Assembly: GCA_947650365.1 (NCBI GenBank)
Contig: OX393552.1
Span: 45,285,740 to 45,349,739 of the forward strand
DNA: 64,000 nt
DNA from: Chamaelirium japonicum
Lineage: Eukaryota; Streptophyta; Magnoliopsida; Liliales; Melanthiaceae
Direction: 5' to 3'
Positions 1 to 64,000 of the stretch are shown here, piece after piece. The translations under genes were made by a program, and so were the position numbers. Position 1 is the first letter of the stretch. Every line of letters begins with the position of its first letter. A model generated the notes under the pieces. The model did no database searches and was not told where the DNA came from. It saw nothing but the letters and a program-made list of their open reading frames with translations.

Positions 1-1528
1 GCTTCAAACGCATATCCATCATTGCTTTTCAGTTCTTAAAAGTTAAAACACATCTGATTTCTGCTTTAGGAAGTGCACCCAAACATTTTTGTGCAGTCAT
101 CAATGAAGGCAGCCAAATATGATGAGCCTCCAAGGGATGAAGCCTAAGTTGGTCCCCGTAATCTGTATGGACCAACTTCAATTTTTCTGCTTTAGGCGTT
201 CTTTCAATCTTTGAAAAACTATCCTCTTCTTTCCGTAGATACAATTCTCACCGAACTCTGTATCTACATATTTGATATTTGTCGGTTCCTTTTGCGAGAA
301 GAGATTCATCCCCTTTTTGACTCATGTGACCAAGCCTATGGGGTCATAGATTTGAATCAGCATTTGCATATGCTACTACAATGATGCCATAGGTGTTTGT
401 TGTCAACTAGAGGATACCTTCTTTCTTGTCGGAACTACTCGCGAGCCACAACCATGGCTCACAAGTCAGTGAAGTCACTTAACGAACTTGGCACGAACCC
501 ATAGTTAGCAAGTTGTCCCACCGAGATCAGGTTTCTCTTCATACTAGGGACATACCTAACAACATTCAAAGTCCATAAAGAACCGTTGGCAACCTGATTT
601 GAAGATATCCCTTACCCATGATATTGCAGGGTTCATCATCACCCAAATACACCTTCCGAAAACACCACAAATATAGTTTATCATGATCTATTTGTATGCA
701 CTAGCGTGAAAAAAAGGTACCCAAATCTACTACCCAAGATTAGATGTGATTATCAAGAGATAAAAATCAGAGTATCCTGAAGTACCTCACCTGCGATGTT
801 TGTGAAATCTTGCTCTTGATTTGATTCCCTTTCTTCTTCTTTGGTGTTTTAAAGTTGCTTACGAGATGCCCATTTCTGTCGCGGTTCCAGCATGTAGCCT
901 TTGTTTTTCCAGGTCTTGATTTGCTTCTTATAGATTTTGATATATACCACGAACTGAACTTCCTTGTTTAGTATCACACATCGTCATCAAACTTCAAATT
1001 TGATCCATAAGAGTTGCTCATTGGCATCATCAGACAGTCTCAACTATCTGGTAAACTTGATGAGAATAGGGCAGCCCGGATTTCATCTTCAAAAATAAAA
1101 ACCAATGCACAAATTCCAATTGACTTGTAACCGTGTTATAAACATTAAGATATTCACCCATGCTTCCTCCGCCACTTACCTTCAAGTTGAACAATCTCTC
1201 TATAAAAAAAAACTTATTTGAGGCAGATGGCTTTTCGTATATCCCTGATAAGGGTTCCATCAAATTCGCCGTCGTCTTCTTCTTGGAGATATTGAAGGCT
1301 ACAGATGCATCAAGGGACAGCCGCATTGTTAAGTATCTCCCAATCTTCATCAAAAAACCTCTCTGGTTTCTTCGATTTTCCTCCAATGAGGGAGAGAGAT
1401 CCTTCTAATAAATGTAGCCTTCTATCTGCTTCTTCCAAAACCCGAAGTTCATGCCATTGAACTTTTCAATCTAGGTATTTCCTTCTTCGTCATCGCTCCC
1501 ACTCCAACCCGGTTATCTGATACCAATT
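1..1528 (-). mobile_element. Decayed Ty1/copia retrotransposon, gag to integrase start
   Basis: Read on the minus strand, pieces of a copia polyprotein appear in the expected order from high to low coordinates. At 1386-1030 there is gag similarity (FNISKKKT, YEKPSASNK, LFNLK). Near 905-850 there is a zinc knuckle with only part of its Cys/His set left (CWN...GHL). Near 600-530 there is the pre-integrase segment (KRNLISVGQL). At 244-29 there is the start of the integrase, including the HTD motif. Stops and frame changes lie between the blocks, so it is not functional. A primer-binding-like site (TGGTATCAGATA) sits at 1525-1514 and marks the border with the LTR. The 3' part lies beyond the window start. 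The gag is of the same type as the relic at 51.6-52.9 kb. Copia identity is well supported; the exact outer borders are not. Confidence 0.75.
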
Positions 1529-1815
1529 TGTTGGGTCGTAACCCCGAACATAGCGTCTCTCGTGCAGCCCTTGATATATATTTGCTGGATGAGCAACACC
1601 AAGCCCCACACCAGGTAAAATGGACATCAGGAAATGGTTTAATGCATATAGAATTGTGCAAACAGATCATTACAATGAGGACAGTAATGATAAAAACCCT
1701 GCAAATGGTGATGCAAACATAGAGATTATCAAAAGGGACAAGAATGCACAAGCCAGTGCTACCTCTTGAAAGAATGCAAGATAAAGGCAAGCAGGGCTTT
1801 ACATTATGGCCAAAC
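1529..1815 (-). mobile_element. Probable LTR of the decayed copia element
   Basis: On the minus strand this stretch ends in CAACA directly before the primer-binding-like site TGGTATCAGATA, the arrangement expected at the inner end of a 5' LTR. The inner border is clear. The outer border near 1.8 kb is a guess, because no target-site duplication could be checked. Confidence 0.4.
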
Positions 1816-3480
1816 GAACGTGGGTAAGGATCATAAACACTCTAAAATTACCAAATACAGTCATTAGAGGACCTCCAAGAGATTGAGGAATACAAACTAC
1901 TTAGGTGATAATTAAAATTGAGGATAATGGATCCTAGGTATTGTTGAACTTGGCAGCCCATGAGATCGACCCATGCTAGGTGCGGCCCGTTAGGGTTGCT
2001 TGATGTACATGCGTTGCTTGAGGGAAAGCAGTATGGTTTTGAGCCTCTATAAAATGAGGTAGGCAGCAAAGGAGCAAGAGGTGTGACGACAGCGACGACG
2101 GCCAGTAAAACCCTTAGAAGGGTTGCATGATTGCATCTAAGAGGAGAACCACAGAGGTGCGAGAAACCAGGGGAAGGAGCGGGCCCGCCTCCCTCCCCCA
2201 CGGGGGAATGTCATGAGTAGCAACCATCGATGGATCGAAAGCCGCATGGGGGTTCTGTCATTGCACAACCCCGGAGGGTAACCTGGAGGTCAATAGAGGC
2301 GATTGGGGAGGCACAAAGTCCCCGGGAGCCACCCTCGGAGCCGAAAAACTGGACAGACGACGTCTAGCGAAATCACTCGCAGATGAGGCGGACAGTGGTG
2401 CAGCGCCTTCCCAGGTGAACTAGAGGCTGGTGAACCAGGCGAACTGGAGATCGGTGAATCGGGGAGGACCACGGTGCAGCACCTTCCCTACCCCGGGTGA
2501 TTCAAATCTTCAGAGAAGGGCTCGAAGGAGAGGGGGGATTGTTGTGTTGTACTATCCCCCCAGGCTGGTTCGACGACACCAATGGGTCGAATCTTCAGAA
2601 GATGACCTAATTGGGGGGCCTGTGGTTAGTTTCCTTGAGGACTAGTCCGAGACCGATGGATCGCGACAGAACGTCGTGATGGCAATGTTATGTGCGACTG
2701 CTTGATCAAGGGGGAGCACCTCGATGGGTCATGTAGTCACCGACACGTAACTGGTTTAGAAACCAATAGGTGACTGATGAAGGTGCCAACGGGTGCTGTA
2801 GCGGCAAGATCAGGCTGCTACTCAGCCGCTGCCCGCTGGCACACCTGCTAGGTCACACGGATGCAGAAGATTGGTTAAGTGTTGATCGATGAGCGACAGC
2901 TTGATGCATTGACTGATGTGGTTGCAGCGGGCATCGACGGGCGCCGAATCGGAAGATTTTATCCATGAATGTGTATGATTGTATCTCCCTAGTAGTTGGT
3001 TATTTTGCAACAATATCTCCGTTCTCATTGTTTGATATACTTTTATAGTATTGAAGAAAAAGGCAATAAAGAACACATGAAAAGAAAAAAGCGGGAGGGT
3101 GGTCCTAATCTTGTCTTACTAAGGCTTGTTAGATATCAGTTGCGTCGGTGCATACCAATGCTCGATACGGGCATTGAACATTATATATCTAAATCCTTAA
3201 GCTAATCTCTTAGCATCTCATGAAATGGGTGTTATATATCATATGGCTAAGGACAACTTATATTTGATGGGTCAGGTATGCTACTATCGAAATAAGCAGT
3301 CTCAAGCAATAAAAGTCTCTAAGAATCATATACAATTTCTCAAGGATTTGAAGCTGCAACTAAATAGCAAAAAGACCGTCATCTTGAACACAATAGTCCA
3401 ACAATTAGGCCTTGACCATGTACTCTTTGTTCTTAATACAGTAACAGCACCACTCTGCTGCACTTCTTGGTTCATATGGT
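1816..3480. other. Unassigned intergenic sequence
   Basis: No coding region is recognised. The part from 2040 to 2700 is more GC-rich than its surroundings and has short open frames on both strands, but none resembles a known protein. There is no clear TIR or LTR. Confidence 0.4.
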
Positions 3481-3692
3481 AGCCGGGTGTGTTGTTGTTG
3501 TAGGTTCTTTGAGTTTTTTGTGGTTGTTTTGGGGCAGTTGTTCTGCCGGCTTTTGGGTCTTTTTTGGCTCAGGAATTAGAATCCTTAGGTAGTACCCATG
3601 TTGGGTTGACTACTTTGGGGTTCTGTTACTTGTGTTGTAGTTTTTGTGGTTGGTTTTATTATTTATTCGTTTTTTTACCCCTCAAAAAAAAA
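3481..3692 (+). mobile_element. Possible LINE 3' end
   Basis: The G/T-rich stretch with repeated TTGTGG and TTTTGGG runs, followed by CCCCTC and an A-run at about 3683-3692, resembles the 3' untranslated end of plant LINEs. No reverse transcriptase is readable upstream, so this is a weak call that rests on composition and the A-tail. Confidence 0.25.
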
Positions 3693-5093
3693 ATTAAAAG
3701 TAGTATGATAATGATAAATGTCGATAAGCTTAGATGCATCTATCTATGTAGAAATGGTCCAGCCACAAAACTCTTAAAATTGAAGCTAGTTTTTTAGTAA
3801 GTTGCATCCACTTAACTCTAGTATGTGCATGTGTTACATAAAAGGGGGACGGGAGGAAAGGTGTAAACAAAACGCATAATAAATTCCATGAGATAACAAG
3901 AGCTTAGCAAATAACCCCTCCCAATCATCAGGTAGTGATCATTCTTGCTAACAGCTGCTAATCACAATCCACGGACATATCAGCATCATTATGATAGGGA
4001 GTAGTGTGATGTTAAGAAAGTCAATTGATATGAAGAAAAAGTAAATTAAACTGTTTCTGCAAGAGAAAACAATCCTGACCAATCCAAGTTTCCCAATAAA
4101 TTGACAGAGAACATGTTTCTACATTTGAATGAACCATTTTTAGCTCTTAACCACTAATTTTCAACTTTAAAAAAAAATCTTATAGCATTTACCTATGTCG
4201 TGACGACCTCCAATTTGAATCATCAGGATGCATGAACATGAAGACATGATGAGACGGAAGCTTATATCTCCCAGATGTATATTTAAAAAAAGTTCCCCTG
4301 AATGAGTTTCAAGCTGCCAATCACCCCAGGGTTAACTAAAACACATCGGAAAAAAAAACACCCTAATTAATTGCACAATATCTTTTGATTATAGATACGA
4401 AGCTTTCTTAGGAAAACCCACAAAGCATGTGCATCATTTCACCTGATTTGATGTTCAAAAGGTGGTTTTGCACATGGCCAGCTCTACCAAGTCTTACTTG
4501 ACAGTATTCTCATCTATCAATCAACCACAAAACAGATTTAGTTTCCACATCAACTACAAAAAAAAAGTCAACAACTCTATTCTTTCCTTCTGTTTATTAT
4601 TGTGGATAAACAAGTCAACTTGAAAAAGTATACTAAAAATTCCTGAAAACCTGATCACTGTTTTGACTGGAACAGTACCAGCTTGTACCATACTTCAAAG
4701 ATTGGAATAATTAAGTACACTACATAAAATCAACTTTAAACAACAGAGGAGTATGTGTGTGTGTCTTGGTGATTTCCTGTTTCCAAATATATAAAGATCC
4801 TACAAAACAATATTCAAACCAAACAATGGTAAGGCAAACATTACCAGAAAATCTAGCAGCGAGATCTGCAGAAAGGTGCATCAACAATATAGCTCAGGAA
4901 ATCCACATATATGCATCTCAACTGCCAGATAAAACACAGATTACATTAAACCGTTATGCTATATAAGAGACACATCATATGGTGAATGTCTCATTCTACA
5001 GAAAATATATTTTCATAGTAGCAAATAACAGGAAAGGCAGTATCCAGCATAACATAAAGGGAACTCAAATATCCTGGAGAGACCAGAACAATT
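3693..5093. other. 3' flank of the SRRM1-like gene, nothing recognised
   Basis: AT-rich sequence without a supportable gene. On the minus strand it lies downstream of the stop codon of the splicing-factor gene, so the proximal few hundred bases should include the 3' UTR and poly(A) site. I could not choose a poly(A) signal with confidence. Confidence 0.4.
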
Positions 5094-5889
5094 TCAGTGA
5101 CTAATAGCCTTCTTTGCCCTGAGAGATTCAAGGGCCTTCTTTCGCAGCTCAATCTCAAGCTTCTTCTGCTCGGACTCGGGTTCTTCTGTATCACTAGGAT
5201 GTGAATCCTTCCTTATGGCAACATCACCATCAGATCCATCAGAATCCTTGAGACTGTTTTCGATATCTGAAGGGGGAGCGACAGTATCCATAGACTTCGC
5301 TTTCAGCTTGCTTGCACGGCGTTCTAATCTTTTGCGATGCCTCTCTTCACGACGTCGGCGCCTCTCCTCCTTGCGTAGCTTTTTCTCATCCTTCCTTCTT
5401 CTCTTCGCCTCCTTCCTATCTTCTATTTCAGAGTCGGATTCGGAATCATCGTCCACATCTTTCTTATGCTTAATTTGCTTATCAGACTTCTTATGCTTTC
5501 GCTTTTCCATGTTCTGGTATTTGTCCGTTTCTGGTTTTTCCGAAACTGAATCAATCATATCCAACACCTCGTCTTCATCTACCTTTCTCTTGGCTTTTGT
5601 AACAAATTGTTTTTCGGAATGTGATCCTTTATATTCATCACTTTTAGAAGATCGCTTCTCATCAGTAACTCTGTGACCGTCTACAAAAGAATGCTTCATT
5701 GTTTGTTGGTCATATTCCCTTTCTTCTAAAGAAGATGCATCTACTACTGCATGTTGTTTAGTGGAGTGTTGTCTGTCATGCATATAAACCGGTGAAGAAC
5801 TTTCTTGCCTAACCCTTCCAGGACCATACTCTATTCCTTCAGATAAAGGTGATAACCGTCGAACATGTCCCTCAGCAAGATCCAGGTCT
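5094..5889 (-). CDS. SRRM1-like: SRRM1-like exon 14: terminal charged exon
   Basis: Starts after CATGGCAG at 5890 and runs to the TGA at 5096-5094, 265 codons including stop. It encodes DLDLAEGHVRRLSPLSEG and then a long Lys/Arg/Glu stretch (KRRRKDEKKLRKEERRRRRE) likely to form an extended charged helix and carry nuclear localisation signals. The end is ELRKKALESLRAKKAISH, a tail conserved in plant SRRM1 homologues. It follows the 10-kb intron 13. Confidence 0.9.
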
Positions 5890-8800
5890 CTGCCATGAAA
5901 AAAGTCATAATTATTAAGTTTCTGTGCATACATGTATCACAGTTTACAAAAGTGCCCTACTCTAACAAATATTTAGCAATATTTGTCTAGCATATGGGCC
6001 TTTATATCACAACATGGATCCATTAAATATCCAGATCATTCATAAAAATGCTACCTCTTGGATTATAGTAATAAAACACACACAAAATTAAGTTCCCTAT
6101 GCATTAAAGGGACTTGGATTATTTTTGAACTTAAGTGGTGAAGAAGTAACATCCTGGAACTTAAGTGGTGAAAAAGTAACATCTTGGACAGATCTAAGCA
6201 TAGAAATCCAGGGTAATAGCAATGTTGGGAAAATGAATGTAGAGAGAATGTAGGATGTAATCCTGCTGCCCTGCACGTATCATGTCTTATGAAGCAACTG
6301 TACAAGCAGGTGCTACGAGCAAGCCTGTACATCGGTATTCTGTTAATAGGCCATGCATAAACGAACTTCTGGCATGCCATAGCTTTCCAGTTTTTCAACT
6401 CATACATATGTATATTAATCAAAAGATTACAATCACCCACTTGATGACAATATCAAGGCTACAGATTTTTGTTTCATAACAAGATTCTAGAAAAGTTTCC
6501 ATAGAATCTGAAAAAGGGACCAGTCCTCTCCAATATATCAAGAACAGTGCTACCAAACGCAAGAGTAGTAAAATAAGGTCTACTCTCACAGAAGTCCGTA
6601 TTGGCTCACTTGGTGATTAAGCGTCCTGCGTCCATAGATGTTTAAGAATGAATTTCCTACTCTCTCAGATAGAACTAGCACTATTCATAATCAACAAAAA
6701 CATCATACGACGTAAACAGGGAAAGAGGCGTTGTATAAACACGGAGCATCACTAGGCACCTGAAGTGCCCAAATAAAGTTAAAATTAGTTGTCATATAGA
6801 TCATTAGTAATCAAATCAACTTACTTTTTAAGTTAGAAGCATTTTATTCATTTTGAATTTTCTAGGACTTTCTAGTTTTTTATTCCAGCATTATAGGTTC
6901 TTTTCATAATTTGGCTCAAAAGGGCGAACATATTAGAATTTTGGGGAAGGCCAAACAGGGAAGAAGCGTTGTATAAACAAGGATCAGCATTATCCTCTAA
7001 AAGAAATAAAGTTGTTAAGGGGTAAAGTTGGCAAACTAAAAAGGAAGAGAAAGGAAGATAGAGAGAGAGAGGGGGGGTGACAACCCACGGAAGGAGCATG
7101 TGCCCTTAATCTCCTCGTGGACCCCTCGAGCGTGAGAAGCGGCAAGGAAACCTTTCCCATAGGTGGGAAAATGCCCTCTTTACCGTGGCTATTTACTCTC
7201 CTATTTTATTCAACTCATATGCTATTTATACATCGAAACAAGCCCATTGTGTGCCGTACAAGAGAGAATAAAAAGGTGCATTAATGTAATTCTTTCCATC
7301 ATTTTTCTTCTCTTGTAATCTTTTATTTGATGTAAGACAGCACTAGTAAGTAGTAACATGCTAAAATTGTAGGGAAAAAATGAAGTGGTGTACAAATGTT
7401 ACTTTTGAAGGTAGGATTATGCCATTTATCTGGGATTGAGGCATATTTTTCTGTTTTTATTATGCCATTTATCTAGGATTGAGGCATATTTTTCTCTATG
7501 TAAAAAGAGGACCTCTGATGCAGATCAGTCGAGCCAATTTAAGTGTAGGATTAAGCCATGTTTTGCCCCTTGGACTCATTTTCCTTTTTGCCTCTGCATG
7601 TTTTATGTTTTGTGCACTTAGATGTGTTTTATTTCGCTATATTTCATTTGCTAGTCTTCGAGCCTTGATCGGACAATCGAATCTTATTTTGTATTATCCT
7701 GGGTGCGAGGACGTCTCATCAATCCTACGCACATTTTGTGTGTGCAAGCTCATATAGATTAGGCTAAGTTGCTCATGATCAACTCAAGTTAGGACCGATC
7801 TTTTGTGTGGTTAGATCTGAATATAATCATGGCTTTAAACTTCGATTACGTGGTTTCACTCCAGGTCGAAACCGAAATTTCGGCTGAAATTTCAAAAATT
7901 CGACTGAAATAGTGAGAAAATATCGAAACAATAAAAAAAAAGGTTTTTTGCTGAATTTTATTTGAAATTTAAAATTTAAATCTTTTATATTCATGTATAT
8001 ATATTTGTATGAATTGTTTGAAGAAAACACATAGTAAGCATGCATGGACCATGATAACCAAGGTGGAATACCAGTAAACTAAAAAAATCAACTGGATTTA
8101 AGTGAAATCCGGTGAAATTAGGAGGTTTGGGACGAAGTCAAGCGAAATGGGGATGCATCGGTCGAAAGAAACCATCATTTAAAAATCTCAATCCCACCAA
8201 ACCAACCCAATGGTTTCAAGAAATATGTGGGCTACTTTCAATCGAAATCACTGAAATGCCACGAAACAACGAAACTTCAACAAAGTGGACAATGTAACCA
8301 AGGGGGGCAGCACGTGGTTTCGGTGGGCCACCACTGTTTTGGTTGAAATCTTGACGAAATGATCGAAATGCCACCTAAACTTCGTTGAAATGCCTCCTTG
8401 TTACAGTACTTATCAGTCTATGAGACTTTTCAGAAGAAGCAATGATTTCATCCTCAAGAAATTAACAAAGCGAACTTTCAAACGGAGATTATTTTAGATA
8501 TAATCTAACACACGCATCAGCTATGTTCCACCATAAAATTTATTGAACATGATTGTCAAATGAAGATTTATTGAGCACGGTTGTGACTTGTCACAAAGTG
8601 GAAGAGGGGCTTTGTGTTTCTAATAAATTTTGTAAATGATTACAATGCATGATGCAGGTAACTATGTTACCTCCCAGTCGAGAAAGGTTCATCACATGGA
8701 TAGATGCAGGTAACTATGTTCCCTCTCATTTGATGTTCTACTCAAAAAAGCACGAGTAGAACATCAATAAACATCTGCACTTCCTAACCAAGATGAACAT

Positions 8801-11800
8801 ATGCACTTGCTAATCAACTTCAACCACATTCAAAGAGACAATCTTTCAATAAAATAATGAAAATTTATTCATTAGCTCATAGCTTGGCAACCTAAATTCT
8901 AAAACTTTGTTTTTTTTTATTAATCAAAACATCGGTCTCAACTAACGAATAAACATCACATCAAAAGTTAACGAAGAAAAGGAAAATGCAGGATCATGAA
9001 GGCTAATATAAAATCATTGGGCACAATCCACGAACCACCAGAGAGAAGATGGAATGAAAGATCTCAAACATTGTAAAAGGCAACATATGTTACAACATAG
9101 ACCCTAAGATATTGATCTATGTTTTAGATATCTATAGAACATACAACTTCGGGATCTTCATACAAATTGATGTCCAATTGATCACCAAGCATTCTTCCCG
9201 GTTGGCTACTCTGGTTCTTTTTATTATTAGTTGTCCTGCTACATTTTGATGTCGATGAAGAGAAAAAGAGAGAGAGAGAACCTTCTTAAAAGTACCATAG
9301 CTCCTTCAGTCCTGCGATGTATAACACCCCCCCCTCCCTTTTGTGCTCATCGGGAGGGGGTATTCCGACATATTGGTGGTATAGTAACCTCATTGCCACC
9401 CACCGATGCCCCACCGGTAGCAATGCTTGGGGTTGTCTGTGCAAGGGCAAACTATCGTGGGGATCCCAGAGATGCCCTGGTTGATCCCATTGATGACCAC
9501 CCGAGTGTTCTTCCCGACCTTCACTTGTGAAACCGAGCAATTTGTGGTTTCATCTCAATTTGTTGTCTGTGCAAGGGCAAACCATTGTGGGGATCCCAGA
9601 GATGACCTGGTTGATCCCATTGATGACCACCCGAGTGTTCTTCCCAGCCTTCACTTGTGAAACCGAGCAATTTGTGGTCTCATCTCTCTGTGTAGCAACT
9701 TTCTTGGGCTTCTTCAACTTTGGCGGCTTGTTGGGGCGACCCTGGGATCTCTTCTTCAACTCGTCCATAGGAGTTGGGGCTTGGTCATCCTTGGGGATAT
9801 CCACAATCTAACTGTACCCAAGGTTGAGATCACCACATCCACCCTCTAGATCGCTTTCACCAGGCTCTCGTGATCGTATATATCCACACAAAAATAAAAC
9901 CTTAAGGAAAACACGATCCAAAGAGCGAAGAAAATTACGGCTAGAGTTTAGAGGAGTACATGGAGGATGATGGCGTCGGAGCTCTTGAATCCATCCAGCG
10001 CCTTGGCCTTGGTAGGGTCAAAGGGGGAGGCAGCCCTCACCAAGGCAAAGGTGGGGTGGCCCGACAGCATGCTTGCCTCCACGACGAACCTCACGATGTA
10101 CCCCATCGCCCCAATGATCAAGATCTTGCATGGAATCCCCCATTCGAGAGGGATTTCATTGTGTCGCGCTCTGTCAAGGGGGGAGAGAGACATGGGTGCG
10201 TGTGGAATGAGATAGAGAGAGACGGGGGGGGGAGCGAGAAAGTTACCGAAACTATAATCACACTCCCTGCTTTATTAAGGGAAGATGGCAGGAAACTGGG
10301 ATCCCCGCGGATAGGGATGGCAACGGTGTAGTTTCGATGCGATTTTGGGCAAAACCGAAATCGCACCGCAACACCGAAACTCCATCGCATCGCGACGGTG
10401 TACCATTATGTAAAACTGAAACTGCACCATGTGGTGCAGTGTGGTGACCCACGGTTTATCATTATAATGGCCTAAGCGATGCAGTTTTATAAAATTTTGG
10501 TCAAAACCAAAACCACACCGCTACACTAAAATCGAAACCGCACCGCGATATTTTATATTTTGGCAAACCAAAACCACACCATGAGGTGCGGTTTACCGCA
10601 GTTTTTGATTTTAAACGGCACTATTGCCATCCCTACCCGCGGACGAAGGTTAGGTGCAACGGACGGTTGTATGCAAGCATTAAGAGTACGAGTGGCGAGA
10701 GTTTAGGTTTTATAAACGGAAACCTCAACTAAATTGATACGACTATGATTGCAAGGGGAGTGCAGAAAACCACGCTTGAGATTCTGCCAACCCGTCTTGC
10801 ATGCGATTTATGTCATGCATTGGATCTATTTTCCCCGTGATTGAGTCACAACAAATCACATGGCATGATCACAACCATCTAGATCCCATCTTCTCCATGA
10901 TAGGATTGCATCCTCATTTTTTTGGCAAGATAATAATGGCATTGTTGGTTTTTGTTTTTTGGTTTTTTTGGTAAGACAATGATGGCAATACTGGTGTAAC
11001 GGATTCCCTCTCTCAAAGCATGTGGTGCACCCCTCACAATTCAATCCTAACCCCCTTTTTATCCTCTTTCCCAAAGCAATCCTAATCATTCTTTATCTCC
11101 CCCCCCCCCACCCCCCACCCCCCCCCCCACACACACACACATAAAACCAAGCTTTATTATATATGTGTGTGTGTGTGATCTAGAACATTAATAGCAGGCA
11201 TCAAAAAATTCACAACTTATATAAAACATGCAAGAATAAATAGCCCAAATCAATCAAAAGGTAAGGATTGTGTGGGAGTCGGGGCCAGCGACTATAAGCC
11301 CTTGAGCTCTCAGACGACTCGAGCACTCAATAATGAGGGGAAACCATAGAGTGAGAGTCAAGAAAGGGAGTTTAAAGAGGGAATGTGTGAGTCGGGTACA
11401 GGCAGGCGGCGACAAACCTCGAGCTCTTCGATGGTCTAGACAGAAGAAAATCTCGATGAGGGTCACAGAGTGAGATTGAGAGTCAAGAGAGGGAGTCGAG
11501 GGATGGATTGCATGCGGCGAGGGGTGGGTCAAGTAGCGAATCATTGAGCTCCCAGACTGTTGATAAGACCTCGATGAGAGAGGGAGAGAGACCGCGAGAG
11601 ATCTAATCGGGAAAGAGAATTGAGTAAATAGGGTACGGTTTCAAGTATATATGATTCATTTTCCAGGTTTTGAGTAAAGTATCTGCATCCCGTCGCAACT
11701 ACGCTAAACCAACAATGAAATAGTGACCGACTCACACCTGTTATCGACTAGCAAACAACAATCAATCATATTCCACCATATATTGTTGTATAATTGTATC

Positions 11801-12736
11801 TATACCTTATCGCTATTGTATCCCCATGTATCCAAGTACGTGCTTTATTTTTTATTTAGGATATGTCTGAAACGTACCCGATACGGATATGACACGTGGT
11901 AAGCACGGGATCTTGAACAATATGTGTTTCATAGTTCTGCACCAAAGCTATAAATAAGAGTACCTAATAGACAAACATATCAAAATAGATTCCAAACTAG
12001 TAAATACTAGCTTTAAAAAAAAATAAAGAATCAAGAAATTTGGTGTAATGTGGCCAAAAGTAAACGTGGAAGAATGGAGGCCAATTTAGAAGGCACTCAC
12101 CTGCCAATTCTCTATTCATCTTGATTTCGTAATCAGTAACTAGATTGAGTAATCAACATGCGTGACTTAAGAAAAAGGTCTTGAAAATATCAAAAAGTAC
12201 TCTATCTTAACGATAACCAACACAATTTCTTCCAGGGGTATAGTATGTTTTCTGCTTGTGTGCTCATTTGAGATATTGCCATACAACAAATATGAAGGTT
12301 GCATGTTTGATGCTCTCAAAGTCAGAAGTGCTCTTATCTTAACAATAAAAAGCACAATTTCTTTTAGTGGTATAGTGCCTTTTCAGCTTGGGTGCTCATT
12401 TGATATACTTTCATATTTAAGATGTGAAGCAAGGTTTTAAATCATGATAGCGGTCTCGGTATCAAACAACAGCTGAAATAGTCATACCGATCAGTTCAGA
12501 TCGAAACTCATTTAAGGGCTTCTCTTGAAAAAACTAAAAAGTCAAAAAAATTAAAATTTTTGAAAAATAAACAAAAAATCTTTAAAAAGGGAATTGATTA
12601 GAGAAGAAAGAAGTATTGTGAACATATCTGTGTGAGTTACAATGTTCTGAAAGGCTCAAGGCGCACATGAGGCGCAAAGGTCTCCTAGAGCCTAGGCGCA
12701 AGTCGCAACTCAAGGCGCGTGCCTGATTGAAGTAAG

Positions 12737-12782
<46 letters not shown>

Positions 12783-12917
12783 GCATGCTATAATGCGGCA
12801 TGCGGTAAGTGCGGCACCGCACCGCACCGCAGCCGTCTGATGCACTCTTCGTGCATCGCATGCACACAGTGCTGCATCAGACGGCTACAGTGCGGTGCCG
12901 CACTTACCGCATGCCGC

Positions 12918-12976
<59 letters not shown>

Positions 12977-15900
12977 AACATACATAACTAAACTAAGGAA
13001 ATGAATCTTAAGACAAAAGATAAATTGGATAGATCGTTGTTGCAACAACACAAATGTTATAGCCAGTGTAGTCAAGGCATCAAGGTGATGCCTAGACGAT
13101 TTGGTCTGCCTAGGTGAGGCGGTGCCTAGGCGATAAAAATTAAATATATTAAATAAATATAAGTCATATATCTACATAAGTAATTTGTAAAGCAACATGA
13201 CTCTATAAAACCAAACGAGTCTAAGAAAACTCAATTTGAACCTGACTAATTTAAAAAAAAAAAAAAACCAATTACAAAACTAGGCACCCAGGCGGTGGCC
13301 TAGGCGGCCACCTAGACTTCACCGCCCGCCTAGCCATGGCCTAGGCGGTCGGGGGTCCAAAACGCCTAGGCGATGGCCTAGGTGGAGCCTAGGCGACGCC
13401 TTGACTACACTGGTTGTAGCCTTGTAGGTTTGAATTACAGCTCTAAATAAGCCATTTAAAATATATTAAATCTTCAAATATGTATAATTCAAATTCAATA
13501 ACCAGTTATAAGCTATCAAATGTGATATTATAACAAACAAAAAATAAATAGTGAATGATTGAATGTGTTATTTCATCCGTGTGCTTGTGCACATGCTTCT
13601 AAATCAGTATTAAATATGCAAATCGAGAAAGAAAAGAAAATTCATTGTATCATGTAATAGTTGAAATAATATCAAAGTCATCAAATCAAACCCACAATTG
13701 CTCATATGGTCCTACCTAAGAACTATAACAAATAATTTTGAATGGAAATAATATTCAATGATTTCAATCAATGTGCCAATATTCAGACTACTGTAATCAT
13801 GAATCAAATCTACTTAATAATTTAATCATATTGCCAAAAATATCAATTGCAAGCACATAATTGCACATGGTTCAACTAGGCGCGCCTTTTTTGCACCTGG
13901 AGCCTAGAGCCTAGGCGCACGCCTTACACCTAAGCGCGCGCCTTTCTAACAGAGCCTGGCCTTGTGCTTTTTGAGGCGCAGGGGGTGAGCCTAGTTGAGC
14001 CTGAGCCTAGGCGTGCGCCTTTAATAACACTGATGAGTTAGGTGTGATTTTGTGAACGATTAGTGGGGCATTTATAGGGTAAGAGGGAACCAAAGGAATC
14101 AAATGCACAAATGCTACATCCAAGAAACATATCATGGATTCTCATGGTTGAGTAGGTGGGGAAAAGGCTTCAAACCCAGCTGGGAATGGATTGAAAATGG
14201 GCTTGAATGGTCTAAACATAGGCCCAACACACATTGGGAGAAATGATGCCCGAGACCGAGTTTGAATCAACCGCATCGGAAAATCATATTGGTCCACATC
14301 GATCGGTATGGGATGATATAGAACCAACTAGACAGATACGGGCCCAGCATTGGTACCGAAGGGGCGTCGGTCTCCAAAAAACAAGTCGTATCGGCCTGTA
14401 TAACTAGGTATCGCTCGAGTTCTGAAATCATGATGTGAAGGTAGCATGTTCAATGCACTCTACCACAACTACGTTAATTACAAAAGACTGATCGCATAAA
14501 AATTTGTGAAACTTATATCTAGATACAAGAAACAAATGCAAGTAATCTCAAACACATGGTCAGATGGAGAGCAGCCAGCCTAGGTTGATCAATAGCCATA
14601 CCCATAATCAACAAGCCCCATCTTAACTATTAGGGATTGGCTTACAGCAATCTTCAGTGGGTCAATACAAATCAATAGAAGGGAGACAGGGAAGTTTTTC
14701 AAGTACTAGCTTTTGCACAAAACCAATTCTGAGCTTTCAGATATTAGACCACTTCTCCTCCCGAGGAAAGAAAAAATGCAAGACTTACAAATTCTTTTCA
14801 ATCAATTTCCCAACAACGAGTTATGTGATGAAAAAGAAGCATGTGCTTAGAGGTAGCAATTTTTGACCTGAATCACCTGACCCACAACCACAAAAGCCAG
14901 CTAAGAAACAGATACGGATAACCATATTTCATACAAGAACTAAGTTTAGATCAGGAACTCATGACCTGCACATTAAATGAGCCCTGTATGAGTGACACTG
15001 TATGACCTGTTTGGTCATTATTATAGTTAAATTATGGTATACTTGCAATCATCCCAAACACATGCGTATGCACTAAAACTAGTAAATAGGAGAAGAAACA
15101 TGCTAAAAGTCAACCCGAATCAGCTGTGATCATACAGGCCAAGAGGATCAGGTGGATGTTAAAGGATTACAATAGTTTGCAAGTGGGTTGTAGATTGGAA
15201 TCATTGGATGTCTATCAACTAGTCTCACCAACTAGCAATACGAACGACAAAGTTCAACCCAAACGTGGGTCGGGTCATGTATGGGTTGAACCCGCACACC
15301 CCACACCTCTAAGTACAAGAAGGATGACCCAATCTAAATACAACCTCAAAAGATCTGTGTAAGGTTCCTAAGAGATAACAATGCAATGATTCCAAAGTGT
15401 GCCATGTATTTGTAGTCTGTCAGTTGGTTCCCAAAATTACCTGTCGATAACCAACAACTATTGACTCCTTAAGTAGACACATGTACAGATAGAGAGAGAG
15501 CAATTCAGTACCACCTGTGGCTGGTGACCCTAAATGTTTTAGCAGTCCAAAACAATCAGGAACACAAACACATTTATATTTCAAGAAAATTACGCTTCGT
15601 AGAAGATTGATGCCAAATGATTGGATCAGACAGATTGTTTACCAGAGTATGAAGAATCGAGGAGCAATTTTCATCATCTTCCACATTCACCATAGTGTTT
15701 ACAGGAAACTAGTGATACATCAAGTCTGAGTGGCTCTAACAGAATACGACACTTTCCAACTATCACCACATATACACATAATGTGCTGGTGTGTATGTGT
15801 TCGTGCATGTGTGCATGGGTCTGGAAATGTGACAGTATGGAGAAATGAAGACGAAAAGAGGCATGGACAGCCATACACATGAATATATAAGAGAAGAATG

Positions 15901-18900
15901 AGTCAGATAAGTCACCTTTGTTCACGGTCCTTTTCTAAACTATTTTCAAATTAGCATAACATATAGAAAGATAATATGTTGGGGTGTATGTGTCAATGTT
16001 GTCAGAACCAAACCGGTTTGTGTACCGGTCCGGTTCGGCCGGTCCGGTTCACCGGCCCAACAAACACAGTCAAACCCAGAGAGAGTGAGAGAGCATTTGT
16101 GCACCCAAAAAAAAAAAACGGTTCGTTTATACCTAAAACCACCCGGCCCGACGGTTCAATACCGGTTCGTTTTCCAACACCGGTTAATATCGCATACAGA
16201 CCGGTTTCTCTACCAGTTCGCCAGTTCCCGGGGCCCGGTCCGGCCGGTCCGGTTTTAATAACATTGGTATGTGTGTGTCCGTGTTTGTGCATGTGTCTGG
16301 AAGAAAGACTGTGTAGGAGATCTATAGCCTATAGGTTAAAAGAGGCGTGGACAAGCATATACATGAATAGCTACGAGAAGAATGAATTGGATAGGATATC
16401 TCACCTCCTTTGTTCATAGTCTTTTTTTCTTGATTCCAGTTTAACCGCATTCCGGGGGCCTGCAGATTGATTTTCTGCTGATCTGTCAGGAGAATACACT
16501 TCTGGACTGATATCATCAGCATGGAACTTCTTCAGACCCTTATCTGCAGGCAGATCTTTACTCTTGTGAAAGGAATCAATTCTACGATGTCCATCTTCCC
16601 TGAAATTTTGAACACAAGGTTAATAGTACCAAATATAACTTAGAAAGGAAAATTAAAAGTTCAGCTTAATGGGCAATATAGAATCCAACCTAGCACGAAC
16701 GGTTTCTTCTTCCTCCCTATTAGTTTCTGGGCTGTCATGACGAGGCACCCGTTCCCTAGCATGCCTAACAGGACTCCCAGACATGCTACGAGACCTTCAC
16801 ATGACGACAAAAATAATCACAAATACATGTGGTGGGAAGGCCGGCAAGTACTAAAATTTCAACACCATTTTGATGACAGATGCCTACCTCCTATTTCTCC
16901 TAGAATTTGCTAGCCGTGCACGATTCAGAGACTCTGACCGAGTTGGAGATTTTTCAGATGGTACAACAGGAACTCTATTGCGGATGTCACTTTGATCCCT
17001 CAAATCGCGTTGGGGAGACCTTAAAGAAGTTGGCAATCGGCGTGATACAGAGTCTGAAAACTTGCGCCTCGAATCAGGTTCAGCCACCTCTCTATCCAAG
17101 GCATAGTGACGAGGTGATCTCTTTTCATGTGTCCTGTAAGAGATTGCAATTAGGCAGGTATATGTATGCACCACATAAGTTATATTTTTTTTCTATTTTT
17201 GATAAAATGCCAAAAGGAAGACAGCCATTAGACCAAAGTACAATTAAGACTAACCTGTAGGCATATGAATCTCGATACCGTTTGGATTCAACACCATTAG
17301 TACGGCTATCACGTTCCCTACTCAAACTCCTGCGAGTTCGATATGATGGGCTACGGCTCCTATATGGACTGCGACTCCTGCACATATACTACTAGATTTA
17401 ATATGCAATTTCCTACAGCAATGTTAACACAGCACATTAAAACAGAGAACCAATATCTTTCGACGACAAGACCTTTGTCTTTGTTGTGGAGACAATTGAG
17501 AATCTGAGGCAAGACCTCTAGGTGAATGAACAGGTGACCGCCTTCGGTGACCAGGAGACCTACGTTGAGGTGATTTTCTCCTCAAGGGAGACGGGGACCT
17601 GCGCCAGATAGGGCCCCTGCGCCGGTTGGGAGAAGGTGATCTCCGACGAACTGGAGACCTACGACGTGATGGAGAAGATCTTCGGTGCAATGGGGAAGGA
17701 GATCTACGACGCAAAAATGATGATGCTGTCCGATAAGCATGAGGAGATCTCCGTCGAAAGGGAGAGGGAGATCTATGCCGTACACGTGAAGCTGATCTTC
17801 GCCTGCTTCTTCTTGAAGGAGACCGAGCGTTCCGGGGTGAATGTCGGTGATGAGGAGAAATGGAACGACGAGGTGGAGACCTGGACCTCTTTACCGGAGA
17901 AACAGATCGTTTTGCTGGAGATCTATGCCGCCCCTCAGAGGAAATTGAACACCTTTGGGACTGAGATGATACAGATACACTCCTTGATTTATGTCCTTCC
18001 CTGTCAAAAGGCGAGAATGGTCAATTTAAGTTCAAAGAAATAATCCTTAAAAGAGATAGCAGCTATGTGCACACAAGAGACTTGTATCGAAGTTAAACTA
18101 ATACACTAAAAAATTTTGAATAAATTATCCGCAAGGCGGCTAAGAACAGCTGTTTACAAGATGAACTGATGGAAAGTAAGCATGAAATGCAGGTACTATA
18201 CAGGCAGGCCAAGGACCTTCGAGAATCACATTGCAGTGTATCCTTATCAATTAAGCAAAAACCAAATACTTTGTTCTCCGCAACTATTTATTTAAGTTTT
18301 CAAAATCATTTTCTATAACCACACAGGCAAACAAAATGAAATGTTAGTGTTAAAATGTCAACACCATTAAATTCAACAGGCCATCCCTAAAGCAGTTGGA
18401 TGTACCAAATGAAGCCAAATGTAAAAGACCTTAAGTTGTATATGTCAGGTCCATGGCAAGATGGAAAACAAATACTTGAAATACATAAAAATATTTCAAC
18501 AAAAATCCTAATTCGCTAACAAAACCTATTCCTAGCTCCCTAACTAATGCTATCTCCAGTAGGAATTTTATCTTGAGTAAGGCTTCTATTCCTAGTTTTA
18601 TTGAGTAGGGTGTCATTAAGGAATATAAATCTTAATTAATTTAGAAACCTTAGGAAATAAATAAATGATTCTTTCATATTGTGTCTTGACTTGCGTTAGA
18701 TATCCAAATAATAAATATATGGCATGTGTCATGGCAAAGGGAAAAATACAGAGTTTTATAAAGGGCTGGAGGATGATAAATCACAAGTTTCTATATAAAG
18801 GAAAGTCAAGGCTTGGAAGAATATAAGATGAGTACTCTGAGTAACTCCTGGATTTCGAAAATGACTTGCTGCTTGACCGAGTTGCTGAAGGCATATTCCT

Positions 18901-19014
18901 GCAAAAATAAGCCAATACCCACATTTATTAAAACTCATAATACCAACATTACTAAGAAAAGAGAAGAAACATCAAACCAAACTAGAGGGGAGAGAGAGAG
19001 AGAGAGAGAGAGAA

Positions 19015-19047
<33 letters not shown>

Positions 19048-22000
19048 AGAGGGGGGGGGGTTACCGATGAGGGGTCTGGGAATGATGTTTACGTGGAGAC
19101 TTGGATGAATGTGGAGAATCAGAGTACCTAAAGAAAGAGAATTGATTTAGTTTATGGAAACCACCAATATAAAAAGAAAAAACATTCACTAGAATTGGAT
19201 AAAATATCATCCCACTCACTTACGAAAATATATAGAATAGAAAAGACATCTAATTATCATATTGACTTACAATCAATCAAAGTCATTAACCTTTAGCTCA
19301 ACGAAAACCAGTAGCAAAAAAAAAACGATTGAATAGAAAAGGCATCTAATTCTTGTTTTGGCGTACATCCAATAAAATAAACCAAAACTGCTGAAAATCA
19401 CTGGAAAAATATGCGACAATTAGTGATGGAATGCATGCTGAAGATGAAAAACTATTGAACAACTCAAGCAACAAAAAGTTCAAATACATAAAACAAGATG
19501 ACTCGGGCGTGCTAACTTGATAATAGCGTGCCAAATAGATCTGAACACATGAATAAAAACTGATAGTTCACTCCAAATGGAGCATCACTCAACTCGCACA
19601 ATAAGAAAAAGCACCCATGGAAATCGAGAAAAAATAAACAATCAGACGTTTATCTCGACTCTATAGACAAACGCATGCTGGTACACACAAGCACAGGCAC
19701 AAAATTCACGCGATGCCCTAGCAAGCGCAACACACTGAAACAACAATTGCAGAAGCAGACCCAACAGAAAAATGGAAAAAACAGTAAACTAAATGAGAAA
19801 GTTAACAACATTTTCGTAGAAATTCAGTAAATAAAAGATAATAAAAGCATGTTGGATAAAAGATTCTGAAACGTACTTCAAACTAATGTCAACAAGGAAA
19901 AAAAAAACATTAGATGACAGCCTACCTAATGAAAGCAAACATGAATTTACAGGTGAACAAATTCCAAGATGTTCAAATGCAATGATTTTTATCATCAGTA
20001 CCACTTGTCTGCAACTACTTAGAAATAAAGTAGATAGGAGATAAATAAACACATCCGTACCAAACCCCTACAAGATCAAGATGTTCATTGACAATACAAA
20101 GCATCAGTCAGCTATTACTATACCCCAACCCAAACATAGATCTGATCGTTTAATATCAAATAGTAGCATGTTCATCAATAACATGACAAACTAGACAGAA
20201 AAACAAAGCACGCTGATGCCTTTCCAGCAATCAGAAATGCAACTCACAATTATAATATGAGAAGTCAGGGAAGTTTAATGAATTACATGTGAAATTAGAA
20301 CCTGCTTACTAGGGGCCAAGTTAATGCCATTTATTCAATGAACAACCACATAAACTTTAACTTATCAGACTCGTCCACTTTAGCAAGGCTTGACTACTGA
20401 TATCTCAACTAACCCATCACCCAATAGTGCAAAAGGTAGAAACAATGGACCCACTTTGGGCTCGAATTAATCCATCCAAGAATACGCACCGACCCACTAG
20501 CAAGTTAAGTGGGTCGGTGTGCATTCCCGGAGTGGGTCCATTGCCCGAATGGTTTCAGCCTTTTAGGACACCCACCACCGAGTGGGTCGGTGTGCATTCC
20601 CGGAGAGATTAGTCTGAGCTCGAAGTGGGTCCACTACCCGAAAGGTTTCGGGATACCCGTCAATGTCAAAAAAAAAAAAAAACAATCCTTTTGCACTACT
20701 GGGTGATGGGTGAGTTGAGATATCAATAGTCAAGCCTTGCTTGGGTCAAAAGTAGGAAGAAACAAACCCACCAGGGGATAGGAGAGTTGACAAGCAACTG
20801 ATGCTACGGTGAGGAGGTTGTGTGTTCGACTCCCCACCACCTAGATTTACCTAAGAGTTAGGTGGAAAATTACGAGTGGGTCGGGCTTCACTTCCGGAGG
20901 GATTAGTCCGAGCCCGAAGTGGGCCGTTGCCCAAAAGGGTTTGGGACACCCACCGATCTCAGAAAAAAAAAAAAAAAGATAAGAAACAAAAATTAGTCTA
21001 GAGAAAAGGCAGATAACTCAGTAGCTCATATTTTACTACCTTGTTCAAAGCATAAATACTTGGCAAAGGCTAAAAAATAGAGATTAAAATGTTGGACAGA
21101 TCCGGTACAGATATAAAAGTTGTAAAACTGTTATCAGGAAATTGATATGTGTGATTACCAAACCATTCCTACAGTTCACATTCTTTCGCACATTAACATA
21201 TGCAGGTACGGTTAGCATAATTTAACAAAATTGTTGTATGTTCGCACAGATTATCCAGCAGGGTATGACGAATACTGTTAAAAATTTTACTATAGCTTCA
21301 CAATCTGTCTTAAAGTCCAAATGTCAGAGTAACCAAACATCTAACAAGTCTTATCCCATCTACATGATGTCAGTAATATCCTATTAAGATTCACCATCAT
21401 TTGCTAATGATTTACGATTTACGAAAGGACCTCAACCTGACAACAAAACTTTGAATTGTTGAATTTTATGAAGGCAACTTTCCAGTGATCAATGAAGCTT
21501 ACTCCATAATAGACTCGTAATTGTTTTAGTAAATGGAAGACCAAGGACAGATTATTATACGATACCATCCATATCGCGTGGTATATGCCGTAATGTAGCA
21601 TGGTATTGGACCAAACTAAGTTGACTCAGTGTTGTTATCTCTATTTCAAAGGTTACTTAGGGAACTTAACGTTTTATGGCCTCCAAAATCCATATGAAGC
21701 TCATAACCATCCAAAATTAATTTATGTTCTATGAAATACCCAACCTAGTTAACTACCGATCAGACCAAAAATCTACTATCTTCAACTCCCTTCATACCAA
21801 GTAAGCCATGTGTTTAATGCAGCCAGTAATTGGATCCTTAAGAAAGGAGGAATCGTCTTTGCTCAATGCACTCAAATCCTCATCCAACAAGCATTGTTTA
21901 TAGAATCGTGTAAGCACGCGTTCCCTCATCGAGTGATCAATTGTCCTTTGGTCTCTTAATTATCTTGACCATTGTACTTAAGTTTTCAATGCTCAGGTGC

Positions 22001-23693
22001 ATGTAGACGTTGTTTCAGATCTTTCAAGCATTGCCAACTAGATCTTCAAATTAGGGACAGTGCTTCATAAGGTACAGATATATCGCACATAGCTCTTATA
22101 GGGCTAGGGTATTGCTTCAAGTGTTTTTTTTTTCCTTATTTACATTAGTAAATCTTTTTTTGCTTGCAGAATTGTGATACGCGACATACACTACTAATGG
22201 CAAGTTCAGGTTTTCAAGGCCAAATAAGTAATGGGTTAGTGGGTCAGGAGATAGCACAAGAGAGTACGGTTTTGTGTAGTTAATTGTGACCAATCTCTTT
22301 CATGTTGTTGGTTTTTCTAACTTAAAACTGAAAATTGGATAGATTTGTTGGCATTTATAGTCATCTGTTATGGATTCTGTCATGCATGGACCCATTTTCC
22401 TTTCTTGACATAATATTAAACCATATGTTAACCACCTTCAAGGTGCAGGATTCATTAAATTGCAAAATCAGGCCTTAAGCTTTAGATTTAGAAGAATTTA
22501 AAGCATCACATGCTATGTACAAATTTCCACGGAAGTTTTTGGAGTTTTTGCAAAGAAATCATGTGATTGTATACTAAAACTAATGTTAGATGTAAAAGTT
22601 TGATGAATAGGCTCTTTGTGTAAGTTTTGGCACTACATTGATATAGGTGCAAAAACTCACTAGAAGCCCAGCAAATGGGAAGAACGGTGAAGAGGATAAA
22701 GGGTAACAAATTAATATATATGTGATGATATTCATGGGATTAATTCTATTGTGATATTAATTTCATTGATTGATTCTTCCATATTAGTGAATTGAGTGGT
22801 ATGGCATCATGCAACCAAACACTGCCTATATATCTTCGTTCTTTCGTTAATTTTGCACAATAGATTAATTGAATATCTATCTAATTTTAAAATTGTGTAT
22901 ATCTAAAAAATAACTATATTTTTTGGAAGAAATTGGTGTAAAGTCCCTGAAATAGATCTCATTTAACGTTAAGGACGGCTAATGCTTGTAGTTAGCGATA
23001 AGTCTCGTTGATTAGAGTTTGATAAGTTACGTAGTGTCACAGGGGCCTATCCTTAGTCAGTTTTTTAAAATCGGACCGGATCGGTCGGTTGAACCGATTT
23101 GGACTGGAACCAAGAGATAACTCGGTTCAAAATGTCAACCAGTCGGTTCTATGATAAAACCATTTGAGAAAAATTTTATAATAATAATTAGATAAGCTTT
23201 GTATCTCCTAGGCTTCGAGCATGAATACAGGCTATGAAGCACCGACACTCTCGAGGCCTCAACGTGTCCGTGTCCGTGTCCGACACGTGTCGGACACCCA
23301 CACTCGTCCGACACTCTCCGACACATATCGGACACACCAAAAAACATGTCTTCTATGAAAAAAGGTTGTCCGACACATGTCGGAACGTGTCGGATGCGTG
23401 TCGGATATTACCGGAGAGGCTTTTTTCTCATTTGAAGATGTTGGGGTTCTTGAGATTGCGAATCTTTCCATCAATGAGCCGGATATGGAGGCCGTGATCT
23501 TCACGTCGATGGTAATGATGTGGTAACACTTGACGTTGGCCTTGATGGATGATGATTTTATGCGTATTCTATTTGTTTTTTTGTGTTTTGAATGTTTGAA
23601 AACTATACACTTCAATCATTTATGATGTTTGTTGGAGATTTTTTTTTGTTAACTATTAGCATTATGTTTGATTATAAATCATAATATAAGACT

Positions 23694-23751
<58 letters not shown>

Positions 23752-26700
23752 CAGCATGTCCCTTAACGTGTCCGTGTCCTGGTTTTTGGAAAAATATCGT
23801 GTCGGCGTGTCCGTGTCGTGTCGTGTCCGTGTCCGTGTCCCGTGTCCGTGCTTCTTAGAATACAAGTGGATGAAGATTCATAAACAACATCATACCAATT
23901 ACAACCACCTTTTTTTATGCTTTATGGCGCAGGTACTATTTATCCTATGATTCGTCTGGTTCAATCGGTTTGAACCGGATAGGGGACCTTTTGGTTCGAT
24001 GTCCGATTCAGTTTTGAAAACATTATCCCTAACAACTAACATTAGCTCCCGCGGGAGCCACTCCAGCAAGAATAGGGAGTCTTTCGATCAGAGTACTTTA
24101 CACAGCCACGACAGGTGCATCTCACCCATACTCGTTTTACATTCAATCCGACGACTCTAACTCTGTACCAGTGCAGTTAAGGCGAGCTGAGGCGCCCGCC
24201 TGAGGTGAGAGGCTCCGAACATAATAAGTGTAAACTCCAGGTAGAATCACAATTAATAGAGAAGTGAGAGAGAGGATAATGGAAAGAGATGAAAAGTGAG
24301 AAAGCGAGAGACAAATAGAGAGAATTAGAGAGAGTGTGTGGGAGTTCAGAGAATAGGTAAGATGAAACAACTTCGTTCTCATATTCAATTTCATTACATA
24401 TAAATACAACATCACACTAACCCCTCTCCCACATATAACTGACAACACATAACCCATTTCACACATCCCTCAATAGTTAACATAACTACTCCATACAAGT
24501 ATACAACCGCCTTACACAACCGAACCACACAACCAACTCACATAACTGCCTACAGCTTCCACACGTGGTAGTCCATCCTTATGCACCCGGTCACGTATAT
24601 AAGTCGGAGCGAGGTGCCTGCCTTACACCATGAGACGCTCGAGACGCGAGACAATGGAGACACCCGCCTCATTTAATCGAGGGTTTAGGCTGAAGCCAAA
24701 GTTGAATCACACCCGTTCTTTTGCATGCCATTTGCGGTCGAGTGTGATTCACCAGTCGGGCTGGGTGTAAATGGGTAACGAACGGTTGTGATTCAGTTTT
24801 GGCTTTAACCTATCTGACCATATGAGGTTATAACTTCAGGATCCCAAGCCCGTGAACTCAAAACTTCCACGCGACTGAGCGATTGGCCCGATCGGGTTAG
24901 GATTTCAACGTTGGTACTGCAGACCACCTTCAAAACTTTCTCTTCACTCAGTTTTTTAATTCAGGTTTAGATTCAGTTGTATAGTATCATAATTCTTTAT
25001 ATGTTTACTTCACACTTCAAATCACATTATTTTCATCTTAATTGCAGACATCCAAACCTAGATCCCAATCTTAATTGCAAACATCTAAGCTTAGATCCCA
25101 ATCTTAATTGCAGACATCCAAGCCTAAATCCCAAGAAGAGGATGATATAGATTATAGAACTTGATGATGATGAGTTTTATTGATGTTTCAACTAGCTATT
25201 TTATAATTTATCTATATATATTTTTTATCGTTTTATTTTTTTTTTGCACGCCTTATTTCAATAAGGCGCTCGCCACTCGCCTTAGGCGCCAGAAAAGTTG
25301 AGCGCCTTGAGTCCTCCTTAATGCCTTGACAACACTACTCCATAGACAATAGGGAACGATCGTCCGATCTGCACTTTTACACACAGCCACAACAGGTGCA
25401 TCTCACCCATATCCTTTTTTCATTCAATTTAACAGTTTCTTTATCCGTACACAATAGGGAACGGTCAAGATTCATCCAATTTGCACTTCACACACAACCA
25501 CAACAGGTGCATCTCACTGATACTGTCAACCCATTTTATATTCAATCCAACGATCGAGATGCATCGAGAGCGTCCCCCATTGGAGCAAAAATCTTCCCTT
25601 TGGAATCGAAAAAAGTCAACAAGAACCCCTAGCAAAAAGTGCTCTTTATCCAGGGACTTGATGTGAACAGGACTTGTTTGTGTCCTTATTGCAAGTATGA
25701 ACTTATTATAGGGATCGGTAACTAAGTCACCCTATTTTCCCGAGCATCGCCTGAGTTTCTACTTTCTTACTAGTTCATAAAAAGTGAAAAAAAAACTGAT
25801 TTTTTAACGATCTCTTGGGAAATAAAGAAGGTCCAAGCACACAAAATTAATATGCAAAGATGACAATGTTGAAATGAATGTGTGGTAAAAGTAAAACTAG
25901 GAAAGATAGAATGGGTATATCAAAGGAAGCATAGGAGTTACACCAAGTGAGGAAAAAATAATTAAGAAACAATTGAGACGGTAACGGCATGTGCAGGAAA
26001 CTCATGAGGCTCCGATACGGAGAGGGCTTCCAATTTGTATGGAGATAGGTAGAAGCCTGCAGTGACAATGAAGGTACAATCAAATGACTAACGAAGAAAG
26101 AAGGATAAGGTTAATCCAGAATAGTAGGGTAAGACTTGATGGCTATCATCACTATATTGCTAGGTAAATAGTATGCCTACGAGGACGGATCCACTAAAAT
26201 CCTCATTTATTGTCAACAATACTAAAATATTCTTGTACATTCGGTTATCAAATGTATTTACAATGCTTCAATAAGCATATTAGATTTGTAAGGCAATGAT
26301 TGTAATGGAATATATATATCGGCGTCCAAATTTGGGAAGTTCAATTGCAAAAAAAAAATGGGAAGTCATTATCAAAGTTTCATGGATTTTTCCTCTATTT
26401 AGACATTGGAAGTTTAATATTGGTTACAAAGAATATCGGGTCAAGAAAAGTATGAACTGCTTCAAATTAAGTTATATGAGGATAAATGTAATATACAATC
26501 ATGAAATTAAGCTTATGAGTCGCACACTTGCACCATGAAATAGTGGGAAAGGATAGGGGAACATATATTAAGAAAGATGAAAAGACTTTTGGGAAACTAA
26601 TTCGAATTTATGATGTATCGGATTCTAAAGAGGAAGAAAATACTTTAAACCTTGCAAACTAGGCATATTTTAGCTAGTTTATACTTATTTGAAGTTTTTA

Positions 26701-26922
26701 GGCTTATAACTAATTTTCTTTGTGAGGGATGTCTTGCCAGCTTTTTAGTTTATTTAGGTGGATATGAAGGATTGGATGACTAAAACATGTTTGGAGAACA
26801 GACATATTCCTTTGAAGTATTCGCCACACCATCGACTTATAAGGATAAATACGAGATTGTTCCTAATTAAAAGGGCCCACCATAACTGAATAGAAACAAG
26901 TAGCTACTCCTTCAAACGATAA

Positions 26923-26997
<75 letters not shown>

Positions 26998-28021
26998 GGT
27001 GTGGCATTTAGCCAGGTTTTCTGGGTTACCCGACCCACCCTATTGAGATAGGTTGGGATGGTTTTGAATGGGAGAAACAATTGAGACAGTAACGGCATGT
27101 GCAGCAAACTCATGAGGCTCCGATACGGAGAGGGCTTCCAATTTGTATGGAGATAGGTAGAAGCCTGCAGTGACAATGAAGGTACAATCAAATGACTAAC
27201 GAAGAAAGAAGGATAAGGTTAATCCAGAATAGTAGGGTAAGACTTGATGGCTATCGCTATATTGCTAGGTAAATAGTATGCCTACGAGGACGGATCCACT
27301 AAAATCCTCATTTATTGTCAACAATACTAAAATATTCTTGTACATTCGGTTATCAAATGTATTTACAATGCTTCAATAAGCATATTAGATTTGTAAGGCA
27401 ATGATTGTAATGGAATATATATATCGGCGTCCAAATTTGGGAAGTTCAATTGCAAAAAAAAAATGGGAAGTCATTATCAAAGTTTCATGGATTTTTCCTC
27501 TATTTGGACATTGGAAATTTAATATTGGTTAAAAAGAATATACGGTCAAGAAAAGTATGAACTGCTTCAAATTAAGTTATATGAGGATAAATGTAATATA
27601 CAATCGTGAAATTAAGCTTATGAGTCGCACACTTGCACCATGAAATAGTGGGAAAGGATAGGGGAACATATATTAAGAAAGATGAAAAGACTTTTGGGAA
27701 ACTAATTCGAATTTATGATGTATCAGATTCTAAAGAGGAAGAAAATACTTTAAACCTTGCAAACTAGGCATATTTTAGCTTACTTATTTGAAGTTTTTAG
27801 GCTTATAACTAATTTTCTATGTGAGGGATGTCTTGCCAGCTTTTTAGTTTATTTAGGTGGATAGGAAGGATTGGATGACTAAAACAAGTTTGGAGAACAG
27901 ACATATTCCTTTGAAGTATTCGCCACACCATCGACTTATAAGGATAAATACGAGATTGTTCCTAATTAAAAGGGCCCACCATAACTGAATAGAAACAAGT
28001 AGCTACTCCTTCAAACGATAA

Positions 28022-28066
<45 letters not shown>

Positions 28067-31000
28067 TCTCTCTCTCTTCCGGTGTGGCATTTAGCCAGGT
28101 TTTCTGGGTTACCCGACCCGCCCTATTGAGATAGGTTGGGATGGTTTTGAATGGGTTTGGACGGGTTCGGGTTGGAGCTTAGCTCAGCCCGAACCCAACC
28201 AAATTATATACTCCATATTATATGCATATCCATTATCCACCATAACCCACAAGAAAGGGAAGCAATTGTTCTGTTCTTTTTATGATGATGTTCTTGATAT
28301 TGATCTTTGAATGAATATGCAAGTTATAAGTTGTTAGGTTCAAGGTTATCAAATGCCAAATCAGAACAGGGTGATCTTACTATTCTCGATCCACGTGATC
28401 AAAAGTTGATCCAAAGCGCATTGTAGACTCTCAAGTAGAGGTAGACCCATACGATCCTGAGTTGACTCCCATGATTCTTAAGTGGACTCGTATGATCCTG
28501 AGTAGTCCCTCAAAGAAGTTCAACATGATGTCGAAGAAAATGAGTGAGATGAACAGAAAATATTTCAAAGAAGTCAATTCATTTTTCTATTATTTATATA
28601 TGCAACAGGCTGGATCTTTCCACCTCCCATCCCCCCACGCCTACAGTGCTACAGGCTACAATGTCTCATCTCCCCCTCCACGCGTGCAGGAGCAGAAAAG
28701 GGAGAAAGAATAAGAGGGGAAGAGAAAGGATGAAGGAAAAGTCGCAGCATCTCATCCCGACTCCTTGACGATTCTTCCCGGCGCCTCATCTTTTAGTGCC
28801 TGCGGTTCTTTCTTTGTTGCTCTATGAGGTTCTTTCTTTGTTTCTCTCTATTTATTTCTATTAGCATAGAATCCATCATCAGCTAAGGCTCCCTCTCTGT
28901 CCATGGAAACTTATTGCTATCCTTTGCTGATCATCTGCATTAGTATTGTGAGATGAATTGCATAGGTAATTTGATTATTGCAATAATGAAGAACAAGAAA
29001 GAATTTGCTCATCTTCTATGTGATGAAATTCCACATGTAATTTGGTGTCATTATGTGCTTACTAGGTGTGCTCTTCTGAAATCTTTGTATGTTGAATATA
29101 TCAAGCTCAATTGTTTAGTTCAGTTATTTAGTTCCATCAAAACTCAGCTTGTTATTTGTGTTTTTTGTGGTGGATGTATCTATGTTTTTTTTATGGTGGA
29201 TGTATATGTGAACATTTGTATTCTTTTTTTGAGATTGTAGCATGTTATTTGATGCAACTTTTCTTTTAGTTGATGGCTTTATATTTTATATTTTATTGTT
29301 GCCGGTTGTTACTTGTTAGTTATTGTTATTGATCAACTAAGATCATATACTTGTTGACATTTACGCTAGTTCATACATCATATATGTTTTTGGAGAGGGA
29401 GGGGTTAGAATAAGTTTTTGCCGACTAGTCCTAGCCGATTAGGAGCCGACTATCGACTTTGACTAAAGAGTCTAACAGTTTGCATCTAAAGCGATGGACA
29501 ACAAAGTACTAAGTGTATTGTTTATTCTCCTAACCAAAACTCAGCAGTCGCTTTCGTTAAGTTAGACCATGAAATTCTTTTTCAGTCGTTCGACTAATCC
29601 ACATGTTATTCTAATTGGAATTTTCCAATCATATAAAATCCTAAATATATGTGCGAAAAATCATAGGATACACCATGATGTGATCTAGCAAGAGATAGAT
29701 CGGAAAAAAGCTTCTTCAACGCTCACAAACTTTCCTTCAGCTCCAAGCAGAATATGCAATGCCACTAGTGAGATCGTTCGTCATCTAACTCCTCTTGTAT
29801 TCCTTTTCTCTTTCATTTTCTTTCCCTCCACCCTTCTTCGTTAGATACTCAACATTATGTGCAGAATTTTGTTGATATAGGATCGGACTTTCCAAATGCA
29901 TATTTGTTGTTGTTTTGATCATCTTAACCTATTAAGATCAAGATCGTCAATGATATCTCCATGTAATCAAATGAAAACAAATTTCCTACGAAATGACCAA
30001 AATATCTTTTTTCGAGGAATCGATGTAGGTACCAAATTTCTGTTCGGCATCAAATGTCAATCGAAATGACCGACATATCACCAAAAACTAGCATTTTGTC
30101 TTTTCCTCGAACAATTTAACTGAAAATTCTATATTTTCAATAAAATCTTCCATCTTTTTCAGTGAGAATTTTTATCTTTTCTGTGTTCCAAATTTTTCAT
30201 AGCAGACCGATAGTGGACCAAAATTTGACCGATATCCGACAAAGTTCTACTGAAATCTTTCCTCAATGGTAAAATTTTCACCAATATTTTACCGAAATTC
30301 GTCAAATTTAAAAAAAAAAAAACTTACCGACCGAAATCGAATTACAAACCTTTGGTGTCTCCACAAGTATTTTATATCGTTTCACGTTACAATTGTAGAT
30401 CATAGTTGATGCAAACAATGATATCCACGAAGGCCAGTTCGTCTTCAAATATTCACATCCAAGAGGGAGTGGTTTCTCTTTACTTCTTTTAGTGTTTGAA
30501 TTTTGTTCCTATTGTTGGGGAGCTTTCAAGTAAACATAATTATATCCTTGTTTATTCAAGTGCAACTGAGTACTTTGGAATAAGTTATGGCCTAAAAGTT
30601 GATACTTCACCCCATGTTCTTGATGTCTAAACTTCCCCAGTATAAGGCTAACACCAGTACTGAACCTAGGGCACGTTAACATGCATCGACTAAGTTTATA
30701 GATGCCAATATAAACCATTGTATCGTATTTCCTAGCCAAAGCATGGATGCATGCATCCTTGTTTTTTTGCCTCCACTAGACATCGAAATTTGCTAATATC
30801 TTAAATAACAGCAGTATCATACTTCTTACCCCAATGCATGGCTGCATTCATCCTTGTATTTTTTGCCTCCACTAGACACCAAAATTTGTTACCAAACAGA
30901 AACTTAACTAGCAATAATAACTACTCGGATGATTAAAATAGCACACATCAATTAACCGATGATATAAATCGAAGGAAATAAAAGTGAAAGTAGTAGTCAT

Positions 31001-32322
31001 AGGAACGAAGAAGCATGTGGCAGCTCACCCATTCTTTGCTCTTCGGCCACGCCTCAATTCTCTCTCTTCTTCAGAGTTGACACTAGAATCCCTGGGCAAC
31101 AAATGCTTTGAAGCCAAACCCGAAAAGGCATTGATGGGCCTTGAGATGTCTGCCTCGCCATCCTATATTAGTTTCAGGTAAAGAAGTACGTGAAACCAAA
31201 TAATTGGAGAAGCTATCTGAATGACATGAGAGACAAACACAAATTAAAACAATAAATTCTTGCATAAACATAAAAAACCTATTCCTCAGACAAGTTAACT
31301 TACCATCCTAATCTGCTTTTCTTGGTCTACCTCTTTCCCCTCCTTCTCTTTTCTCTTCTGAATTTCCTGGGTAATTCTATCCGACTCCGCCTATTAAAAA
31401 AATTTAAACAAAAAAAAAATGAGATGCTTCCCCCAAATTCAAGTATTGAGATGCTTTCAAAGTGATAGGAGAAGAATCAATCAACCTTCTTCTTCCTCAT
31501 TTCATCCTCCTTGGCGTCCAGGAACTGCTGAGGAACACCACTGGCATTTTTCTGAGCGCTGAGCAGGAGGCTCCAAAGCTCCTTCATGAACTTCCCTGTG
31601 TTCTTTTCCATGAACCCAGTGAGTTGGATCTGGATCTGTTTCCCATCCACTCCCTGTGATATGAAGTTCAGAAGCAACCAAGTGGCCTGAATTCAAATCG
31701 ATCGAGATTTTCTTCGATAGTTTGAATATGTAAGAACAATTGCGTACCTTGCCATCTAGAAGGCCATACACAAAGTTAATAAGGACTTCGTCTTCGAATC
31801 CGAGGAGCTCGGTCGCCCTGGTTGCGATCCATGGCCTGATAACATCCATTTTCACCTTCGTGGTGTCAACCTGAACATCGATCCAAACATAACCAGAAAG
31901 CAAATAAAATCAAATCCCGACGATCGCAAAAAGCTCTTCCAAACAAAACCAAAACCCCGAATGAAGCCGGAATCGAATGCGATCGAATGATGGAGGAACC
32001 AAACGGGATTCGTGTGATACAGAATTCAAGCGCGTGATCGGGGTACTGACCAGATGATCGAGCTCCGGCGGGAATTTCTGCGATTTCAGCAGCTTCGCCT
32101 GCTTGTTCGAGAAGCGAGTGTCCTGATCCGCGGAGGTACCCTGATACAGATGGCCGGAAACCGTGAAAACCCTAACAAACCCATTCGATCGAGGAGAATT
32201 GCAGGCGGAAGAGAAGCAATCCACACAGAACAATGGCGGGAAGGAGAGAGAATCGAGGAGGATGTGAGATACCGCAAGAGAGAGGGAGGAGATTCGCTCA
32301 CCCGGAAGAAGCCGCCGGACAT
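5094..32322 (-). CDS. SRRM1-like: SRRM1-like PWI/RS-domain splicing co-activator (14 coding exons)
   Basis: Reconstructed CDS (minus strand): 32322-32302, 32140-32051, 31870-31748, 31653-31486, 31390-31304, 31162-31029, 19127-19065, 18000-17473, 17377-17255, 17133-16888, 16794-16690, 16599-16405, 15939-15916 and 5889-5094. The sum is 2703 nt, 900 codons plus stop, with GT-AG at every intron. The start MSGGFFRGTSADQDTRFSNK and the P50-W51-I52 motif match the conserved head of plant PWI-domain SRRM1 homologues. The domain covers about residues 27-126. A long Arg/Ser region follows (many RRRSPSP units, residues about 205-640), then a charged Lys/Arg/Glu-rich tail ending in ALESLRAKKAISH. Family knowledge: PWI domains bind nucleic acid, and SRRM1 bridges SR proteins and snRNPs in nuclear speckles. 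Introns 6 (11.9 kb) and 13 (10.0 kb) are swollen by transposons. Further small exons in these long introns cannot be excluded, but none is needed for frame. Confidence 0.9.
5890..9230 (-). other. Intron 13, exon-14-proximal part
   Basis: Non-coding. Visible structure: a two-copy direct repeat of about 32 nt at 6126-6190 (AACTTAAGTGGTGAA), a two-copy 43-nt repeat at 7415-7501 (ATGCCATTTATCT), and a region at 7820-8400 rich in the inverted motifs TCGAAATTTCGG and CCGAAATTTC. The last resembles the motif-iterated MITEs elsewhere in the window, but no clean ends were found. Nothing else is recognised. Confidence 0.5.
7820..8402. mobile_element. Possible motif-iterated MITE, GAAATTTCG type
   Basis: Repeated GAAATTTC, TCGAAAC and ACCGAAAT motifs in both orientations cover this stretch. 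A related patch is at about 30000-30350. TIRs and a target-site duplication could not be fixed, so only the repeated composition supports the call. Confidence 0.3.
9270..9830 (-). pseudogene. BASIC PENTACYSTEINE (BBR/BPC, GAGA-binding) gene fragment
   Basis: On the minus strand the translation reads KKRSQGRPNKPPKLKKPKK (basic AT-hook-like region) and then TRVVINGINQVISGIPTMVC. It continues with PCTDNPKHCYRWGIGGWQ and SEYPLPMSTKGRG. This follows the order of the conserved BPC C-terminal domain (VCSCTG, QQCYRWG, GGWQSACC, YPLPMS, RGARIAGRK). Breaks: a stop directly after GGWQ, loss of the last cysteines, a frame change before IAGLK, and a 128-bp internal tandem duplication (9437-9564 against 9565-9692). 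BPC proteins bind GA-repeats and regulate homeotic genes; this copy cannot make that domain. It lies in intron 13, next to an isoflavone-reductase fragment on the same strand. Confidence 0.8.
9437..9692. repeat. 128-bp tandem duplication inside the BPC relic
   Basis: The block starting GTCTGTGCAAGGGCAAAC at 9437 recurs at 9565 with only a handful of base changes and ends both times near TTTGTGGT-TCATCTC. The duplication repeats the ISGIPT..CPCTD segment of the pseudogene, so it post-dates or accompanied the loss of function. Confidence 0.9.
9948..10155 (-). pseudogene. Isoflavone reductase / PCBER-like N-terminal fragment
   Basis: The minus-strand translation includes CKILIIGAMGYIVRFVVEAS followed by GHPTFALVR, DPTKAKALDGFKSSDA and ILH. 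This matches the first exon of the NmrA-like isoflavone reductase / phenylcoumaran benzylic ether reductase family (KILIIGGTGYIGKFIVEAS...GHPTFALVR). The NADPH-binding GxxGxxG motif is damaged (the last glycine is Val). The fragment stops at LHVLL and a stop codon, without the rest of the reductase (the family is about 310 residues). It is a truncated, non-functional copy on the same strand as the BPC relic and about 120 bp from it. Confidence 0.75.
10312..10635. mobile_element. hAT-type MITE, GCGGTTTCGG motif family
   Basis: Ends TAGGGATGGCAA and TTGCCATCCCTA form perfect 12-bp TIRs that resemble the Ac/hAT end TAGGGATGAAA. A perfect 8-bp target duplication CCCGCGGA flanks it (10304-10311 and 10636-10643). 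The interior is a run of inverted GTGCGGTTT / AAACCGCAC and GGGCAAAACCGAAA motifs with no coding capacity. A second member lies at about 50270-50567. Confidence 0.88.
10644..12195 (-). other. Intron 13, middle part, nothing recognised
   Basis: Non-coding, with a C-run and CA-repeat at 11101-11142 followed by a TG-repeat near 11165-11178. A GA-rich stretch at 11330-11610 holds repeated GAGAGAGTC and CTCGATGAG phrases. No coding similarity or transposon ends were identified. Confidence 0.4.
12196..12429. repeat. 131-bp tandem duplication, target of the nested insertion
   Basis: The block starting GTACTCTATCTTAACGATAA at 12196 recurs in diverged form at 12327 (GTGCTCTTATCTTAACAATA). Copy 1 runs uninterrupted through ATATGAAGGTTGCATGTTTG. 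Copy 2 is interrupted after GATGTGAAG by about 2 kb of transposons and resumes at GTAGCATGTTCAATG near 14441. Copy 1 therefore serves as an unoccupied reference for the insertion. Confidence 0.8.
12740..12971. mobile_element. Foldback MITE inside an (AT)n microsatellite
   Basis: Between (AT)n tracts at about 12740-12780 and 12921-12971 lies a near-complete hairpin at 12789-12922. The left arm ATAATGCGGCATGCGGTAAG continues for 33 bp and is perfectly complementary to the right arm, which ends CTTACCGCATGCCGCATTAT. An inner stem pairs CCGTCTGATGCA with TGCATCAGACGG. AT-repeat on both sides suggests insertion into a TA-rich target, as described for MITEs that prefer (TA)n, so the family is inferred from context. 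The long stem could template small RNAs if transcribed from intron 13. Confidence 0.7.
13064..13412. mobile_element. hAT-type MITE, CCTAGGCGG motif family
   Basis: TIRs CAGTGTAGTCAAGGC and GCCTTGACTACACTG are perfect over 15 bp. The 8-bp flanks GTTATAGC (13056-13063) and GTTGTAGC (13413-13420) differ by one base. The interior repeats GCCTAGGCGG / CCGCCTAGGC on both sides of an AT-rich centre. It is nested in the AGGCGC-type element. Confidence 0.85.
14848..15311. mobile_element. Possible hAT-like MITE, GGGTCGGG type
   Basis: Starts TAGAGGTAGCAATTTTTGAC and ends with ACACCTCTA, giving a 7-bp terminal match in inverted orientation. The right half contains GGGTCGGGTCAT and GGGTTGAACCCG motifs as in the element at 63.8 kb. 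No matching target duplication (CATGTGCT against AGTACAAG), so borders are tentative. Confidence 0.4.
15916..15939 (-). CDS. SRRM1-like: SRRM1-like exon 13, putative 24-nt micro-exon
   Basis: Acceptor AAAATAG and donor GTGACT bracket 24 nt encoding LEKDREQ plus split codons, phase 2-2. The sequence and donor resemble the 3' end of exon 12 (KKDYEQRR, donor GTGAGA). The surrounding 150 nt is also similar to the exon 12 donor region, so this exon looks like the product of a local tandem duplication. Splicing exon 12 directly to exon 14 is also in frame (EQRRDLDL). The micro-exon may therefore be optional. Confidence 0.5.
15994..16266. mobile_element. hAT-type MITE, ACCGGTCCGG motif family
   Basis: Ends CAATGTTGTCAGAACC and GGTTTTAATAACATTG are inverted with mismatches. 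A perfect 8-bp duplication GTATGTGT flanks it (15986-15993, 16267-16274). The interior is filled with CCGGTTCGG, ACCGGTCCGG and GGCCGGTCCGG. It lies in intron 12 at the border of the exon-donor duplication. Its end CA(A/G)TGTT is shared with the AGGCGC-type element. Confidence 0.9.
16405..17133 (-). CDS. SRRM1-like: SRRM1-like exons 10-12: charged linker
   Basis: Exons 17133-16888, 16794-16690 and 16599-16405 are separated by introns of 93 and 90 nt. They encode a hydrophilic linker with scattered SP sites (HEKRSPRHY, SLRSPQRD, SEKSPTRSES, PRHDSPETN, DDISPEVYSPDRS). Every junction is phase 2, as in the RS exons. No folded domain is visible. The region should be intrinsically disordered. Confidence 0.85.
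17255..18000 (-). CDS. SRRM1-like: SRRM1-like exons 8-9: arginine/serine repeat block
   Basis: Exon 8 (18000-17473, 528 nt) encodes the densest RS region, with many RRRSPSP, HRRSSPSRR and RRSPVRRRSP units. Exon 9 (17377-17255) continues with RSRSPYRSRSPSYRTRRS. Exon 8 starts after TTTGACAG. Its frame requires the donor GTCTTG at 17472, which gives QRQ-RSRSPYR across the junction. Reading through instead leaves the RS pattern and soon meets a stop. RS repeats of this type are substrates of SRPK/CLK kinases and mediate contacts with SR proteins. Confidence 0.88.
18971..19060. repeat. (GA)n followed by a long interrupted G-tract
   Basis: GA-repeat at about 18987-19014, then G-runs of roughly 30 and 10 broken by AAGA, ending at 19060, four bases from the exon 7 donor. 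On the transcribed strand this is a C-tract followed by CT-repeat at the very start of intron 7. The plus strand could form G-quadruplexes. Assembly length of such a tract is unreliable. Confidence 0.85.
19065..19127 (-). CDS. SRRM1-like: SRRM1-like exon 7 (63 nt cassette)
   Basis: Flanked by a good acceptor (TTCTTTAG) and a GTAACC donor. It encodes Y-S-D-S-P-H-S-S-K-S-P-R-K-H-H-S, typical SP/RS spacer. It begins by completing one codon and ends two bases into the next, so it is a phase 2-2 cassette that can be included or skipped without a frame change. The donor runs straight into a long C-tract on the transcribed strand. No protein domain depends on it, so its use in mRNA is an inference from splice sites, frame and composition. 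Confidence 0.75.
20383..20740. repeat. 358-bp inverted duplication containing head-to-head SINE pieces
   Basis: Arms 20383-20436 and 20687-20740 are 54 bp each, inverted, with three mismatches by eye (GCAAGGCTTGAC ... GTCAAGCCTTGC). Inside, GGACCCACTTTGGGCTCG and GCACCGACCCACT on the left are the reverse complement of the SINE body that follows on the right (AGTGGGTCGGTGTGC, CGAAGTGGGTCC) with its A-tail at 20668-20682. The structure is an inverted duplication of a SINE plus its flank. No target duplication seen. Confidence 0.75.
20780..20977 (+). mobile_element. tRNA-derived SINE with A-tail
   Basis: The 5' part has a pol III B-box-like motif GTGTTCGACTCC (20822-20833), preceded by a plausible A-box region at about 20790-20815. 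The body reads GTGGGTCGGGCTTCACTTCC, GGATTAGTCCGAGCCCGAAG and GGGCCGTTGCCC. It ends in an A-run at 20963-20977. Related bodies occur at 20503-20682, about 40711-40780 and, as a short piece, about 42195-42235. The A-box is weak. Confidence 0.65.
20978..23047 (-). other. Intron 6 segment, nothing recognised
   Basis: AT-rich non-coding sequence of the SRRM1-like gene. I see no exon with suitable splice sites and phase, no transposon ends and no repeat of note. Confidence 0.4.
23056..24023. mobile_element. hAT-type MITE, TCGGACCGG motif family (interrupted)
   Basis: Left part starts GTCAGTTTTTTAAAATCGGA and the right part ends CCGATTCAGTTTTGAAAACA. Flanks TATCCTTA (23048-23055) and TATCCCTA (24024-24031) are an 8-bp duplication with one mismatch. 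Subterminal GGTCGGTTGAACCG and CGGTTTGAACCGG motifs are inverted. A second hAT-type element is inserted inside. Confidence 0.65.
23232..23858. mobile_element. hAT-type MITE, GTGTCCGACAC motif family
   Basis: Ends CTATGAAGCACCGACAC and GTCCGTGCTTCTTAG are inverted repeats. Flanks AATACAGG (23224-23231) and AATACAAG (23859-23866) are an 8-bp duplication with one mismatch. Both arms are tandem GTGTCCGT / CGACACGTGTCGG motifs. The centre holds an (AT)n tract at about 23700-23748. It is nested in the 23056-24023 element. Confidence 0.8.
24075..25560. repeat. Three-copy repeat of about 110 bp (interrupted)
   Basis: The phrase CACAGCCACGACAGGTGCAT followed by CTCACCCATA and a CATTCAATCC block occurs at about 24100, 25381 and 25493, each followed by ATAGGGAACG-type spacer or its remains. 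Copy 1 is split from its right part by the MITE at 24168-25336. Copy 2 (TCCGTACACAATAGGG at about 25446) shows the unoccupied site. Confidence 0.75.
24168..25336. mobile_element. hAT-type MITE, AAGGCGAG / GGCGCC motif family
   Basis: Left end CCAGTGCAGTTAAGGCGAG and right end GCCTTGACAACACT are inverted and resemble the CAGTGTAGTCAAGGC end at 13064. Flanks ACTCTGTA (24160-24167) and ACTCCATA (25337-25344) match at six of eight bases. The unoccupied paralogue at about 25446 supports the borders. Subterminal AGGCGCCCGCC and TAAGGCGCTCG motifs are present. Three 34-bp copies of CAGACATCCAA...CCCAATCTTAATTG lie at 25046-25130. Confidence 0.7.
25966..28159. repeat. 1.1-kb direct tandem duplication
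   Basis: Copy 1 (about 25966-27072) and copy 2 (about 27074-28159) are near-identical. Both start AAACAATTGAGAC(G/A)GTAAC and end at GGTTGGGATGGTTTTGAATGG after a (CT)n tract (26928-26993, 28025-28076). Differences are a few substitutions, small deletions in copy 2 and CT-tract length. The plus-strand start has weak similarity (HVQETHEAPIRRG) to the C-terminus of plant LINE polyproteins, with stops, so a decayed LINE end is possible. Confidence 0.9.
28160..31028 (-). other. Intron 6, exon-6-proximal part
   Basis: Non-coding. At 29420-29590 there are CCGACTAG and CCGATTAGG motifs, and at 30000-30350 CCGAAAT / TCGAAAT motifs, both like the motif-iterated MITEs but without clean ends. A diverged 95-bp duplication lies at 30721-30900 (TGCCTCCACTAGACA twice). 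Otherwise nothing is recognised. Confidence 0.4.
31029..32322 (-). CDS. SRRM1-like: SRRM1-like exons 1-6: PWI domain block
   Basis: Six short exons with introns of 161, 180, 94, 95 and 141 nt. Exons 1-5 all end on codon borders (phase 0). Exon 6 ends two bases into a codon, which starts the run of phase-2 junctions downstream. Exon 3 carries PWIATRATELLGFEDEVLI and exon 4 carries GFMEKNTGKFMKELW, the core of the PWI fold. Exon 5 is a Lys/Glu-rich helix (EIQKRKEKEGKEVDQEK). The start at 32322-32320 is chosen because MSGGFFR spliced to GTSADQ is the conserved N-terminus. The donor after exon 4 (GTTGAT) is weak but gives the conserved reading KKK-AESD. Confidence 0.92.
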
Positions 32323-32480
32323 CTTCTAGGGTTCTGATGGGAACTGGAAGGTTTCGTCGGCGAGGGAACGGCCTGTGTCACTGTGTGTGGTTCGCTTCCG
32401 CCGCGAGGGTTTCTTCCAAAAGCCTGCCGCTGGTCCAAAGTGGATGGTCGCGTTGGTTCGCTCTCGTTCTATAAGCGGTT
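32323..32480 (-). promoter_or_regulatory. 5' UTR / promoter-proximal region of the SRRM1-like gene
   Basis: The GC-rich stretch directly upstream of the start codon contrasts with AT-rich DNA beyond 32480. It should contain the 5' UTR and transcription start. No TATA box is evident, and the start site cannot be placed. Confidence 0.45.
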
Positions 32481-33840
32481 TTTAACAAAATGACCTTCAA
32501 CTCTCGCTTATTGCTGGGAATATAGACCGATTGTTTTTTGCATTATTTTTCTAATCCTCTCCACACATGCAAAATGCTCTATCCGATCACTTTTAAAAAA
32601 TTATGATCATTTAAAAACCCCCCTAAGTGCTAAAAAGAAAAGAGGAAAATGAAAACTCAGGTTTTCAACCGCCCCTCGTCGTCGGAGATCGTCGGGCTAG
32701 TGTCATTTCGTGTCCACGACATCGTTGCCAAAAGCCACATGTCGCAGTAAAAAGATACTCTTAACCGTTACTTGACTAACTTACAATGGCGCACGTGTAA
32801 CACACATGTGGCTAGGGGTGTAAAGTGGGCCGGGTCGGGCCTAGAGATGTCAAGCCCGGATGGGCCCGTCGGGCCAAACCTCGAGCCAAGGGTCTAAATA
32901 TATTTGGAATATCGGATCGGACCGGGCCACGGGCCAGATTTGGACTTAAAATAGGGTGTTTAATAAAAAAATATGGACACGGTAGGTTTGAAAACACAAC
33001 CTTTAAGTGGTAAGAGTAAGCCATAAACCACTACACCATATTTTTATATATTTAAATTCATGGTCATTATATATATAATAAATATACAGTAATTATATTG
33101 AGATCCCGGGCTGGTTTGTAACTGATAAGTTTAGGCATGTTAAAAAACTAAAAAATAAATCTATTTAGACGGGTTAATTAGAAAAAACATAAGATGCCAT
33201 ATGAAACACACTAATCTCTAAATTTGTACACCTATGGATGGATGAAAATAATTATATGGACTCCCTTCTCTTTGAGTTAGGCTGATCTTTTGCCTTTATG
33301 GTGGATTTATTTATGCTCTGTGCGGCGATATTATAGGCAAAGGCATGGCTCGAACAATGGTCTACTCAAACAGGTGATGTACTCATTGCGAGCTCTCTCC
33401 AAAAAAAAAATTGGATGTGTTACCATGTGGGAGGGTCTAATCTTTGTTGGCTTAATTTGTTTGTCCAACCCAATCATTGAAAAATTACATGTAAGCCTTT
33501 TACTGTTGAGTCATGATACTACTTGCGCTTCTGAATATCAGTTCAATACATCACACCGGTTCAAGATCAACTGAAGACTCAGCAGAGTATCTCAGGGCTT
33601 TAAATGCTCACTTGAGAGCCATGTGATGTGTGTGATTACAGGGATAGAATAGAGATTCTAGATCGTATCATTTTATGTGTGTTTTTCATTTTTATCCTTT
33701 TCGATGATTCGACGTAATTGTAATTGGTTTTCATGTTAGTGTTGTAGCTCGTGTGTCCTGAGAGTGGATTTTCAATATTAACATTAATAAAGATGATTTT
33801 TGTTATTGCTTTAATTAGAATACTGCTTTGGTGTATGTTA
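32481..33840. other. Intergenic, with a partial GGGCCGGGTC-type MITE
   Basis: At 32814 TAGGGGTGTAAAG is followed by GGGCCGGGTCGGGCC and GCCCGTCGGGCC motifs up to about 32940, the look of a hAT-like MITE left end. TACACCTA at about 33225 could be its right end, but no target duplication matches. No gene is seen. Confidence 0.4.
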
Positions 33841-35745
33841 ATTCATATATAATAAAGGACACTAGGGAATGCAGTAGGTCATTGAGACGCATGGTGGGTC
33901 CAGGCTTGGGAGACCCAGTGGATCGGTTCTGTATAGACATAGAAATGAATTCACAGCTTTGGTGATGCTAGTCGCTTCACCGGGAATAAACTGTAAGCAA
34001 GTAAATGATGTGATGAAGTATCCACCAAGGGAATATTGGATTCCCATTCACCTTACCAAGCACGATGATCATGTTAAACAAGAACCAAGATGGTGCATAG
34101 ATCAAAGATTCAGATACTAGTGCATAAATTGTCTTACTACTATATATAATATGTCCTTAACCCTAAGGGATTATATACACTGAGTCAACCAGTTGTGTGG
34201 TGCTCTGATGTCCCAACGTGTGTGAACCTACCATAATCCAATACCATGGTACGTTGGGTTACCTGACTGGTGCTAGAGTAGCATACAACCCTTACAGGTT
34301 ATCCGACGTCCAGAGTTGAATGGTGCGTTTTGATTAGTCAATACGTCCACACAATTATTCCAAGCCTGGTGGTTGTCAGTATGACTGACGATGTTCCAGA
34401 TACTAGGCATAGCACCGGAAGGTGTGTGATGTTATAGATGACAAGTCATCAAATCCTAGTTATATAATCGATCGGGATCTGACGGTGCTCCCCATCACCC
34501 GAGTCGAATCATGGCACCAGTAACAGGAATGACTAGAGATTATCAGAGTATAGTAGAGAACAGGGTTACGAAGGAGTAACATAAGTTTAGGATCACTAAA
34601 GTTCAACTCACGTCATACTCTGCGTAGCTACATGGGTTAATCAGATTAGGACTATTTAGCGAAACTTTTGGTTGGTCACCGGAACACTTAATCAGGAATC
34701 CGGTTGGAGCTAGAGATCCTAAACCCTGAAGGTTCCACCCCGTCGTTGCATATAAAAACTGTTCCCTGACCCGGTTGGACACGTTAGATGCAAAGTAGTG
34801 ATAGAGGCCTAAGAACCTAATTCACATGTGTTAAGGAGGTCATAAGGGTATTTGGTAAATACTAAAATATAGTTCAAAACATATTGAATATGGATCTTAA
34901 AATGAGCGAAATAATTCCAGGAGCTCATAGGCGCTAACGGAACTCGGTTCCGACTATCGTACCTTACTCTATCTCTCTATCAATGGTCTCGTCCAAGGTG
35001 TCATGGAGATAAGGGAAACCCATGGTCTTATCCCCTTGAAGAAATCCCCCCCTCCTATCTCTCTCTTGTGGCCATCATAGGGCCGACCACAAGTAGTTTA
35101 CGCTAGCGTAAGTTACTTGGTGACCGATCTATAAAGGCACAAGGAGAAGGGAAGGGGAAAAAAACCCCTAATTTTCTCTCCCTCCCTTTAAGAAATCCGC
35201 CCCCCCTATCTCCCCTATGTGGTTTCGGCCAAGAAAAAGGAGGTAGAAGAAAGAGGAAGGAAAGTAGAAGGAAGAAGAAGAGAGAAAGAAAAGATGAGGT
35301 CTTTGAAGCACGTCATCTTCTTCGCTATGTGTCATCCTCCATCGGCGCATCGTCCTTGCACTCAGAGATAGAACATCGTGGGTTCCTTCCTTCGTAAAAA
35401 ACAAGGTGATATCCAATAGCTTCCCTCTCGGTTTGCATGCGATTGTTCCGTTCTTCTCATATCAAAGATCCGCAAAGTATGATGATTCTAAACACTTAAC
35501 TGGATGCATATATATCTTTCGTAGATCGTAGTATGCTTCTAGGGTGTGACTGAGTGTCCACACATATGCTAAGTTTATAGATTTACATGTAGATTGTTTT
35601 ATATAATTGATTGTAATAAAATATACATCACGAGATTCTCGGATCTATCTTTTACTTCTGTTGCGACTCTGTTAAAAGGATTTAATTTCAATAGTTAGGG
35701 CTAGCCGAGGTGTAATATGTGCCATGGGTCAAACCAAGGTGCGTT
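33840..35745 (+). mobile_element. LTR-like non-coding repeat, copy A
   Basis: Diverged match over its length to 49270-51590 in the opposite orientation. Landmarks here are GTTGTGTGGTGCTCTGATG, CAATACCATGGTACGTTGGG and TGTAATATGTGCCATGGGTC. Copy B has AATTGTGTGGTGCTTTGGAA, CCATGGTGTGTTGGGTTACC and TGTAACGTGCACCATGAAC. A TATA-like CTATAAAGGCAC at about 35130, followed by CT-rich leader sequence, suggests an LTR promoter. No polyprotein or primer site was found. The alternative is a non-autonomous LARD-type element. Confidence 0.6.
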
Positions 35746-36223
35746 ACGCACACAGGGAATTGATGATTTCATCGAGTTCGCTTGCATCGGTTTTATCGAT
35801 CATATATTTTATCATGTTTTGCGCAAATTGGATTTTGACTTCGTCGGAGTCTATGTCGAGAGGATCCAACACTTAGGAATTTTCTATGTGTTGAAAATCC
35901 ACGCTGATCATTCGAACCATTAGTTTGGACTAGTTGTGATATGTGTCCGGTCAACGATTCAGACTGTTAGATAATGAGTCGGACTCCATCAAAATTGTCT
36001 GGAGTATTTGGAACTAATTCGGGTCGGAAATCTTAACCATTGTCCGGACTAGTTTCACAGACTATGTGTTTGTTGGGCCTCCCATCCGGACTATTGTCCA
36101 GACATACTTTGATCAATCTAAACCATTGTCCTGATGACTATTAGCCCAGGCAAAGGTTGACCGAGGCAACCTTTATTTTCAGCCCCTGGATGATCATCAG
36201 ATGGTTGTTTTTAAGCTTGGGAT

Positions 36224-36317
<94 letters not shown>

Positions 36318-36480
36318 AGGGACAACGGTTGTGGGGGGGACAAATGAACTGAGATAAAAGAGCGGCTGAGATTTATGGAGATGAGGGGGATAAACAGAGA
36401 GAATGGTTAGGATTAATTCGTTCCCTTCTTCTCCCTCTTTATTTTGAAATTTGAAATAGATTATATACAGCCGTCCGATC
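35746..36480. other. Unassigned, with a long (AT)n tract
   Basis: The stretch 35930-36130 repeats TCCGGAC / GTCCGGAC and GGACTAGTT phrases in both orientations. A pure (AT)n microsatellite spans about 36225-36311. No gene is seen. Confidence 0.5.
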
Positions 36481-36641
36481 TATATCGAAGGGGAAATAGA
36501 ATTGGATAGAGAAAGATTTCTAGGGACCCCGCGACTCCAGCCCGAGGCCTCGAGTCCCCCGCCCCCGTCTCCTCTCTGCTACAACCGATGCCCAGAGCCA
36601 ATCAGCATGCTCTGAGTGCTGGATACCCCACTGCCCCCTTC

Positions 36642-36720
<79 letters not shown>

Positions 36721-37071
36721 CGCTCTGCATGCCTCCTGGCTCACCCCCCCTTTTTGCCCAGAGCCCTAATCCCCTCCCTCTCCACCGAACCACCTCCTTT
36801 CCCTCTCCTTCTCTCCGTCGCTCCCCTGTACCATTCCGTCAGCCCACCATCCCTCTCCCCACCATCTCCCCCCCTTCTCTCTCTCCTTCAGCCTTCCTCT
36901 CCCCTCCTCTTTCCCTTATGGTGGAATACCGACCGGTGGAACGCCGTGGCCCATAGGCACTGCCGATCGAGATCGGGCAGGATCTGGCGATCAGATCAAG
37001 ACCCCTCCCCTTCCTCTCGACATCTTCTTCAGGTGGTGACCCCTCACGGAGGAGGAGGAGCCAACATCCGC

Positions 37072-37123
<52 letters not shown>

Positions 37124-37500
37124 CTCTCACACACACACTCTCTCTCTCTCTACAGAGAAAAAAAAAACCAACTATCGTCGCCCTCCCTTCTCCTTCGACT
37201 TTCGATCTGAACTTTTTCCTTCCTCTTTTCCCCATTTTCCATGAGGCCGGCCAGGCCCCACGCCCCAGAGATCCTCCCTCCTTCCTCTTACCAAACCGAG
37301 GCCGGTCAGGCCAGGCTCCTTCCTCTCTTCCCACTCTTCCCCTTATCTGACCCGATGCGATCGCCGATGGCCATGAGGCCAGCCAAGCTCTTTCTGCTCC
37401 ATATCTACAGCAATGACCGCGGAGTGGGGAGGGGATGGATCCAACTTCTACCTCCCTTGATCTCCTCCGGCAGATCCGCAGTGCAGGTAAGGGTGTGGGT
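36480..37500 (+). other. CT-rich region with two (CT)n tracts, leader-like
   Basis: (CT)n at 36645-36716 and 37075-37120 lie in a pyrimidine-rich, GC-richer stretch that ends near a donor-like GTGCAG-GTAAGG at 37482-37493. This resembles the CT-rich 5' leader and first intron start of a plant gene on the plus strand. Its frames are low-complexity Ser/Leu and are not accepted as coding. Confidence 0.3.
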
Positions 37501-37587
37501 TTGGCCCCCTCCCCTGTTTTCTTCTTCTCATTCTCGAGTGACAGCATGGCTGTGATTCTTGGCGGACACGATCTCACATCGTTGAGA

Positions 37588-38400
37588 TTATTTCTCCTTT
37601 GTCTTCTCCCCTTCTTTCTTCCTTTGATTTTTATTTTTTGTTTAAGCGTGCAGCTTTTGAGGTTGGCCAAAAAGAGGAATGGAGGGGATTTGATTTTGGG
37701 CTGCTGCAGCGAATCGAAGAAAGGGAAAGGATTACGGAGGAGAGGCTCTGAAGTACATTCACGACAATCTCGCAACCGATGTTCTCTTCCTCTCTCTATT
37801 CGATCAGCATTTCTCCTTCGTCTCCTCCTCTTCTTTCTTCCTCTGATTTTTTTTTCTTTCTCTGGTTTTTTTTTTTGTTTGAATGTGCAGCTTTTGGGGC
37901 TGGCCAAAGAGAGGAAATGAGGGGATTTGATTTTGAGCTACTGTAGCGAATCGAAGAAAGAGAAGGGATTACGGAGGAGAGGCTCCGAAGCACATTCACG
38001 ACAATCCCCGCAATCGATGTTCTCTTCCTCTCTCTATTCGATTAGCATTTCTCCATCGTCTCCTCCCCTCCTTTCTTCCTCTGATTTTTATTTTTTGTTT
38101 GAGTGTGCATCTTTTGGGGCTGGCCAAAGAGAGGAATTGAGGGAATTTTATTTTGGGCTGCTGTAGAAAATCGAAGAAAGAGTAGGGATTACGAAGGAGA
38201 GGCTCCGAAGCACATTCACAACAATCCACGCTACCGATGTTCTCTTCCTCTCTTTATTCGATCACCTCAAATCTGATCTGATCTGATTTCTGTTTTTTTC
38301 CTTTCCTTTCTCTATTTTTTTTTTTAATTTTTTTTGTGGAGAATGCACCCTTGGGGTTGTTGCATGAGAAAGTGAGAGGGCATCTCGGGCGACTGCACCG
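37588..38400. repeat. Tandem repeat, units of about 220-240 bp
   Basis: The phrase GATGTTCTCTTCCTCTCT starts units at 37778, 38016 and 38236. Upstream of each is CAGCTTTTG(A/G)GG(T/C)TGGCC or a variant (37650, 37888, 38108), then GAATCGAAGAAAG and GGAGAGGCTC. Periods are 238 and 220 bp, with a degraded outer copy on each side. The first two full units show a T-rich tract ending in GTGCAG before the conserved block, which looks like a splice acceptor. Confidence 0.85.
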
Positions 38401-38559
38401 AAATGGAAAAGGGGAAGCCACATCCCCCTCAATGCCTTTGAATCACAGTTCAAATATGATGAGAATTGGATAAGCCCCGCAATGCATTTGAATCGTAATT
38501 CAGATCTGATCTTGTTTTTTTTTTTCTTCCTCATATTTTTTGGTGAGTGTGCAATTGTT

Positions 38560-38626
38560 AGGTTTGTTGTGGCCAGGCCAAGAGTGGAATCCAAGGTATC
38601 TATTAAGAACGCTTATAGGAATCATG
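38560..38626 (+). CDS. Exon-like open segment of unknown gene
   Basis: Acceptor-like TGCAATTGTTAG is followed by an open frame reading FVVARPRVESKVSIKNAYRN and then a good donor GTAAGTAG. I do not recognise the protein. Support is only splice-site quality and composition against T-rich surroundings. It may belong with the exon-like segments at 41.2-41.5 and 43.3 kb, all on the plus strand. Confidence 0.25.
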
Positions 38627-39099
38627 TAAGTAGTGATTTAGTTGAAAATTTATCTTCAACCATTCAAATATGATATTATTGAATCTTTTTATATTGGATG
38701 TTTGAGGCTACTAAGAGTATTGTTTTTCTTTTATTTGAATAGAATTGGCTTACCAATAACCAATATGTTTGAGCCACCTACTGTACCATATAATACCACT
38801 GCTGTGGCACCATCAACCAATAGTATTTTTTTCTTTTATTTGAATTTTCTCTCTCTCTCTCTCTCTCTCTCTCATGTTCTAGGATTTCTAATTTCTTGAT
38901 TTTTTTCTTTCCTCTTGATTGTATGTTTATGTCATCGTTGGTGGGGTCGAATTCATTGCTGACGAGCTGTGGAATTAGGCGGTATCTTCCTCCCTTTATT
39001 TCTCTTTCTTTTTCTTCTTCCTTAGTTTTAATTAAAACTGCGAAACAGATCCTGATCCTAAGTACGTCCTATCACATTTGTTATATGATGTTTTAGACT

Positions 39100-41220
39100 A
39101 GGAACGAAACTTCACACGAAACCGAAATGTAAACTAAACCCCCAAAAATGGCTCAAAACACACCACAGAAACTATGCTCCAACTGTGAATTCAGATCTAA
39201 TCGACTTCGTCAAGCCCAAATAAAGCACAATTTGAAGAAGAATCAACTTTTTACATGATAATGAATATATGTTCTAAAAAGAAAGTCAAGTAAATAATTA
39301 GTCTCGAATATAGGTTAATGACATGTTTAAACCACATGTTTAGAAAAATATAAATTTTTTTCCATTCAATGTGCGCCCACATACATCATGGATGAATCTA
39401 TTGTTCAGTTACATTCATTACCTCCAAAATGGCTTTATCTTTGAGAAGTTCTGTCACTTTCAAGGCCTTATTTTCTGAGTGGGCAACTCCCAGCTCTCTC
39501 TCTCTTTGTCCGCAATCGAGCTAAGAATTTAGAGAAGTAGAGAGCATCCGATTTTGTATAGTAAACCATCAATTGAATTTGCTGATGGATTCAATAGAAT
39601 TGCATTTACAAAGTGAGCATCCGATTTTGCTGATGCTAAACAAAATCAGCAAAATTAAATGCTGATTTATAGTGAGCATCCGATTTTGCTGTTTAGCAAA
39701 ATTAGCATTCAATTTTGCTCACTATGTTGTTTAGCATGAGCAAAATTAAGTCTTATGATGAGGTACTAATTTCAAGTTTATTTTTTCCATCCCAATCCAG
39801 TTTACTCTAGATCCAATTCTTGGATGTCGAAGATGGGATAACCATATACCTAATTCATACTAGAACTATCTTATTTTGCATTTGAGCGGGGAAAATTCAA
39901 GGATGGCTTTATCTAATGTATGAAGTCATCGATGACTAATGATTTACAGAAATGAGAGTATAATTTTACTCCGAGTATAACGTATCAGTGTACCTGAGTG
40001 CCGTAACTAGGCATTTTTGGTTGATTGCTCGAGGATGTTTTCTCGGATTTATGTATAAGTAAACCATAATTAATGGCATCTACGAGTTCTTTGTGATGTT
40101 ATAAAAGGAGAAGACACTAGATTTATGTATAAGTAAACCATGATTAATGACACCTACGAGTTCTTTGTGACTTATAAAAAAGCATGTAGGTTTTTAATTG
40201 TCTATTATTGAAATGGATTCAGCATCAACTTTGATGGATTCAATTTTTTTACGTCATGACCTATGTCCCTTAAGTTGCATATTTTTTTAAGAATCCATAT
40301 TGAAGCTGCAGATTGTGTGTCTGCATTTCTTTCGAAGAAGGGCTTTTTCAAATCCTTTTACAAGTGATTCTTAAATGTTTTTTTTTATCCTTATGTTGTC
40401 TTTATTTTTCGGATCCTTGCTATGCTTCATTTCTTCCTGATTTTGCAAAACAATAAATGTTTTTTTTTCTTGCTGAATTTGCAAATCATAAATACTGTTT
40501 TTTTATGATGTTGCTGATTTTGCAAATTTGATGATGTTGCTGATTTTGCCTACGAAAATAAAAAACAATTGAGAGTATAAGACTAAACAATACATAGATT
40601 GAATCAATGTTCCCCTAGCCTTTTTTTTTTCTTTTGCTGATTTTGCCTATGTTTGCCCTTTTTTTTTGTGATTTTGTTGATTTTTTAATTATCTAAGAGT
40701 GTCGTGGGAAATGCAAAGTGGGTCCGGCTTCACTCTCGAAGGGATTAGTCTGAGTCCAAAGTGGGTACATTGCCCGAAATACTAATTTTACTGATTTTTT
40801 CTATGTTTGCCCTATTTTCTTGATTTTTTTTTTCCATTAATTGAAAAACAATAAAAGAAAAATAAAGGCGAGCGGTTAAATCTTTAAAATTTGATTTTTG
40901 CCTATATTTGCATCAAAACAAATCTAAACCGATATGTAAAGGGACGGCTTTCACCATGTCTTCATAATGATGGATACTTTTTTCTCAAAATGTTGGATTC
41001 TTTTAGAAAACCTCTCTTAATGAATGCATGTCCGTGCAAGTGATTCTATCTCCCAATTTTTATGATTTCTTTTTTGGCATCAGATCCAAATAGACATTTC
41101 GGAAATGAATAATGCTTAATCTCTATATATGCTCAAGTTTGTACTTATTTTCTTATGTTGTTAACTACTTAAGATCAAATTTACTTATGGCATTTTATTA
41201 AAGTCAATGTTTCTCCCTTG
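39100..41220. other. T-rich non-coding region with short repeats
   Basis: GAGCATCCGATTTTGCTG recurs at 39540-39700, and a two-copy 85-bp repeat lies at 40050-40175 (TTTATGTATAAGTAAACCAT). GCTGATTTTGC recurs between 40430 and 40800. A SINE body fragment (AGTGGGTCCGGCTTCACTC) lies at 40711-40780. No coding region is recognised. Confidence 0.5.
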
Positions 41221-41390
41221 CAGTTAATACTACCATGTTCGGACCACTTCATGCTCGAATCACCTTCCAACCAAACACCTCCACAACTAAGTAAAACTTC
41301 TCTATCCGAAATGCTCTTTTGCTCAATTGAGAGCCATTCGTGACTCGCTCTTTTTTTTCCCTTTCATTTCAAATGCACTCACCCCCCATC

Positions 41391-41490
41391 CTTCAACGTC
41401 ATTTGGTCTGCAAAAGCCATCGACCCTTGCTGCACCATTGTCAAGGAGTAATCAACCCCTTAACGCACCAAATCTCAGTCCACCAGGTAT
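41391..41490 (+). CDS. Exon-like open segment of unknown gene, with degraded duplicate
   Basis: The frame TSFGLQKPSTLAAPLSRSNQ continues through PLNAPNLSPPG to a donor-like CACCAG-GTATGG, followed by a (CT)n tract. A degraded copy (GGAGGAATCAATCACTCAAC ... CCACTAGGTAGGGCC) follows at about 41663-41725. An acceptor TTGCAG at 41218-41223 precedes it. The protein is unknown and only weakly supported. Confidence 0.25.
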
Positions 41491-41493
41491 GGC

Positions 41494-41546
<53 letters not shown>

Positions 41547-42547
41547 TTGGATCGTAGGGCATAGAGAATATTGTTCCTCTATTTTTTTTTCTCAAAATTA
41601 TTCTCTTTTTTTTTGTGTGTTTTTCATAGAAAAAATATGGGCTCATAAAACTTAATCCTTTGGAGGAATCAATCACTCAACGCACGCAAGCTCAATCCAC
41701 TAGGTAGGGCCTCTCTTTCTCTCTCCTCTATTTTCAGATAAAAAATAATTCTTTCAATTTTTTTTACAGCAACAACATAGAGAATACTGTTAAACTATTT
41801 TTTTTTTTTTGAAAAATGATTTTCTTAATTTTTGTGTGTGTTTTTCATAGAAAAAAATGGTCTCATAAAACTTAATCCATCATGCATGAGGATACAAACA
41901 CGTGTATCTTAAACCATTGGGTCTGCTGATTTTTTGAAGACAAGATGATCGATGACGGTTTGTATCTCATAGAATATATTATTTCTTTTTTGAATTTTGA
42001 CAATAAATAAGTCTCATCCCTACTCCTTAGAACAAACCCGATAAGTGATAGTCGTCATGTGAATCGCTCTATTTTTTTTCCTTTAGAGAATAAATGATTG
42101 TTGTTCTACCAATAGTATCAAGGGCAATGGATTTTATAAAATTATATCAACATGGAGTACTACTTATTACTATGTAATCTATATTTTTTAATAATCCGAA
42201 GTGGGCCATTGCCTGAAAGATTTTTGCAAAAATCCGTGTTGAAATCAGTAAATTTGCCACTTTTTTTTCCTTTGCTGATCTTAATTATTTAGAGTAGTGC
42301 CCGAAGACTACAAACCGAAAAATAGAAAAAGATGTCGACTATGATTGAGTCTTTTTTTAAATCAACAAATTTGCTATTTTTTTCTTACCGATTTTGTAAA
42401 AAATTAGCAAATTTGTTTATCTTGCTTATTTAGAGCAGTGTCTGAAGACTTGAATGATACATATCTGGAGCTTAGTTAGAGCCTCTCATCTATGGGAACA
42501 TGTTGGGTGGTCAAGAGGAGTAAGATTTGAGTCATTCAGGACATATG

Positions 42548-42716
42548 TAGGGGTGACAATGGGTCGGGTCGGGTCGGGTTTTGGTCGGGTTGAGACATTG
42601 ATACAAGTTAGAAATGTGCCAGCATATACAAGACTGACGCAAAACACCCAACCCGAACTAGACCCGTTAAATAGATGGGTTAACAACTTAAACCCAAATC
42701 CGACTTGATAAATACC
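42548..42716. mobile_element. Truncated hAT-like MITE, GGGTCGGG family
   Basis: Begins TAGGGGTGACAATGGGTCGG and continues GGGTTGAGACATTGATACAAG ... AACACCCAACCCGAAC, matching the element that starts at 63797 (TAGGGGTGGCATTGGGTCGG, GGGTTGAGACATAGGTATAA). No right end is seen, so it is truncated or decayed. Confidence 0.55.
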
Positions 42717-43275
42717 AACCTTATAAAAAAAATTCAGCACAATATCTTGCTCAAATCCTTAACTTTTCAAGTGGTCACCTTACCCTAAAACATCAGCAAG
42801 TTTCTTCAAAATCAGCAAAGCACATTAGATTGAACTCACTATTTTGTTGGATCATGCTGGTGTGTTGAATATGTTGCATGGATCTGTTTTTTTTTTTCCT
42901 TCTGTTTCGTAGTTCTAGTCGTGTTTTGCAAATTGCCTTTTTTTGACATTCTTCGATCTGAATTTTGTAGCTGATACTGCCTTTTTCTATTGGCAAATGG
43001 TTTGTACTTGCACGTTACCAATTATCTTGTGTGAGCTATCATTGCTTATATCTAACACTTTGATCCAGTCTTTTGGTCCCACTAAAAATGTAATTTGATT
43101 TTCAGTTATATTGAGTCGACTCTCATCTGCCATGATACCAGACGAGTGAAATGACTGAGGACATGCTGCCTGTGTGACTACATCGCTCACACATAAATAA
43201 ACCTCTCAACTATTTTTTAAATTCTATTTGTGTATTTTAAAAATTATGTTTCACAAAAATGATTGTTTTCAACAG

Positions 43276-43372
43276 GTACTACGTCAATGATGAGAACTCA
43301 TATCCTTCGAAGGGTTGGCTTTGTCCGATAGACAAAGCAATAGTCGATGCTTTAGCACGCGATGTTGTTTAG
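43276..43372 (+). CDS. Terminal-exon-like segment of unknown gene
   Basis: TTTTCAACAG is followed by 31 sense codons and a TAG: YYVNDENSYPSKGWLCPIDK and AIVDALARDVV. The balanced, hydrophilic composition is unlike the T-rich surroundings and looks like a true C-terminal exon. I cannot assign a family. Upstream exons are uncertain, so this may be a gene relic. Confidence 0.35.
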
Positions 43373-43439
43373 ACAATAGTTTTGTTTGTGTTTGTTCCTT
43401 TAGATTTTATTTATAATGACGAATGTGAAAACCCCAATT

Positions 43440-44080
43440 ACTGAGTATATTTGCGGCTTTCTTCTATTATTTTAGGTTCTGTGATTGAGCTTTCTTCTAT
43501 GATTTTAGGTTCTGTGAATGGGCAGACATGTGTTTGCCATTTTGTAATCATGTGGTTACACATGATCTGTTTTTTTAGTTGTGATTATGTTGTCATTTTG
43601 TATTTTTTAGTTGTGATTGGGCAGACATGTGTATGCTATTTTTTTTAGTTGTAATCATGTTGCCATTTTATAATCATGTTGTTATTTTATTTTTGATTCG
43701 TGACTTATGCTGAGGACGTTGTGATATTTTCTGAAGATATTTAAATTATAATCATCAGACTTCATTCATCTAAAATCGTTTCTATTCATCAGGTGGTGGA
43801 TTTAACATTTCTCCCTTAAAAACTCGAAATGGGAGACCTTAAACACAAGTACAGCATCTTATGCAAATTGATTTGGTTGTATAGTGGTGCAGCAATTTTG
43901 TTTTGATCATCTTTAATAAAGCATAAGTAAGCAATTTTGTTTGGATCATCTTTTTTTTCATCCATCTTATGCAAATCGATTTGGTGGTATAATGGAGCAG
44001 CAATTTTTGTTAGTATCAAATGCAAAAGGATGCTATAGTGGTGTAGCAATTTTGTTTGGATCATCTTTAATGAGTGAGTT
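43440..44080. repeat. Short-period direct repeats
   Basis: TTCTATGATTTTAGGTTCTGTG occurs twice at 43458-43515 and GGGCAGACATGTGT twice at 43520 and 43618. From 43850 to 44070 there are three copies of GCAGCAATTTTGTTTGGATC-like sequence with spacing of about 60-180 bp. Non-coding. Confidence 0.6.
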
Positions 44081-45180
44081 GTTAATTTTTTGAGATTATG
44101 TAGAGGAGTGGGGACGAGGTAGGGAAGAGGGTGCTGGAGGAGATCGGGGGGAGGGAGAGCTCGCAGCCCCATCCCGTGCTGCTGCTCTTAGCTGCCGAAG
44201 ATGAAGGGGAAGAATGATTTGGTCCCCTTTCAGATATCTCTTTTTTTCTTCCTAACTGAAAGGCACAGATAAGATCCCCTTTCAGTTATCTATAAACAAA
44301 GTTATTTTTATTCTTTTATCAGTGCAATTGATTTGGTCCTTATTGTGACTTCAAATGACATGGATTTTTTTATATCCTTTTTTTATTAGAGATCAGACAG
44401 ATAGTTGAGTATATCATGTGTTTCTGCTTCTATAGTTTTTGTTCGTATACATTAAGTAGCATTCGACACTTACTATGCATGTGAATGAATGGGTTGACGG
44501 AAGGCTTCACACATAGATCTGCATGACAAAGCATTTATATTATAGGTTATTTAACACTGGTACCTTTACTCCCTTTATAATTAGTAAAGGTATGCACGGC
44601 TCCCAGATTATGCAATTTCTGATTTTATTCTTATTACGTTTCTTCTTCCTATTTCTTACTTATGCTTCAGTCTTCTTTCTTACTCTATATTCCCCTTATT
44701 CACATGCATAGTATTATGCACAGGCCGGTGTTGCCACCGAAAGTATTTAACTATTATGTTCTATTTTTAGTTTCATAGTTGGGTACGAACAATTAGATTT
44801 CATCGCTGGAGCTTCACCGAACACCAAATATTTGTACTTTTTTTTACTAATCATATAATCAATGTTATAGAAGTATTGCATGATTTCGATGTTTGAGAGC
44901 ATACGGTACATATTTGTATAGCTCAAGGATGGAAATTATTGCGTAGTAGTTTTTTTTTGGACTTTCTGTAATAGTTGCATCTATAATGTTTCTCTCATGG
45001 TTGTGAAATATTATGGGAATTTTTTTTAAGTTTTATTTTTAATTTACCATGGTCATTTTTTTTTGACTGATTATAAGTTGGAAATTTTTGTAAAATATTG
45101 TTTGGTGATTAAATTTCAGAAAATTTATTTCTTTTTGGGTGAGGTATGAAAGGCAAGAGTTTTGGGTGATTAAATTTCAG
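44080..45180. other. AT-rich intergenic sequence, nothing recognised
   Basis: No gene, RNA or transposon signature found. T-runs and scattered short frames only. Confidence 0.4.
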
Positions 45181-45339
45181 AAATATTATAAACCCCCCCT
45201 CTCTCTCTCAATAATATTGTTGCCCATGAATTATTATTGCCACCCTCAAAATAATGTCGCCACCCTCTAAAAATTATCACCGCCCTCAAAATATTTTTGT
45301 TGCCCTTGAAATCTTTTTCGTGACCTTGAGCACGGGATT

Positions 45340-48123
<2,784 letters not shown>

Positions 48124-48186
<63 letters not shown>
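48124..48186. repeat. (CT)n microsatellite
   Basis: A pure CT-repeat of about 31 units. Confidence 0.95.
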
Positions 48187-48189
<3 letters not shown>

Positions 48190-48647
48190 CAAAACCCGAC
48201 ATACTATGTAACACCCCATATTCCAGACCAACTTAAATAAATAAGTTGATCTAAAATATAGGGTATCATGATTACTTTTTTATTTTTTATTTTTGAAAGG
48301 TATTACTTTTTTATTATTATTATGATAAAAGAATATAGCAACAAGATTAAAAGATAAATAGATTATTGCATTCCATTATATTAAAATAAGATTGTCCAAC
48401 CGATATCAGAGTTCAACAATTCAGTCCAACTATATGGAGAAACTGACAGGAAACAACGTACTGAAGAAACAAAACTAAGGAAACAAAATAACTAGAGATG
48501 CAAAAACTCCTTTGTACAAAGGCATGAAGTGCTCTCTCTATGATATTGATACGCCTCTCAGAAAACCCAGCTATTGACGATAACCTGCACCTAAAAAATA
48601 TACAACTGAAAGCGTAAAATATCGTGACAAAACTCAGCTAGTATACA

Positions 48648-49260
48648 TATACTACTATAAAACCTGGACAATGCCCGGTTGAACTTGATGCATGCCACTT
48701 ACCATAGATGACATCGCAACCGTCTGAAGAAGTGTGTAATTTGGAGTAAATGTGATTCACTCATCCAGGTGTGATTCACTTGTTAGAAAGAGAAAGAGAG
48801 ATAATACTAATGAATTTTCTAATTAACATCAAATGACCATTATATGCCATTGTATAGGTATTTATCATCTTTATAGTAGGTTTTATTCGGATTTATAAGA
48901 GTGAGCCACGCTCACACACAAGAGTAGGGTTCTAGCTCTTTAAAAGTGGTCCACGTGTCACAACACGGGAAAAATAGCTCTATTTTAGTATTATACTACT
49001 AGTAAGAAATCCGGGACAATGCTCGGATGAAACTTATTAAACGCCATTTGGCACAAATGACATCATAGCCGTCCAAAGAAGTGTGCAATCTGTAGTGAGT
49101 GTGATTCACTCATCGGGTTATGATTTCACTTGTTAGGGAGAGATAATACTAATAATTTTTCTAATTAATTAATATTAAATAATCATTAAATACCATTGAA
49201 TGGATATTTATCAACTTTATAGTAGGTTTTTAATAGGATTTATGAGAGATATTCACGTTC
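48648..49260. repeat. Diverged tandem duplication of about 350 bp
   Basis: TATACTACTATAAAACCTGG plus ACAATGCCCGGTTGAA at 48648 matches TATACTACTAGTAAGAAATC plus GGGACAATGCTCGGATGAA at 48993. Both copies continue with GAAGTGTG, TGTGATTCACTCATC and CACTTGTTAG blocks. The function and element class are unknown. Confidence 0.75.
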
Positions 49261-49269
49261 ACAACGGAA

Positions 49270-51590
49270 GCGATTTACCGGTCGAAAAACCGTTCATGGT
49301 GCACGTTACATGATTAAAATTTTCTTAGAAACTAATCTATATGTGCGTACATGTGTATACACGTGAATCGATCACCCTAATGGCAATCTAACGATACAAA
49401 TTTCTAGCATGCATATAATTCATAGACTACGCTAGATCTACATGTTAGAGTCTTGCATATTTTAACCACGGAGAATTGTTTTCTTTGTCGATGGAGACAA
49501 AAGATCGTCCGCAAAGAAGTCGACGGTTTGCTGGAAGACGATGCCTTTTTGTTCACTCGATCTCACACGGTATACGAAATATCGCTCTCGGGTCTCTAAA
49601 TACCTTTGAAGAATGATCATTCTCCTTATACGAAACGCCATGCAAGAAAAACAAAGTCGCAAGCAAGGGAGTCGAGAGAGACGAGAGAGAATGAACAAAT
49701 GAGAGAAGAGAGAGAAGGTTCGGGTATAGCAAAGAGCCCGAACGGCCCCCGCTCTCCTTCTACTCTTATATAGGGCCGACCCTATGTAAGATGAGCACTC
49801 CTACAGGTTATGGTCGGTCCCCCCTTTTTCCTCCACCTATTTCTCCTCTTATCTCTCTTATTTCCCTAGATTATAGGAGTGATTTTGACTCGATCAAACA
49901 TCCATAATTTATCCCTATGACCGGTCCTATTATGGGGGGAGACAAATCCCTAAAATCAAGGGGTTGGCCTTGACTTGGTCTCCCACACATAAGGTCGCCC
50001 CCCACTAGTGCATAGTGGCATATGGTTTGACTAAAACGCCCATATGTCGCTAGTTAGTCGTTCCTCATGTGCGAGACTTAGCAAGACACTCATAAGTAAA
50101 GCACACTAGTGATTTCACTATTCATCGAGGTTCCTGAAGGGTGCCCCTAGTAAAGTCAACTAGTCAACTCGCAACATGTCCCGGTGTATTGCACCAATAT
50201 AGCGGAATCCACTTATGGCAAGGGATAACTACATGCATCTGTACTAGTCTAGGGTTTTCCTTTAGTACAAAGGGATGACAATGGTGCGGTTTCGGTGCGG
50301 TTTTGGGCAAAACCGAAACCTCACCACCACACCGAAACCGCACCGCACCACGACGGTGTACCGTATGTAAAACCAAAATCGCACCATGCAGTGCGATGCA
50401 TCCGGCTTAATATTATAATGGTCTAAACGGTGCAATTTTTTACAGTTTTGGGCAAAACCGAAACCGCACCGCTCCGTGATGGTTTAATATTTTGGCAAAC
50501 CAAAACCGCACCATGCAGTGCGGTTTTTCATGGTTCTCGGTTTTAAACCGCACCGTTGCCATCCCTACATAATAGTTACACATCTACCGTGCACTAGTGC
50601 AAAGCACACACGGAGCATAGGCATAGACTTCTTGCTTCCTCTAACTACGTCGTGTGTTTTGAGGAGATGGTTCAAGGGCCGTATATAATATGGATAAGGT
50701 GAAATATTTAGGGACCAGGATTCATGCTTCTTGAACTCGATCAACACACTACCCGAGTTACCATCAATCCTCTGAGTTCGAGTTAACATGCGTAGCCACC
50801 TAGAGTGTGACGTAGGCTGTACTCCAATTCCTCCGGACTTACTATATTATCCTATATACCCCTGTTATCTGCGTAGTAGTAGTAAACCCGCTGTCCCTCG
50901 ACTTAGTGCCATGGCGCAACTCAAGCGGTGGAGAATGTCGTCAGACTCGAGTGCTCATATGACTCAGTTCCTTCCAGGTTGACCATATACATTGTACCAC
51001 TGATTATCCCGTCGAGTAATCGAACCCGATCAATAGTCCAACTAATGACCACTAGGCCTAGATTTGGTACAACGTAAGTCAGACCAAGGAACGCACCTCC
51101 TATAAGGGGTGTGAATGACCTGCAGGAGTGGCATGCTGATACGATACCAATCGGGTAACCCAACACACCATGGTTTTGGATTACGTAACCGAACCCTCAC
51201 ACATTGGTGTTCCAAAGCACCACACAATTAGTTAGCCTACCAGTTGTGGTTCCTCAGGGTTTATGACCGTTTTATCCTAAGCAGAAACACGACTTAGTAT
51301 GTCAGTGTCTGCTCACCGATCTATACACCGTGTTGGTTTCGTTTGGCCACATACGTTGTGTCTGCTGATGACCATAATGAAGACTCCCCATGCACTACCA
51401 TCCCCAACAACTTATCATGACAAGGTGACCAACCTGATCATAGTTGCGAACTGATTTAGGTTACATGGGACCAATCCACTTAGTCTTCAACTCAGTGGAC
51501 TATCATGTAGCCATGGCTCGCTGTTCTTGAAAGAACACGTAACTGTGTTACGTACCAACATGCATCTCATATAATAATATTTATTCTTTA
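49270..51590 (-). mobile_element. LTR-like non-coding repeat, copy B
   Basis: Inverted, diverged partner of 33840-35745. On the minus strand it carries a TATA box CCCTATATAAGAG at about 49765-49777 followed by a purine-rich leader, as in an LTR promoter. It contains a hAT-type MITE at about 50270-50567. It abuts a decayed copia gag region at 51.6 kb, but shares no sequence I can see with that element's own LTR, so it is probably a separate insertion. Confidence 0.6.
50270..50567. mobile_element. hAT-type MITE, second member of the GCGGTTTCGG family
   Basis: Ends AAGGGATGACAATGG and CCGTTGCCATCCCTA plus an interior of GGTGCGGTTT / AAACCGCACC and GGGCAAAACCGAAA motifs match the element at 10312-10635. 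No intact target duplication was found (TTAGTACA against CATAATAG), consistent with an older copy. Confidence 0.7.
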
Positions 51591-51599
51591 TTAATAGAT

Positions 51600-52873
51600 C
51601 AAAATCCAGAGTTTTACAAGCTTAGAACACACCAATTCTAATAAAGAGTCCCTTCATTTATTGCCACATGCTTTGACCAATGATCTCTCCATAGTATTCC
51701 ACGAGTTTGTGGTGAATATAGTCATGTACCCCTCCTCGACCAACTGACCGACAGAGATCAAGTTCCTCTTCAAACTATGCACATGCCTCACGTTCTTCAA
51801 CTACAAAACAAGACCATACTCTGGTCTATTTGGACATCTCATTTGCCTACTATGCTGCACGACTCATCATCTCCAAGGTACGCCTTTCCTAGATCTCCAT
51901 GCACATATATAGTTGCAGAGGATGTTCCGGTTAGATGTTGCGTAAAATGACACACCTGAATTGACCACCCATGCCTCTTGTCTAGCATCCATCAAAAATA
52001 TCAATGCCTTGTCGTGCACTACTTCTAAGATGTTTGCATATGGCTCTGCATTACTTGGGCTAAGTTGCTTGACCTTTGGAAGTCTGCAGCCCTACTGTAG
52101 CAGCCCTTATTGCCACAGTTCCAACACCTGTCAGGTTTTTGATTTTCAGGAGGACCCTCTTGGCTTGGATCTCCTATAGGATCTTCCATGGTTCTTCCCT
52201 CTATAAGGACCTCTACTCTTGTGTCTCCCTCTGTTCTCCGTGTCAGGGCGCTCCCTGATGCTTCTCCAAACGACTTCCTTCGAACCTCCTCGCTCAATAG
52301 CAGAATTATGACATCTTCGTAGTTTAGATGCTTCATTCTTGAAGAGTTGTCGAAGGCCATCACAAGTTCTCCCCAACTGTTCGGAAGGGACAAGAGAATC
52401 AAAAGGGCTCGGATCTCATCTTCGAAAGTGATCTTCACCGACTTTAAATTGGCTCGTTAACGTATTGAAATTGTTTAGGTGTTCTGCTATGCTCCCTCCT
52501 TCATTCATAAACATATCAAATAATTTCTTCATCGGAAGAATCTTGTTCGGTGTGGAGGGTTTTTCATACACTTTTTTTAGGACTTTTATCAAACCATTTA
52601 TAGTTGTTTCAGAGGAGATTGAATGCTACTGTTGGAGATAGGGACATTCGAATCGCAATTAGGGCTTTTTTTTGCCAAGAATGCCCAAACCGCCTAGTCC
52701 ACGTCCTTCAACTTGTCTGCTACTCCTTTGAGCAACAAATACAAATACTTCTGATAGAGGTAGTGTTTGATCTGAATTATACATAATCCAAAATTCAATC
52801 TATTAAATTTCTCGATCCTAATATTTCTTTCTTCCACCATCGCTTCATCCGAAAACCTTGCTCTGATATCAAT
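51600..52873 (-). mobile_element. Decayed Ty1/copia retrotransposon, gag and protease region
   Basis: Minus-strand blocks in order are RFSDEAMVEERNIRIEKFN with LNFGLCIIQIKHYLYQKYLY at 52860-52700 (gag start) and EIRALLILLSLPNSWGELVM at about 52410-52360. They continue with a zinc knuckle CWNCGNKG at about 52120, then VVNSGVSFYAT (protease-like) and KRNLISVGQL at about 51760. The primer-binding-like TGATATCAGAGC lies at 52871-52860. Gag is related to the relic at 1.0-1.4 kb. Integrase, RT and RNase H are missing, so it is truncated. Confidence 0.8.
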
Positions 52874-53340
52874 TGTTGTATATCGTGTAAGTGATCGACG
52901 GAAGAAAAACAACAACCAAGCATACCAATCTACGAAAGAATCAAGTAAAGAAAAAATAGAGAACACATGAAATTACCTAGTTTCGGCAAATATTGCATAC
53001 GTCCTGTCTCGAGATATTGCACTTCACTATCTTAAAGAAATGGATCGGAAGGAACAAGTCTTCTTCTCAATCTACAATAGAATCACTCGGCCACGTATTC
53101 TCCTCGATCAATCGTCACCTCTCTACTCCTCTCCTTGTTGATCTAATCCCTATCCAATGCCCTCTCAATGTTCACACAACCTTCTTACCAAAGACAACTC
53201 TCAAAAGCCTATTTAAACACCCAAGAGAAACCCTAAATTTTTTCAAACCCGTGCCTCCATCGGTGCGGATGCCCAGTCACCAGGTTACAAAAAACCACCG
53301 TACCCAGGCTCCAAGTTGGTATATAAGTATAGATATTCGT
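52874..53340 (-). mobile_element. 5' LTR of the decayed copia element
   Basis: The LTR ends ACAACA directly before the primer site. It contains a TATA-like TTTAAATAGGC (about 53205-53215 on the minus strand) and then a leader-like stretch. The outer border is not fixed. Confidence 0.55.
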
Positions 53341-53602
53341 CATTAAAAATGCATGCCTTTCACATGTTAGTTAAACCCGACTTTTACGATGGATTATCGG
53401 ATAATAGAAAAGAAAAATGAGTCAGAGTGCTAGTCTGATAAATATTTGTTAATGGTGAACTACTATTGAATTAAATTTATATTTTTAAAAAAATCCCTTT
53501 CATACTGTACAAACTACAAACCCAGCCGAGTACACTGGCATGAATCTCCATGTCAACAAAAATGTCGAACAATGCGTCTCCACAACATTTCTAATGAAGA
53601 GT

Positions 53603-53728
53603 AATGCTGTACAACCAACTTGTTTGCCAACTTTTGTTGCCAACTCCACATGATGTGGAGTGCTGGCATGAGTTGAGCCGTAGGCGGATGCCACGTAAAG
53701 TTGGCAAATTAGTTGGCTACCTAGCATT
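53603..53728. mobile_element. Foldback MITE downstream of the DUF668 gene
   Basis: Ends AATGCTGTACAACCAACTTG and AATTAGTTGGCTACCTAGCATT are inverted with small gaps, and TTTGCCAACTTT pairs with AAAGTTGGCAAA. About 126 bp, no coding. Its end (AATGCT..) resembles that of the element upstream of the same gene. Confidence 0.6.
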
Positions 53729-53830
53729 TCCCCCCCAATATAGAAAGAGTAAAGTGCCGGTCTCCTGCGGCGTGTGGTAGCTACTCACCCACACGCTTCG
53801 TCCCCTCAGATAACGAATCACGGACCCGGA

Positions 53831-55297
53831 TCAAGGCCTCAGGCTCAGTGACCCAAGCCGCCGCTCCTCGTACCAGCACACGCAGGTCAGCCCCACCAGC
53901 ACCTCCGCGATCGCCGCCTCCGTCTTCTCCCGGTCCGAATAGTGCAGCGTCTGCAACATCAGAACTCTCGGCCGCACGTCAAAGCGCTGTCTCCGGTCCA
54001 TTTTCCGCTCCGCCTGCCACCGTACCGTGTCGTGCGCGACGGGCCCCAGCCACCCGAGGATCCTCTCCACCGCCACCTTCCACCCCTCCGCCAGGCCTCC
54101 ATCCAGCGGCCCCCGATCCCTCCTCCACCAGATCCTCAACTTCCCCCTCACCGCCAACCGCAGCCGGGCGGGGAGCATCTCGTACAGCTCCTCCCTCACT
54201 GCCGCCTCTTCCCTCCGCTCCTCGGCGCCCATCGGCTCGACGGCGGACCTCAGCAGCAGGAGCCTCTCCGCCAGCACGATCACCTTGGCGTAGCGTAAGG
54301 CAAAGCCGGACCCCCCCACCGTGCTCGACGGCTGCTCCAGCATCTTACTCCAGTTCCCGATCGGTTGCGCCTCCGCTGCTTTTGTCGCACTGAGAATAGG
54401 GCACGAACTCCTGATAATTACCTCCTTTGCCACGGGCCTCTCCATCGGGCCGGACGAGTACTTGGAGGGGAAACGGGGGTAGATCCGTAACTTGAAGTGT
54501 ACCGGAGCGAAACGGACGAAGGCGCTTTCTTGGTTCCGGCCACCCGATGCGACGACCGGAGGGAGACCCAGCACAAATGGGCCGAAGACGACGCAGATCC
54601 TGGCGAAGACGGAGGCTGCAGCTCGAGCCATGAGGCCGACCGCCATGTCGAAGCTCTGGTCCCAGAGCGACTCCTCCTTCAGCCGCCGAACCTTCTTCCG
54701 CTGCGATTTTAGCTCGAGCCGGACCGAGTCCGGCAGGGGCAGCGGCTTTTGCAACGGCATCGGGCCGCTATACTGGCTCCACCTCTGCTCCATCTTCCGC
54801 TCCGATGCCTCCAGCTCGGCCAGAACCTCCGTCTCCTCGTACAGCTTCTCGGTCGCCGCTACGTACCTCTCCATCCTCCTCACCGGCCTCTCGACCCCCC
54901 TCGACAGGAGCCCCGGGTCGGCGGACCCCGCCTTGAGGTCCGCGTAGAAGCGGTCGAACCCCCGGGGGAGGTCCCCGCGGCACCGCCTCCCGAAGCGGGA
55001 GACGGCGGCGGCGGTTCGGTCGAGGTCGTCCATAAAGTCGGCGCAGGCGAGGCGGAGCAGGAGGTGCTGGTCGGTGGAGTTGAGGTAGGCCACGCCCTGG
55101 GACCGCATGACATCGGACCGCAGCCTGAGGATCTCCTGATCGGAGAGGGAGCGATGGAGGGAGACGAGCCGCGTCATGGCGGCGGCGGCCTCGAAGGCGA
55201 GGATCCCGATGGTGCTCCTTGGTGGGTCGTCGATCCGGAGGTCGGGGCCACCGGCGGCGCGGGATTGGAGCCAGGCCTTGGGGTTGTGGACGACCAT
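53831..55297 (-). CDS. PSK SIMULATOR-like protein (DUF3475 + DUF668), 488 aa
   Basis: Single intact frame from ATG at 55297 to the stop at 53831, without introns. Residues about 30-86 (IGILAFEAAAAMTRLVSLHR ... SDVMRSQGVAYLNSTD) match the DUF3475 domain. Residues about 327-415 (VGGSGFALRYAKVIVLAERL ... YEMLPARLRLAVRGKLR, WKVAVERILGWLGPVAHDTV) match DUF668. This domain pair defines the plant-specific PSI family. Arabidopsis PSI1-3 promote growth downstream of peptide and steroid hormones, but this copy belongs with the shorter intronless relatives, whose roles are poorly known. It has no N-terminal MG myristoylation site. A hydrophobic stretch near 225-250 could be membrane-associated or buried. 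The gene is strongly GC-rich against AT-rich flanks, and long frames on both strands inside it are by-products of that. Family identity is firm; function is inferred. Confidence 0.92.
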   Translation of the reverse strand: MVVHNPKAWLQSRAAGGPDLRIDDPPRSTIGILAFEAAAAMTRLVSLHRSLSDQEILRLRSDVMRSQGVAYLNSTDQHLLLRLACADFMDDLDRTAAAVSRFGRRCRGDLPRGFDRFYADLKAGSADPGLLSRGVERPVRRMERYVAATEKLYEETEVLAELEASERKMEQRWSQYSGPMPLQKPLPLPDSVRLELKSQRKKVRRLKEESLWDQSFDMAVGLMARAAASVFARICVVFGPFVLGLPPVVASGGRNQESAFVRFAPVHFKLRIYPRFPSKYSSGPMERPVAKEVIIRSSCPILSATKAAEAQPIGNWSKMLEQPSSTVGGSGFALRYAKVIVLAERLLLLRSAVEPMGAEERREEAAVREELYEMLPARLRLAVRGKLRIWWRRDRGPLDGGLAEGWKVAVERILGWLGPVAHDTVRWQAERKMDRRQRFDVRPRVLMLQTLHYSDREKTEAAIAEVLVGLTCVCWYEERRLGSLSLRP

Positions 55298-55598
55298 GTC
55301 TCCGACTACGAGGCTCTCCGCTTGCTGCTGTGGTTTGTGTTGGTTGGGTTGGCGGCGAGATGGGGGATTGGGGTATTTGAGGGTTTAGGAGCGACATACT
55401 TCTCGGATACTTCTCACCAAAAACGCGTTTGTGTGACAGTTTGATTACAGAGAGAGAGAGACTGTGTTGATCGGGAGAGATGATGAATTAGTACAATCTG
55501 ACGGTCGGTGCCGTAGGAAGAGGAAGAGACCAGATAATGGACCCAAATGGTGCCGTTTACCGCCACGTACGCCATTGATGACCATTTAAAAAGAGTAT
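55298..55598 (-). promoter_or_regulatory. Upstream region of the PSI-like gene
   Basis: About 300 bp between the start codon and a MITE. It contains a short GA-repeat at about 55448-55461 that on the transcribed strand is a CT-rich leader motif, common near plant transcription starts. No TATA box is chosen. Confidence 0.4.
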
Positions 55599-55926
55599 AA
55601 TGCTATATGAACAAACTAAGGGCAAACCTTGTAGGAGTCCATGTGAATGGAGCGCTGGTGCCTATGATTGGCGGATTGGTACCCGTCAATCACGTCCATC
55701 GTCACTCACCACTGACCCGATCGTCGACCGTGATGAGTGCCTGTGTAGGAACAAGGTTCAAATCTCTCGATATGTTAGGATGCCTCAGCTACATAGGCAT
55801 GCTTTAGTCACCACCGACGCACGTGGCATCCTATGATTCATCCCATGGCACATAGTCCCACCAATCAGGATATGCCAACGTGGAGTTGTCCACCCGGGTT
55901 GTCTCTCCGTTTGTTCGAATAGCATT
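55599..55926. mobile_element. MITE upstream of the PSI-like gene
   Basis: Ends AATGCTATATGAACAAAC and GTTTGTTCGAATAGCATT are inverted repeats with one small indel. Length about 328 bp, no coding. The terminal AATGCT(A/G)T is shared with the MITE at 53603-53728. A possible duplication could not be distinguished from the A/T-rich ends. Confidence 0.6.
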
Positions 55927-56041
55927 AATCACTTTAAAGAGAAAATAAATAAAAGATGCATAATTGTGTTTTCTTGCACGTCACAACGTCGGGTGGTGCT
56001 GCAGTTAGGGGTGAGACTTGGGCGGGTTGAAGGGTCTGATC

Positions 56042-57113
56042 TGTTGGATGTGTGTGTTGTAAAACCACACAACACAATGGGTTTTTAGTCCCATATCGGT
56101 AAGGGGAGAAATCCCCTACCAACATATAAGGATTTGCCCACTTCCCCCCAATAGTCATCACACCAGAGGAAGGGCTCCACTAGCTCACACACGTGCGCGC
56201 GTGCGTGCCGAGCCGAGCCGGGCCGGGCTTGGGCATAGGCTGGGCGGCGCGTGTGTGTGTGCGCCCGCGGACCCGGACACGATAGCACCTCCGAAATGGG
56301 CTGGTCCGCACCTGCCCTCTTTTTGTTTTTTGCTATTAACCCGTTGCTGCATGCGAGCCGTTACGAGAGCTGTAACGTGCGAGGTTAATGGGCTTAATCG
56401 CAGCCCATTAACCGCTCCCCTCTTTCAGCCTCCCATTAACAGCCCGAGGCCTATATAAGGCCCGGTGCAGCCATGGGATAAACACACTCCGAAAATCGGA
56501 ATTCCTCCCTGCTTACTGCCTCTCTCTCTCCCATTCTCTCGTGTCGTGTTGCTGTGGTGCTGCCCCTTTGCTCCGAAGAGACTCCCTCTCTCGGACCAAA
56601 GCCTTGCTGCGGTGCTACCTCCCGGCCTCGAGAAGATCGTCATCGAGTCGCTGGGTTCCTGAAAGTCTACGAGGTTCGCAAAACCTTCTTGGAGTCGTGC
56701 CGACGATAAGGAGGTCGCCTGACCGGGGTCGCCGTATCTCCGAGAACAATTGCCACGAGACCCGCACGAGGGGGGCAATAAGATTCTTGGGACAGTGCCT
56801 AGCACGCTTCGACCACAGGCCAGAGTTTCTAACTCTTCTTTTGTCCTAACATTAAATCTAAAATAATCGACTTGCATCTAATAGAGAAATCTAAATAATT
56901 AGATATATTTTAGATAGATTGTATCTCCCTTTTAGAAAAGTTCGGCAAGGTGAATGACGGTTCCATAGAACCCGCTCTGCCTTGGCAAACAATTTCTAAA
57001 AGAAATTTGTGACTTGTCCTTGTTTGCGAAAATAACATTTGCTAATCAATTTTAATATTAATAATTTGATTAAATCCTAAATTTGCTAGTTTAGAACGAA
57101 TAGATTTCCAACA
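56042..57113 (+). repeat. 5' LTR of the copia element
   Basis: 1072 bp. A TATA box CTATATAAGG at 56451-56460 marks the U3/R side. It lacks 53 bp present in the 3' LTR after TTTTTTGCTATTAA (about 56340). The 150-codon minus-strand frame inside is present in both LTRs and is not a gene. Confidence 0.93.
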
Positions 57114-57549
57114 ATCCAAGAATCTTATTGTTATTTAATCGTTCATCATATTATCATTCTATTGTGCATTTCATTTTGTTAGTATTGTTATCATAGAATA
57201 AATAGTTTCATTATTAGTTGTTAAAAGTTGCGCTATAGTTATTAGTCAAAATTAGTTCTCTATAAAAGTTAATTAAAAGCATACATTTTAGAAAAGACTA
57301 AGAGTCATTATTTGGAATATTCCACTACCTACGGTGTCTAGAAAGGCTTGACAAACCGGCATTAAATTGCCCAAGGTAGCTTGGTATTTGAGCGAGCCTA
57401 GTGCTCCACCTCCTACCTGGAGCCTATCTGGCCGTTAGGATTTGGAAGTTTCATTTTGACTTCTGAAAGTCAAATCTATACAGTGTGCTTTAAAATTGAC
57501 AAAACTTATTTTTTAATCCACATACTTCAACTTCTTACTTTGGTCCGAA

Positions 57550-60500
57550 ATGGCCTCACCAAACCGTGAAACCCTTAGTGCCAAACCCGAAAAGTTTGAC
57601 GGGTCTAACTTCAAGAGGTGGCAGAACCAGATGCGTTTCTGGCTAACCACACTTGGGTTATTATCAGCCATAGGTGAAACCGCACCAGGAGTATCCAATG
57701 GGTCTAGCCAAACTCGTCGCACCCGAGCCTCCACTTCACAACCTGAATCTGAACCAACTTCTGGCATTCCCACTAGGACCCCAGAAGAAATCAACTACCA
57801 TGGCCTTCATAGGATCCTAGGGGCTTTATCTGATAGGCTATATGATATCTACTATACCATTCAAAACCCTAAGGACCTATGGGATACCCTAGAGCGTAAG
57901 TATGGCCTAGATGATGCTGGAGTAAAACGCTTCAAAGCGTCTGACTTCAACAGCTTCAAAATGGTTGACTCCAAACCCATGAATGATCAGATTCATGAGT
58001 TTGAAAACCTAGTCCAACATCTGAAGACTAATGGTTCCACCCTTGATGAAACCTTCCAAATAGCCTGTCTTATAGATAAACTCCCTGCTTCTTGGTCCGA
58101 GTTTTCTAAACACCTAAGTCATACCCAAGGTGACCTAACCCTAACTCAAGTTCTAAACTCTATTAGAATTGAGGAGCAACATAGGCTCAGGGAAAAGGGA
58201 TCCTCTGAATCCAAACCCAAGGTCAACAACGTAGAGAGTCAACCGTCTAAGCCATTCCAAAAACCTAGACATAAGTTCCAGAAGAAACCCTTCCACCCTA
58301 AGCCTAAGCCATACACCAAGAAGCCATACCATAGCAACCAGAACCCAAACCATCCCAAGGACCAAAAGAAGAAAGGAGTGCGTTGCTGCTACGTCTGCGG
58401 TCGGACCAATCACATGGCCAACCAATGCTTCTACAAGAAGACAGCACCACCTCCAAATCCAAGAAGAAATGGTCCAACGCCACCCGGCTCCCAAGTCAAC
58501 ATGGTGACCTCTGGAGCTGGCTCTTCTGGGACCGCTTTCAGGTCTGTTCTCTTCACCCCTGAAGTTAACATGACCTTTCAAGCATTTGATTGGTGGATTG
58601 ACACAGGAGCTAACATTCATGTTTGCTCTGATCAATCTTTGTTTTCCACCTATCAGGTCTCAGGTGGAGGAGCTGTAAGCATGGGGAACAATGTTGAGGC
58701 TCGTGTGCTAGGGATAGGACGGATCGACCTGAAGCTGACGTCGGAGAAGACCCTAACCCTGCGCGGAGTCCACCACGTTCCGGAGATTAGGAGGAACTTA
58801 ATTAGTGGGTCCTTATTAGTCCAACAGGGCTATAAGCTTGTATTTGAGTCCAATAAAGTTGTAATAACTAAAGGAATGAATTTTATTGGAAAAGGATTTC
58901 TTTGTGATGGCTTATTTAAATTAAATGTCTTTAATCCTTCGTCTACAATTCTGAATGTTGAGTCTTCGGTCACTTGGCACCAAAGACTAGGTCATGTAAA
59001 TTATAATTCTATTAAGAAACTCATGACCCTAAACATCATTCCCAAATCCGATACTAGGAATCTCGATAAGTGCGAGATATGCGTAGAAGCGAAACAACCT
59101 AAGAAATCTTTTAAAACCATCGATCGAGACTCTCATATACTTGAATTAATTCACAGCGATGTCTGTGATTCTGGGAGAACCTCGAGAGGTGGCAATAGAT
59201 ATTTTGTAACGTTCATAGATGACGCTTCAAAATATTGCCACCTATACCTTATTAAAACTAAAGATGAAGTACTCAGTAAATTTAAAATTTACAGAGCTCT
59301 GGTTGAAAACCAATTAGACGAAACCATTAAGATCCTTAGGTCAGACCGAGGAGGGGAGTACACCTCAAATGAGTTAAGTGAGTACTGTGATGACTATGGA
59401 ATACTCCATGAAGTCACAACTCCTTACACTCCCCAATCCAACGGTGTAGCGGAAAGGAAAAATAGAACCCTAATGAACATGGTCAATTCCATGTTACTAA
59501 GCTCTGGAGCGCCAGAGAACTTATGGGGGGAAGCCCTAATGACGGCTTGTTTTATCCTTAACCGTATTCCTTTTAAACACAATGACTTGACCCCATACGA
59601 AGTATGGAAACATAGAAAACCAAACTTAGAATATTTAAAAGTGTGGGGGTGCCTAGCTAAGGTAAAAATCCCCGATAACAAAAGGAAGAAGATAGGACCT
59701 AAGACTGTAGATGCTATCTTTATTGGCTACGCTTCAGACAGTAACGCTAATCGATTTTTAGTGTTTAACTCTGAAATAAACGAAATAGCCAATAACACCA
59801 TAATCGAAGCAAGAGATGCTTCATACTTCGAAAATATCTTCCCTTATAAGACTAGGATCAATACTAATCCCAATAACCAGGCTTCTAGTTCTAATCAGGT
59901 AACTCAGATCGAACCCGAAGTCCAATTAGAACCTGAAGACCAGACTGAACCGGTAACCGAACCTAGGAGGAGTAAACGTGCCCGTGTAGAGAAAGTCTTT
60001 GATGACTTCTATGCACTTATGGTGGAAAACTCTCCCTCCACCTATACAGATGCAATGAAGTCCATAGACTCACCTTTTTGGAAAGAAGCCATAGATAATA
60101 AAATCCAATCCATACTTCAAAACCATACCTGGGAACTCACCAATTTACTTCCTGGTTGTAAAACTATAGGATGTAAATGGGTGTTTAAGAAAAAGCTTAG
60201 ACCCGACGGTACCATAGATAAATTTAAGGCACGACTTGTAGCCAAGGGCTTTACCCAAAAACCAGGGGTAGACTATTTTGATGTCTACTCACCTGTCGCT
60301 AGGATAACCACGATTAGGATCCTCATCGCCTTAGCTTCAATCTATAAGCTAGTCATACATCAAATGGATGTTAAGACTGCTTTCTTAAATGGCGACCTTA
60401 ATGAGGAAATTTACATGGACCAACCCGAGGGATTTACTGCACCTGGACAAGAAGGAAAGGTGTGTAAGTTAATTCGATCCCTCTATGGTCTTAAACAAGC

Positions 60501-60708
60501 CCCAAAACAATGGCACATGAAATTCGATGAAGTTATCTTATCCTATGGATTTGATATCAACACAACGGATGAATGTGTATACCATAAAGTAGATGGTAAT
60601 AATGTTGTCATCTTATGTTTGTATGTTGACGATATTCTGATATTCGGTTCAAACATACAAATCATAAATGATATATCAAACATTTTTTGTCCCAAAACTT
60701 TGACATGA
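57550..60708 (+). CDS. Copia gag-pol polyprotein, first frame (gag, protease, integrase, RT)
   Basis: 1052 codons. Gag starts [20 protein letters not shown]. The zinc knuckle is C280-x2-C283-x4-H288-x4-C293. The protease active site is D351-T352-G353. The integrase zinc site is H477, H482, C508 and C511, and its catalytic D537, D599 and E635 have D-x61-D-x35-E spacing. RT has the first aspartate at D940 ([11 protein letters not shown]) and YVDD at 1025-1028. The frame ends at a TGA about 80 bp after YVDD because of a one-base length change in the T-run at about 60681-60686. The second half of the polyprotein continues in another frame from 60687. All visible catalytic residues are intact, but the copy as given cannot make a continuous product. 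Confidence 0.95.
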
Positions 60709-61571
60709 AAGATTTAGGACAAGCCGACGTTATTTTGAACACTAAGATCATTAGGAAGGACAATGGTTTAGTGTTATCCCAATCCCACTATGTCGAGAAA
60801 ATCCTTAGGAAATTTTACGACCCCGATTGCCAACCGGTATCCACACCATATGATCCAAATACCCATCTGACAAAGAATACTGGACTTCCTAGACTACAGA
60901 GCGAGTATGCTCAAATCATAGGATCGCTAGGTTTTCTAGCAAACTATACTCGACCCGATATCGCTTACGCGGTAAATAGACTTAGTCGTTATACGTCTAA
61001 CCCGAATTTGTCCCATCGGAATGCGTTAGAAAGAATTTTTAGATATCTTAAGGGAACCATATCATACGGTCTCCACTATAGTGGATATCCAGCTGTATTA
61101 GAGGGATACTCTGATGCTAACTGGATTAGTGATTCAATAGATATTAAATCCACAACCGGATATGTATTCCTACTAGGAGGTGGAGCCATATCTTGGAAAT
61201 CCACCAAACAGACTGTTATAGCTAAGAGTACCATGGAATCAGAAATGATAGCGCTAGATACCACTAGCACAGAAGCAGAATGGCTTCGAGATCTTCTATA
61301 TGAGATCACATTGATAGAAAAGCCTTTACCGGCTATATCTATCCATTGTGATTGTCGATCAGCTATTGATAAATGTAATCAAGAAAACGCTGACGTGAAA
61401 ATAAATCAACATCTAAAAGTGAGACAGAGATCTCTCAGATATAAGATAAAAAATCAAATAATTGCCCTAGACTTTATTAGATCCGAAAAGAATTTGGCGG
61501 ATCATCTAACTAAGGGCCTATCTAGGACAGTGGTCTTAGAATCATCGAGGGGGATGGGATTAAGCCCATAA
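60687..61571 (+). pseudogene. Copia polyprotein, second frame (RT end, RNase H)
   Basis: Continues the polyprotein after the frame break: RT thumb ([25 protein letters not shown]) and RNase H with GYSDANW (Asp at about 61113), [20 protein letters not shown] and the downstream DCRSAI block. It ends at a normal stop. There is no other stop or break. It is not an independent gene, because its ATG lies inside the RT. Confidence 0.9.
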
Positions 61572-62129
61572 GAAAAATCACCGCAGTGGGAACCCAACCT
61601 CACAGAGGTTCAATGGGTAGAAACAAACTGTAGTAGTGATTGAAAATAAGGAGCACTGAATAATGCTCCCGTCCCTATGACGTCAGTGCTTATTAAAAGC
61701 AAGGGGCAGGATGAGTGTAAAACTCTTAATAAGTCCAAGACCCATGAGGCGGGGTGTCGCCTTGCTCACACCCCTATTAGGACTTACCTATATGTATGTC
61801 GTTGTGAGGCCGCAACTCTGGGACCAGGGCTGCTCCCTAGAAACATACAAGAAAAGATATATGCGCAAGGCCATTAATAGCGCAACCCGCTTAGAACCAT
61901 CGAAAACTGTACTACGTGTACTACTTGTAGAAACCCGATAAATGAGGCTGGTTCAAGGCGTAGTCCACCAAGCCCTCACGGATGTATACAACTGTACTAA
62001 GTGGAGGTTCAAACCGGAAGGTACCTACACCTACTGCGTAGTATAAGGAATCCAGCAAAGTCTTTTTATTTTACATTTTAAACTTTTTAATTATTTAATA
62101 TTTAGTGGTTTTAAACACATGTGGGGGAT
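61572..62129 (+). other. 3' non-coding region of the copia element
   Basis: Spacer between the RNase H stop and the 3' LTR. It has short frames without similarity. It ends in ACATGTGGGGGAT, a plausible polypurine tract. Confidence 0.7.
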
Positions 62130-63254
62130 TGTTGGATGTGTGTATTGTAAAACCACACAACACAATGGGTTTTTAGTCCCATATCGGTAAGGGGAGAAAT
62201 CCCCTACCAACATATAAGGATTTGCCCACTTCCCCCCAATAGTCATCACACTAGAGGAAGGGCTCCACTAGCTCACATACGCGCGCGCGTGCGTGCCGAG
62301 CCGAGCCGGGCCAGGCTTGGGCATGGGCTGGGTGGCGCGTGTGTGTGTGCGCCCGCGGACCCGGACACGATCGCACCTCCGAAATGGGCTGGTCCGCACC
62401 TGCCCTCTTTTTGTTTTTTGCTATTAAGTCCTCCCCCATTTATTAAATTCCTTTTTGGCTACTAGCCGTTTTGCATGCGACCCGTTGCTGCATGCGAGCC
62501 GTTACGAGAGCTGTAACGTGCGAGGTTAATGGGCTTAATCGCAGCCCATTAACCGCTCCCCTCTTTCAGCCTCCCATTAACAGCCCGAGGCCTATATAAG
62601 GCCCGGTGCAGCCATGGGATAAACACACTCCGAAAATCGGAATTCCTCCCTGCTTACTGCCTCTCTCTCTCCCATTCTCTCGTGCCGTGTTGCTGTGGTG
62701 CTGCCCCTTTGCTCCGAAGAGACTCCCTCTCTCGGACCAAAGCCTTGCTGCGGTGCTACCTCCCGGCCTCGAGAAGATCGTCATCGAGTCGCTGGGTTCC
62801 TGAAAGTCTACGAGGTTCGCAAAACCTTCTTGGAGTCGTGCCGACGAGAAGGAGGTCGCCTGACCAGGGTCGCCATATCTCCGAGAACAATTGCCACGAG
62901 ACCCGCACGAGGGGGGCAATAAGATTCTTGGGACAGTGCCTAGCACGCTTCGACCACAGGCCAGAGTTTCTAACTCTTCTTTTGTCCTAACATTAGATCT
63001 AAAATAATCGACTTGCATCTAATAGAGAAATCTAAATAATTAGATATATTTTAGATAGATTGTATCTCCCTTTTAGAAAAGTTCGGCAAGGTGAATGACG
63101 GTTCCATAGAACCCGCTCTGCCTTGGCAAACAATTTCTAAAAGAAATTTGTGACTTGTCCTTGTTTGCGAAAATAACATTTGCTAATCAATTTTAATATT
63201 AATAATTTGATTAAATCCTAAATTTGCTAGTTTAGAACGAATAGATTTCCAACA
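62130..63254 (+). repeat. 3' LTR of the copia element
   Basis: 1125 bp, TATA box CTATATAAGG at 62592-62601. It contains the 53-bp segment (starting GTCCTCCCCC, about 62428-62480) absent from the 5' LTR. Confidence 0.93.
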
Positions 63255-63796
63255 TGATCATGCCCAACCCGACTTGCACAAAACTTAACCCGTTTTGCTC
63301 GTGGATCCCGGGGAACCCGTGGAAGCCCAACCTATGCTTGCCCATTCTAGTTGCTCGGCTTCCTCAGATTGCTCGGGTTGCCTAATTTGCAAAATAATAG
63401 GCGGGTTGCCCAATTAGAAATGCTTATGCACATAAATAGATGAAAAAAAACCCAACAAATTTTTGAATTGGATAAAAAAAACCTTCGAATTACATAACGA
63501 AAACGTAAAGTCCAACCCATATCCTCACATATTTCAAACAAATTCTTAGCATTCAATATCAAATATATATTTTCAGAAAAAAAACACTACCAAAGCATTC
63601 AACCTTAGTGTGTCACTTCCTTAGGTTGGGATGATCGGAGCCCAAATCCGTCCAAATTAAAATCGGGTTGATTTTTTTTTGTCCGAACTCATCCAAGTTT
63701 TTAACTAGTATTGCCCATATTTGTTCATTGTTCGGGTTGGGTGGATCGGGTTCGGGTCAAACCCGCCCAAGTCCCACCCCTAGCTGCAGTGCGGAA

Positions 63797-64000
63797 TAGG
63801 GGTGGCATTGGGTCGGGTCGGGTGGGGTTGAGACATAGGTATAAGGGCAAAACACCAAACCCGAACCCGACCTGTTTAATAAACGGGTCAAAAACTTAAA
63901 CCTAAACCCGACCCGCCTAATAAACGGGTTGACCTGAACCAACCCGTTAAACCCGTTTACTAAATAGGTCGGGTCGGGTTGGCTTGGGTTGGGTCAATAT
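63797..64000. mobile_element. Start of a hAT-like MITE, GGGTCGGG family
   Basis: Begins TAGGGGTGGCATTGGGTCGG six bases after the duplication of the neighbouring element. The interior repeats AACCCGACC, AAACGGGTC and GGGTCGGGTT. It is related to the truncated copy at 42548 and runs off the window. Confidence 0.6.

Follow-up and report, generated by a model that had tools for sequence, protein, structure and literature searches.

A window of 64,000 nt from Chamaelirium japonicum (OX393552.1) contains about a dozen old, non-coding transposon relics, the majority of the hAT type, with visible insertion footprints, two main tip classes and about five kinds of subterminal motif array by which the elements can be grouped. 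We infer, with a probability of roughly 0.7, that these are relics of several non-autonomous hAT families composed of tip and array modules, in which the array was bound by a BED transposase and the elements were moved in trans. The transposase, a multimer, would cut the tip module of about 13 bp and, through its BED zinc fingers, bind cooperatively to the inner array, which repeats a short motif containing CG. Where elements agree in tip and array but have little further sequence in common, one transposase would have moved them in trans, and different arrays would correspond to transposases differing in BED specificity.

Insertion footprints and terminal tips

Besides the eight elements resolved from the list in the first-pass annotation, we identified another copy of the 10312 family, at 50270, and three more TAGGGGTG ends, of which one is weak. 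The tips take the form TAGGG(A/G)TG(G/A)CAA or CA(A/G)TGTTnTnAAA, each about 13 bp long. The hAT identity proposed earlier is well supported for both tip classes (groups A to D); in form and position, the arrays correspond to hAT subterminal binding repeats. The hAT tip consensus Y-A-R-N-G is present in 17 of 19 tips in groups A to D by a count made by eye, the left tips of the elements at 50270 (AAGGG) and 23058 (CAGTT) falling outside it. Published descriptions give hAT elements TIRs of 8-23 bp and a target duplication (TSD) of 8 bp (PMC2528002), and a table in PMC4423477 lists 'CA' as the hAT tip.

The 8-bp duplications described in the first-pass annotation were recovered at 7/8 or better in six of the eight resolved elements, three of them perfect, but reached only 5/8 at the canonical ends of the elements at 23058 and 24169. 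Among the eight two-ended elements of groups A to D, the TSD matched at 8/8 in three, 7/8 in two, 5/8 in two and 0/8 in one, the copy at 50270. Off-site comparisons for nine elements, excluding the left duplication itself, gave at least 7/8 in only 2 of 6735 cases and 8/8 in none. A blind scan for TSDs and TIRs was not discriminating, with six hits in the window (two of them listed elements) and two to seven in each of ten randomised windows. A tip-directed scan passed 12 pairs, five of which were listed elements; the other seven were discarded as chance, the off-site rate being 334/51648. A pattern scan with one group B tip gave no matches in viral and genome contig collections, in which plant DNA would not be expected. 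The window represents a single locus, and its copies are old and decayed.

Element groups

Group A consists of E1 (10312..10635), a decayed copy with tip TAGGGATGGCAA, a GCGGTTT/AAACCG array and a TSD of CCCGCGGA matching at 8/8, and E1b (50270..50567), in which the array is better preserved. The two are 78.5% identical over 298 aligned columns. AAACCG occurs 4 times in E1 (0.46 expected), as does ACCGCA (0.33 expected), and AAACCG occurs 10 times in E1b (0.67 expected).

The group C element E2 (12640..14032), with tip CA(A/G)TGTT and a TSD of 7/8, has AGGCGC arrays near both ends (10 copies against 0.26 expected, inserts excluded); E3 lies inside it, as does a palindromic (AT)n insert. The nested E3 (13064..13412; tip CAGTGTAGTCAAGGC, TSD 7/8) carries an CCTAGGCGG array with 15 copies of CTAGGC (0.37 expected); the motif sets of E2 and E3 have AGGCG and one tip class in common. 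E7 (24169..25337) is a decayed group C element with AGGCG arrays at its ends (AAGGCG 6 times, 0.30 expected), the TSD of which improves from 5/8 to 6/8 when shifted to 24168-25336. E1, E3 and E4 measure 273-349 bp, E7 1169 bp and E2, its inserts included, 1393 bp.

In group D, E4 (15994..16266; tip CAATGTT) has an ACCGGTCCGG array with 8 copies of AACCGG (0.82 expected) and an 8/8 TSD, GTATGTGT. The decayed E5 (23058..24025), with 5 copies of AACCGA (0.28 expected), groups with E4 by its motif set, and its TSD of 5/8 at the canonical ends becomes 7/8 with ends at 23056-24023. E5 is split by the nested E6 (23232..23858), with tip CTATGAAGCAC and an GTGTCCGACAC array (CGTGTC 17 times, 1.34 expected). 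The earlier division of the tips into two groups does not extend to E6, the CTATG/CTAAG tip of which belongs to neither class. E6 may not be hAT, and the chance that this GTGTCCGACAC element is Mutator-like or of another kind, leaving one of the five motif sets outside the system, is only a little short of even. Its tip is consistent with such an origin, as is a duplication that fits equally well at 9 bp (8/9, with the end at 23857) and at 8 bp (7/8), the lengths tabulated for Mutator and hAT, respectively (PMC4423477). On the other side, CTA starts both ends at 8 bp, and the array architecture resembles that of the other elements. A non-hAT origin of E6 would leave the best explanation intact for the remaining groups.

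The group B element E8 has tip TAGGGGTG, CGGGTT/AACCCG arrays and a perfect 8/8 TSD, GCTGCAGT; AACCCG occurs 10 times in 56006-56041 and 63260-63782 combined, where 0.52 would be expected. Its left piece (56006..56041) and right piece (63255..63782) are separated by a 7.2-kb copia-type LTR retroelement on the forward strand (56042..63254), which is not part of the array system. This insertion is flanked by TGATC at both sides and has LTRs at 56042-57113 and 62130-63254, with 13 differences in 1072 gap-free columns (94.1% identity in BLAST with gaps); its 1063-aa frame reads by eye as copia gag-pol. Three group B ends complete the set: E10 (63797..64000), a left end with an GGGTCGGG array, which runs off the window; E9 (42548..42720, the latter limit being arbitrary), a left end for which no right end was found; and E11 (32813..32960, again with an arbitrary limit), a lone TAGGGGTG end with a CGGGCC array that is the weakest assignment to the group and has as its nearest arm the right arm of E4, outside group B. 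Identity between E9 and E10 is 90.9% across 33 bp and 83% across 66 bp; in this pair, as in E1 and E1b, the shared sequence reflects descent. A CGGGT cluster at 28111-28168 has no tip and was excluded from the set.

Motif arrays

In each of the 12 elements or ends, the leading GC-rich 6-mer was more frequent than shuffling predicted for that word, and the words named for each element were about 9- to 44-fold above expectation. In a stricter test, which compared the top word with the 99% point of the best GC-rich word per shuffle, this point was exceeded in 8 of 12 cases, and not in the elements at 10312 (4 vs 4), 24169 (6 vs 6), 63797 (7 vs 8) and 32813 (5 vs 6).

These four arrays, together with the internal duplication of E1 (10342-10440 with 10494-10592, 72%) and the alignment of E1 with E1b and of E9 with E10 in the manner of ordinary relatives, would suit an origin of the arrays through replication slippage and expansion of inverted repeats, as a side effect in ageing MITE ends, with the groups reflecting common descent of a few families and not binding specificity. 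We consider this unlikely, as one array is found again at the opposite end of the same element and in elements that share short matches only, and CG-rich words at a window GC of about 40% are left unexplained by slippage.

Clustering of 20 arms by 5-mer content, without labels, placed the nearest arm in the same group for 19 of 20, and in two-armed elements the nearest was the element's own opposite arm for 11 of 16; the arms of E3 and E7 (0.19-0.22) lay near the 95% point for random windows, 0.217. About five sets emerged (a cut at 0.80 or 0.85, picked by eye, gave five, and cuts of 0.60-0.75 gave seven to ten), in place of the separate motif, and separate transposase, that the first-pass annotation had assigned to each element. 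Its description of inverted arms is loosely true, but most elements have both motif orientations inside single arms, which rules out strict inversion. CpG observed/expected ratios were 1.18-1.41 in five of the 12 elements and 0.70-0.95 in the other seven, with a background median of 0.60 (174 windows); CpG excess fails as a general rule, the AGGCG elements having values of 0.70-0.79, close to a background of 0.70.

Tips of groups C and D were identical at 209/312 comparisons (0.67) over positions 1-13 and at only 47/168 (0.28), near chance, over positions 14-20, a pattern suggesting that tip and array are separate modules. The break is less sharp between tips of groups A and B, which still have 0.59 identity over positions 14-20. 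Beyond position 20, in-register identity is only 0.31-0.47 even between tips of the same group, and little can be read from this zone.

Potential mobilisation by BED transposases

The elements at 12640, 13064 and 24169 have tip and motif in common but otherwise only short matches (for 12640, among the matches listed in its self-comparison within the window), and so do those at 15994 and 23058, which is the expected legacy of a shared transposase, as for Ds1 and Ac. Transposase binding is the best explanation for the arrays, the precedents being Ac, Tag1, Herves and Hermes; a range of BED specificities across the motif sets is plausible. The 20 frames scanned, out of 48 window frames of at least 110 aa, contained no BED or hAT domain.

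The arrays could instead be sites for host transcription factors that MITEs have amplified, as with E2F sites in Brassicaceae, where amplification of the motif by MITEs, hAT MITEs included, has been described (PMC12595863), and the elements at 10-25 kb are probably situated within a gene. However, the arrays adjoin the tips at both ends and are family-specific, which fits transposase sites; a host-factor origin is very improbable.

Should the arrays prove to be binding sites, data from plant genomes that pair MITEs with transposases could yield many natural pairs of BED finger and DNA, enough to attempt learning a recognition code, and would make visible which transposase mobilised which MITE. 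The split between tip and array would also directly predict how hAT families escape cross-mobilisation. A more general model, in which the tip of plant hATs is near-fixed, the BED-recognition array is exchanged as a module, CpG is present in nearly all arrays and DNA methylation could thereby gate binding, is speculative and rather doubtful. If such exchange does occur, MITE ends would be a fossil catalogue of switches in BED-finger specificity, readable from genomes alone.

Comparison with known systems

The elements resemble Ac/Ds in their 8-bp TSD, in the first 8 bp of the 11-bp Ac tip (C/TAGGGATGAAA), common to group A, and in cooperative subterminal hexamers containing CG (AAACGG in Ac; PMC3260210). 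Group A differs from Ac at positions 9-11, with GCA or ACA in place of AAA, and its tips are TAGGGATGGCA or (A)AGGGATGACA, not the 11-bp Ac tip. According to the same source, Ds1 has only the tip and a few hexamers in common with Ac, and 17 of 331 Ds1 have at least three AAACGG hexamers in their ends; some Ds1 that lack AAACGG are mobile, and its presence did not suffice to mobilise the Ds-l elements that were tested (PMC3260210), findings that count against the proposed role of the arrays. E1 and E1b each have one AAACGG, below that Ac/Ds threshold of three, their own word being AAACCG(C). E10 has three, but on tip TAGGGGTG.

Tag1 has a tip resembling CAATGTTTTCA, as in group D, and reportedly an N-terminal zinc finger. 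Its subterminal motifs are given as AAACCC and TGACCC (PMC3143072). The Tag1-like words occur here on TAGGGGTG tips, with 2, 2 and 3 AAACCC, 1, 0 and 2 TGACCC, and 2, 4 and 6 GACCC in E8, E9 and E10, and group C and D elements each have at most one AAACCC and no TGACCC; the comparison is with published Tag1 motifs.

The motifs of Ac and Tol2 are said to differ between ends (PMC3143072), unlike those of the present elements. Subterminal repeats are bound by the transposase in Herves (PMC3143072) and by the BED domain in Hermes, for which BED-repeat structures are available (PMC10368747), but their motifs, AAGT and CGATTCAT, are unlike the words found here. In Hermes, the repeated word GTGGC was proposed first and the BED site turned out to be AAGT (PMC10368747), a case that counts against motif-guessing.

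Among the matches listed, no description of the present motif sets was found in the open-licence literature. The general idea of differing BED words is already in print: in the hAT-19/CGGBP study, most hAT-related BED/Hermes-type domains that yielded a motif had their own CGG- or CGC-containing word, some motifs were AT-rich, including those of two insect hAT transposases, and the four hAT-encoded domains with a motif had matches in the subterminal regions of their own elements (PMC8097297). That work covered animals and one fungus by protein-binding arrays, and ours covers a plant from the motif side only; the likeness lies in the range of BED and Hermes-domain specificities, usually for CGG or CGC. 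The C. japonicum elements are a good new example of an already known architecture.

Motif sets and insertion footprints

The first-pass annotation had assigned each element a motif of its own; this does not hold, as the arms fall into five groups when the ~98-bp arms, minus their first 12 bp, are compared by weighted 5-mers and average linkage at 0.80-0.85 (lower cuts produce further splits). Group A comprises E1 (10312) and its second copy E1b (50270); group B, E8 (56006), E9 (42548), E10 (63797) and E11 (32813); group C, E2 (12640), E3 (13064) and E7 (24169); group D, E4 (15994) and E5 (23058); and E6 (23232) stands on its own. Each group has a single tip class, and the nearest arm lay in the same group for 19/20 arms, the exception being E11, closest to the right arm of E4 (0.26). 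Cross-element arm similarity was 0.39-0.46 for E8 versus E9 and E10, 0.25-0.32 for E4-E5, 0.29-0.44 for E2-E7, 0.24-0.35 for E2-E3 and only 0.19-0.22 for E3-E7, against a random-window median of 0.09 (95%, 0.217; 99%, 0.278).

Counted across the elements, GCGGTTT (E1 2, E1b 7) and CGGTTC (E4 5, E5 4) occur in no other elements, nor does GTGTCCG outside E6 (10). AGGCG is found in E2 (12), E3 (10) and E7 (10), plus single copies in E8 and E10; ACCGG in E4 (17) and E5 (2), with one each in E6, E7 and E11; GGGTCGGG in E9 (3), E10 (4) and E11 (1); and CGGGTT in E8 (10), E9 (3), E10 (7) and E7 (1). The remaining 58.8 kb carries the same words at low density (e.g., AGGCG 47, ACCGG 51). The arms, previously described as inverted, are of mixed motif orientation inside most arms.

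The 8-bp target site duplications (TSDs) of the first-pass annotation were borne out in part: 8/8 positions match in E1 (10312-10635), E4 (15994-16266) and E8 (56006-63782), and 7/8 in E2 (12640-14032), in E3 (13064-13412), nested inside E2, and in E6 (23232-23858; 8/9 if 9 bp), but only 5/8 in E7 (24169-25337) and in E5 (23058-24025), which is interrupted by E6. E8 is interrupted by a copia-type element (56042-63254) bordered by TGATC on either side. Of 6735 off-site comparisons made for nine elements, leaving out the left duplication itself, 30 matched at 6/8 positions or better, two at 7/8 or better and none at 8/8. A blind scan was not discriminating (6 matches versus 2-7 in each of ten randomised windows), and the case for the elements therefore rests on footprints at the tips named here.

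Tip and array as apparent separate modules

In register, the tips of groups C and D are 0.67 identical over positions 1-13 (within-group 0.73 and 0.72) and 0.28 over positions 14-20, under the within-group 0.45 and 0.52; the switch is exemplified by the right arms of E4, CAATGTTATTAAA|ACCGG, and E2, CAGTGTTATTAAA|GGCGC. The tips of A and B repeat this trend less sharply (0.72 over positions 1-13, then 0.59), and across the two tip classes positions 1-13 are 0.40-0.51 identical. Beyond position 20, same-group tips in A-D are just 0.31-0.47 identical, so no conclusion is drawn from that zone. BLAST inside groups C and D yielded short matches only (best E 2.8e-04).

The architecture of tip plus array is already known; the tip/array comparison and the inventory of five sets within one window are, in their detail, new to us. 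The matches listed by a search of the open-licence literature included no description of these motif sets.

Genomic setting and relative ages

Judged by its genes and repeats, the window looks like DNA from a plant nucleus. Much of the left half is probably taken up by a minus-strand SRRM1-like PWI/RS gene (5094-32374), with a PWI-domain exon (31502-31906; Pfam PF01480, E 4.8e-10; PDB 1mp1, Ser/Arg-related nuclear matrix protein, E 1.9e-10) and RS-rich (17424-18017) and charged (5094-5933) frames, neither of which had a match in the Pfam scan. Given this spread, the elements at 10-25 kb are probably intronic, the gene's extent being taken from coding frames. The minus strand also carries a gene in a single frame that encodes DUF3475 and DUF668 domains (53831-55381) and copia-type gag fragments (Retrotran_gag_2) at 1030-1401 (score under the curated cut-off) and 52025-52453. 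A foldback element (20382-20741) has 55-bp arms, 95% complementary, with 250 bp between them, and E7 is flanked by diverged copies of a ~50-75 bp repeat (24100-24154, 25339-25428, 25444-25553; pieces 77-90% identical).

E1b (50270-50567) is 78.5% identical to E1 over 298 columns (48 transitions, 16 transversions; K2P 0.264), with a TG or CA change at 12/29 CpG columns; none of its TSD is left (0/8), and its array is better kept (AAACCG 10 versus 4). The LTRs of the copia-type element have few differences (13 in 1072 gap-free columns, plus length differences; 94.1% in BLAST), and its insertion into E8 thus looks far more recent than the E1/E1b split. TAGGGGTG ends bearing CGGGT-type arrays occur at 42548 and 63797, with a weaker case at 32813; a CGGGT cluster at 28111-28168, without a recognisable tip, is possibly a truncated group B relic. 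Within an (AT)n tract of E2, a palindromic insert (12789-12923) has the look of a TA-flanked MITE; its 34-bp arms (TATAATGCGGCATGCGGTAAGTGCGGCACCGCAC) are perfect and CGG-rich.

Putative function of the arrays

In 12/12 elements or ends, the leading GC-rich 6-mers were more frequent than 400 dinucleotide shuffles predict for the same words. When the top word was held against the 99% point of the best GC-rich word per shuffle, 8/12 passed (E1b, E2, E3, E4, E5, E6, E8, E9), and E1 (4 versus 4), E7 (6 versus 6), E10 (7 versus 8) and E11 (5 versus 6) did not exceed it. This stricter test and the precedent of Hermes, where the repeated word proposed first, GTGGC, proved not to be the BED site (PMC10368747, in part), weigh somewhat against a binding role and in favour of an origin by slippage. 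We consider slippage unlikely and give a probability of about 0.7 to the arrays being transposase-binding sites. The words AGGCG, CCGG, TCCG, GCGG and TCGGG each contain CGG or CGC on one strand and fit the preference of hAT-related BED/Hermes-type domains, for which such words are usual and AT-rich ones occur in some (PMC8097297, in part).

CpG observed/expected ratios were 1.18-1.41 in E1, E1b, E4, E5 and E6 and only 0.70-0.95 in the other seven elements or ends (background of 174 windows: median 0.60, 97.5% point 1.24). A methylation gate on the arrays of some groups is possible from these ratios; in Ac, hemimethylation of the sites governs transposase binding (PMC5371812, in part).

In the portions of the literature drawn on, subterminal motifs of known systems are AAACCC and TGACCC in Tag1 and CGATTCAT in Herves, and those of Ac and Tol2 are not alike at the two ends (PMC3143072). 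The subterminal repeats of Hermes are bound by BED domains, many fingers being supplied by multimerisation (PMC10368747).
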